From positions 19,312,837 to 19,372,836 of the forward strand of contig NC_087073.1 of NCBI RefSeq assembly GCF_026151205.1: a stretch of DNA of 60,000 nucleotides, given 5' to 3'. Positions 1-60,000 of this stretch are shown piece by piece. How positions within the stretch are numbered: the stretch's first letter is position 1; every line of letters starts with the position of its first letter. The notes beneath the pieces are model-generated. The model ran no database searches. It worked only from the letters and a program-made list of their open reading frames with translations, and was not told the DNA's origin. A program made the position numbers and the translations under genes. Source of the DNA: Bolinopsis microptera (lineage: Eukaryota; Ctenophora; Tentaculata; Lobata; Bolinopsidae).

Positions 1-1819
1 TGTTGAGGACTATTACGACACACTCTCTGACTTTAGTTCAGTGCTCGGCCAGGGTGGGAACAAGGAGACTGATGACGCCAACATGGTCCAAGAGATCCTG
101 GACCCAAAAACTGCTGCAATGAAACGGTCAGTGGACTGAGCAGGAAAACATTTTGATGGATTCCGTATTTAAGTTGCTTTTAGTAAAGCTAAAGCCCCAT
201 GGCGCTGTCATAGCTAAGTGATTAGTATACAACTTTTCAGGCACGAGCAAAGAAAAGCAGCCCTCTCAAACGAAGGACGAGATTCTGGAGACAAGGCTCA
301 AGATGGAAAGTACAAGAACGCCAAAGCAATCTCCTCAGACCAGTACTTTAACAGAGGCCATGCTGTGAGTAAAATTCAATTTAATACTAAAAACATAGAA
401 ACATACTAAAATTAATCAATTGACAGTAGTCACTATTAAACAGTCGAGAAATAACCTAAATTATAACGTATCGGTAGTAGATTCATCTTCACTTTTATTA
501 TCCTTAAATTGAATTTCAGGCTGAGCCAGAGCACGACCCACATGTTGATAACTTCCGGGGTGCTACCTCAATCTCATCTGATCAGTACTTTGGCAGACCC
601 GCTCCAGCTGCATGTAAGTTATTCCACATTAATTAATTAATAATATTTCTAGATGAACCAATGCAATTTCAATTGACCCACGGTTTTGGAACTGACAGTT
701 GTATCTTCTACGGTGATTGTTATTGGAAATGTCCCCACTTTTGCAGCTGGTGCATTCGGAGGATACAGTGCAGCCAACATGAACCTGAACTTTCAAACAC
801 CAGACATGACCAATGTTAAAGCAAATCTTAGTGAAGGAGCTACGCGAATTTCTGGCAAGGTAAGAACCACCCTGGTATTTTTTTTTGTTTTTGGGACGAA
901 CCTCCTTATTCGACGTGTTAAGTGATTACATACAATGTATAATGTATATTATTTTGAATTACTTCATTGAACTTTAAGTTTGCCTATTATCATGTTATCT
1001 GTTTTATACATCCTGTTCGATAAGTTTATAAATAGTATTTCTTGAAACTTCTTCATGTTATTTGCGAGAGCATCTAGCTTTGATTTTATCTTTGGAATTA
1101 GCACTCATATCATGTCATAATTTGGCATGTGAGATCGTTCACAAATTACGTCAGTCACTTTTTCAAGTCCATTTTTGATCCTCCTCCTCACCCGGACAAA
1201 AATCTGATGTAAAATGTGAACAATCTCTTTATTTTAGAGCATTATCTTTATCTTTCATGAGTTCCCGAATCCTGTAACAAGATAAAATGCAGAGCACTGA
1301 TAACAGTCTATCACTAGGTCGCCGCATATGGGCTCAATGTCTATTCTAAATTTAGCGCCATTAAGTCCAAGTAAAAGTGAGTCGCATGGCTCAAAAAGCT
1401 CTATCACACAGTGCGCACTGAAATAGTGATATCACACAGTGCGCACTGGAATAGTGATATCACACAGTGCGCACTGGAATAGTGATATCACACAGTGCGC
1501 ACTGAAATAGTGATATCACACAGTGCGCATTGAAATAGTGATATCACACAGTGCGCACTGGAATAGTGATAATTGGCTCTGCAATTAATTTTGTTTGGCT
1601 CCGCTATTTTTGCATGATGAAATGTAAATGTATTGCGTACTAATGTCTTATATTTATGTTATCAAGGTAAGTTTTTATATATATTTGTTTATACCCGTTG
1701 CATGGCCAAGGGTATTTTGAACTTTCTGAATTAATTTTAATATTTAATTAAAAAACAAATATTTTCAGTTGACAGACATGTACTACGCGGCGCAAGACAA
1801 GTTGGAATCGTATAGATGA
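1..1819 (+). CDS. ARFGAP2/3-like: ArfGAP2/3-like ARF GTPase-activating protein, 3' exons (partial)
   Basis: Five in-frame exons: 1-126, 241-364, 520-613, 747-859 and 1769-1819 (stop TGA 1817-1819), each with GT/AG borders and matching phases. The peptide contains two copies of an ISSDQYF motif (KAISSDQYFNR and SISSDQYFGR) and ends in ISGKLTDMYYAAQDKLESYR. Repeated ISSDxFFG-type motifs in a glycine-, serine- and charge-rich tail are characteristic of ArfGAP2/3, coatomer-associated GTPase activators that promote ARF1-GTP hydrolysis on Golgi COPI vesicles. The catalytic zinc-finger ArfGAP domain would lie upstream of this window and is not seen. The gene converges with MVP. Choosing between ARFGAP2 and ARFGAP3 is not possible from this tail. 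Confidence 0.75.
1403..1570. repeat. 28-bp tandem repeat, about 6 copies
   Basis: Six near-identical 28-bp units with core CACACAGTGCGCACTG followed by AATAGTGAT. It lies in the last ArfGAP intron. Single-base A/G and C/T differences separate units. The core GTGCGCAC is self-complementary. No coding potential. Confidence 0.9.
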
Positions 1820-2004
1820 TCTTCTAGTTAACATATTAGTTGGGATGACTTGATTACGGTGTAGTCGATATTATACCGGGAAAAACGTACATCTTGTTGA
1901 GTTTAAATTGTACATGGTTCAGTAAGTCGCAGCTCGATCACGATATGTAAGAAATTTGGGTTCTAAAGATTGACAATTTTATTCAGACATTTTATCGAGT
2001 TCTC

Positions 2005-2010
2005 AATAAA
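2005..2010 (+). promoter_or_regulatory. Candidate ArfGAP polyadenylation signal
   Basis: AATAAA lies 186 bases after the ArfGAP stop codon, a plausible distance for a short 3' UTR. Confidence 0.5.
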
Positions 2011-3220
2011 TAACTAGATACATAAATACTGAGGTGACCCGATCAGGTTCTGTGCACAATATAGATCAATTAAATCATAGTTCATTGAAGTCCGAAGGGA
2101 TTCAAATTATCAGCTTTTGGTACCGGAAAATTTCTTTTTGTTCTTTATTTTAGTTCAAATGAGTAGCTCGTTTTGCTGACCCAAATTAAGTTAATTCAAA
2201 TCAAAATACCGCTTGTACTTTGTAACAAATTGTTTAATTAATTCCAAATTAAGATTCCTTATTAGATTGACTTGAGATTAATATTATGAGAATTGTTGAT
2301 CTTCAAAAAATGATTTAAATCATTGTGGAGTGGTTTGTGGCTGGATGGGCTTTAGTTAGATTATTAGTTGTATTAATAGATCTTACAGTACTGCAAGGGA
2401 TCGTTCACATATCACATGGTTATAATTGATAGCTATGTGTAAACTTGCTGACCGACCGGGTTGGAATCTAAAATATTTAAACTAGATAATATGTGAACGG
2501 TCACTCAGTAAGCAAATTTGAGCCGCGTTTTAAGAGTATTTATCAGCCAGTCCAAATGTATTGAAATGTATATTGTAGATTGTAGGTGTGTTGCAATGGA
2601 TATTTGGCAATGTTCAATTATTGTTAATGATTACTGGAGATATAACGATATAAATTACGTTCACACAACATTAACGGCAAGTTTTAATTTGTTGATTTGT
2701 TAACTAAAATGAGTTGTCTCCGTGATCCATGTTTTATTGACACGTGATGTCGGTATACAATCAGTTTCCAGTAGCAACCAGTCCAAAGACTACCAGTGGT
2801 CAGGAGTGTACAAAATTGTGGATCACCTCCCTAGCCCTGGTAATGTATGATCTATTGTGAATAACATCCAAAGAAAACAGTTATATCAAACAAACTTATA
2901 ATGCATAAATTGATGAACTGTTACATTTCACTAAAACAAACTAAAGATTCACTAAATTGAAATTTGCAAATAATATTGTTGTAAGTTTTACAGGTTACAA
3001 AAGTCTCAATCTTCTGACAAATGAATGTTATAGAAATTTACAGTCAAAACTATTTCAATAGTGCTACAAACAATATATATGCTAATCACTGAAATTAAAG
3101 AGTAAAACCGCTTTAATGATAAAACCTGAAACCATTAAAGCTCAAGGTCATCCGAACATAAATTATTTGTTAATCAAATCAAACTAAAACGAATACAATA
3201 CTATTCACATGTGTCCACTT
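2011..3220. other. Intergenic DNA between ArfGAP and MVP 3' ends
   Basis: AT-rich sequence between two convergent genes. I see no conserved ORF, RNA gene or element with recognisable termini here. Some of it is probably 3' UTR of either gene. Confidence 0.5.
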
Positions 3221-3226
3221 TTTATT
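3221..3226 (-). promoter_or_regulatory. AATAAA overlapping the MVP stop codon
   Basis: On the minus strand the end of MVP reads GAGTAAATAAA, so a canonical AATAAA hexamer shares its first base with the last base of the TAA stop (3226-3228). If used, the 3' UTR would be only a few tens of bases. Confidence 0.4.
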
Positions 3227-6200
3227 TACTCCGCAAGTCCAATTTTAACATCACTTGTAGAAATAGTTCCCCCGATGAGACCTTTAGCCGTGTTGAAAAG
3301 GTTAAGAGGTGTTGATCCATCAGTGATGAGGGTAGACTTGAGCCCTAATGCTTCCAACATTTTTACCTGATAATGATATATCACATTGAGGAAGTTATAA
3401 GACTGTTACATACTGTTTAGTGCATACTGAATCAAATTAATAACTCTGCACTTCTCGACGAACTTGCAGAACAGCAGGCCCAACCCTTGAGCTTAAGACG
3501 AATAATGTATGACATTTATTCAGCTATAAGTTACCTGGTTGTCTTTTCCAGAGGTTGCAATAGCAGCAATATTTAATGGTCCCAATTCTTCCACCATACG
3601 TTGGAACCTAGTCGACTCTATATCTGCCATCTTCTGTTTCTTGGATATCTCGAGCTCGTTGGTGGACTGAAGGTACTCCAGCTCACTTTTACGGGCTGAT
3701 GTTATTCTGTGCAGCTCAGCACGCTGAAGAATTATACAAGTTAAAAATAGCATTCGCCATATTTACTCCAGTAGCAGGGAGGAGTTGAGTGTGCACTTCG
3801 ATGTACAGAGTTTTTTGCTGCTGAATCGGGTTAAATAGGTCATTGGTAACTCAAAAAATCGAGGGCCGCCTGTTGTGTCGCTAGTCCCAACCCTGTGGAG
3901 CCACGCCCATATTTCATATCAGGTGCGTATATGGGAAATATGTATCTCAGCTTCTGAAGGTCTTAGAGACTTAAACTTGAGTTTAAAATGACCGCAATAC
4001 ACATGTTTATGTTGGTACTATGAAGGTCATGAAAGCCCAAAATGCTTATTTTTGGAAAAAATTCAGAAAAACCAATTTTCACTTGGGCGCGAGTAAAAAA
4101 TCTACACTAGAAATTGAGTGAAAATCGAGTAAGCAGTTCAGTGTCTACCACATTTCTAAACACAGGGTCCTCTGTTAGGTCATTCTTAATCAGAATTGAT
4201 AAAGTAAGCAAATTTTATTAGTAGTTTCAACCCTGTGGAGCCACGCCCATATTTCATATTATGTGTGAATATCGGAAATTTGTATCTCAGCTTCTGAAGG
4301 TCTTAGAGACTCAAAGGTGGGCTTAAAATGACCGCAATGTACATGTTTATATTGGCACTATGAGGGTCATGAAGGCCCAGAATGCTTATTTTTTGGAAAA
4401 ATTCAGTAAAACCGATTTTCAAGTTTGCGACACTTGGGCATGAGTAAAAATCGACGCTTAGAAGTTAAGTGAAATCGAGTATGAAGTTCAGTGTCTGCAA
4501 CGTTTCTAAACACAGGATCCTTTGTAAGGTCATTCTGAATCAGAATTGATAAGGTACAAAAATTCTATGAGTAGTTTCAACCCTAGGGAGCAAAACTCCT
4601 AAATTACCCCCAGGCGCAAATATATGACTTTTCTATCTCGGCTTCTGAACGTTGTAGGGGCCTCTCTTTGAGCTCAAACTAACCACGATGGCCACATTTA
4701 TATACCAACTGTAAAGAAACATAGGGTTTATACTTTATAGTGCTTAGTTTTTAAAAACTCATTTAAAAACTGTTTTAACCTTCATGCATCATAAAATAGT
4801 AACATCAAACATGTACTTAATTATGGTATCTCGGGCTAAAAAAGTCTTATAGACATTTCCAGCACAGTAAAACGTTCAACATGAACACATTCGGATAACA
4901 TTTATGGAGAAGCACATAGGTACCACCTAACTTTAATTTTGGTATAACTGCGAAAATACTCAGTTTCAGAAGCTCCTTCCAGCTATCTTAGGCTGCCATC
5001 AGCTCCCTCTCTGGGACTCTCTCCAGTACTGCTTGGCTATTATGGCTAATCAACTTGAATCCAACCTCATGTAGTAGAATCTACTTCTAGTTACCTTCTG
5101 CTAAGTCCATGTCAACTCTACCCAGCTACCACCACCAATATGTTATAATTTTAGATCTTTCTAGCAACTTCTGATATGAGTGCTACCTCTTCCTCTATCC
5201 AGCTACTATACCACCAGATGGCAGAAACCACCAATTCCAGCTGTCTCCACCTACTTCGGCTACCTCTATTTAGCTACCACCAAGGTTCCTCCAACTTCTG
5301 CTATTTCTAGCAACTTTAGCTTAGGGTAGTGGGCCTGGGCTACTTCTTGCCCTGTCTAGCAACCATCAGCAACATTTTATTCTGGCGTTTAGAGGTTGCT
5401 AGAAACAGCAAATTTCCTCTTCCTTAATGAGCTAGAAATTGTTGGATGCAGCAGAGGTTATACAGCACTCATATCAGAGGTTGCTAGAAAGATCTAAAAT
5501 TATAACATATTGGTGGTGGTAGCTGGGTAGAGTTGACATGGACTTAGCAGAAGGTAACTAGAAGTAGATTCTACTACATGAGGTTGGATTCAAGTTGATT
5601 AGCCATAATAGCCAAGCAGTACTGGAGAGAGTCCCAGAGAGGGAGCTGATGGCAGCCTAAGATAGCTGGAAGGAGCTTCTGAAACTGAGTATTTTCGCAG
5701 TTATACCAAAATTAAAGTTAGGTGGTACCTATGTGCTTCTCCATAAATGTTATCCGAATGTGTTCATGTTGAACGTTTTACTGTGCTGGAAATGTCTATA
5801 AGACTTTTTTAGCCCGAGATACCATAATTAAGTACATGTTTGATGTTACTATTTTATGATGCATGAAGGTTAAAACAGTTTTTAAATGAGTTTTTAAAAA
5901 CTAAGCACTATAGAGTATAGACCCTATGTTTCTTTACAGTTGGTATATAAATGTGGCCATCGTAGTTAGTTTGAGCTCAAAGAGAGGCCCCTACAACGTT
6001 CAGAAGCCGAGATAGAAAAGTCATATATTTGCGCCTGGGGGTAATTTAGGAGTTTTGCTCCCTAGGGTTGAAACTACTCATAGAATTTTTGTACCTTATC
6101 AATTCTGATTCAGAATGACCTTACAAAGGATCCTGTGTTTAGAAACGTTGCAGACACTGAACTTCATACTCGATTTCACTTAACTTCTAAGCGTCGATTT

Positions 6201-9200
6201 TTACTCACGCCCAAGTGTCGCAAACTTGAAAATCGGTTTTACTGAATTTTTCCAAAAAATAAGCATTCTGGGCCTTCATGACCCTCATAGTGCCAATATA
6301 AACATGTACATTGCGGTCATTTTAAGCCCACCTTTGAGTCTCTAAGACCTTCAGAAGCTGAGATACAAATTTCCGATATTCACACATAATATGAAATATG
6401 GGCGTGGCTCCACAGGGTTGAAACTACTAATAAAATTTGCTTACTTTATCAATTCTGATTAATAATGACCTAACAGAGGACCCTGTGTTTAGAAATGTGG
6501 TAGACACTGAACTGCTTACTCGATTTTCACTCAATTTCTAGTGTAGATTTTTTACTCGCGCCCAAGTGAAAATTGGTTTTTCTGAATTTTTTCCAAAAAT
6601 AAGCATTTTGGGCTTTCATGACCTTCATAGTACCAACATAAACATGTGTATTGCGGTCATTTTAAACTCAAGTTTAAGTCTCTAAGACCTTCAGAAGCTG
6701 AGATACATATTTCCCATATACGCACCTGATATGAAATATGGGCGTGGCTCCACAGGGTTGGGACTAGCGACACAACAGGCGGCCCTCGATTTTTTGAGTT
6801 ACCAATGACCTATTTAACCCGATTCAGCAGCAAAAAACTCTGTACATCGAAGTGCACACTCAACTCCTCCCTGCTACTGGAGTAATTCAATTCAAATACA
6901 TACATCCATTGATTTAAGGGATACTTGAAGGATATGTTCCTATATATCCTTTATTTCGATGCTACATATTTGTTGGGTAAAACTGTAAGATAAACAGTTA
7001 GGATTTAAACTTACAGCGTTGATGTTTTGGGCTTCAGCTGCAAGTTTGGCCTGATCCACCGCAGCTTCGCCCTCTATTTTCATTGACTCAGCCCGGGACT
7101 GAGCCTCTGCTATTGCTTGTCCGGTACTCTCAACGGCGGCTGAGCTGTTTAGAGGAAACCATTATTGTTAGGATAATCATGGTGATACAGTATCAACTAT
7201 CAATTAGTATTGAAAAGTAGATACATTGCTAGTAAATGTAAATGATGGTAATCTTTGTTTCAGCCCTACATTGCTTGAAGTTCAAGTAGTTCCAAGCGAG
7301 ATTTCTCTTCTTCAGCCTCATCACTAAGTTTCTGTCGTTCTAATCTACCCATCGCCTCCTGGTCCAGTCTTTCTGCTTCATGCCTGAAATATGCCTACTA
7401 TATACCACAACTAAAACCTAGACAATAACCTAAAACCAGTATTAGAGTAAGAGAAAAGGTGGTTAAAGGTTTCCCGTATTCATGATAATTTAATAATCTT
7501 AACCAATGCACTACACATAGAGATTTATTATACGATATTCGTATACTTAATCTTAGTCGATGGCTTTGTAGTTTGTATATTTGGGTAGTAGAATGAAGAG
7601 TTCGGAGAAGGACTTCGAAGTGAGGAAAGCTAAGGCATGGGGAGCGTGTCACCAGATGAAGCTTGTATGGAAGTCGGATATGCGTAGAGATCTCAAGATA
7701 CGACTGTTCCTGGCTACAGTCGAGTCCATCCTTCTATATGGCTCTGAAACATGGACTGTCAGCCAGACCCTCACAAAACGTATTGATGGATGTTATACGA
7801 GAATGCTGAGGATGGCACTTAACATTGACTGGAAAGAGCGGCAGACTAACGCCAAGGTGTATGGACACCTCATCAGAGCATCTGATAAGATAGCTGCACG
7901 GAGGATGAGACTCGCAGGCCATTTAGCCAGACATGAAGAACTATTGAGTCATCAACTTCTCTTCTGGGAACCCCTTCAAGGACATCGTTGAAGGGGAAGA
8001 CCACACCTCACATTTATTGACATCCTTCGGAAGTACACGGGGCTTGACGACAGCAAGGAGACTAACAAACTCATGATAGACAGATTTGGAAGAAAACTAT
8101 CTCTGTTCGGACATTGAAGCCGCCCTAAGTCGAGTAAGTCGATACTTAATCTATACTTTAACCACTTTTTAACGAAAATTGCACTGCTAAGGAATACAGA
8201 TAAATAACCTGAAGCACCAACCTAGCTGTGGCTTCCTGGGAGTTGGTTGTTATCTCAATGGCAAGTTGTACCGACTTCATGAGAGAGTCCCTTGTTCGCT
8301 GATCTACCGGCTCTACCGACTGTATGTCAATATTTGTGATCCTCAGACGGTTTGCAGGGAAGTGGAGGGAGTCATGGCTACCCAGGATGGATTCGTTTAT
8401 TATTCGTGCAGAATGCTGAAAATAACGTGGCGTTACCCTTACGCTTGGGGAAATAGAATATCTCAAAAATTTGAAACTTCACGATCAACTGCCTTGGAGA
8501 GATGAAATCCTGCTATTGATAGATGAGCACGATTCAACAGTTTACGGTATCAAAAAATTTACTTCGCCCTATCAAAATCATTCACCCTATTAAAACCAGA
8601 GTGCATTGTTCATACTACTCACCTTATGAAAGTCATCAAAAGGTACAGCTGCAACAGCTCCTCTAATCTTGGAAGCTATGGATTTACAAGCGTCTCCGAC
8701 AAAGTCCGGCACTGAGAACAGTGATTCCGAGTCACATTTGTAAGTAGGGGAATCACTTGCTGGTAACTCAAATTGCCTGTATGAGGATGAGTACAAAAGA
8801 TTGTGGAGTACAGATTCGCCGTTTAGTAATGAGAGTGGTTTGAATAAATGCCATGCGTATTCAATATTATCAATCTATGACATTAATTGTACAACAATCG
8901 GGTATTCCAGATCAATTATCATATTGAAAAAGTCATTTCACAGATATAATCTATGTTGTATCATTGATCATCCAGTGGGATAGTTGTTTGATTACTTAAA
9001 ATAATCTGACTCCTACCAATTGTAACAGAGCTGCAATGAAAGTCTGGCATGATCAGAAGTCTCCACAGTAAATACATCCGTCATAAAGTCTGGTCCGAGT
9101 GAGAGGTCGAGGGTCCTGACAACATTGGGTCGTTTTGGCTGGCCTCCAGATAAACTGAGTTGCGTGAAATGTTCGTCCGGTCCCAGCATGACTAAGTCAG

Positions 9201-12200
9201 GTCCAAATATCACCCTGAAATGTACAGTTTAGTTGCATCTGATGGCTTAATCTAATATCCTTAATACAATACAGAAATACCACTCACTTCTGAGTTCTGA
9301 GAGGCCGTGAATTAAAATGTGGGTACAAAATTAAATTAAATTATGTACCTTAATTCCCAAAAATTTGGGCGACCAAAAATTTGAGCGGGCCTCTCGCCCA
9401 AATTTGTTGCAGACCAAATTTATTGCATAAATCTTTTCCGTCTGCTAAATTTTTTGCTAACCAAACTTTTGGCATTTGGCCTGTGGCCCTGAAATCTATA
9501 GAAAGATGGCTTTTTCTTCATATCCAAGTGAAATAATATTTGAAATTTTAGTTTTCTAATCTGTCATTCATGGCTTGACCAAGTAAAAGGTTTATATTTT
9601 AAATGAATAGAAATAACTGGAATAGCTAACAGCTACTAATAAAACAAATGGCTAGAGGTACAGATAGCTAGAGATTTAAACAAGATCTGCAAATGGATTA
9701 TCATCCACCGTAAAGTCTGATCTACAAGCATCAGTTATACCCGATTTCTCAAAGCCTTTCCTTATGTCATCTGGCCTCCCTTTTAAATAAACAAAAAGTT
9801 CGTTGATCCAACGAGCGTGTACATCACGGATCACTGTCAAGCGGGTATCAATTTTCACATTGTCTGATGAAACTCCTCCATTGAGCTGACACACTATGTT
9901 TTTCGCGTACCAATCTTCGTACTTATTGTGCATGACTTTCTTAGCCAGTCCATTGATAGATATGTCCAGGGGCTAAAGAGAGACTAAATATCACTATTGT
10001 ATATCTATCATTTTGTACTGTGCCATCATCACTGTATTTTTTAGTAGTTACTGGGTAACTGGGCAGATCGTAAATTTCATAATGTGAAACAACTCAGACT
10101 ACCACCTACATGCTTAAAATTGAAAGCAAAATGACTGGAATAATAAGGAATAATAATGAACTAAGGCAAATATCTAACTAAAATTTTAGTGGAAAATCGT
10201 TCATTTTTCGAAGAATTTGTGCCCAAATTTTCGGTCGCCCAAATGAGTTCAAATTTTCTGCCCAAATTTTTCGGGCTCAAATAAATTGTGCTCAATATAA
10301 TGGCACACAAATTTTTGGGAACTGTTTGTTTGTTTGTTTGTTTATAGAACCCGTCCCCAATCTCGTATCGGAAAATGACTAAACTCAGGTCTGAGTGTGA
10401 ATACGGGTGGTACCTGCAAGAGTGTTCATTAAGCATTTAGAGTTCTGTAAAACTGCAGTTACAATTGTGCTAGAGTATTTTTAGTATATACGATTGGTAT
10501 CAGATATGTATCCCTACATGCTTCCAAAATTTGTAAAGCCGTAGTACATACATATCACATTACACCGGAGCCTACACAGTGCAATCTCCTCCAGTCGATC
10601 TGCGCCGCATATGTTTATATAATTATAAGCGCGCGGCGCAGACTGGAGGAAACCACACTCTGCAAGTTCGATCCAGTGCAATGCTACATGTACGTACTAC
10701 GGCTTCATCTCCAACTTTCTGCACAATGTACTGGAATGTTTTGAAAGAAAAGAAAGAACAAAAAAAAGTGATATATATAAACAAAATCAGCGATTTAATG
10801 TTAGCCTTAGGAGGGTAACTTTAATTCCCTGGTTTCTAAAATCAGCTTTTTAAAAAAAAATAATAAAGTATGTAACGTCGATACCAAACCGATTATTGAG
10901 CGATAATAACTGAGTAGTTGATTCCTGGGTTGCGGAGTCATTCAGATGTTCCAGTTTTCGAATGTGATTCTTGTTCAGTTCTTGACCAGAAGTGTCTAAT
11001 GAAGTAAGTCAGACAAGCAAACTCTTCCTTAAATGCTGATATAAGTCGTCTCAATCCCAGAAATTATGAAGATGACCCAGTGTAAAAGTGCAGAAATCGG
11101 CCGAAAATAACAAAGACTAAAAACAGTTAAAAAGTGACAGGATTCAAACACAAGGAAAATTAATAACTTAGAGCGTAATAAGGAATATCTCCAAACGGAG
11201 TTTTCTGAGAGGGTGAGAGGTTCTTTAATTAGAGCTAAATTTTAAGATAATCATTTTTGGGAACTAAGGTACACCGAATAATTAAATTTATAATTAATAA
11301 CATTCGTCGCGTCGCGCGAAATGTATTACTCAAAATGAGATAGGATTAGCGCGTTCCGTAAAGTTATTTGGTGCGCGTTAAATTAGGCTTAGAACGAGCA
11401 AGCAAGGCCAGGATGTATATTTCATCGAGTCAGAAATGTGCAATTTACATGTGCGTGTGTGTGTCACACAATCCCAAGCTTCTCTTTCGCTAGTGATTAT
11501 TACCCACAGAAACATGAAAACAGCACTGTGTGAGTGGACACCATGGCATGGTGACCATGATGATGACGATAAGGACAGATCATTATCGTGCACTTGTACT
11601 TGCTTGACTATACTGTGGAGTGAGTGTGGCTAGCTCCACATTATCGCTATTGTTCAACGTTGTGATTCTTGTCGACTGGAGAGAGGCAATGCGCGCTGCC
11701 GATGTAAGAGAGAATGTACCATCTTGTCGTATAAGATATCAGTTTCATAACGGGGCGGGTATCACTGCGTGGTTACGTGTATACACGTGACACAACACGT
11801 GACCAGATCTACGAGTGTCTTATTGAATATCATGCTGGCTGCTGCATATTATCATCCTCATTCTGGGCTCCATAATCATTGTTAGAGTGATCCTGTTCCC
11901 TTTCTTAGTCGCTGTGTTCTGCTGTGTAGTGTACTGAATTGTCATGAGTTGTTCAGTTTATCACCTGTTTTCTGTAGAGACATTAGTCATTACACACAGT
12001 TTGATATTCGTTTCATTATCAAAATAAGGAAATGAACTTAAATCAACTTCCGTCTACATCAGGAGGACAGAGAAAACCACACGGTGCGTACTTTGTAAAG
12101 TGTACCGTTAAACATACACTGATTTATGTCTGTACTACTTACTCCTTGGAAGAAGGATCAAGAGGGCTTGCTTTGATCTCGATACATTTCTACGTAGTTA

Positions 12201-15200
12201 CTTTTACTTTGGGCGATCATCAGTCAACCATCGACTTTTACTTCTTATCGATCGTGCCGCAAAACCAATCAGTTGTAATAGTTCTAGATAACTTTACGTG
12301 GTATATTCAAATACCCAGCCATTGATAATATATCACCCTACTAATTTCAGAAGAGCGGAGAATACAGTGGTTACTAGCAGCAGGAAAAGATATCCTCGCT
12401 AACTATTCTCCATCTAACAAGATAAGCCCTGTAATGATACCTCCTGTCCCTAACTTGTCCCCCTACATTGACAGATATCAAGAGGGAGCTGAGTTGAGCA
12501 GCAACAACAAGTCAAATCAGCAGAGGCAGCGGGATTATGAGGCCGAGGTTGTGGTTTATAGGGCACTGGAGGGACTGAGGGGGAATGATGTAGTAGTTCT
12601 CCACAGTTTGAAGTATACTCATGGTGATTATAAGTTAATAAGTTGTTTTGATCTACCGAGGCTTATTGAAACTATCAGCTTATTGCACCAGTATCATGTG
12701 TTTGTGGATGATGTTCACAGTGAAATGTGGATGAACAGGGTGCAAGAGTACAGCGACTTGATTGAAACTTTGAAAAATTTATCTGCTAATAAAACTGTTT
12801 GGTTAGCATGTGATCGGATACAGGGAAATGGTGCATGTAAACTAGGAATCAATACGAAAAAGTTTGATTCAGAGAGATCAGCTGTTTTTCACGCTCTTCT
12901 GCCCACACAAAGCCCCGGTCATTTTATTCATGGACCAAGAACGGTGTTTCATGTTTTAAATCACTGGAAAATGAAATTGCAGTTCTTTATCCCACCCTGA
13001 AAAATACATTCAAATCGGCGATTAAGGACATGCTAAGTGATTTGTCTACCAATTCTGAAACAGAGATCGCATTTTGTTCGATAGGGAAGAGTAACTCTGC
13101 TGAATGGCCAACGGTTCTCATCCTCCACAAACTGTTCCGTGACTATGAAATGCAGCTGAGTTTGCTTTATCAGGCAATTTCCAGAGCTAGGGTGTACTGT
13201 TCAGTCATATTGTATCCAGAAGAGGGTATAACTATACAAGATTCCAGATCTTTCGAACAATTCAAGAGTGTTTAAATCAAAAATCTAGATGTCAAAACCT
13301 ACATGAATTTAAAAGAAATATTGCTGTTCTTGTAAGTACAAGACTTCTCGACCGCATTTGGTGAACTTTGTACGGAAATAATTTATTAAAACTTGTACAC
13401 AATTATCTGCTCTTTAGTTAATCAAAAGTTTTGATTCAAAACTGTTAGGTAAGCATGTGACACTATGTATTAATTTACCGTATTAATCATTATTATAATC
13501 TGAAATCTTCATGTTTTACAGTGCTAACAGTTGGATAATGCCATACCTCACGTACCAGAATTTAGGGCGGATCTTTGGACACAGATAAGCCTACAAATAA
13601 ATGTCTTTAATTCTTTCATCCGCCTAATGTAAAGAACGGGATTCAAAGCTGCATTCAATACCACAAAAAACATGTTAGATATGCAAAGCCAATAATATGA
13701 CATGAATCCGTTGGAGTTGAAAATAAGTTCAGGATTTTTGTAAATCTTTACAGTTATGACAAACATGAGACCATTAATGAAAGCCGGCAAATTACACACC
13801 AGGAACAGCAAAGTAAAGTAAAATATCGTCATTGATGCTTGGAATTTTTTGTCTGAGGACACCATGCTAATACCGGTCTGGCCTTGTGATTGTCACTACA
13901 AATGAAACACTTATCAAAAGGGGAGGAATACCAGTGGTACACCAGTAGTTTATATCATACACTAGACCGACTAGAGCATCATCAGATCGTAATATACAGA
14001 ATGGGTTAAGTTTTGTATGGAATGTTGGTTTGTTTAGAAAGACTATATTCAACCTCCCTGCGTTAATATTATAACGAATGCTGAAACATTGCGAGACAAC
14101 CGCTTGCAGCTTAGAAATTACGTCACATGTATGTAACTGACCCCTAGTGAAGTCACAGGTGATATTTACTTATCACATATTTATTTGAATCGGAACTGTA
14201 TCGTCGTCAAGTTTTACAGGAAGGAACAACAGAAACCAGACGGATTGGAACCAGCTTTGTTTACTGGTTAATGTTTACTCAAGTATTTATACATACAATT
14301 ATATAGAATAGTTATATACCTAAATCTGCTAATATAAAACCATAATAACTCTAAAAATATACACTTCACAAAATTATGGACCTGGAAGTAAGACTAAATA
14401 CTTCAGAGCTTAATACACAAATCAAAACAAAATTCTAGAAGACCGACGGTCTTGTGTTGAAAGACGAATGTGATTTAGAAGCTTATCAAAAAATTAAAAT
14501 CTTAGCGAGCCACGAATCCAAAAATCCAAACAAAACTCTGTCTTAACACATTTCAAACAACAGTTTTGTCAACACTACACACTTTGCCTCCTTTAATGAA
14601 GTGTCTCTTATCTGGCTCGTCGTTTGATCTCTTCTTGAGTTCTAAAACAAGCTTTTGCTGTTCGGCACGTTCCTCTGGAGACCTATCCGGACTGATGAAT
14701 ACTTTACCGAAATGCTCCGAGCTACGGAGATTCCTTGCTCTAGTCAAAATCTGCTGCACGATTGTGGAGCTCGTCAAAGTCACCTTAACAGGTCTATCAG
14801 CCACCTGTTTCTTATCCTTGGATTTTATCAAACCAATTCTGCTAGCTTCTATTTTTGGCTTTTCACCAAGTTCCAACAACACTTGACCGACCCTGTCACA
14901 TAACAGCTCACCTTTCTCTTCTTTAAGACCAAACAACATCAGATTCCGACTTCGGTCTCCTTCTGCTACAACATCCTTAATGACATTCTTCAAGATGTTT
15001 CTATCCGAATCCAACAATGGACCTGCTGTTGAGGTTTTTGATTCCTTTACCGCGGCGCTGTATGTCTTTAACTCGGATTTCACAGTATTCTCAACTGATG
15101 CTACAACCTCAGATTTCAAGTAATCAAGCTGCTCGTCTTTGGCAGCTAGCAGCTCTTTCTGCAATACAACTATTTTCCCCTGGCTGTCAATTACATCGGA

Positions 15201-18200
15201 GTGCAATTTCTGGTTATACTTCTCCAGCTGATCAATGTACAATGATTGCCTATACATAATTTTTAACGCAGAATTGAGACTCTGAGCCATGACTTCCCTA
15301 GTGATTTCTCTTCTACCAATGAAAGCCTGGGCTACACACGCGTTAACATGACTTGATTTAACAAGCGCGAGAGTTTTCCGGATCCATTCAGCTCCATCAT
15401 CTCTCACTTCATCAAGCTTATAACCCACGTATTTCTCAGATTTATACATCGCACAACCACGGCACCGGTTAAACAAGCAAGTCTTATCAACGTAATGATA
15501 AGTAACTGATAAGCGAGTAACAACGTATTGAAAAGTGTATTTACTGAACTGAAAAGAATCACAAATTATCAAAACTATCGCTGTTTAGTTCGTATGAGAG
15601 TGAACTTTCGAAAACAAAGCATGGAAATTCTAAAACAATAGCATTAGCCATGTACACATGAAAAAGACGTATCTCGAGGCGACCCGCCTCGAGATACGTC
15701 GTTTTCATGTACTGTTCAGGACTAGTGACTACCATCAATCTTAAGATTTCGCACTTGTTTATCTTGGGGCGACTGCGGCTGCAAACCATCACTACTGACT
15801 TGTTCATTTCATTCAAACGCTCAACACAACTCTTCTTCAAAACAATAGCATTATTTCAGATCCCCAGAAATTTAAGTCTTGGGTTACCTGACCAGTATGG
15901 ATTTATACTTTTATTCACAAAGTGCTCACTGCTCAAGTGCTAAGTCTCTATAGACGGCAACCAATGAAGTGATTGAGATGTCAGATGACACTCACTTGGA
16001 GGTTGAAAGTACAAGCTAATGCACTTGAAGACTGGTTTAAACCTCATAGAACAGACTAGTATCTTTGTTTAGAAGAAGTTTGATTGTATACTATAAGTGC
16101 ACATCAACACCTGCAACCAGTGGTGAAAGAAGAGAAAAAGTTCTGATGTAAATTAATTGGGTACTTAGCTAATTTGAGGTTCGAAGGCCGAAGCTATACT
16201 TTTTATCTCAATCTCAACACTTATTTTACTTCGGACATTCCAACAGCCACATTGTTACACAAGTGTGTAACCAGCCAATTACAGGAAGCCGAAGGATTCA
16301 ATTATACATTAGGCCAGTGACGGTTAAGGTAGTGTGTACCATACTTTCTTCGCCCGAGACTTTGCTGCAATGGGCAGCTCCTCATTTAACCCTCACACCC
16401 GATTTCTCGAGTATTTGGCTGATTGGACCGGGGGGCTGCATAGACCACTCAGGATCCTTAGCTGAGCGTCGACGACGCTCACCCCACGGCTAGTGACAGA
16501 GTCGGGAATCGAACCTGGTACCTCAAGCAATACCAGGCGGATTAACCAACTGAGCCACTAAGCCGTAAAATAATAATATATATTATATAATACTTACTAA
16601 TATAATTATTACTTTTGTTAGCAAGCATAACACGTATATATGTATATATATTATAATGATATTTGGTGTTCTATAATCTCACCTAGAAACTTTACTCTTG
16701 TAGTCGAACACTTGAACAGCAGAGTTGTGGGGGACCTGATAAGCGATAACTCTCGTCTTATCCCTCGGTTTCGTGGTCACCTCTTTGCTTTCACCACCAC
16801 GGAGTTTCTCTCTCCCAACCAGCGGGTTCTGAGCAGCTGCTAGAAGCTTCTCTATCTGCTCCGGCAACTCTTTGGAGTACAGTTCCTCGTCTTGGTTGTT
16901 AATGTACGTCTCTCCGATAACTGCACGAACCTGGAATGTCGTATATCGTTTAAAAAACATTTTGAAATTTAAATCAAGGGTTAAATGTTTCCCTAAAGTT
17001 CACGTCATCGCAAACAGAAAGACTGAAAGGTGAAATAGCAGTAGTTCTGAATCAAAATCTCACCTTTCCAGTCTTAACATTTCTAATATAAACACCCTCA
17101 TTTTCATCCAATGGCATGGCTTTTCTTCTGGAGACAATCTCCATCTCGACTGTAGGGCAAAAGTCTTGTGGTCCTTTCACCATCCATCTGTCTCCTGGGG
17201 TTCTTTGGACATCCTGTAATAAAAATACCAGTCCTATTGTGTTTATAAATTTATTGATTTTATACTTTACAAATATCTGGGTGTAGTGTTCTATTTTTTT
17301 CTCTGATATTTTACAAGACGGAGTCAATTTCAACATTTCTGTAACTGCCACAATATAGGTTTTATAAATCATAGTCAAAACATGAAGTGTTTGTAAGTTA
17401 TTTAAATTCTTACGCCATCTGTGAATGGAAGAATAGCCCTGAGAACAACAGCCTCATCCTCTAGAAGAATACAGATATCCTGCACTTTCCCACTTTCTAA
17501 CGTTTCGCCTGGATGCAAGAAAAACTCCTTTTCTCCCTGAAATAAAATTGGTCAAACCTCGTCGGATATAACAACCATTCGATAATTCAACATACTCCAC
17601 CTAAATTCCGATGCAGAAACTGCTGTTATCGTCTGAATGATAAGGTTTTAGGAAATATTATACAGATGTTTGATAGGAAATTCCTTACCCTGACGAGTTT
17701 CTTGCTTCCAAACTGGTTTTTACCATCAGCCCCGATTGGATCTAGAATAATACAGAACTGTCTGTTAGTAAGTATGGTTACTGACACTGATTCTTTTACT
17801 TCTTCATACACGTCAGGAATAAACGACTCAGCATCCTGTAATTTTAGTTATGTATGAATTGTCATCGGCTTTAAGTTTCCAATACATACAGCACAATCAA
17901 GGTTGAAATGTACAAATTTGATGGTATGCTTATGATTCAGCTATCGATACCATATTGTAATATCTAAGCAAACTACTAAAAGTTTGATTACTTTGATAGT
18001 TTACCTTTTCAGTGACCAGCCACTCCTCTCCAGCCCTTCTCTTCTTCCTGAATCTATCAGTAAAAGTCTGCTTAGCCACAACATGGAGAGCCAGCTTGTT
18101 GTTGAGTTGGTGTGCTGTCAGAGTGCCAACTATTTTCTCGTGAGGTCCCGGCAGATATGCTCCTGGTTTGCTGACCAACCATACTTCTCCGTACACCCTG

Positions 18201-20760
18201 CTCTTACCTTCCCTATCCTGTGATGAACAAGCTGATCAGTGATCACGTGACTAAACAATGAGTAAACATTATACCAGACATGTCAGTGAAATAGCTATTG
18301 GTTAGATTAGGTTGAGAATTTAAAATATGTACATACTATAATCAACGGATTTTGCTTTATTGTTATGAAAAGAAAACAAATAATCTAGTGCAAATAAATA
18401 ACAAGATGGTAGATATAAACCTTGCAGTCTTTTTTAGCTCTGAGTTTGAGTGCAGTGTGAGGTGTGTAATAATAATAATAATAGGATTATGGCCACATGG
18501 CCATCCCGACAAAACTTGAAACCCAACTGCACTCTACGCTATTGCAGTTCGCACAATATTATCAAAAAGAAAAATGTTCCTATCCGGAACATTTAATGAT
18601 TAATTATTTTTAGGACGTTAACATGTAGTTCTGAATTTAACAATCAAGAAACATTGATTCCTCGGTATTTAGCAATCAATGGGTTATTAGACATGAAATG
18701 TGCATATGAATCATGCTCACATGTATTTATTTTTGACATCAAGGTTTCGCTGAGATCCCAGAAGTGACCCTTTGACGATGCTCCACTCGCTATCATGTGC
18801 TGAGTGGAGTTCATCCCCACTAGCATCTCTGATTCCAGATATTGCAGCCCTAATCTTGCGCTTGGAGTTCATATAGCTGTAGAAAGCTTTTGGATTTATT
18901 TTTAGCTGGGCTGCTGCTTTATTCTCATAGCATATCATGAGCTGCTGTTGCTTCTTCTCGTAAGCACTCTGCTGATGTAGTGCATGATTCAGGTTTTTTG
19001 ATGTCGGGTCGTTTTCAAAAATAGACCACAGTTTTTCTTTTAGCTTCCGTGCCTTGATTAGACATGGTTTGTCCCAGACCGATCGTGATTTTATTGCACC
19101 TGCACGATTTATCCTCAATTTGACGACTGGGACAGCTTCAGCAATGGTGTTGGCATTGGCCTGAATCAGATTCCAGTGCTCTTCAATAGTCAAGTCATGA
19201 TTGGCACTCCATTGCAGCGGCCCTGCTGTATCAATGATTAGATCTTTGTTTGCTTTTGACCAATTTTTCTTCTGTTGAGTCACATACTCATCATGGTTAG
19301 CAATTGACCACTTACTGATAATTCCCACATGGTCTGATTTTCCCAGCGGTGCGGTTATTTGAACTTCCTGAAATATGGCGGGGTCTGAAGTCATAACATT
19401 GTCAAGAGTTGACGATTGCACTGTTGTTAAAACCTTCCTTCTGCGAGTTTTAACATCGTCTCCGATAACCCAACTGAGATCATGTTTTGCGAAAAAATCA
19501 AGATAGCACTGTTGAATCAGGAATTTTTGATTAATTGAATTATTCGGACATTTAACTACACCTAAATCCCACACAACATCAGGAAGATTGAAATCTCCCA
19601 TCATGATTAGTTCGGTATTAGGGGCTAGATTTTCAATCGCTACGGACAGATTAGATAACATTGATTGACACTTATCGATTGTTAATGAAGGGGATCGGTA
19701 TATAACAAATAAGGGATTATAGTTGCCACGATCGTCTCAACTATCTCAACCTCAACTCGGGGAATGTACGTTCCTGGACAGATTGGGTGTTGAAACATCT
19801 CAAACTTGTGTTAAATTATATTGAGCTCAAACGTTTACTGAATCGGAAAAGTAGGAAACAAATTTCAACTTTCAAAAACGTACCTGGTCCCTCAAAAAGC
19901 CACTGATCCAAAGCAAGTCGTTCTATTTCTCCGTCCTTGAAGTCCATGACGGCTTCTAACCGCAAAGCCGAGTCACGAGGAACAGCTTTAAGTTTGGTTA
20001 CAATTTCTTGAAGTGCCTCTCCTGGATAAAGTGGGAAGGGTTCACCTGTCAGCCTCACTTCAAAGTCGCCGTGTCTTAGTTTCACCTGGTTTTATTTCTT
20101 CGTTTATCAATAACGAAACTACACACATTGAATCGACAATTCTTAACAATTAAATTTACATTTTGAATGATAAGGTGGCTACCAGCGAAAGTTAAAAACT
20201 GTACGACTGAATATGATTCAGATTAAAATCGTCTGATTACTAGTGAACTTACCATTAAAATAAATAATACAGATAATAAAATTAGAAAACTGAAAAGTAA
20301 ACCATTATTAAAATAGACTTAAATGAAGTTATAATAAATAATGAAACCTGTCCAGATGATTCAAGGACAACTTCTCCAGCAGAGTCTCTAATGACTGGAT
20401 GACGAATCACACAGTAATGGTTTGGTGGCACTGTAACCATTTTTTCTGGTCCCTCGACAACTTCTTCATTGTCCTGAAAAATGAGCATTGAGTCCCTGCA
20501 ATATATAGCTGAGTAAATTCGCTGTGAAAGCACCATTTGAATTGAAGATACAGTTAACAATAAGAAAATGTTGCTTGATTAAGTAAAACTCCGACATCGC
20601 TGTCATACTGTGACATAAAATGAGTTCAACTTACTTGTCTAACAAAAGTTGTTGGGCCAGTAAGGACCTTTGTGATGTTACTACTTTGGTCAAGTATGTG
20701 TAGATAGTAGAACGGTGGTATCCTAAAAATTCCCCGAGCATCTGGAACAAGTTTCTTCAT
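3226..20760 (-). CDS. MVP: Major vault protein, 16 exons, exon 4 interrupted by a LINE
   Basis: MVP is the main structural protein of the cytoplasmic vault ribonucleoprotein particle. Exons in transcription order: 20635-20760, 20348-20473, 19884-20085, exon 4 in two pieces (19716-19773 and 18421-18465), 18005-18217, 17689-17835, 17414-17536, 17064-17213, 16683-16930, 9017-9214, 8623-8776, 8222-8415, 7270-7383, 7015-7144, 3535-3723 and 3226-3366. All have GT-AG borders with consistent phases. Allowing one ambiguous base at the exon 4 junction they total 2,559 nt (852 aa; human MVP is about 890). Recognisable blocks include the N-terminal [12 protein letters not shown], vault repeats with EEWLV and PLDENEG, the shoulder block [31 protein letters not shown], the charged coiled-coil cap helix (exons 12-15) and a C-terminal [20 protein letters not shown]. 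The start ATG (20758-20760) is followed by [17 protein letters not shown]. The disrupted exon 4 makes this copy a probable loss-of-function allele. Confidence 0.93.
3766..6882. mobile_element. 3.1-kb foldback element with 1,419-bp inverted arms
   Basis: The arms 3766-5184 and 5464-6882 are near-identical reverse complements of equal length (1,419 bp), separated by a 279-bp loop. The outer ends read CTCCAGTAGCAGGGAGG. Both flanks adjoin TA, a possible TA target duplication. Within each arm, units of about 340 bp repeat (starts near 3889, 4229 and 4577 in the left arm), marked by CAACCCTGTGGAGCCACGCC and a CTTCTGAAGGTCTTAGAGAC block. There is no long ORF, so it is probably a non-autonomous foldback or Tc1/mariner-like element, inside the MVP intron between exons 14 and 15. 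Confidence 0.85.
7576..8140 (+). pseudogene. LINE reverse transcriptase C-terminal fragment
   Basis: The translation has the typical post-RT signature [10 protein letters not shown], then [14 protein letters not shown] and [14 protein letters not shown]. It is open to 7991 and continues in another frame, so it is frameshifted. The piece lies antisense in the MVP intron between exons 13 and 12. A related fragment with the same TYTKMLRMVL-type block occurs at 32088-32480. No endonuclease or palm domain is present, so it is a dead remnant. Confidence 0.75.
9354..10323 (-). mobile_element. Pogo-like DNA transposon remnant with inverted termini
   Basis: The ends share TTCCCAAAAATTTG in inverted orientation (left from 9354, right to about 10322), with further internal copies of an AAATTTGGGC-type motif near both ends. 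Inside, on the minus strand at 9676-9975, lies the C-terminal part of a pogo/Tigger-type DDE transposase: [13 protein letters not shown], then [25 protein letters not shown] and [10 protein letters not shown]. The catalytic core and DNA-binding half are missing, so it is internally deleted. It sits in MVP intron 9. Confidence 0.7.
9676..9975 (-). pseudogene. Pogo/Tigger-like DDE transposase, C-terminal fragment
   Basis: About 100 residues. In this family a P-L-D-x-S-x-N motif is followed by a W-rich segment and then a helical tail ending in a 'F.K.GI' motif. All three are visible here ([26 protein letters not shown]). The normal transposase is several hundred residues and the DDE residues would lie upstream, where no matching frame is seen. 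Confidence 0.65.
10321..10342. repeat. (TTTG)n microsatellite
   Basis: Four to five copies of TTTG directly abut the right end of the pogo-like element. Confidence 0.6.
10587..10650. repeat. GC-rich hairpin in AT-rich intron
   Basis: TCCTCCAGTC-GATC-TGCGCCGC (10587-10608) pairs with GCGGCGCAGACTGGAGGA (10633-10650), leaving GATC as a bulge and an AT-rich loop. It could be the tip of an old foldback element; no gene is implied. Confidence 0.5.
10660..12031. other. MVP intron 9 sequence without recognised gene
   Basis: Open frames here are short and lack recognisable motifs. The stretch just before 12032 could serve as promoter for the helicase-like gene copy, but no defined site can be supported. 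Confidence 0.4.
12032..13275 (+). pseudogene. Helicase-like protein copy with one frameshift
   Basis: Exon 1 (12032-12083) begins [17 protein letters not shown] and splices to 12351 in matching phase. The reading frame then stays open to about 12957. The segment [15 protein letters not shown] resembles the start of a NERD nuclease-like domain. [12 protein letters not shown] resembles a Walker B-type strand. The end, [10 protein letters not shown]...[16 protein letters not shown], resembles motif VI of UvrD-like superfamily 1 helicases. A Walker A motif is missing. At 12958-12960 (a run of three A) the frame shifts by one base and continues as [12 protein letters not shown] to the stop at 13275. 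Either an inactivating deletion or a sequence error explains this. It lies antisense inside MVP intron 9; domain assignments are inference. Confidence 0.45.
13548..14070 (-). pseudogene. Rhodopsin-family GPCR fragment (TM5-TM7), frameshifted
   Basis: The 13548-13865 frame has two hydrophobic helices: [20 protein letters not shown] (TM6-like with CNLP) and a last helix ending [17 protein letters not shown], the class A N-P-x-x-Y motif and cytoplasmic helix 8. The preceding frame (13867-14052) gives an extracellular-loop-like segment and [13 protein letters not shown] (TM5-like), but a frame change around 13865-13885 separates the two. TM1-TM4 are not detectable upstream. This is therefore a broken partial receptor copy, on the same strand as MVP and inside its intron 9. 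Confidence 0.65.
14553..15449 (-). CDS. Solitary LINE ORF1-type protein
   Basis: An intact frame of 298 aa from ATG 15447-15449. Residues about 60-160 form a hydrophilic coiled coil. About 190-290 form a domain with [30 protein letters not shown] and [19 protein letters not shown], the pattern of the RRM plus C-terminal domain of LINE ORF1 RNA-chaperone proteins. No endonuclease or RT follows in the next kilobase. A diverged copy lies at 32600-33810 (same [10 protein letters not shown] block), so it is a repeat family. The copy could be a 3'-truncated LINE or a mobilised ORF1-only unit. Confidence 0.7.
   Translation of the reverse strand: MYKSEKYVGYKLDEVRDDGAEWIRKTLALVKSSHVNACVAQAFIGRREITREVMAQSLNSALKIMYRQSLYIDQLEKYNQKLHSDVIDSQGKIVVLQKELLAAKDEQLDYLKSEVVASVENTVKSELKTYSAAVKESKTSTAGPLLDSDRNILKNVIKDVVAEGDRSRNLMLFGLKEEKGELLCDRVGQVLLELGEKPKIEASRIGLIKSKDKKQVADRPVKVTLTSSTIVQQILTRARNLRSSEHFGKVFISPDRSPEERAEQQKLVLELKKRSNDEPDKRHFIKGGKVCSVDKTVV
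15632..15853. mobile_element. 192-bp insertion flanked by a 15-bp direct repeat
   Basis: AAAACAATAGCATTA occurs at 15632-15646 and again at 15839-15853. The 192 bp between (15647-15838) contain a 26-bp inverted repeat (15656-15681 and 15685-15710, one mismatch, 3-base loop). A perfect 15-bp duplication fits target-primed insertion of a short retroelement or SINE, but neither end has an obvious poly(A) or microsatellite tail. Confidence 0.6.
15656..15710. repeat. Near-perfect 26-bp-arm hairpin, 3-base loop
   Basis: The left arm ends ATCTCGAGGCG, the loop is ACC, and the right arm begins CGCCTCGAGAT. Only one of 26 base pairs is mismatched. Such a structure can arise from a self-primed or inverted insertion event. 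Confidence 0.85.
16330..16567 (-). repeat. tRNA-derived SINE
   Basis: On the minus strand the head has a pol III A box (TGGCTCAGTTGG) and B box (GGTTCGATTCC) at tRNA spacing. It is followed by a body containing GGATCC, TCTATGCA, CCGGTC, CAGCCAAAT and GAGGGTTAAATGAGGAG. The same body elements occur in the same order in the SINE at 50397-50637. The 3' boundary is uncertain and may extend to about 16190. It lies in MVP intron 9, close to exon 9. Confidence 0.75.
18466..19715 (-). mobile_element. 1.25-kb CR1-like LINE remnant inserted in MVP exon 4
   Basis: Same orientation as MVP. It starts inside an endonuclease domain ([11 protein letters not shown], then [12 protein letters not shown] and GKSDHVG), continues through the EN-RT linker ([12 protein letters not shown]-type block), and then jumps without an RT domain to the extreme ORF2 C terminus (FWDLSETL... 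AKYRGINVS, stop at 18644). A 3' UTR follows, ending in (ATT)5 at about 18468-18482. It is thus 5'-truncated and internally deleted. Its 5' edge shares ATAAT with the exon, so no clear target duplication is seen. Confidence 0.85.
18717..19661 (-). pseudogene. LINE endonuclease-linker fragment
   Basis: A 314-residue open frame. GDFN and SDH are the conserved catalytic blocks of apurinic-type LINE endonucleases. The remainder is the lysine-rich linker that precedes RT. The RT is deleted and the frame overlaps the ORF2 C-terminal remnant at 18644-18826 in another frame. Confidence 0.8.
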
Positions 20761-22440
20761 GACTACTGAAGATTTAAAATTTAGATTTGCCGAAACACCA
20801 ATATCAACATGTTTAAGGCTACAAATATTTAAATATTTAAGTTCAAAATATTAATTACTGATGTTAAATGAACAAGTGTACTCTGAAATAAACCAGGGCA
20901 CAGAAAACCTCTCTAACAGTATTCCACAATTGAGAAACAAATTTTTTTTGAGAAACAAATTTGAATTTTGATCTTTATTACAGATTAAACATATCATATA
21001 TAACCATAAAAGCCGCGCGTCGGCTGATTGCCTCAACTTGGATTGGTAGTAATTTCAGTTTACAGAAGCTGAAGGACGGCAGCTCAAAAGCCCCAGTGAA
21101 CCATCGGAAAGATCAAGGACTCGAGTGCCAATAGTGGCTTTTTCGAACCCATTTTCGCCGAATTGCTGTGGCCCAGATGAGCCGCGCCCTGCTTCTTAAC
21201 GGCACATGATGGTTTTTGTTTAAATACTTATTTAAATTTAAGCGATAATTCATTTGGTGGTTTACAGTTTTTGAATCATGTTCATCATTTATTTTTCGTT
21301 CAATTATCACGTGTTTACAATTCAGTCATACCATGCATAGTCAACATTGTTGAGGCAACCAGCTTCCGCAGTTCAATAATTGGAGACCGAAAAAATATAT
21401 ATTGATCGAAATTTACAATTCATCGTTATCAAATATAGTCAATAATATTCTTGATTCCATTTAGTACATAATAAGTTGGTTTTATTCTCTTGCAACACTA
21501 CTGCACAACAAAAACTGCGCCTGTCCACCAGCAACAGCGCAGTCATAGGTGTGCAGCCAAAGCTAGGCCACACACCCATGGCCGCGCCGGTTAAACAACT
21601 CTATATTCAATTGTTATATTAGGAAATTTTAGTTAATTCTTTGATCACTCTTCAGTGCCGGTGGGCAGGCGCCCCGCATAGTTGGCTTTCCAAATTTACA
21701 GTCTCAAGAAAGCCGAAACGGTAATCGAGTCCCGGAGCAGAACACACATTTAGAAAATTGAAAAATTAAAATTAAAATAACAAATTAGTAATTAAAAATT
21801 AAAAATTGCATGACTACGAGAGTCCAGACAGGCGACAAACACACAAACCGGACGAAGAGAGGACCCACTGCTGAATTCGACATATAATGAATTGTTGAAA
21901 ACATAATGATTCCTACACTAATATGATCTTGAGGCATGCCCTGCATGTACTGTGCGAGTACATTGTAAATAATATCTGATAAGATGCGGCTAAAAATAGC
22001 GGCACGGCAAAATGCGGCAAAAAATACGGCAAAATGCGCGGCGTGACCGCCGAAATTTTATACTTTAAACATTAACATTTTAATCGGCTTTAGCCACCAT
22101 GCACAATAGTTATAATGATCATATATGAATAATTATGAAGAAATCTCCACATATCACTATATCAAATGGTGTAGACAACAACCAATTTATATGTCAACAT
22201 TCTACATATTTTTTTCAGTTTCTCCTCAAAAGGTTCTTCTAAAGAACAGCTCTTCAGATCAGATTCCATATTTTAGCATCTACTGAATATGTGAAATTGA
22301 ATCTGAATGTCTCTGCCCTATCACATGCTTCATTTGTATGCTAATATCATGATGAGCTTGTGTATTCGTAAAATTAATTTTCTTCAATGAACCTCTTATT
22401 CACATGCTAAAATCTCTCACAAGTGCAAATACACATACAT
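20761..22440. other. MVP upstream region
   Basis: Presumed MVP promoter and 5' UTR, then AT-rich intergenic DNA. I see no conserved ORF. A patch with repeated ATGCGGCAAAA-type motifs lies at about 21980-22050. No TATA or initiator assignment can be defended. Confidence 0.4.
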
Positions 22441-22477
22441 GTTACATGTTACATGGCGAGATCTCCATCCAAAAGGA

Positions 22478-24612
22478 TTAGTCTGCGTCATCTGCGTCAT
22501 TTCTTTGTATTATACAACTTCGGCGGGTAATATTTCTCCATCCTTTTCGATCTGCAGCCAATCTTCTCATACAATCAATCGTGAGTCCATTACGATCCAA
22601 TCTCTGCTCAGCATCTTCAATAAATACATCATTTAAGCTCTTCCTAGGCCTGCCTCTTGATCGTTTCCCATGCTTGGGTTTCCATTCAAGTAGATAGTTA
22701 GGTAACCGATCTTCAGGCATTCTACTGACATGTCCAAACCAACGTAGCCGTTTTGTTGCTATTATGTCAGTAAGAGCAGTTATTGAAGCCCTTCTTAAAA
22801 CATCTTCATTTCTTACTCGATGGAACCACCTCACTCTCAGGATTCTGCGTAAGCAGTACTGATGGAAAGACTCTAATCTTCTTGTCTGCACTTGAGTCGT
22901 GTTCCATATCTCACTTCCATAGGTCAGAATGGTAAGAACAGCTGCGATGTAGATTCGCACTTTGTTGTTAATGCTTATGTTCTTATTCTTCCAAATGTTA
23001 TTGAGTTGGTTAAAAGCTCCGGTTGCTTTTCCAATCCTGACACTTATTTCTTTATCGATCTTGCCATCCGATGTAATTTTGGCACCCAAATAAGTGAATT
23101 GAGTGACCTGCTTTGCAGAGTTTCCATCGACAGTAATATCTATGGTCCTATTCTCTGGGAGTGGGTGCTGCGACGTATCTTTCCCAATTACCATGATCTC
23201 TGTTTTCTTTGCGTTCATCTTTAAACCCCCAAGCCCACAGTATTTCGCAATATTGTCCGTTGTTTCTTGCAGTCCCTCGACAGTGTCATCCATGCCTGCT
23301 ATGTCATCAGCATAGTCCAAATCAATGACACATTTTTCCGGTTGTCTGGAACTTTGTCTGTACTGAAGAGTAAAACCACGCGATATATTTTTAAACTTCT
23401 CGGCAAGTTCTAATCCCCAGTTAAGTACAAGGTTGAAAATGGGAGGCCCTTGCACATCACCTTGTCCAGTCCCCGAATCGACATCAAACCATCTTGTCAA
23501 TTCCCCATTGACACGAACTGCACTTTCAGTTGCTCTAAAGAACGCTTTGAAAACATTGATGTATTTTGTTGGAAGACCATAATGTTCAAAAGCTTTCCAA
23601 ATAAAGTCACGATTGATTGAATCAAAAGCAGCTTTAAAATCAATAAAGTTTATATACAAAGGGACGTTGAATTCTATACAATTGTGTATTATACAATGAA
23701 GGGAGTATAGCTGATCTATACAAGAACGGTTTCTCCTGAAACCACACTGATTTTCTCTAAGTAACTTTTCAAGCCCATTACTTAGTCTTTTTAACAACAC
23801 GATTTGAAATAACTTCGATACGGTGGAGCGTAGAGTTATCCCTCTGTTGTTGTTGCAATATGTGAGGTCCCCTTTCTTTGGGATGATGGTGATGATTCCT
23901 TTCCTCCAATCACTAGGAATATCCTCACTTTTCCATACAGTTTCAAACAAATCTTTTAACCAAGGCAGAAGTCCAGGAGAACCGTACTTTAACTGCTCAT
24001 TTGAAATTTCATCAATTCCAGCACTTTTGTAGTTCTTCAACTTCTTGATAGCTTCCTCAATTTCAAACAAGGACGGTGGCTCATCATCATTACTAAGATA
24101 TTCAAAAGAAAGTACCTTTTCGTCCTCATCCAATAGAGAGAAATCCACCGCATCTGCTGCTGGCGTCAAGAGTTCTTCAAAATATTCGGCCCAGCGATGT
24201 GACTGAGCTTCGGGATCTGATATAAGTGTCCCATTCTTATCCCGCACTGCCGCAGATCTGTTTACTCTCTTGTTTGTAAGGGATTTTATTTTCTGCCAAA
24301 CATCTCTTTGTTGACCCTGCTTGGCAGCCTCTTCCAATTCCTCAGCTACTCTAACAGCCCAGGCATTATCATCTCTTTTACAGTTCTGCCTAACAAGACC
24401 GTTAATCTGCGAGTACTTAGCACGATTCTCAGCAGTACTAGGTTTCTTTTTAATCTCACCTCGTTCTTTTAGGAGATTCTTAGTATCCTTTGAGAGATGT
24501 TCTGTTTTCTTTTTCCGGCCCCTTTCACCCAGAACTTCAAACGAGATATCAGTTATAATGTCTCTCAATTTCTTCCATTGTTCTTCTAAAGGAGAGTTTC
24601 CAAGCTCCTGAT
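22478..24612 (-). mobile_element. RTE-like LINE, 5'-truncated, long open ORF
   Basis: About 710 codons without a stop, from near 24612 to the stop at 22478. It contains RT motifs: GFRRNRSCIDQ, FIDFKAAFDSINR, GTGQGDVQGPP, the catalytic DYADD, and TYLGAKI. The post-RT part includes LTYGSEIWN, RRILRVRWFHRV, RLRWFGHVSRMPEDRLP and a basic GKRSRGRPRKS stretch. These are typical of RTE-type elements. The endonuclease is missing, so the copy was truncated at insertion near 24612. The 3' flank shows two copies of ATGTAAC, a likely short tail. An uninterrupted frame suggests a young copy. Confidence 0.85.
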
Positions 24613-24840
24613 CGTTGGTATAGTATTTATTTAGTATTTATATGTAGTATATAGTATTTATAGTATAGCAAATACACACTGATTACTAATTTTATAGATT
24701 AAAGATTTACGAAACTGAAAGTTGTTAATTTCCACTCCTACTAATTCCTAAGTATTATTGTTCCTAAGTTTTGTTAAGTTATCAACCTGTAAATTTAACC
24801 TATTAATATGACTATCTGTATGACTTTCTTGAGCCCAGTA
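24613..24840. other. Gap between two minus-strand LINEs
   Basis: AT-rich sequence with several TAGTATTTA-type repeats near 24620-24660. No gene seen. Confidence 0.4.
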
Positions 24841-24844
24841 GATA

Positions 24845-24884
24845 GATTAGATTAGATTAGATTAGATTAGATTAGATTAGATTA
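24845..24884 (-). repeat. Pentanucleotide 3' tail of element A
   Basis: Eight perfect copies of GATTA on the plus strand (TAATC on the element strand) mark the 3' terminus of the LINE, as in CR1/L2-type elements that end in short microsatellites. Confidence 0.8.
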
Positions 24885-25651
24885 AGAATAATGACATAAA
24901 CATCATCACTAGTTTTAAACATTCTTTCTGATTTCCTCATTATCAGAACTGTGAACATTTCACAGCCTTCGTCATTAAAAAACAAACAAATTCTATAACT
25001 AACATAATTGTCATAATTTATTTACATATAAAAAAGTTTAAAAAGTTAAAAACCGTTAATTTAAAAAATAAATAAATAAAAACAAATTCATGAGATATTT
25101 ATTCCCTTTCTCTTGGCAACACACGGATTTTTATATAAATATTGGACTTGTTGCTTCTTCTTTTCGATATAATTTACACCCTCTATTTTTGCTAAAACTA
25201 TATTTGACACTTCCCAAAAGTTGCCTGTGTCTACTAAATTATTAGTCTTTTTAAATTCTTCTAGATTAATTTTAAAATCAATAACAGACACTGAATTTCT
25301 AACAAAAGATGGCAATTTATTCCAAAAGCTGATAACACGCTCTGATAAAAAATTATTAGACAAGGTTTTAATATTTCCATCAATATTGTTAGATTTAGTG
25401 CTAACAATTTTATCTCCCGATCTACTTAAATTGAAAATATCTTTTCCATACTCAACCAATCCATTTACAATTTTGTAGGCTTCAATCAAATCTCCTCTAA
25501 CCCGTCTCTCTGCGAGTGTTGTAATCTGTAAGGCATCCAACCTTTCACTGTAAGGAAGTGTTCCAATATCATCAATAAGGCGTGTGAACCTTCTCTGGAC
25601 ATTTTCCAGTTCAATGATAGTAGCCCAATTCCCATGGCAGGCAGGTACCTT

Positions 25652-26013
25652 CTTCAGATTTGAAATGGTCGAAACATATTAAAAGTTGTATTAGTAAAGC
25701 AAACAGTATGATTGCATGGGTTACAAGGAATCTCATTATAAGAGAAATTAATGTTATGAGAAATGTTTATAAAACTATAATAAGACCCCACTTGGAGTAT
25801 TGTGCTCAGTTGTGGTCTCCACCTGCAGGTGGAGACCACAACTGACCACAACTGAGCACAATACTCCAAGTGGGGTCTTATTATAGTTTTATAAACATTT
25901 CTCATAACATTAATTTCTCTTATAATGAGATTCCTTGTAACCCATGCAATCATACTGTTTGCTTTACTAATACAACTTTTAATATGTTTCGACCATTTCA
26001 AATCTGAAGAAGT
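25652..26013. repeat. Inverted duplication of about 180 bp inside element A RT
   Basis: The segment 25652-25827 is an inverted copy of 25828-26013, centred on CCTGCAGG. Both arms encode the same RT peptide (SCISKANSMIAWVTRN...) on opposite strands. The right arm has an extra ACCACAACTG tandem. The LINE sequence outside continues across it, so the duplication arose in place. Confidence 0.9.
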
Positions 26014-26758
26014 TAAAACTCCAAGATCTTTCTCTGCTTCAATACATTCAAGTGTAACACCACTAAATACATATTCTTGAAGGGGATTTTCATTAAATGG
26101 AACATGCATTATTTTGCATTTGCTAGGATTAAACTTTAACAGCCACACATTTTGCCAGTTTTGCAAGCTTTCTAACATATTGAAAGTGCTTTCAGTGTCA
26201 TTGGCATCCATAATAACTTTAAGATCATCTGCAAACAGTTTTGATATACCATTAATACAATCAGGCAAGTCATTGATAAAAATGACAAACAATAAAGGAC
26301 CTAAAACAGACCCTTGTGGGACGCCTGATAAAACATCACGAAGGTAGGAATATGCTCCACCAACAAATGTCTTAAATCTTCTTCCAGATAAAAAGTCTTT
26401 CACAATATCTAAAGTGTTACCACTTATACCCAAATTTCTCATTTTTGTAAGTAGTCTATATATTTTAATACTTTCAACACTACTATATAACAAATAATTT
26501 GAGGACCCCCAGTGGGAACTAATGCCTCGGTAAATGTAACGACCATTACAGGTTGTATGTCAATGTAAATGGTTGTTGCACGATAAAGTTATCTTAAAGA
26601 CATCCTAAGGACTATCAGACATCGGTTTTTAAAGCAGTTTACTCCCATCTATCACCTAAAGATTATCAGACATCACTTATCGTTATCCTCCGGAGTGCTA
26701 CAAAGGTACTGTAATCATTAACTAAATTTCGAACAGTAGCATCTTTTTGTGATAAACT

Positions 26759-28411
26759 ATGTCTAGAATACCAGTTGGCTCAAGACATTACAATCTGAGA
26801 TATCGAGGGAATTCTGTTAAATTCCCCAGCAACGGCTCTTGTCCTACTGATAAATGTTCAAATTGTTTAACTCTATTAAGAGAGAATGATAGTCTTCGTC
26901 GGCAAATTTCTTTTCTCTATAAACAATTATCAGAAAGTGACAGTGCACTCAAAGTTCCCCTCAGCGATGGTTCACTTATCCCTGTATTGCCCCAGGTACC
27001 TGATCACTGTGAACATTCTATCAATGTTCCCCTCAGTAATAGGTCATCCTCGCATCTTGTTTCTGAGTTAACCCAAGAGCTATCCAAATTAGCAGAAGAC
27101 AGTGAACATTCAGCAGAAATTATCAATTTGGAAAATCCCAAAAACTCTGTAAATGGTGACAATGATGTGACCAACTCTATCAATCCATACCAAGATTTGA
27201 GTCGAGGAGTTTTTCAGTTTGTTGACACTGCCAAGTTAGATATAGAAACCCACTATACTCATAAGTTTAAGAATAGGGCAGTTGCATATTACGGGGACTT
27301 TCCCTACGCTTACAATGGAGGGTTTCATAACACAAGGCCAGTAGCAGACAATCCATACCTAAAGTCTATTCTAGAACGCTTACGCTCACAGTTCCCAAAA
27401 TTGAAATTCAATAGTGCTATGATTACCAAGTATAGAAATGGTCAGCAAGGAATTCCCTTTCACTCGGATGACGAGAGGTCAATTTCACCAGGCTCCATGA
27501 TCTCCACCATCTCTTTAAGGGCTACTAGAGTCCTAAGCTTCAGATCCAAACTTAGAGCTCATATTGCTGACCTCACCCTCTCCCATGGTGACATAATGAA
27601 TATGACCAGACAATCCCAGACCAGCTTTGAACACAGCCTCATCCAGGACAAGTCTGAAACCATGAGAATAAGCATTACTCTGCGCCTAATTGATGGCAGC
27701 GCAACCTTATCTACTCTGTCTGATGTTTCCAGTCAAGTTAAGAACACTGAACCCTCGGCCCCTAAGACTAGATCAATAGAACATTCTGGTAAATCTTTGT
27801 GTGTCTACATTAGCTCTAGTATGTTCTCCAAATTAGAGGGAGAAAAGCTATCGTCCAAACATCATGAGGCACATGTATTCAGCTACCCTGGTGCCACAGC
27901 CAATGCAATCAATGAACGGTTTCAATCAGATGTAAGAAAAGACACTCTTAATACCAATAATGCGAAAAGCATTGTACTTATGTGTGGTACAAATGACGTG
28001 GACTCTATCCTGAACAGCCCTCGCAACATGAGGACTAAACTTCTGTGCCCTGATAGTTTTTCTGGTGATGCTAGAGCTCTTGACTTTACAAACAATTGTA
28101 TTGAAAAACTTGTACTTTTCCTTCACAAGTGGGCACCTGGAGCTGATATTAAAATTGTTAACTTATTACCTCGGGAGAGTTTCTCCAGAAACAAGGTTAT
28201 AACTGATATCAATGAGTGTATATCAAATCTGCAAAGAAAATACACCTATGTAAAACTGCTCTCAACCGAGACAAATCGTTTCTTGTTTAGTGATAAGAAA
28301 GGCTTTAGAAAATCGTCATTTTTTAGTAGTTATGGAGAGGATAATGTCCATCTCAATGATTATGGCATAGTTAAATTAGCAAGGCACTTGAAGTATCATG
28401 CACACCATTAG
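26759..28411 (+). CDS. LINE ORF1 with AlkB 2OG-Fe(II) oxygenase and SGNH-hydrolase domains
   Basis: 550 aa. Residues 1-70: basic start (HYNLRYRG), a CxxC pair and a short coiled coil. Residues about 150-315 match the AlkB fold: KYRNGQQGIPFHSDDE supplies the iron-binding H235-x-D237, LSHGDIMNMTRQSQTSFEHSL supplies H292, and R303-x5-R309 (RISITLR) is the 2-oxoglutarate-binding signature. AlkB enzymes oxidatively demethylate alkylated bases in DNA or RNA. Residues about 340-550 are an SGNH/GDSL hydrolase-like domain with GTND (410-413) and D528-x-x-H531 (DNVHLN); the usual GDS nucleophile block reads ISSSM instead. Esterase domains are known in CR1-type ORF1 proteins; the added AlkB domain is unusual. 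Function in retrotransposition is inferred. Confidence 0.85.
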   Translation: MSRIPVGSRHYNLRYRGNSVKFPSNGSCPTDKCSNCLTLLRENDSLRRQISFLYKQLSESDSALKVPLSDGSLIPVLPQVPDHCEHSINVPLSNRSSSHLVSELTQELSKLAEDSEHSAEIINLENPKNSVNGDNDVTNSINPYQDLSRGVFQFVDTAKLDIETHYTHKFKNRAVAYYGDFPYAYNGGFHNTRPVADNPYLKSILERLRSQFPKLKFNSAMITKYRNGQQGIPFHSDDERSISPGSMISTISLRATRVLSFRSKLRAHIADLTLSHGDIMNMTRQSQTSFEHSLIQDKSETMRISITLRLIDGSATLSTLSDVSSQVKNTEPSAPKTRSIEHSGKSLCVYISSSMFSKLEGEKLSSKHHEAHVFSYPGATANAINERFQSDVRKDTLNTNNAKSIVLMCGTNDVDSILNSPRNMRTKLLCPDSFSGDARALDFTNNCIEKLVLFLHKWAPGADIKIVNLLPRESFSRNKVITDINECISNLQRKYTYVKLLSTETNRFLFSDKKGFRKSSFFSSYGEDNVHLNDYGIVKLARHLKYHAHH

Positions 28412-28566
28412 AATACTGCTGAATACTGACATAACACTCCTACCATCAGTTTTATTTTTACAGTACGACATCCAGACAAATACAACCTGCTTTTATTCTG
28501 TTTTTTAGTTTAAACACAACTTTACAACTTTTATTCATTCCATTGTGAATTAATAAGATTCACAAG

Positions 28567-30046
28567 ATGACAAATTTTAATAATGCAGCTGATAGGTTTC
28601 ACAACCTCTGCATTGGTCATTGTAACATTCAAGGAGGGCTTCTCAATTTAGCTAAAAGTAATGAACTTTCCCAACTTATTAGAGATCATAAATTAGACAT
28701 ACTTTCCCTAAATGAGATGAATCCTAATGATACTATTGACACAGACACCATAAATATTCCTTCCTCCTTCAACCTTATGCGATGCGACAGGCCAAACAGT
28801 TCTAGGGGTGGTTGTGGCTTAATGATAAACAAAAAACTAGCTTACACAGAATTAGTTATGGATAGTAAGCTTGATAACATTGAAGCATTATGGGTGAAGC
28901 TTAAGAATAGCAAGATCAATGTTTGCTGCTTCTATCGCTCTGGAAATTATTGCAGTGTTGATAACTTTATTGAATACATTCATTTTTGCATGAAAAAATT
29001 GAATGGGAAAAAGGTTATCTGGATTGGGGATATAAACATTGACCAGAATAATATCTCATCCACCCAGTACAAAAAATTAGATATGACCTTGAGATGTTAC
29101 AATCTAGTTCAAACCATTCAAGGGATAACTAGAGTTGCTAAACGTGGAGACAATGTTACCCAGACTACTATTGATGTAATATTCACTAACTGTTATGCAG
29201 ATTTTGTCCAATCTTCTGTTCTTGATGAACGTATTGGAGATCATCAAGCTATTATGTGTGAGATAGATTGTAAAGTACCTATAGCTCCTAAATTTGAGAA
29301 GGTTGAAATTAGAAATCATTGTAAACGTAATGTTAAACAATTCTTAGACTATCTAGATACCTGTTCTGATTACAGTCCACTATTGGAAAGTACAGATGTT
29401 GAAGCTATCACTGCTGGCCTTTGTCATCATATTGAACAGGCATATGCAACCTTCTTCCCTTGCAAGACCATAGAAAGGCATGAAAAGTTCATACATAAAC
29501 CTTCTACTGAACTTTTAAATGCCATTAATCATACACATTTTCTTCTAAAGAAATTCCGTAAAAAGAAGGATAAGAGAGACAATGGAAATTGCAATAAATG
29601 TGGTACATGTAGCAAATGTATAAAGTGTAATGAGGCCTGGGATTGCTACAAGATTCAGAGAAATATTAGAAATAAATTAGCTAAAACCTGCAAAAAGGCT
29701 AATGTAATCGATGATCTACAAGTTAAAAGTGCCAAGAATGATCTTAAAGGGATATGGAAAACTATCAAACTGGCATCAAATATGACCCCTGGTACAACTA
29801 ATTGTCAAACTATCAATGAGAATGATCCTGAGCTATTTAACTTTCATTTTGCAAATGTTGGATCAAGATTACAAAATCAGGCCCCCAATATTGAAAGAGT
29901 TAGTTTTACTGATTTTTTACCTCCTAGAACTTCTAATATCTCATTTGATAGATTCCAAGAAATAAATGAAACTGATATCCTAATGTATGTCGAAACGCTC
30001 AAGAATGACAAGGCCTCATATGACAATGTGCCTCTATTTTTACTTA
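28567..30046 (+). CDS. Element B ORF2, 5' part: endonuclease and start of RT
   Basis: Starts 155 bp after ORF1. The apurinic-type endonuclease has NIQGG (about residue 20), LNEM, GGCGLMI, WIGDINID, TTIDVIFTN and the final GDHQA (about 226). Residues about 341-360 form an unusual cysteine cluster (CNKCGTCSKCIKC). The linker ends in FHFANVGSRL and the first RT block, NDKASYDNVP. Element C enters after base 30046. The frame continues at 45466 for a total of 992 codons including the stop. ORF2 supplies the nicking and reverse-transcription activity for target-primed integration. Confidence 0.88.
30044..30046. repeat. Target-site duplication TTA, left of element C
   Basis: Matches TTA at 45463-45465. 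The duplication is short, but the perfect frame repair of ORF2 supports it. Confidence 0.8.
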
Positions 30047-30065
30047 TAGTAGGAGCTGTTACGGG

Positions 30066-30946
30066 GATTTTCTGCTCGATACACCAGAGTCATCAGACAT
30101 GTCTTAAAAGACGTATTTTTGGCCCCTGAATCGATTGGTGATAGTGGGAAGTGTTGAAAATGGGGTTAACCCGGTTTTATTTTGAAAAAACCGATTTTTG
30201 GCCCTAAAAATGGCCATTTTTTGAGGTTTTTTAGAAATTTCGACAGGTTAATTCAATGGAAAAGCTTAGATATTTTGGTTTCTTGTACATTTTTATTTGC
30301 CGCACTAGCTAATACCAATATAATAAGCACACACAAGAGTTAACCCGGTCAAAATTTTAAAAAACCTCCCAAAAAAACTGTTTTTTTGCGCGCTAAATTT
30401 TTTCGGCTCTTTATGCACCCACAATGAAATATTTTTGCCCACAAAGTGTTTTAATACTGTTCAATAATACTATTTGATAGTTTTTCAGCGTCAAAACAAG
30501 TTTTGAAAGCGGAAGAAAAAATTATATTTTTCGTGGAGCTGAGCACTTTGAAAATTTTTGAATAAAATCGAGCGCTACCGTAAAATTTTAGTAACCCTTC
30601 CCTGAAACTCATTTAAGTTTTTGTACCGTTAGTGTTTTGTCCTTTTCTGAAGCTCATGCCTTCTCTGGCTTAATTTCATTTAATATTGTTTAATACAGTA
30701 CAGTAAAGTGTTTTATAATAGTAGAGTGCCATTTCTAATACTTCAATGTTATATTGTTGAGATACCTTTACTTGGCTGATATCCTTCTGTTAATACAATT
30801 TCACAAATTTAGTATTGCATTGCTTATATGACTATTTGGATTTATAATTTATCGATTGTGGGTATGAATAAACTTTTGGTTCACAATCAACAATATAATG
30901 TCTACTGTGTGGTACCCTTACAAGATTAATTATAGATCTTTTGAAA
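30066..30946. other. Left subterminal region of element C
   Basis: AT-rich. Contains a self-complementary ACCGGTTTT/AAAAACCGAT-like stretch near 30160-30200. No coding frame of note. Confidence 0.5.
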
Positions 30947-31370
30947 GGAATGCCTGACTTGAACCCCCTCATCCATCACTCATTCAGTGTTGCCTGTTGG
31001 ATATGGAGGAAATCTACACCACTGATATTGTAAAGGCACTCTTCAGTACACATAAAATAGAGCACGGTGAATAATATAGATGAGTTACTGCTATCTTCTC
31101 AATGCAATTTTGAATACATGTCAGGAACACCTGACTTAAACCCCCTCATCCAAAACTCATTCAGTGTTGCCTGTTGGATATGGAGGAAATCTACACCACA
31201 AAGTGGAATATTGTAAAGGCACTCTTCAGTACACATAAAATAGAGCACGGTGAATAATATAGATTAGTTGCTGCTATCTTCTTAACATGATTTTGAATTT
31301 ATAAATAGTAGTAGAGTAAATGTCAGGAATGCCTGACTTAAACCCCCTCATCCATCACTAATTTCGAATA
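30947..31370. repeat. Short tandem array of about 177-202-bp units
   Basis: Units start near 30947, 31124 and 31326, each opening with GGAAYRCCTGACTTRAACCC. The second shares the GTTGGATATGGAGGAAATC and AAATAGAGCACGGTGAATAA blocks with the first; the third is cut short. It is unrelated to the 171-bp satellite. Confidence 0.75.
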
Positions 31371-31608
31371 AATGTATAGATGCTGCATTGAATTCATGAA
31401 GATATCATTCGTTTTGAGCAATCATTCCCTTAGCTCCCCCGTTTTTTGATTGTTTCAAAGAAGTAGTCAAATTACAATATGTATTGTTTAGTTACATCTA
31501 TTGCCAAGTTATTTAAGCCATTTCATCTCTAGTAGATTCAAATAATTTCTGTAATTCTGAATTATGTTGCTGAACAAACTTGACAATCACCATTAGAAAG
31601 AAGGTGAC

Positions 31609-31803
31609 ATGTTTATGGACCCAGAACTAGCTAAGACAGTTCTCTGTGTACATGCGGATCACTTCAAGAATCTTCTTGATGAAAGAAGCTTGTGTCGTTT
31701 GTTGAAAGACTTCAATCCGCTCACAGCCATGCAGATTAAGAAGAATTTAGATCGACATTATTTTGATAACAATGAAAACTCAAATGGTTTGATTTTTAGC
31801 TAA
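31609..31803 (+). CDS. Small hypothetical ORF in element C
   Basis: 64 codons from ATG, with a leucine- and charge-patterned helical segment (LDERSLCRLLKDFNPL). I do not recognise a family. It may be an exon remnant or chance frame. Confidence 0.2.
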   Translation: MFMDPELAKTVLCVHADHFKNLLDERSLCRLLKDFNPLTAMQIKKNLDRHYFDNNENSNGLIFS

Positions 31804-32087
31804 ATTACCATAATTATTATAATTAATTAAATACAGGCTGACAATGTTTCATTTCGAAAACTGTATCTGAATAAAGTAATTTTAACTGAATCTTAAGCTG
31901 TTCAAACAGCTTTTTTAGATGATGTTATCGATGCTGTATAAGTTGAAACCTTTTGATGATGAGAGGTACATGAACAAACCTACACTAAACAATACTACAT
32001 TCCAGCTTGGAACGAAATGAGTGGAGTTGAACGACGCCCTGTTTATCGAAACTACATCAATCAACTTTTCAACTATGCAGGTTATTA

Positions 32088-32480
32088 ATGAAATGAAATG
32101 AAATACTATTACTTTGTCGGAACTAAGTCCGATCTACGCCAGATAACCCCCTCCATATATCCCTGTCCCGCATCAGGGTTCACAGTTCCTCAATCCTCTT
32201 TTGAGTTTGTCCCAATTTCCTTCAGTAACATAGACAAGTAGCTTTGTCTTGGTCGGCCTTGCTGTGCTCTACCATGCATAGGTTTCCATAAGACTAAATC
32301 ACTGGCAAGTAGCTCAGGATGTCTGATGCAGTGTCCCGCCATTTTTAGTCTCCTGCTTCGTAACTTGTTTGACAGCCTTGGCTTGGTAGACTACCATACA
32401 AAGTTATATTGCTGACCTTGTCCTTCCATGAGATACCCAGCACCATGCGTAGCATCTTTGTGTATGTCCCGTCCAATACA
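32088..32480 (-). pseudogene. 3' end of a LINE with (CATTT)n tail, inside element C
   Basis: On the minus strand the decayed frame reads LDGTYTKMLRMVLGISWKD, then YGSLPSQ and other blocks with several stops. It ends in CATTT repeats (plus-strand 32088-32103). It is the same family as the fragment at 7576-8140, which shows the TRMLRMAL block. Confidence 0.65.
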
Positions 32481-32599
32481 AATGAAATAAATTATTTTTA
32501 TCCCGCTTATAACAACAATCAAAATTTAAAACTTATGGACGTATATCACTCATTATTATGTATCACTCTCTAACATCTTCTCCTCACTACAAATATTAC

Positions 32600-33810
32600 C
32601 ACTTCTGATATAATAATGTTTTTTTTGTGTCTTCTTTGGCTCAGGCATGGCTCCAGCTCAAAATCTTTGGGTGGGTGCAGCTTGGCGCACAGCGGGGGGG
32701 ATTTTACTCTCCTAAACGTATTTTAATATCTCCAAAACAGTCTCAATTGATTACAGAAGTCAATTGACCCTTAGTTTATACAAAATTGGACAATTTTTGT
32801 GTGAACATTTTCAAATCGTTTGGGTGGGTGCAACATCCTTTGGGTGGGTGCGCACCCACCCGAAACTACACGGTGGAGCCATGCCTGCTTTGGCTATCTG
32901 TTTCATTTCCAAGACCAACCGCTGATGGATAGCTCGATCTTCAGGTGATCGATCTGGAGAGATGAAAACAGTCTTATGATCTTCACACAGTCTCAGCTTT
33001 TTGGCATTTACTAATATCTGATGAACGGTAAGTTAGAATTACCTAGCGAAACTTTGACTGGTCTCGTCTTGTTGGCTGATTTTCTCCCAACCCAGATAGC
33101 TTCAAAATGCGGTTTTTCTTCAATCTGCTGAAAAATCACGGTAACTTTATTGCACAGTTCCTCTTCATCAGTCTCCTTCAAACCAAAGATGAGCACATTC
33201 CTACTGCGATCCTCTTCCGATACAGCATTCTGTACAACCTTTTTTAAACTCTCTTCTGCAAGCACAGGTGTATTTTTAGTCACAGCTTGACTGTATGACT
33301 TCATCTCAGCTTGGACAGTGTCTTGAACGGCGGTCTTGACGGTGGAGTGCCGAGTGCACAGATTCCAACTGCTTTGATTTAGTTTCCAGAAGTTCAGCCT
33401 GCAGCTTGATAACAGTACTTTGCGATCGGATAAGATCGCTCTTCAACTCCTCCATATCTTTCTTGTTATCCAGAAACGTACTTACATGATTATCGGTAGT
33501 CTGATACGCAGAATACAAATTACAAATGTTTTACTGAAACTGACTTCACTGGCTTTTTGAACGTTTCAACTGAAAACTCAGATTTATTGTCACTAACAGT
33601 TCGTAGCTTCCGCGAGTTCAGTGATCCAACCGTTATAGACCTCATACTCTTCAGTAATGTAGGTAGAATAAACTGACAATCTTTGAAGAGTATCCATTTC
33701 CTCCATCGTTTACTTGTACTTGTATAAAGTAAAAACACAGTACCAGCAAAATGGCAGTTGTAATGTAGCGATAAAATAGAGATAAGAGCTAGATTATCAA
33801 CACATAACAA
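32600..33810 (-). pseudogene. LINE ORF1 pseudogene in element C
   Basis: Decayed homologue of the protein at 14553-15449. It keeps EEDRSRNVLIFGLKETDEEE, KTRPVKVSL, VHQILVNAKKLR and [13 protein letters not shown]. Its coiled-coil part (about 33306-33518) is in another frame, and the C-terminal part is split by the hAT MITE. Confidence 0.75.
32642..32887. mobile_element. hAT MITE, 246 bp, perfect 8-bp target duplication
   Basis: The termini are 14-bp perfect inverted repeats (CAGGCATGGCTCCA). They are flanked by CTTTGGCT at 32634-32641 and 32888-32895. Internal GGGTGGGTGCR motifs occur near both ends. It interrupts the LINE ORF1 pseudogene. An 8-bp duplication with a CA...TG terminus is diagnostic of hAT elements. 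Confidence 0.93.
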
Positions 33811-33990
33811 AAACTGTAAAACTGTATCATAATATTATTATGCTTTTAACATCATCTGTTGTGATATACATGACAAAGGGTTGGAAACGTACAGTAACCT
33901 TACTACATGTATATTGCAATTACACAATATTATGTGAACGACTCCTAACCCCTTATAGGCTCTATAAGTATTGAATAATGATAACTGCAG

Positions 33991-35360
33991 GGTTTCAAAA
34001 TGTACAAGGCATCATATCAAAGATTGCATATGCCCGAAAGAAGGACAAATCCAATCTCTGGATGTATGGAAAGCTGTCAACCTTCCAGAAAAGGACTGTT
34101 CAAAGGAACACTTAAATCCCTCCGACAGGTAATTATTATAAATAATAATTTAGTCTTCATTATGTCAAATCACCTACTATAATGAAGAACTAAAATTGTT
34201 GTATTAACCAAGTTTAATGTGACTCAATTTTGGTGGAACTTTAGAATTTGGACGTTATATCTATCATGTTCATCTTAAATCTCATATTATATACTCAATA
34301 TTCAATTAAACAGACAAAGATAACCTCTCTAGGCCCTCTGGTGGTGACGTATAAGTGCTTTCTCAGTACTTTCTCTCGCTTTTGGACAAATCCAGTGAGT
34401 TAACTTTTTATCAGTGGTCGACCGGGGGCAGGATTCTGACCGGGGCCGGGGAGCCCCAATATGGCCGGGGCTGACCACTGAGAATTGGCCGGGGCCGGGG
34501 TTTACCCCCGGCGAATTGCCAATTTTTGGCCGGGGCCGGGAAGGGCGGGGGGTTGTGATTTTGGCCGGGGCACCGGGCGACCACTGCTTTTTATGTCACG
34601 ATTTTTAAAACTTTATTCATAAGTTTATGAAACATCAAAACTTTGCATGCTCTGCATTATGTAAAGTCAATCATGCACTAGAGCACAGTTCACTGTAATA
34701 TGCTAGAGTGATTTATACTCAATAGCTATGTGAAAAGTGGCTCAAGGAGGGGAGACCGACGTAAACAATTTTGAATTGGTAGAAGTTAAGTTTAGGCTTT
34801 AATGAAAAACTATTTAAAGAATATCATTCTTTTACCACAGACATAAGACTTTGCCGTAGGGTATACAAAAATGTGACCATTCATCAATTTTTAGAGTGCT
34901 GTATCTGTACCCGAATAGAAATAAAGGATTTTAATGAAACAGTTTTCTTCCGCTCTGAAAGTGAACGAATGACAAAACAGTCTAGAAAATTCCTCGCCCT
35001 GCTGCAGAAGATCAATCCTGGGTTGTGCTCACCAAATCAAACCTCTTTTTTGTGTATTCAGTGTCTTAACTATGTAAAAGACAACTATAACAGGGTGAGT
35101 GGTTTCCTCCTGTTTTACTAACATTTAAAAACATTATTATTCAAAGGTAAATAGACAGCGAGTAGTAATTTTCAATCCATTTCTATCGGATTTGCAAACT
35201 TTTAAAATGATATAACACTTGTACGATCTCAAACTTATGTGATATGATACTGTTGATATAAACGTGGTAAGTAATAAAGTATTTGCAGGTGTACAGTGCT
35301 GTTTCTGAAATTGACGAATCCTCTTGTGATGAAGATTGAAGAAGCTATTGCCATCCAAGT
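33991..35360 (+). pseudogene. Exon fragments of a cysteine-rich gene carried in element C
   Basis: Exon-like piece 33991-34128 with AG/GT borders encodes CTRHHIKDCICPKEG and VWKAVNLPEKDCSKEHL, with spaced Cys/His residues. A second piece, 34841-35092 with AG/GT borders, encodes FLECCICTRIEIKD and FLCIQCLNYV, two CxxC-type pairs. A third starts at 35290 after TTGCAG and soon hits a stop. Phases between pieces do not join cleanly. It looks like a broken spliced gene captured by, or inserted into, the transposon. Zinc binding is inferred from the cysteine pattern; no family is named. Confidence 0.4.
34412..34586. mobile_element. GC-rich hAT MITE, 175 bp, perfect 8-bp target duplication
   Basis: Begins CAGTGGTCGACCGGGGG and ends with its near reverse complement. 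CTTTTTAT flanks it at 34404-34411 and 34587-34594. The body is built from GGCCGGGGCCGGGG-like motifs, far more GC-rich than its surroundings. Confidence 0.92.
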
Positions 35361-35697
35361 GGAAAAAGTCCCGCCTTTGTCACCCTCCTCGAATAGAACT
35401 TAGAAAATGTGGAGACTTTCTTCATTTAGTTCCCAATCAAGTGGACCAGATGTTGATTTGTTTGAAATGGACTGAGACTTGTGTTTCATATGCCAGGTTG
35501 AACAGGTTTGTGTGACACTTTTGCTCGCAAATATAATTATTATGTAACATATTATCTCGATTTAATTTTAAGAGTATCAGAGGTTATTCTTCTTTAACAA
35601 TACGAATTTCCCTAGATAAGACGTTAGAAACGAAAAAGGATAGTCTGATTCAAGGAAAAGATAAAAGTTTCTTCGTCGATTTCGCAACATACTATCT

Positions 35698-35928
35698 GTG
35701 GACATCTACAGAAATCGTCAGGATCTGTGCAACATCGATGTTAATCCTGATTCGCACATGACCAAGTGCCCTGTTCTTAACCCTGAGAGTCTCGGAAAAT
35801 ATCTCTATAGCAAGCTAGGTAGATATCACAAAACATGTCGTTTGAGGTACAGCAACTCGAGGGTGAAACAATTGAAGGGTAAATTATCTGAAGCTGTAAG
35901 TTTAAAACCTGTCTCTAAGGCAGGTTTT
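35698..35928 (+). pseudogene. Fragment with YHKTCRLRYSN motif
   Basis: 77-codon frame ending in KLGRYHKTCRLRYSNSRVKQLKG. The '(W/Y)HKxCR...' pattern is common in uncharacterised invertebrate proteins. Sequence downstream to about 36300 shows decayed in-frame pieces with stops. It may belong to the same captured gene as 33991-35360. Family function unknown. Confidence 0.35.
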
Positions 35929-36578
35929 TAAATGGAAAGACACGTGTCCACGCACGACAACACCAATGCTGCATTAATGAGTGCAGGTATTGACGCTGTA
36001 CGGACCTTTTAACTGGAGCAGGAGAATGTTTTACCAGAACTGTACCTCGTGTCTGACCCGAAGCTTAAGTACAATGACTATGTGACGTCTAATTTATCTG
36101 AGAACGCTGCAAACTCCAGCAATGTTTAATCTGATCACATCAGTTTTCAGAAAGACAATGTCGGTAAGACGAGTTTGTTTCGACATCTAATCTTGCCGCA
36201 ACAATAGATGCGGATAGAGATGATAACACTTTAACAAAGACAGCACTCATAAAGGAGATTAGAAAAGAAATCTTTCAATGTAGAAACGAATTCTATCAGC
36301 TATGTTCGATTTACTGATCGGTGGCATCTGTAGAAATATAGTGTTTATGTGGATTAATCTGTTAAAGCAGGGCTATTGTATCATTTTAACATTAACTTTG
36401 CATAGTGATGATACTTTTATTGTGTCTCTTGTGATTATCTATTTCTAAGTTTCTACAGTGTTACGGTACCACGAGGTTTCTGGCACAGTGACGCGCTTTT
36501 GAGCAAATATCGTGCTAGATAAGTCACGCGCCGCGAGGGCTACTTGAGAGCGTTTTGCCGGATTTTTGCCGGATTTTT

Positions 36579-39500
36579 GCCGGATTCTTGAATAACGGAA
36601 AATTGTATTGATAAATGTTCTTTAAACTCTTCAAATAGTTAGAGCACTATAATACGGTCAATTTCAGGGAGTATAAAAAAATTTCTTCGTCTGTGAGTGG
36701 AGATACAAGGTCAAACACAAGAAAATATCTTCATTTGGCCAGAATTTTTGCCGGATTCTTGAATAACGGAAAATTGTATTGATAAATGTTCTTTAAACTC
36801 TTCAAATAGTTAGAGCACTATAATACGGTCAATTTCAGGGAGTATAAAAAAATTTCTTCGTCTGTGAGTGGAGATACAAGGTCAAACACAAGAAAATATC
36901 TTCATTTGGCCAGAATTTTTGCCGGATTCTTGAATAACGGAAAATTGTATTGATAAATGTTCTTTAAACTCTTCAAATAGTTAGAGCACTATAATACGGT
37001 CAATTTCAGGGAGTATAAAAAAATTTCTTCGTCTGTGAGTGGAGATACAAGGTCAAACACAAGAAAATATCTTCATTTGGCCAGAATTTTTGCCGGATTC
37101 TTGAATAACGGAAAATTGTATTGATAAATGTTCTTTAAACTCTTCAAATAGTTAGAGCACTATAATACGGTCAATTTCAGGGAGTATAAAAAAATTTCTT
37201 CGTCTGTGAGTGGAGATACAAGGTCAAACACAAGAAAATATCTTCATTTGGCCAGAATTTTTGCCGGATTCTTGAATAACGGAAAATTGTATTGATAAAT
37301 GTTCTTTAAACTCTTCAAATAGTTAGAGCACTATAATACGGTCAATTTCAGGGAGTATAAAAAAATTTCTTCGTCTGTGAGTGGAGATACAAGGTCAAAC
37401 ACAAGAAAATATCTTCATTTGGCCAGAATTTTTGCCGGATTCTTGAATAACGGAAAATTGTATTGATAAATGTTCTTTAAACTCTTCAAATAGTTAGAGC
37501 ACTATAATACGGTCAATTTCAGGGAGTATAAAAAAATTTCTTCGTCTGTGAGTGGAGATACAAGGTCAAACACAAGATAATATCTTCATTTGGCCAGAAT
37601 TTTTGCCGGATTCTTGAATAACGGAAAATTGTATTGATAAATGTCCTTTAAACTCTTCAAATAGTTAGAGCACTATAATACGGTCAATTTCAGGGAGTAT
37701 AAAAAAATTTCTTCGTCTGTGAGTGGAGATACAAGGTCAAACACAAGAAAATATCTTCATTTGGCCAGAATTTTTGCCGGATTCTTGAAGAACGGAAAAT
37801 TGTATTGATAAATGTTCTTTAAACTCTTCAAATAGTTAGAACATTATAATACAGTCAATTTCAGGGAGTATAAAAAAATTTCTTCGTCTGTGAGTGGAGA
37901 TACAAGGTCAAACACAAGAAAATATCTTCATTTGGCCAGAATTTTTGCCGGATTCTTGAATAACGGAAAATTGTATTGATAAATGTCCTTTAAACTCTTC
38001 AAATAGTTAGAGCACTATAATACGGTCAATTTCAGGGAGTATAAAAAAATTTCTTCGTCTGTGAGTGGAGATACAAGGTCAAACACAAGAAAATATCTTC
38101 ATTTGGCCAGAATTTTTGCCGGATTCTTGAATAACGGAAAATTGTATTGATAAATGTCCTTTAAACTCTTCAAATAGTTAGAGCACTATAATACAGTCAA
38201 TTTCAGGGAGTATAAAAAAATTTCTTCGTCTGTGAGTGGAGATACAAGGTCAAACACAAGAAAATATCTTCATTTGGCCAGAATTTTTGCCGGATTCTTG
38301 AATAACGGAAAATTGTATTGATAAATGTTCTTTAAACTCTTCAAATAGTTAGAGCACTATAATACGGTCAATTTCAGGGAGTATAAAAAATTTCTTCGTC
38401 TGTGAGTGGAGATACAAGGTCAAACACAAGAAAATATCTTCATTTGGCCAGAATTTTTGCCGGATTCTTGAATAACGGAAAATTGTATTGATAAATGTTC
38501 TTTAAACTCTTCAAATAGTTAGAGCACTATAATACGGTCAATTTCAGGGAGTATAAAAAAATTTCTTCGTCTGTGAGTGGAGATACAAGGTCAAACACAA
38601 GAAAATATCTTCATTTGGCCAGAATTTTTGCCGGATTCTTGAATAACGGAAAATTGTATTGATAAATGTTCTTTAAACTCTTCAAATAGTTAGAGCACTA
38701 TAATACGGTCAATTTCAGGGAGTATAAAAAAATTTCTTCGTCTGTGAGTGGAGATACAAGGTCAAACACAAGAAAATATCTTCATTTGGCCAGAATTTTT
38801 GCCGGATTCTTGAATAACGGAAAATTGTATTGATAAATGTTCTTTAAACTCTTCAAATAGTTAGAGCACTATAATACGGTCAATTTCAGGGAGTATAAAA
38901 AAATTTCTTCGTCTGTGAGTGGAGATACAAGGTCAAACACAAGAAAATATCTTCATTTGGCCAGAATTTTTGCCGGATTCTTGAATAACGGAAAATTGTA
39001 TTGATAAATGTTCTTTAAACTCTTCAAATAGTTAGAGCACTATAATACGGTCAATTTCAGGGAGTATAAAAAAATTTCTTCGTCTGTGAGTGGAGATACA
39101 AGGTCAAACACAAGAAAATATCTTCATTTGGCCAGAATTTTTGCCGGATTCTTGAATAACGGAAAATTGTATTGATAAATGTTCTTTAAACTCTTCAAAT
39201 AGTTAGAGCACTATAATACGGTCAATTTCAGGGAGTATAAAAAAATTTCTTCGTCTGTGAGTGGAGATACAAGGTCAAACACAAGAAAATATCTTCATTT
39301 GGCCAGAATTTTTGCCGGATTCTTGAATAACGGAAAATTGTATTGATAAATGTTCTTTAAACTCTTCAAATAGTTAGAGCACTATAATACGGTCAATTTC
39401 AGGGAGTATAAAAAAATTTCTTCGTCTGTGAGTGGAGATACAAGGTCAAACACAAGAAAATATCTTCATTTGGCCAGAATTTTTGCCGGATTCTTGAATA

Positions 39501-42500
39501 ACGGAAAATTGTATTGATAAATGTTCTTTAAACTCTTCAAATAGTTAGAGCACTATAATACGGTCAATTTCAGGGAGTATAAAAAAATTTCTTCGTCTGT
39601 GAGTGGAGATACAAGGTCAAACACAAGAAAATATCTTCATTTGGCCAGAATTTTTGCCGGATTCTTGAATAACGGAAAATTGTATTGATAAATGTTCTTT
39701 AAACTCTTCAAATAGTTAGAGCACTATAATACGGTCAATTTCAGGGAGTATAAAAAAATTTCTTCGTCTGTGAGTGGAGATACAAGGTCAAACACAAGAA
39801 AATATCTTCATTTGGCCAGAATTTTTGCCGGATTCTTGAATAACGGAAAATTGTATTGATAAATGTTCTTTAAACTCTTCAAATAGTTAGAGCACTATAA
39901 TACGGTCAATTTCAGGGAGTATAAAAAAATTTCTTCGTCTGTGAGTGGAGATACAAGGTCAAACACAAGAAAATATCTTCATTTGGCCAGAATTTTTGCC
40001 GGATTCTTGAATAACGGAAAATTGTATTGATAAATGTTCTTTAAACTCTTCAAATAGTTAGAGCACTATAATACGGTCAATTTCAGGGAGTATAAAAAAA
40101 TTTCTTCGTCTGTGAGTGGAGATACAAGGTCAAACACAAGAAAATATCTTCATTTGGCCAGAATTTTTGCCGGATTCTTGAATAACGGAAAATTGTATTG
40201 ATAAATGTTCTTTAAACTCTTCAAATAGTTAGAGCACTATAATACGGTCAATTTCAGGGAGTATAAAAAAATTTCTTCGTCTGTGAGTGGAGATACAAGG
40301 TCAAACACAAGAAAATATCTTCATTTGGCCAGAATTTTTGCCGGATTCTTGAATAACGGAAAATTGTATTGATAAATGTTCTTTAAACTCTTCAAATAGT
40401 TAGAGCACTATAATACGGTCAATTTCAGGGAGTATAAAAAAATTTCTTCGTCTGTGAGTGGAGATACAAGGTCAAACACAAGAAAATATCTTCATTTGGC
40501 CAGAATTTTTGCCGGATTCTTGAATAACGGAAAATTGTATTGATAAATGTTCTTTAAACTCTTCAAATAGTTAGAGCACTATAATACGGTCAATTTCAGG
40601 GAGTATAAAAAAATTTCTTCGTCTGTGAGTGGAGATACAAGGTCAAACACAAGAAAATATCTTCATTTGGCCAGAATTTTTGCCGGATTCTTGAATAACG
40701 GAAAATTGTATTGATAAATGTCTTTAAACTCTTCAAATAGTTAGAGCACTATAATACGGTCAATTTCAGGGAGTATAAAAAAATTTCTTCGTCTGTGAGT
40801 GGAGATACAAGGTCAAACACAAGAAAATATCTTCATTTGGCCAGAATTTTTGCCGGATTCTTGAATAACGGAAAATTGTATTGATAAATGTTCTTTAAAC
40901 TCTTCAAATAGTTAGAGCACTATAATACGGTCAATTTCAGGGAGTATAAAAAAATTTCTTCGTCTGTGAGTGGAGATACAAGGTCAAACACAAGAAAATA
41001 TCTTCATTTGGCCAGAATTTTTGCCGGATTCTTGAATAACGGAAAATTGTATTGATAAATGTTCTTTAAACTCTTCAAATAGTTAGAGCACTATAATACG
41101 GTCAATTTCAGGGAGTATAAAAAAATTTCTTCGTCTGTGAGTGGAGATACAAGGTCAAACACAAGAAAATATCTTCATTTGGCCAGAATTTTTGCCGGAT
41201 TCTTGAATAACGGAAAATTGTATTGATAAATGTTCTTTAAACTCTTCAAATAGTTAGAGCACTATAATACGGTCAATTTCAGGGAGTATAAAAAAATTTC
41301 TTCGTCTGTGAGTGGAGATACAAGGTCAAACACAAGAAAATATCTTCATTTGGCCAGAATTTTTGCCGGATTCTTGAATAACGGAAAATTGTATTGATAA
41401 ATGTTCTTTAAACTCTTCAAATAGTTAGAGCACTATAATACGGTCAATTTCAGGGAGTATAAAAAAATTTCTTCGTCTGTGAGTGGAGATACAAGGTCAA
41501 ACACAAGAAAATATCTTCATTTGGCCAGAATTTTTGCCGGATTCTTGAATAACGGAAAATTGTATTGATAAATGTTCTTTAAACTCTTCAAATAGTTAGA
41601 GCACTATAATACGGTCAATTTCAGGGAGTATAAAAAAATTTCTTCGTCTGTGAGTGGAGATACAAGGTCAAACACAAGAAAATATCTTCATTTGGCCAGA
41701 ATTTTTGCCGGATTCTTGAATAACGGAAAATTGTATTGATAAATGTTCTTTAAACTCTTCAAATAGTTAGAGCACTATAATACGGTCAATTTCAGGGAGT
41801 ATAAAAAAATTTCTTCGTCTGTGAGTGGAGATACAAGGTCAAACACAAGAAAATATCTTCATTTGGCCAGAATTTTTGCCGGATTCTTGAATAACGGAAA
41901 ATTGTATTGATAAATGTTCTTTAAACTCTTCAAATAGTTAGAGCACTATAATACGGTCAATTTCAGGGAGTATAAAAAAATTTCTTCGTCTGTGAGTGGA
42001 GATACAAGGTCAAACACAAGAAAATATCTTCATTTGGCCAGAATTTTTGCCGGATTCTTGAATAACGGAAAATTGTATTGATAAATGTTCTTTAAACTCT
42101 TCAAATAGTTAGAGCACTATAATACGGTCAATTTCAGGGAGTATAAAAAAATTTCTTCGTCTGTGAGTGGAGATACAAGGTCAAACACAAGAAAATATCT
42201 TCATTTGGCCAGAATTTTTGCCGGATTCTTGAATAACGGAAAATTGTATTGATAAATGTTCTTTAAACTCTTCAAATAGTTAGAGCACTATAATACGGTC
42301 AATTTCAGGGAGTATAAAAAAATTTCTTCGTCTGTGAGTGGAGATACAAGGTCAAACACAAGAAAATATCTTCATTTGGCCAGAATTTTTGCCGGATTCT
42401 TGAATAACGGAAAATTGTATTGATAAATGTTCTTTAAACTCTTCAAATAGTTAGAGCACTATAATACGGTCAATTTCAGGGAGTATAAAAAAATTTCTTC

Positions 42501-42903
42501 GTCTGTGAGTGGAGATACAAGGTCAAACACAAGAAAATATCTTCATTTGGCCAGAATTTTTGCCGGATTCTTGAATAACGGAAAATTGTATTGATAAATG
42601 TTCTTTAAACTCTTCAAATAGTTAGAGCACTATAATACGGTCAATTTCAGGGAGTATAAAAAAATTTCTTCGTCTGTGAGTGGAGATACAAGGTCAAACA
42701 CAAGAAAATATCTTCATTTGGCCAGAATTTTTGCCGGATTCTTGAATAACGGAAAATTGTATTGATAAATGTTCTTTAAACTCTTCAAATAGTTAGAGCA
42801 CTATAATACGGTCAATTTCAGGGAGTATAAAAAAATTTCTTCGTCTGTGAGTGGAGATACAAGGTCAAACACAAGAAAATATCTTCATTTGGCCAGAATT
42901 TTT
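36579..42903. repeat. 171-bp satellite array, 37 tandem copies
   Basis: The unit begins GCCGGATTCTTGAATAACGG and ends GGCCAGAATTTTT. Starts recur every 171 bp (36579, 36750, 36921 ... 42733), with two units one base short (near 38388 and 40721). Most units are identical. Variants cluster between about 37570 and 38210 (ATGTCCTTT for ATGTTCTTT; AACATTATAATACAG for AGCACTATAATACGG). Two partial TTTTTGCCGGA repeats precede the array. Near-identity points to very recent amplification. Confidence 0.97.
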
Positions 42904-43712
42904 TAGACTTAAAAATTTAAATTAATTTAAAACTAAATTTTCAAGCCACAAATTTTATTGCTGAAGCAGGAACCTACTGTGTAAATTTAATAAGTCTAAC
43001 ATGGTAATAGAGAGATGATATAAAGTAGGACTTTCTGAACCGATCGTAGCTCGGTCGTGGGGATGAACATACTATGTAACATAATCTTCCAGGGTCTAAT
43101 CAAGATGGAAGTTTGGGATCATCTAATAACTCAGCAGGATCCATCCGCAGAGGACTTGGTATCGTACACCCCACTATACTGTCGAAGTCGGAAAAACCGG
43201 AACCCACGTAGACCTACAATGATAATTTTCTGTGATCAGTAACTTCACAGATTACTATTTGGATTAAACTAGATTTAAAAGAAGTTAGACGATTGCTCAT
43301 TTAACCAATTGGCAAAATAAACGTTTTACAACTTCACATCAACATGAACATGAAAATGTTTCCAAGATTCAAAAAACATTGAATTCACTTTGAATAAAGA
43401 CAAAAACCGTTCGGACTTACTTACTTCGGTGCAAATTGTGACAGTAAGTTCGAACACTGCGAATCTGTAAGCAGACCGAGTCTTTGTTAAGAGTTTGACA
43501 GTGAATTATTTGTCCTGCTAAACAGATTCTGGCAGTGAGCTGGTTAAAGGGAGGTCACGTGTCAGAAACGCTGGCCAATTACAGACTATTACGTGGCAGT
43601 GCAGAGTGTCACACGACATATGCATGTGCCAGTGTAGATGCAGATGGAGGAGCACGTGACTATAACGTGGTCTCTCATGCACATAGTGCTTCAAGTAAAT
43701 TAGCTCCAGCTT
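42904..43712. other. Spacer between the direct and inverted satellite arrays
   Basis: 809 bp of ordinary unique-looking sequence, the potential loop of a giant foldback. No convincing gene. Confidence 0.6.
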
Positions 43713-44846
43713 TTTTATACTCCCTGAAATTGACCGTATTATAGTGCTCTAACTATCTGAAGAGTTTAAAGAAAATTTATCAATACAATTTTCCGTTATT
43801 CAAGAATCCGGCAAAAATTCTGGCCAAATGAAGATATTTTCTTGTGTTTGACCTTGTATCTCCACTCACAGACGAAGAAATTTTTTTATACTCCCTGAAA
43901 TTGACCGTATTATAGTGTTCTAACTATTTGAAGAGTTTAAAGAACATTTATCAATACAATTTTCCGTTATTTAAGAATCCGGCAAAAATTCTGGCCAAAT
44001 GAAGATATTTTCTTGTGTTTGACCTTGTATCTCCACTCACAGACGAAGAAATTTTTTTATACTCCCTGAAATTGACCGTATTATAGTGCTCTAACTATTT
44101 GAAGAGTTTAAAGAACATTTATCAATACAATTTTCCGTTATTCAAGAATCCGGCAAAAATTCTGGCCAAATGAAGATATTTTCTTGTGTTTGACCTTGTA
44201 TCTCCACTCACAGACGAAGAAATTTTTTTATACTCCCTGAAATTGACCGTATTATAGTGCTCTAACTATTTGAAGAGTTTAAAGAACATTTATCAATACA
44301 ATTTTCCGTTATTCAAGAATCCGGCAAAAATTCTGGCCAAATGAAGATATTTTCTTGTGTTTGACCTTGTATCTCCACTCACAGACGAAGAAATTTTGTT
44401 ATACTCCCTGAAATTGACCGTATTATAGTGCTCTAACTATTTGAAGAGTTTAAAGGACATTTATCAATACAATTTTCCGTTATTCAAGAATCCGGCAAAA
44501 ATTCTGGCCAAATGAAGATATTTTCTTGTGTTTGACCTTGTATCTCCACTCACAGACGAAGAAATTTTTTTATACTCCCTGAAATTGACCGTATTATAGT
44601 GCTCTAACTATTTGAAGAGTTTAAAGAACATTTATCAATACAATTTTCCGTTATTCAAGAATCCGGCAAAAATTCTGGCCAAATGAAGATATTTTCTTGT
44701 GTTTGACCTTGTATCTCCACTCACAGACGAAGAAATTTTTTTATACTCCCTGAAATTGACTGTATTATAATGTTCTAACTATTTGAAGAGTTTAAAGAAC
44801 ATTTATCAATACAATTTTCCGTTATTCAAGAATCCGGCAAAAAAAT
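43713..44846. repeat. Inverted 171-bp satellite array, about 6.6 copies
   Basis: Same 171-bp unit in reverse complement. It carries the same rare variants as the direct array: AAAGGACAT (near 44453) and CTGTATTATAATGTTCTAAC (44759-44778). Shared variants mean the two arrays derive from one another rather than independently. Inverted CCGGCAAAAATCCGGC near 45036 mirrors the left edge of the direct array. Confidence 0.95.
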
Positions 44847-45462
44847 CAGCGCCAAATAACAAAACTTATCCTTGTGTTTCAGGTATTGCCTAGTGATCGC
44901 TATGTCTATATTACTTCACAGTGGTATATGTGGAAGTTGGTATTATCCTGTTAATATTTGCCGAGTTTTGTGGACAGTTGGCCATGATTTCAAGTGATAT
45001 TTTGGAAAAGTTTGGGAAATTTGCAGCGCGATTATCCGGCAAAAATCCGGCAATTCTGGTCTCAAGTACTTCTGCGCGCCGCAACCGAATCAGATTTAAG
45101 TGCACTTTTTTCATTGTAAACACTACATACGACGCACAACACGTTCTACGAGGTCGAAATTTTCGAGGTCTCTAACACCGGAATGGAGCAATATTTAGAC
45201 GATCTGACACTTTCTGGGGCTTAAGCAACCTAAGAGAAATTAGGGGAACAACTCAGAAAAAATTTTTAGTCGATATTCCGGTGTCTGTAGATGTTCGAAG
45301 TTTTGGCAGTAAAGTGCTCACAACACAGCTTCTGAAGGCTCTAGAAGGTTCCCGATACCGTCAGAGTGTTCAGTACACTCCATTCTATCATATAAGAACC
45401 CTAAAAGAAGTCCCAGGGCTCGAGCAGAGAAGTGCAATATTTGCCCGTAAGAGCCTCTACTA
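44847..45462. other. Right subterminal region of element C
   Basis: Includes a segment near 45025-45090 (CCGGCAAAAATCCGGCA ... CTCAAGTACTTCTGCGCGCC) that is an imperfect inverted match to 36523-36580 (CGCGCC ... TACTTGAGAG ... TTGCCGGATTTTTGCCGG). The remainder has no recognised gene. Confidence 0.6.
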
Positions 45463-45465
45463 TTA

Positions 45466-46961
45466 AGCAAGCTGTACCACACATAGTTGAGCCACTGACC
45501 CACATTGTCAATCTGAGCCTTAATACAGGTGTTGTACCAACCCTTTGTAAAAAAGCTAGAGTAACTCCCATCCATAAGGCAGGAATGAAAGATGATCCTA
45601 ATAATTACAGGCCAATATCCATCCTTCCACTTGTAGGAAAACTTATAGAATACTTTGTCGGCAAGCAACTCACTGATTACATGGAAGAGAACAAACTTTT
45701 CATCCGGCATCAATATGGCTTTCGGAAAAATCACTCCACAACTTATCTGATGTACGATCTGATGGACGAAATATATATGAGTAAATCTAAGTCTTATAAA
45801 CCAGGAATCATCTTTCTTGATCTTAAGAAGGCCTTTGACACAGTGAATCATGAAATATTGCTTCAAAAATTGGCATATTATGGAATTGGTGGCATTGCTT
45901 TAACCTGGTTTAAGAACTTCTTATCTTGTAGATATCAATGCACTAGGATCAATGGCAATCTAAGCTCATTTTTAGAAGTTCTGAGTGGTGTACCACAAGG
46001 AAGCATCATTGGGCCTATATTATTTAGTATCTTCATAAATGACATCATTTATGCCTGTAACCTATCTAAGCCCTTTCTATTTGCAGATGATGGTGCACTA
46101 TTCTTTGATCAAACCTGCAGAAGCACATTTATAAACATGAAAATAGAACTTATGACAATCTTTAAATGGCTCAGTGTTAATAAATTATCACTCAATGAAA
46201 AGAAGACTGAATTCCTATTGTTTGATTCTGTTGACCAACATGATGAAATAACCATTGATTGTAATGAGGTAACTTTCACAATCAAGGAGTGCAAAGAGAC
46301 AAAATATCTTGGCCTCATTCTAGATAGTAAATTAAACTTCAAAAGCCATGTAGATTATATTATTAGGAAGGTCATGAAGAGAATTGGTGCCATGTATAGA
46401 AGTAAAGCACTGCTACCCATTAAATATAGGAAAATGTTTGCCAATGCACTCATGTTGCCACAATTCGATTATTTAGACACGATCTATTGTAGAGCTGGCA
46501 AGACAAAACTTGCTGAACTTGACACTCTGTACAAAAAGGTAGCCAAAATAGCTCTCAACGTTCCAAAAACAGAGAGCAGCCTTAATGTTTATAGAGACAT
46601 GAAATGGTTACCACTCCATCTTAGACGACAACTCCATCTGTCAAATTATATGTTTAGAATCATCCATGACAATTGTCCTACAAACTTTATGAACAAATTT
46701 AGTTACATATCAGGAGGTAGTAGGAGCGGCGAAAGCTGCAACCTTTATGTCAATAGATCAACATCACATAAAAACTTTCAATACTTGGGGGCAAAATGTT
46801 GGAATAATGTTCCAACAGATCTACGAAATCTGCCCGATGTTAAAAGCTTTAGTGATTCGTATAAGAAACAGCTACTATCATCTATAACAACAGACCCTAA
46901 TTATACCGTCGACAATTCATATGACAAATTTTACACTGCAATCATAGTCGCCGATAACTAA
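45466..46961 (+). CDS. Element B ORF2, 3' part: reverse transcriptase
   Basis: Continues the RT from KQAVPHIVEPLTHI: ARVTPIHKAG, NNYRPISILP, QYGFRKNHSTTY, FLDLKKAFDTVNH, SGVPQGSIIGP, the catalytic FADD (about residue 700 of the full ORF2), LSLNEKKTEFLLF and KYLGLIL. The thumb and C-terminal region end at the TAA at 46961. No stop or frameshift interrupts it. The 45432-45465 bases in front belong to the right end of element C plus the duplicated TTA. Confidence 0.9.
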
Positions 46962-47865
46962 GTAACTTCTAATTCTTTTAAATCTGAGGCATATATAATT
47001 GATGTATCGAAAAGATATTCCCTTTTTTACCACCTTACCATTCTGATTGATTTTGCACATGACTGACATGTTTTAACTGGAGAAGGGGTTCCCACAGTGG
47101 TAGTTTTATAAACCACTTTTAATTTATTGACCTATTATACTTAGTGGTAGTTTTATAGACCACATTTAATTTATTAACTTATCATACTTAGTATTTTTTT
47201 TGGTGACTGTATCACCCAGTTTTAACATTTGATAATTGTACAGTTTATTGACGACACATTGACTGAATGTTATTTTATATTCTAATTTATATTCTAGATA
47301 TTTTATTTATTTTACAACAGACGACAACTTCCTGTTTTTTCTTCTATATTAGTTACTCATATCTCTTGTACAGACTTTTTACAAGGACATTGACAAATGA
47401 TACTCACATTAGGCATTCATTATTGCATCTAAATTATTTCACTTGCATTAGGCTTAGAAATTTATTCTCTGGTCAACAGATTTCAAATGTTTAATTAATT
47501 TGTAGTATGACAGTAAGGTATATAAGAAGTTATTTAATTTTGCTTGGGCTATTATATTGACTAGGTATTGAGGTTTAATGATGATATGGAATTTGAATTC
47601 TATATAAATTTACACTATGTGGTTGGGGCATTTTGCATAGTAAATATGGTTACTACTCATATATATCATATTATTTGATTGGTATTCGATTTCTGATTAT
47701 TTCTCTAGGAATATGATTATTATATCTCAATTTGGCTTTAGGTAGGGTGCCCCGCTAAAAGAACTGGATTCTTCCAGGAAGCATCCCGTGCACAGAGCTT
47801 GGTCTACATATATATTAAATTATTAACCATTCATTCTGTATGTGCACGAAAATTTATTTCAATCA
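46962..47865 (+). other. 3' UTR of element B
   Basis: AT-rich. Two 47-bp tandem units start at 47096 and 47143 (AGTGGTAGTTTTATA). It ends just before the AT at 47866-47867, where element A resumes. Confidence 0.7.
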
Positions 47866-49700
47866 ATGATGTGGAACACTATCAAATGCTTTACAAAAAT
47901 CTAAGTAAAACACATCTACGGGTGCACCATCTTCTAATAGTTCGATGATACATTCTACACTCTCTAATAGATTAGATAAACAAGATTTACCTTCTACAAA
48001 TCCATGCTGGTTTGGATTTATCTTCTTACTAACAAAACTCATAATATGCCTCCTTACTAATTTTTCATATAATTTACACAAAATGCATGTAAGTGACACT
48101 GGCCTGTAATTTAGGGCATCTTTCCGACTACCCTTTTTATAAAGAGATGTAACATTTGCTGTCTTCCACTGTTCTGGAATTTTTCCACTTGAAGCACATG
48201 TTTGAAATAATTTAGTCACAGCAGAAACAAAACTTGAATTATGTTCAAGTTCTTTTAATAATTTAGGATGAATGCCATCTGGCCCTTTACTTTTACTAAT
48301 ATTAATGCTTTTCAGTTCTCTGCCAACATCATCCATTGTTATCTCAATATTTTCAATGTGTAACTCATCTGCAATAAAATAACATTCTCTGTTCAAAGGT
48401 CCATCTGGTTCTTTGACAAAAACTGAAGCAAAAGCATCAGCCAATACTTCGGCAGTTTAAAAATTACTTTTGGTCAAAGATCCGTCAGGTTTTTCCAGGG
48501 ATGATACACAACTTTTTAACACTCTTTTCCCTCTTAAATATGCATAAAATGGCTTTGTATTATATTTCATACACTGTGTAATTTTTCTTTCATAATTAAC
48601 TTTACACTTAAATGACTTACTATCAAACTGTCCTTGTTGGTTCAGTGCAACATTAAGATTTTCAGAAGAAGGATTATTATCAAAAATATACCAACATTTA
48701 TCTGTCTTTTTCCTGCATCTTTTTAAGGATGAATTTGCCCAAGGCTCACATTTAAAGTTCTTTTCCGTCGGAACTATATCAGATACTAAGTTAAGCTTTG
48801 AGTGTAACTCACTCCACATATCTTCAGAAGTTAAAGTACCCTCACTAAAAGACCAGTCAATTTCAGCTGATCTGTGTAACAATTCTTTGCCAGAGACTTT
48901 TCCCCATAACTTTCTAGGCTCCTTTGCAGCCTCATCATCTTGCTTACTGTTACTAAGACTTAGATTTAATTCTACATTAAAACAAACATGATCGCTCTTC
49001 CCCAAGGGGGAGACAATCATTACTTCATTGACAATAGCTTTGTTTGTAGAGAGAACCTGATCTAGTGTACTCTCTTGAAGTTTACCGCTGACAACTCTAC
49101 GTCTGGTAACTTCATCTGTGATATACCAAACCAAGCCATTGTCTTGTACACATTCCATAAAATTCTTTTCTATAATTAAACCCTTATTACTTGTTCCTAA
49201 AGGAGCATTAACAGTTCCACTAAGCCAAGATACATTTGGTAAATTTAAATCTCCAACTAGGATTGATTCAACATTAAAAACAGCTAGTTTTGCAATCATT
49301 TTGGTCATCGCATTGTTCTGCGCTTTAGAAAGAGACATTGATCTATAAATACATGCAATATTTACCCTACCAATGTTGCTATCGAATTCAACAGCAATCG
49401 AATCAGTGACCCTAAACCAATCTATGACAACTGGGTTCAAAGAGTCTTTAATATAAATAATACAGCCTCCACCACTACTAACAGAACTTTCTCCTACTTC
49501 TTCATTAACTGTAAAATCTCTATCTTTTCTAAATATTTTGAAACCAGGTATGCTAATTTCAGCATCAATAATTTCATTGTTAAAATGAGTTTCATTTATG
49601 CAAACAATGTCAGACTGGTACAGCGAAACAGCATTTCTCAATTCACAAAACTTATTACATAAACTATTACTGTTACTATAAAACAATTTAAGGTTTAGGC
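47866..49700 (-). pseudogene. Element A ORF2, 5' part: endonuclease and RT fingers/palm
   Basis: The endonuclease has VCINETHFNNE, GGGCIIYIKD, ACIYRSMS, LVGDLNLPNVSW, STLDQVLSTN and GKSDHVCF. The linker (KPFYAYLRGKR) leads to RT: SKGPDGIHPKLLKEL, ALNYRPVSLTC, NQHGFVEGKSC and FYLDFCKAFDSVPHH, where element B cuts in at 47866. One in-frame TAA (48457-48459) interrupts the frame between linker and RT. The upstream frame is open through the ORF1 stop, so ORF2 may overlap ORF1. Confidence 0.87.
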
Positions 49701-49703
49701 ATT

Positions 49704-50858
49704 CTATAGCTTTGCTTTCTCTGCAAGTCGCTTTCTCCGTTCCTGTCTCACAAAAAATTGGACGTCTCTGTCAGCTCTGTTCAGATCCTGATTGATCCAA
49801 TAAACTTCTTTCTTCGTTTTCTCAGAATCCACTTCTATCTTCCAACCTTTCCCATAGTTACTCCAATACAATGCAGCCTCTTTTGATTTTAGTTTTACAA
49901 TCAGCGGTCTAGGTTGATGTTCTCTGCTTTCACCAGATTCAGTTAATTTACCTGCCCGAAAACAGGACACAATCACGTCTTCTTCCATGCCACAAATTTC
50001 ATGTAAAAACTTGAGATCATTGCTTTGAGATCTGTTCTCTTTGATAGCCGTTTCGGGAACGTGTCTAATGATCACATTGCATTCTCTTTTGATCCGTTGG
50101 ATCTTGTCAGCATCAATCTGTTGGACTGTTGCCTTCACTAATTGAGTTGGTGGCTTGTCACTAATAGTTGCCTGGAGGTCAACCTTCGCTGCATCAACGT
50201 AGCTCTTCACTTTTGAAGATGATTCATTGACTATATCTTTTTTGACAGCAGCCATTGCGGTTGGTAACGCGTTCTGCAGACTGTTTTTAACAGCATTGGT
50301 AATCGTTTCATTAATGGTTTCACTCAACTTGATCAGCATTGTTGTCGCATTGACAATGCAGTGTGGACACTTATATTGTTTGATCAAAAGCACCTGGGGC
50401 TAGGTGGCCTAGTGGTTAGAGCATCCGCCTTCTGCGCAGAAGGTTCAGGGTTCGAATCCCAGTGTCACCTAGTCTAGGGAGTAGCTAAGGATCCATTGGA
50501 TCTATGCAACCTCCTCGGTCGACTCAGCCGAATGATAGGAAACTTAATTGAGGGTTAAATGAGGAGGAGTACCTGTTAAAAGTTCAAGAAACTTCCTAGG
50601 ATACCCCTTCAGTGCATACTGTAAACATAGTACTGTTACCTGAACCTCGTCAAGTCCTGTCAGTCCAACACAATCAAGATGACACCATTTGATGCAGCAA
50701 TCACATCTAATCCATAGAGAATCTTCAATGTGTTCCTTGCAGAAACAATCTTCTTCAGGTTTAGTAATTTCTTCTTCAGCTTGTTCATTCGTCTCTACAT
50801 GTTCTCTACTGGCTGGGGCACTATCAATGTGCCCCGTTTGCCCGTCATCGTTTTCCAT
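49704..50858 (-). pseudogene. Element A ORF1 with PHD finger, split by a SINE
   Basis: From ATG 50856-50858: acidic start, then a PHD-type zinc finger, CFCKEHIEDSLWIRCDCCIK..., WCHLDC. Its last Cys pair (YKCPHC) lies beyond the SINE insertion (50397-50637). Discounting the insert and one duplicated ACCTG leaves 909 nt = 302 aa in frame. A helical region (SETINETITNAVKNSLQNAL) and an RRM-like domain (RECNVIIRHVPETA... VSCFRAGK... RPLIVKLKS) follow. PHD-containing ORF1 is known in CR1-group LINEs. ORF1 would bind the element RNA. Confidence 0.85.
50397..50637 (+). repeat. tRNA-derived SINE inside element A ORF1
   Basis: The A box (TGGCCTAGTGG) and B box (GGTTCGAATCC) lie in a tRNA-like head. 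The body shares GGATCC, TCTATGCA, CGGTC, CAGCC and GAGGGTTAAATGAGGAG with the minus-strand SINE at 16330-16567. ACCTG is duplicated at 50392-50396 and 50638-50642. The anticodon arm is a 6-base-loop palindrome, so it is not a functional tRNA gene. Confidence 0.85.
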
Positions 50859-52053
50859 CCCTGAACTCAATAAATGTAATAGATTTGTAGTGTTGTAATT
50901 AGTTTAACCAGTAGGTTGGAGAGTTTTCACTCGTCTGAATCCCCTGATAGATGTTATGCACGTGCTCAGCAAATCAAATTGCAGTCTGCATCTGATGTAG
51001 GACATCACATAGCGGGAGTAGTTGGCGGTCGTTTCACCACTGAATGTTATAGTCATGAAAAGTTGACGTGATGTATGTTCAATGATAAACACAGTCACAT
51101 GGAGATCACATTACGTGGAGTGTTTGGTAAGATATGTTCCATACCGGTGGCACGGTGGACAGGTCCCTGACACCATATTACAGATACTATGATCTAAATG
51201 TACCACCAGACCTAACGTTATGCCACTGATTCAATGACATAATTAGTAATTACCTGGAGACCTCAGACTGAAATGTATAAAACATCGTTCAGTGACGACG
51301 TGAAAGTATTTTATTGCTTGAAAGGGGCATATCTTAATATTAAACTTGTTACTATACTGTACCATCATGTACTGTTATGAATTACAAACTGCAAATATTT
51401 CTAGACTAGTTGGGAAAATAAAGATAGCGCTCGATTCTGGAAGAACTGTGTGACGCTATGCATAATATTATGCACCAATGGGCCGCGCCGCGCATCAAAT
51501 AGTGCTTATCGCTTCCATCAGTAATCAACAAATTAAATAATTAAATCGATAACTAGCCAACGAGCTAAAAAAGATCAAAATCTACAATCGAAGAAAAAAT
51601 AAAATCATTGTGCGATCAATACATTTTGCTGCGTGGCTCAAAATTTGGTCACTGCTATATAATATGTAATAATGTAAAAATGATTAAAATTTTGCTTAGT
51701 TGCGTAAATGGTAAACAGTAAACTAGTTAACATTCTTTACGTTAAATATGCGTATACAGTTTGGATTTAAACATTTTATTATAACATGAGTAGTAGAGAT
51801 ACTATTTTATTTTATTTTGTGACTTTCGTTGACAGCATATATAAAAGCTTACTGGGCGGTGCTCAGCCTGTCTGCTGTCATTCCGCCGAATCTCTATTAT
51901 AGTATAATATATATATTACTAGAACTTAACTATACTATTATATGTTTATGAACATAATAGTATAGCCTGGGGTCCCCAAGTAAGTAAAACAAAATTTAAA
52001 TTTTATTGCCATTACAATGAATAATAATATCATAATAAATATAAGTAGACATC
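50859..52053. other. Repeat-rich sequence upstream of element A
   Basis: Includes the probable 5' UTR of element A. Two motifs here recur further right: GGGCCGCGCCGCGCATCAAATA (51481) against 53884, and GCTCAGCCTGTC...ATTCCGCC (51869) against 53388. No coding gene seen. Confidence 0.5.
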
Positions 52054-52480
52054 TATGGAAACGCATGTGTGTCAAAAAAATAATGATACACATGCGCTTC
52101 CTAGGTAGCGTATGTGTGTCAAAATTTTTTTTGATACACATGCGCTAGCAGGTTTATCATGTATTTCATTAGGTGGCCCATGTGTGTCATTTTTGTAAAA
52201 TTGCTGTAAAATCTCTATTTAATATTCTAATCGCTATCTTTATCTATTTATATATGTATTTTATCCTTATCTCTATTTTATCTTTAAACTCCTCTCCGCT
52301 CGCCTCCCGTGTGAAACGAGCGCGCCTGCACGCTGCAGTGGCGCGAAAGCACATGGTTAGGTTAAAGCGCGTGTACTGTTGCTGCACAGGCTATAATGTC
52401 AACAAATTTTTTGACACACATACGCTACCTAGGAAGCGCATGTGTATCATTATTTTTTTTGACACACATGCGCTTCCATA
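52054..52480. mobile_element. Foldback MITE with about 78-bp inverted ends
   Basis: Left arm 52054-52131 and right arm 52403-52480 are near-perfect inverted copies. Each contains two head-to-head GCGCATGTGTGTCAAA motifs. The inner 270 bp has a GC-rich patch (about 52300-52380). No ORF of note and no clear target duplication. Confidence 0.8.
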
Positions 52481-53950
52481 ATACGTACACATCAGCTCAT
52501 AATACTAAATAACAATAATAAATAAATTAAAAGCATGAAGAGGTCCAAAACCAGTTCAAGCATGCGACACCAGGATGAATACATTAACATCGGAAGCTGC
52601 AAGCTTATTAACGTTTGATTCCACGTTGATCCGTTATTATGAAGTCACCTTCAGGCGGTGTCGACGGATCATGCGAAAAGGGTTTTTGACAGGCTGTGCC
52701 CTTACCATAATTAAACTGAACCATTGCCTGCAGGTACGATGTAAACATGAGTGGTGGATAAGAGAGCCGCGCAAGCGCTCGCGCGCGCATTTGTGTTGCT
52801 CTGACAAATAGCGCTTAAATAATTTAGCTACCAAGACGTAAATTGCGCGTTACGTAAAGTATCATTTTTCCTTTCGGATAAAGCGAACGGTACACCCGCG
52901 TGTAACCTTCTTCAATGGGTTGTGTGCGTGTTTAGTGGAGTGAGTGTATAATGTAATGATTGAATGAATCTTTTTATTTTGTGGTGTATATATATGATGT
53001 GAGTGACAGGTGTAAAATTTCACATAGCCATGTGTCTACGCGTACTGCGTGACGCGCTTGTTTCACAAGTAGATTTTGCCGCCTTCGGCGGTCGCGCGCT
53101 ACTGCAAGCGAGAGGGCTCTGGTTAGAGCAAGTGTAAAATGTAAAAGATATAAATATAAATGGGGGTCTTTTCATAGGAAAGTGTTGAAGTTTAAGTCCT
53201 GCCAGTTATAATATTGTTAGGTTGGTGTTGAGCCTTCATGATAGAATACTTCAATTGGGATTTAATTGAGCCTAGTGAACCTATTTTGATCCCAATTTAA
53301 CAAAAAAAATTTGTATTTGTTATATTACTTTAAACTAGGGCTGGTGCATGGTCAATGGTGGGCTTAATTATTGTTATGTTCCGCGCTCAGCCTGTCATTC
53401 CGCCAAATCTTTTATATAATAGCTTGGTGCTTGGGGTTCCCAGCTAAAAATATCTGATTGATATAATATAATCATTTATTAAACTATAATTCAAATGATC
53501 TTGATAAACGTTTAAGTATTTTTGATTATCTTTTGTAAGTGCATACAAAGCTGCACAGTTGATTTATAAAATGTATTTACATGTTACAATTTTGCTTTGC
53601 ACGCCATTTTTGATTAATCCTCTGCACTGCGCGGCTTTCTCCCCCACTTTTTTCACATTAACGAAAAGATCGAATATTAAGTAATTTAACAATTAAAGCT
53701 GCTGCAGAATGACATGATAACGGCACGCTACTTCAAAAAAGGCCGAAAATATAAAAAATATTAGAATTATAATATGTAGCAACATTTGTTTAATATAATG
53801 GCCGCACAGATGCTAAAAATTTAACTTTTAAATCAATTAGTTGTAATCCATTGACGTTGGACTTGTAGCGCAATGAATTATTGGGCCACGCCGTGCATCA
53901 AATAATATTTTTCGCAACCACTTCGTTAATACTTGTTGTTTCAAATATTA
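52481..53950. other. Intergenic repeat-rich DNA
   Basis: Short open frames on both strands at 52575-52834 lack recognisable motifs. The stretch 53387-53450 is a diverged copy of 51868-51975. Confidence 0.4.
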
Positions 53951-54353
53951 GACGGTCGACGAGTCCAACTCAGCGCGCGTCTTGGCAGGTTATATGATGA
54001 AATTCTTTTAAAAAATAAGTGGCTACAATGAGCATCTTTAAAAAATTAAAGATATAAAGAATTACTACCCTTCAAAATACTATTAAAAATGTTCGTGTAT
54101 CAAAATATTTGACTTTACCAGTCTCTTGACGTTTCAAAATGAAACTAAGGTGAAAATGCAGTTACAACAGGACACTGGTTCTTTATGATTACTGAAAGAA
54201 ATTATTTCAAAATGTTATAGTTCTAAACACTTCATAAATGCTTTTCTGTGAACTAAAGAGATCATATCGAAAAACTATTCCCCTGATATTACGACAATAT
54301 TTGTAGGTTTACAACCTACCAGGACGCGCGCCGAGTTGGACTCGTCGACGGTC
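53951..54353. mobile_element. MITE with 41-bp inverted termini
   Basis: Left end 53951-53991 (GACGGTCGACGAGTCCAACT...) and right end 54313-54353 match at about 36 of 41 positions when inverted. They share GAGTTGGACTCGTCGAC. The interior is AT-rich without an intact transposase. Confidence 0.8.
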
Positions 54354-54703
54354 CTGGACGGTCCAATATATGGAACAGATATTTTACGAGTATCACCCGT
54401 TAAGACAATATCTGAATTAAAGATGTTTCTTGTCGAGTAAACATAGTCGAATATCATTTTACTACACCTCAACATGTTTGTTCGTTCATACTTGTACTAT
54501 AAGTAACATAATTAGCAAAATATTTAATGCTATAATAAATCTCGTAAATTCTAAGAATAAGAAAACTTCATCTTTTTGACAGATTAATCTTACGCTTAAG
54601 ATTTAGTCCCTGGCTTTCCACAATTTCAACACAGACACTTATAAAAATAAAGTATGATGGAGGCCTGCTCAGCTGCTAAGTCGACAATGGACTTTCCACT
54701 ATT

Positions 54704-55090
54704 TCACAGAGTGATGATGCGTTCAGCTTGACACTGTAGATTCCTATCTACTAGCTGACAGCTTAAAAGTAGGTGCAGAGCTGTTTGCTCATCCAGGCCA
54801 CAAATACATAGCGGAGAATCCACTGCCTTATCAACTCTGAAGAGAAACGAGTTCAAAAGATTGTTCTTGTACAAAAGACTCATTATCAACACTTCCACCT
54901 GGCGGCTTACTCCAAAGGGGATTGGAAGACAGCTGCACGAGACTCTTGGAATATCAGACCATCCTTCCATAAGTAGTAGGTTTTGTAGACTTTCTTGCCA
55001 AAGCAACTCTGAGGATTGCTGTATTATTCCCTTGGTGTACTTGTAAGTCTTTGGGGATAGTAGCAGGTAGGTTATAAACCTATAACCACT
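54704..55090 (-). pseudogene. LINE C-terminal fragment with zinc-knuckle-like motif
   Basis: The frame ends PLCICGLDEQTALHLLLSCQL. C-x-C-G-x(2)-E-x-T-x(2)-H-x-L-L-x-C is the conserved cysteine-histidine end of many LINE polyproteins. RT and endonuclease are absent. Confidence 0.6.
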
Positions 55091-55267
55091 TCGTTAAATT
55101 GATGCAATGCACTACCGGTGACTAGGCCGGGCACCAAGCTTCAAAGGATTAACATTGTCAATCAACTCTCTCTCTCTCTCTGTTCTGGTCAACAGTTTCT
55201 GGCCTCCTACTTAAAGAGGGAGGTCTTATCACCGTGCCCATAGAATGCAACTCCTGCTAGCTACATG

Positions 55268-55494
55268 CAGTGGTGTAACGTTGCCTGTTAGCGCCCCCCG
55301 CCGAAAAGGCGCCCCCTCCCCTTTTGGTACCCCTCCCTAAAATTGAACAAATTAGGTGATTTTAGAGGATACGCCGGTAAAATCTCTAAAAGTTAAGTTT
55401 TCGAAATTGTCCCACATTCAAACGACGATTTGGCGCCCCCTAAGACGGCGCCCCCTGCACAGCGGGGTCAGCGGGGCCCTTCGTTACGCCACTG
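55268..55494. mobile_element. hAT MITE, 227 bp, perfect 8-bp target duplication
   Basis: The left terminus CAGTGGTGTAACG and right terminus CGTTACGCCACTG are inverted repeats of a classic hAT form. GCTACATG flanks it at 55260-55267 and 55495-55502. Internal GGCGCCCCC motifs occur in both orientations. Confidence 0.94.
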
Positions 55495-55767
55495 GCTACA
55501 TGCCAGGACTCCCAAAGTATATACGAATTACGAAATCATAAAATAATAAATATCAATGCAACAGACCTCTGGAGTCTTGAAGCTGTCACTACCTGTCTCA
55601 GAGCAAACCCACTTCCAATGTAGTAATTCAGTGGGCAGACAAAGGACTTCCGAGCAAGGCCATCTCCTGGAATTGGTGCTTCTATTAGGTTTTTTCCTGG
55701 AATTATGTTATTTCCTGATGTGATTTCCTGGAATTTAGGTTATTTCCTGATGTTAAATCCTAGAAGG

Positions 55768-55990
55768 TTACACAAAGAGATCTTCCTTTTCTAATCTTTT
55801 TGACTGTTCCACAAATTTTATGATGTGGTTGATTTTGCTGTTGATAATTTCCTCCATTGTGAGAAGAGGTCTACCAAATATCCTCATTCTGATAGTCATC
55901 AGCTGTACACATTCACAGAGGAAGTGCTGTGAAGTTTCTGCTTCTCCTTGGCAGTGTTCGTCAATCAACTCATCAACCATCAACCATGTT
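55768..55990 (-). pseudogene. LINE C-terminal fragment
   Basis: Reads EHCQGEAETSQHFLCECVQL...FGRPLLTMEEI...KRLEKEDLFV then stop (55768). The E-T-S-x-H-F-L-C-E-C motif and 'FG.P.LT..EI' tail are typical of the extreme C terminus of LINE ORF2 proteins. Upstream domains are missing. Confidence 0.65.
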
Positions 55991-56515
55991 ATTTCAAATA
56001 GTCACCATACGTTGCAGTTTTGTGAAATTTAGAAAGAAAATGTTAAGTTTAAATTATTGAAACTATGATTATGAGTTATGAGTTGAGTAAAAACAGTATT
56101 GAGGAATCGTTATACATGATTTGATAATACAATAAAACTTTGTATGCCGAGTTCTCTAGTAAGAGGAAAAGTGAACGGTACAGAAAATTACTCACAATCT
56201 TATTCGATCAACACTAGTATCTGTAGCCCCTTAAATAAATAACCTGTCAAGTGGGCATTATATTATATAAACACGTGCTGTGACAAATAAAATAGTGATG
56301 TAATAACCTTTTCTGGTCACATATTTTGCTCATTAACATAAAATTATATACATCATCAAAATTAATGTAGTGACATGTTTAACACTTAATATCCATACAA
56401 ACAGAACAAGAAATATTGTAAGACATATAAAACAGAACATTCATCATTTTTGAAAGATAATTGAATTGTGTACAATAAGATTGTTTAATATTAATTAATA
56501 TCCATTATCCATTTA

Positions 56516-59382
56516 CTATCGATTTTTATTTTTAACTGCCCCTAAGAGAGATTTCCATTTGTTTGTCACATCTTCTGATGCTCTTCTTCTGTACGATATG
56601 GTTTTCCATGCTTTTGACCAACGTTCTGATTTTTGCGGTGTCTGCAGCTGGGGTTCTGGATCTAACAAAAAATTGTTATGTCAGCCATTAATATCGAATT
56701 GTTTTGTTAAAGTATTAGTGTTTTTGCAATTAAAAGGTATTTCTTAAAATTAACCATGTACCTGTTTGCTTTTTTGGCATCTGACATGGGTCAGATGCTG
56801 TGAATCATAGCTCAATGAATTGAACTAATTACACAAATAAACCAGGTTTGTGAGGGTTTTGAGTTTTCCTTTGCACAAGTTGAGATGCTATTTGTCTCTG
56901 CTTCACAACCATTCCAGCTGATTTCCACAAGTTATTTTTCAAATCTGTACCCTCTATCTTCTAGAAATGATAATTTAATTAGTGAGCTTTAGAAATGAAA
57001 GGAATTTTGTAACAAATTTCCTAATAAGAAAGTGTAATGTTATGATCTGCATTGATGTATTTGTGACTATTATCTACTGGTAATCTCATTCTATACAAGT
57101 CAAACGATTCGATTTGTCATTTGATGTGACAAGTTTCAATGTTATGTGTGGATGGGTAAAAATTAATTACAAAGCATGACCATGTAATCGTAAGTGCTGA
57201 CTAGGAGTACAACTATATGATCACCTCAGCACTGTTTGTCTCTAATATATTTAATTAACAGATCGCATGATATCGTTTTAAGAAGGGCTTAGTTCTATTG
57301 GCAGTAAGTTTATGGTTTCAGGTAAAAATATATCTAGCTCATATTTTGCCATTTGCTCAAAGTTTCATGAGAGCGCATCCCAAATATTATGCAGTCTGCT
57401 AAGTAGTATTCAATCTTAACTTTTCGTCACAAGCTCAACGCAGAAACGTTTTCTGTTAACCAACAACATAGAGCTAATTATGTGTAACTAAATCTAATTT
57501 AAAAAACTGGATGCTCTTACCCTGTCATCTGAAGGACCCTTATCTTGCATTTTGATGATATTAGATCTCTGAGATCTGGTAGACGAGGGCTCCATCACTA
57601 AAACTCGCCTTTGGAAACGAATAGCTGGCAGCATCCTCTTACTTGCAACCTGATTGTACAACAAATGTACAATGTACAAGAAATGTTAGGAGATGAAGAG
57701 TGGTCAAATTATTGCTCCATTAGCTTATATCCGAGTTTTGTACTAAATCGAAATTCGTTGTACCGGTTTACAATAATTAGTAATCACAAAAATTTGTACT
57801 TTTAAACCTTCCAATTTTCATTGCTTGCTGATGCAGGTGTCGCAGCTCTTGAGTCACCAGTTTTAATTGTGTTATCATATTTCTGAAATAATACTCTATT
57901 TCATATTTCGGTAGTTAAAGGAAAACAGTGCCGCAATTATATTTAAAAAAAGAAGTAAATAGATAAGGTATCCAGTTGTATAGGAAATATAAAACTTGAA
58001 CTACCGAATCACAGAAAAATAACAGTTTATTAAAACATGCCAATACGTCACATTAAACCTTTTTGCTAGTTTAATTCTTTAAAAGCTTTTTTCTGTGGAA
58101 GTAAAAGAATAGATTCAAGTCGATTTTAAAACTAATTAATTCAGCACCTCTGGACAGATCTAATCGACCTTACAACATCTTCTGACAATTGAAAAATTTA
58201 TGTCGTCCTCATTTCACTCAGATTAAACAATATACATATACATTACTTCTCTACCAATACCCAGGATTCCTAATACCAACCTAAAACCATGATGCCTTAT
58301 ATCTACCTAAACTTTCACGATGATCCGACACACAAACTATGATAACAATAACGAGACAATTCTTTACTATCAAGACGAAATATGATTAACCTCGAGTGGT
58401 TTTACAATGCTAAACACCTCTACACAATTTCACTGTAATTAAATACTGATTAAAGATCTGTGCGCATTCCTGGCATTAATCTCACGAATTATCTTCTTCT
58501 TTTTTGTACTCTACAACCCCGTACAAATGCCACAAATCCTTAATCAATAATTATAATCGCTTGCTATAGATAACGATATTATATATTTTGATAATTGAAA
58601 GTTTTCGGTATCTTTAAATTGACTATATCTAAATATAAAATTAATAAAATATGTAATTGATAAAATATGTTTAATAAATTGTGTTTATAATTATGGTACA
58701 TTGTTATTATATTTATATTTTAGGCTGTAAACTTATTAGTCCAATGGAATAAACCTAGCATGCCTTGGTTGCAGCATCGCTTCACTTATAGGTGCATATA
58801 GGGCCCGATATAATTGGTATTACCAGTTTACTGGTCAACTGGTGTTTCGGTGTCCCTAATTTTGTTTACACTCGGTCACTTGTCAAGGCATGTAAGGTCA
58901 TTCAGCGAATTTTCTTTGAAATAAAATGATGTATTTGTGTAACTATCTGGATTCTGGTCCCTAAATAAGCTATTTCAGCCTTGAAATCTCGAATGTAGAC
59001 GTTTGAAAAAAATACTGAAAGATCGCAGAAAGTGCACTATAAACAGCTGCTATGAGATATTTCCTGCTTCTTTCCAAGAAAATGGGTCATAACTCTTATC
59101 CCCAAGTAGTTACGGGTCTGTTAGAAAATCACCACAGAAAATTTCATGCATGATCTGTGTCGGTAATTTTGATCCTGTTGCCTATTAAAACTGAATTAAA
59201 CTGACCGAGTGAATTGTAGAAGGCTTCCTCTGAACAACTCTTAACAGTCTGTTCTGCTCGCCAGATATCGAAGAACAGCTGGAATGATGACTATCACTAC
59301 TTTGGGATGAGATCTTGCTACTGCTAGTTTTTTCTTTGTCATTGGTGGTGTCCACTTTTTGATTGTAGACTTCTTCTGCCAT
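56516..59382 (-). CDS. Uncharacterised small basic protein, five exons
   Basis: I do not recognise this protein. The five exons are 59206-59382 (ATG 59380-59382), 57808-57882, 57521-57649, 56843-56960 and 56516-56661 (stop TAG 56516-56518). Each has GT/AG borders and phases that join (0, 0, 0, 1). The product is 214 aa. The N terminus is serine-rich and polar (SSSKISSQSSDSHHSSCSS). The middle and C terminus are basic with two tryptophan-lysine helices (NNLWKSAGMVVKQRQIASQL and SERWSKAWKTISYRRR), then NKWKSLLGAVKNKNR. There is no signal peptide or membrane helix. Two donors (GTTTAA, GTTTAT) are weak. The consistent phases across five exons are the main evidence. Confidence 0.6.
57883..59205 (-). 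other. First intron of the uncharacterised gene
   Basis: 1.3 kb of AT-rich DNA between exons 1 and 2. No element ends or RNA gene recognised. Confidence 0.5.
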
Positions 59383-60000
59383 AATAAACCTGTAATAAAT
59401 GATCGAGTTGATTGCTAAAAGTTGGGTTATTTTAATGTCGTGCCATAACAATTAGATAATTCAACGCTACAGGTAAATTTAGTTGAGTCCACTAATTAAC
59501 AAAGAAAGATGTGCCGACATATAAAATAACGCTTAACTTCTCGTTGTACCCACATTAATTTGTACCCACACAGTTTTAAATTAAAAACTGTGTTTTGTCA
59601 GTCTAGTGTGGGTGTATGATTAATAAACCCAAGAAGAGGTGATGTGACGTGAGTAAAAGCACATAATTTACATTTAGAATAGATTACATAATTAGAATAG
59701 ATTGTTTGTAACGAAGTATAATATTTATTCAAATTCCTGCACAAGTCATAAAATATTCATAAATCATAATATTGAATTCCTGGTAATGTGACGAAGCATA
59801 GAAATATTACGCAAATGTAATATTATCACAGACTTGTAATAAGTTAAAGCATCCAACAAACTACATAAAGACATGATCTAACCGAAACCAATGCTAAAAC
59901 CCCTCGCTAGTAACCTTATCAACACTTCAACAAAATTACAACGAGGCATAACTTAATTTTCAGCGCGCTTCACTCAACGCTACATTGAATACTTGGAGCA
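59383..60000. other. Upstream region of the uncharacterised gene
   Basis: Probable promoter side. Contains a palindrome (CACAGTTTTAAATTAAAAACTGTG, roughly 59569-59592) between two GTACCCACA / TGTGGGTGT-type motifs, a possible small foldback. No gene seen. Confidence 0.4.

Follow-up and report, generated by a model that had tools for sequence, protein, structure and literature searches.

AlkB-family enzymes are known in cellular repair and in the erasure of RNA marks; some plant RNA viruses and one reported lineage of plant LTR retrotransposons also carry them. LINE ORF1 proteins have RNA coating as their general role. In the available text of PMC4120745, the types of LINE ORF1 are the esterase, PHD, RRM and CCHC types, and the esterase type is reported from vertebrate groups only. 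Closest to the locus described here are the Type IV ORF1 proteins of CR1/L2 LINEs (PMC4120745), among them that of ZfL2-1 (PMC3905857), in which, like here, an SGNH/esterase ORF1 is located upstream of an endonuclease-reverse transcriptase (EN-RT) ORF2. An N-terminal coiled-coil or zinc-finger/leucine-zipper region and, in some groups, PHD fingers are further likenesses. Unlike here, neither AlkB nor dioxygenase occurs in the available text of either paper.

The window, a 60,000 nt stretch of the Bolinopsis microptera genome (C2:19312837-19372836), carries on its forward strand one copy of a LINE with an AlkB domain, in two parts. The 5' part (26463..30046) covers the 5' UTR, ORF1, the spacer and ORF2 up to the start of the RT and shares 99.3% identity with the full-length copy L031 over 3589 nt. 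The 3' part (45463..47867, forward strand) includes the remainder of ORF2, held by the reading frame 45432-46961 and ending at about 46961, and then the 3' UTR; it is 99.5-99.96% identical to the full copies L031 and L032. Upstream of the break, ORF2 (28567..30046, forward strand) codes for an AP-type endonuclease and the start of the RT (Pfam PF03372, PF14529). As the full copies show, the window ORF2 breaks off within the RT because of a 15.4-kb insertion (30047..45462), foreign to the LINE and absent from L031-L034. The window copy is thus not intact: its ORF2 is split and its ORF1 has an arginine at position 254, found in no other of the 20 copies with a 550-aa ORF1. No clear target-site duplication was seen at this copy, nor by eye at L031-L034.

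The insertion itself looks like a DNA transposon; it has a TTA duplication and imperfect inverted ends (TAGTAG...TTACGGG). A 171-bp unit within it forms a tandem array at 36573-42903 (37 copies, 99%) and recurs in inverted orientation as a block at 43711-44843. The AlkB-LINE in turn interrupts an older LINE on the reverse strand, present at 25088-26462 and 47866-50907 with frames at 50907-47866 and 26493-25654; joining the flanks restores the open RT frame of the older element. Its ORF1 pieces include a zinc-finger-like region and gave no AlkB or SGNH match, so at least one LINE there does without AlkB. At the 5' end of this older LINE, 42 nt (50866-50907, reverse strand) match the AlkB-LINE's own 5' end exactly. 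Other repeats in the window include a 1422-bp inverted repeat (3763-5184 and 5464-6885, arms 99.6% identical) with a further internal repeat of about 430 bp. A 696-aa RT frame of another retroelement lies at 22478-24568 on the reverse strand (RVT_1 5.7e-27, DUF6451), and a 314-aa frame at 18717-19661, also on the reverse strand, has an endonuclease-RT type match (Exo_endo_phos_2, 1.2e-7) and belongs to a further LINE remnant.

ORF1 (26759..28411, forward strand, 550 aa) combines three regions. In the AlphaFold2 model residues 34-62 (26858..26944) form a predicted helix, a putative coiled coil. Residues 141-311 (27179..27691) make up an AlkB domain, a 2OG-Fe(II) dioxygenase of the ALKBH2/3 type with iron ligands H235, D237 and H292 and 2OG ligands R303 and R309, and residues 346-550 (27794..28408) make up an SGNH hydrolase domain with S354, G410, N412, D528 and H531. 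A 155 nt spacer (28412..28566) separates ORF1 from ORF2. The preliminary description had reported H235-x-D237, H292, R303-x5-R309, GTND and D528-x-x-H531 in a single 550-codon frame 155 bp before ORF2, and this is confirmed. With its esterase domain and the putative N-terminal coiled coil the protein corresponds to a Type IV (esterase) ORF1, and the architecture would fit a placement of the element in the CR1 group.

The AlkB match of ORF1 is significant both in Pfam and in a profile search against PDB chains. The catalytic spacing is kept, and the predicted fold of the domain, as judged by structural alignment of the AlphaFold2 model, is that of AlkB, including the double-stranded beta-helix. 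A chance occurrence of the motif is ruled out by these matches together with the fold. Identity to human ALKBH2 and ALKBH3 in the structural alignment is 24-29%. The profile, built from 68 sequences, ranked PDB chains of ALKBH3 (5.5e-25) and ALKBH2 (1e-22) ahead of E. coli AlkB (2.7e-6) and ALKBH5 (0.003), so the domain is nearer to ALKBH2 and ALKBH3 than to any other AlkB family whose structure has been solved. Descent from an ALKBH5-like m6A eraser is unsupported by this ranking. The second domain has the catalytic Ser, Gly, Asn and Asp-x-x-His in an SGNH fold.

Conservation was checked in 150 homologues (116 plus 34 from a second search; one per 90% cluster, several of them still mutually close), gapped rows not being counted. 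The iron ligands are kept in 141/141 (H235), 141/141 (D237) and 145/146 (H292) rows, both 2OG ligands, R303 and R309, in 145/145, and E239 in 141/141. Among the SGNH residues, S354 is present in 146/146, G410 in 146/148, N412 in 147/148, and D528 and H531 each in 139/142 rows. A regular expression for the AlkB catalytic motif matched 32 of 34 AlkB rows; the two misses are P0268, which is a fragment, and L043, where all residues are present by eye with a longer H-to-R loop.

A protein search of the 264.65 Mb assembly yielded at least 82 matches to ORF1, a lower bound with 79 of the 801 first-look candidates scored. Thirty of the matches were read as loci, one of them (L001) being the window itself. 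The adjacency of an AlkB ORF1 and an EN-RT ORF2, which the preliminary description had proposed to look for in further copies, was indeed found: similarity to ORF2 is present in all 30 loci, at its weakest in L013 (only 64 residues) and L029 (40% identity). ORF1 is open over at least 540 codons in 22 of the loci and the exact ORF2 start motif occurs in 28. Of the 21 loci in which the spacing between the two frames was measurable at both ends, 20 have 155 nt and one has 156 nt. Intact copies are about 6.0 kb long, with an ORF1 of 550 aa and an ORF2 of 991 aa; in the 991-aa ORF2 of L031, Pfam places the endonuclease at residues 19-166 (Exo_endo_phos, 3.6e-7) and RVT_1 at 531-778 (6.3e-36). An ORF2 with AP-type endonuclease and RT, in dispersed copies inserted as a unit, identifies the element as a LINE.

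Two subfamilies can be distinguished. In subfamily A, to which the window copy belongs, near-full rows are at least 95% identical, and two full copies share 99.4% identity over 5987 nt, which points to recent activity. Subfamily B comprises 16 near-full-length rows with 64-66% identity. One subfamily B copy (L033) lies within an array of AACACCTGTGTGT-like repeats, which are present on both of its flanks.

Among the 20 copies, pN/pS (summed over all pairs, which are not independent) was 0.38 overall, with 0.18 for AlkB, 0.29 for SGNH and 0.99 for residues 1-140. When one A copy was paired with one B copy, dN/dS was 0.087 in AlkB (dS 1.15) and 0.131 in ORF2 (dS 0.068), dS being saturated in SGNH. 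The comparison across copies that had been proposed finds AlkB under purifying selection; at the H-x-D, H and R positions to which attention was drawn, the 150 homologues are nearly invariant. The N-terminus of ORF1 drifts, with both enzyme domains kept. We consider it practically certain that the 550-aa protein is the ORF1 product of a young LINE, a non-LTR retrotransposon, and that its AlkB and SGNH domains are conserved. The proposal that a retrotransposon has acquired an AlkB-type domain, similar to alkylated-base demethylases, is supported, and none of the three tests that might have overturned it did so.

The AlkB domain is not confined to this element. Scanning with Pfam PF13532 gave at least 151 genome matches (a lower bound, 150 of 587 candidates being scored), and every listed row was above the cut-off. 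Beyond L031-L034, we read 22 stretches (L035-L056), a non-random sample picked by eye for differing frame lengths: 15 are LINE-type, four Helitron-type and three (L044, L045, L046) have ALKBH2/3-like frames of host type, which are taken as host genes. By BLAST, the LINE-type ORF1s form the groups L036/L041/L049, L037/L040/L052/L054, L038/L043, L042/L053 (32%), L039/L051 and L050/L055 (37%), the first being nearest to subfamilies A and B.

Downstream of the AlkB ORF1 an endonuclease was found in 13 of the 15 LINE-type stretches. An endonuclease profile of eight ORF2s matches its members L036, L038, L039, L041, L042 and L043 and also the non-members L049, L050, L051 and L053. The endonuclease of L037 was found by Pfam, L040 shares 96.6% identity with L037 in that region, and the L052 frame was recognised by eye. 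None was found in L055 within its 4 kb, or in L054, which is truncated. An SGNH profile match follows AlkB in 11 of the 15 stretches; in the L037 group AlkB comes first, and the C-terminal SGNH-like block is an identification by eye only. L038, L042 and L043 have a PHD-like finger ahead of AlkB (Pfam, under the curated cut-offs), as does L053 by eye; the finger region of L038 matches the PHD finger of BPTF at E 2.4e-4.

The Helitron-type stretches code for polyproteins with an AlkB domain, in most of which SGNH stands ahead of AlkB. The single 2722-aa frame of L047 contains SGNH (4.9e-5, below the cut-off), AlkB (2.4e-20), DUF6570, Helitron_like_N (4.2e-22) and PIF1 (5.1e-21). L035 (C10:16871001-16881000) has the same set minus the helicase end, which falls past the stretch read. 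L048 has AlkB and Helitron_like_N and is 38% identical to the SGNH region of L035, yet has no SGNH match of its own; it shares 65% identity with L035 in the AlkB region and 49% in the Rep-containing region. In L056, SGNH and AlkB lie in a frame of 1012 aa that shares 77% identity with L035 across 447 aa; the stretch was classed as Helitron-type by this similarity, Rep not being seen in the portion read. Helitron_like_N is therefore present in all three of L035, L047 and L048, and PIF1 in L047, the other two stretches ending earlier. AlkB, mostly with SGNH, is found across several LINE groups and Helitrons, more widely than the preliminary description had claimed.

Outside this genome, organism names were available for four ORF1 homologues, all from Mnemiopsis leidyi (P0059, P0105, P0260, P0261), and no non-ctenophore case was found among the named ones. 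Among the 120 listed of 987 ORF2 homologues the sole organism name is a Tenacibaculum MAG (P0187), probably contamination. None of these 120 has AlkB within the same protein, as is expected with ORF1 and ORF2 being two separate ORFs. Five pairs of ORF1 and ORF2 homologues agree by eye in the size of the longest contig (834619, 203281, 7050, 6436 and 6406), which suggests that the two frames are adjacent in other data as well.

In a maximum-likelihood tree of 29 AlkB domains the 26 mobile-element rows, several of which are database proteins placed without their genomic context, are split from the three host rows at 94/80 (not starred), and most deep forks inside are open. P0268, P0116, P0117, P0260 and L040 were left out as fragment, long-branch or near-duplicate rows; in an earlier quick tree that included these except P0268, two long branches joined. 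Constraining the LINE rows to a single clade lowers the log-likelihood by 4.1 units (AU p 0.218). As the simplest reading, a single capture of AlkB by mobile elements followed by spread would be favoured; the Helitron domains may stem from a separate capture.

A likely route of spread is visible in close pairs of elements. Between L031 (A) and L033 (B), ORF2 differs at 60 of 2973 positions, 21 of them within the first 127 nt, and synonymous divergence of ORF1 is very high (dS 1.9). Starting 17 nt ahead of the ORF2 frame, the DNA of L036 matches that of L041 at 97.9% identity, and the two ORF1 proteins are 55% identical. For L037 and L040, identity is 96.6% in the endonuclease (178 aa) vs 78.6% in ORF1 (746 aa). 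Every one of the three close pairs compared thus shows much greater divergence in ORF1 than in ORF2, and the abrupt change of identity in L031/L033 and L036/L041 points to replacement of the 5' end together with ORF1. Recombination or template switching would exchange ORF1 cassettes in this way, and this is probably how AlkB spreads among LINEs. We tentatively speculate that a unit of ALKBH2/3-like and SGNH domains was captured by mobile elements, perhaps once, passed among LINEs by exchange of ORF1 cassettes and to or from Helitrons, and is now a common, strongly selected tool with which mobile DNA of this genome repairs itself or counters methylation.

Regarding function, the chances seem to us about even that the AlkB domain repairs the RNA template or a single-stranded intermediate of the element. 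The ORF1 protein would multimerise on the RNA of the element, where AlkB would demethylate the Watson-Crick face (N1-methyladenine, N3-methylcytosine) of the RNA template or single-stranded cDNA. Such methyl adducts would stop reverse transcriptase, and their removal would let target-primed reverse transcription finish. The SGNH domain may do the job assumed for the esterase of other LINE ORF1s, i.e., lipid or membrane contact of the RNP. Helitrons have a single-stranded DNA intermediate, and the presence of AlkB in them would fit a general job of keeping single-stranded replication intermediates copyable. N1-methyladenine and N3-methylcytosine are repaired by ALKBH2 and ALKBH3, m6A is removed by ALKBH5; the likeness of the ORF1 domain to ALKBH3 and ALKBH2 therefore favours template repair over m6A erasure, although such likeness does not fix the substrate. 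We regard it as rather unlikely that the domain erases regulatory m6A from the element transcript and so evades host RNA surveillance, as was proposed for orchid Ty3/Gypsy elements: the orchid precedent includes m6A demethylation in vitro, but its domain is nested among ALKBH5 homologues (PMC9289625, available text), whereas that of ORF1 is ALKBH3/2-like and reaches ALKBH5 at E 0.003 only.

We likewise doubt that the enzyme acts on DNA of the insertion site or of the element, removing N6-methyladenine, or the 3-methylcytosine that cytosine DNA methyltransferases leave behind, and in this way aiding integration or escape from silencing. ALKBH2 is a repair enzyme of double-stranded DNA and the matched ALKBH2 chains are DNA complexes, Helitrons carry the domain too, some relatives have PHD fingers, which are chromatin readers in other proteins, and 6.8% CG methylation is given for the ctenophore Mnemiopsis leidyi in the available text of PMC12221973. 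LINE ORF1 proteins, however, generally coat RNA, and there is no sign here of action on DNA. A binding module with an AlkB fold and no catalysis would fill a gap, since esterase-type ORF1s are said to be without structural RNA-binding domains (PMC3905857, available text); the near-complete retention of the iron and 2OG ligands (H235 141/141, D237 141/141, H292 145/146, R303 145/145, R309 145/145) makes this very improbable. For an artefact, with a LINE having by chance an assembly join or an AlkB gene of the host next to it, no supporting point was found, and we consider it next to impossible: the copies are dispersed and agree in order and spacing, there are two subfamilies and relatives in other data sets, and the whole unit interrupts the RT frame of the older LINE. 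A host gene beside a LINE is specifically ruled out by the copies and by the separate ALKBH2/3-like frames L044, L045 and L046.

With the AlkB domain fused into ORF1, many intact copies, purifying selection, related versions in further LINE groups and a parallel presence in Helitrons, the element would show that animal transposons are able to bring their own base-repair enzyme. It then becomes testable whether base methylation or alkylation restricts the copying of transposons in vivo, by reverse transcription or by the rolling-circle route, and whether it acts as a host defence. If the domain is indeed a widely spread self-repair tool, the conflict between host and transposons there would be fought in large part over alkylation or methylation of bases in transposon nucleic acid. 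A demethylase naturally fused to an RNP protein may also serve in reverse transcription of modified RNA. Our literature search, in which subscription papers and preprints were thinly covered, found neither a LINE nor a Helitron with an AlkB domain, so novelty is unproven.

Besides the Type IV ORF1 proteins, the element can be compared with further known systems. With human ALKBH2 and ALKBH3 the ORF1 domain has in common the fold, the iron and 2OG ligands and the HxDxE and RxSxT(L/F)R-like motifs; unlike them, it is part of an ORF1 protein. Plant RNA viruses (Alpha- and Betaflexiviridae, Closteroviridae; cited in the available text of PMC9289625) are likewise replicating RNA elements with an AlkB of their own and a postulated role in genome repair; there the domain stands in the context of a viral replicase and not of a LINE ORF1. 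The Ty3/Gypsy LTR retrotransposons of Phalaenopsis are retroelements with an AlkB-family dioxygenase whose ligands are intact, like here, but in a plant LTR element, as a separate ORF and as an ALKBH5-type m6A demethylase (PMC9289625, available text), whereas the present domain is of ALKBH2/3 type, resides in a LINE ORF1 and is coupled to SGNH. In bdelloid rotifers, ORFs for a GDSL esterase and a DEDDy exonuclease are common to different retroelement classes and constitute accessory enzymes as here; AlkB does not occur in the available text of that report (PMC5408684), and the sharing seen in Bolinopsis spans LINEs and Helitrons.
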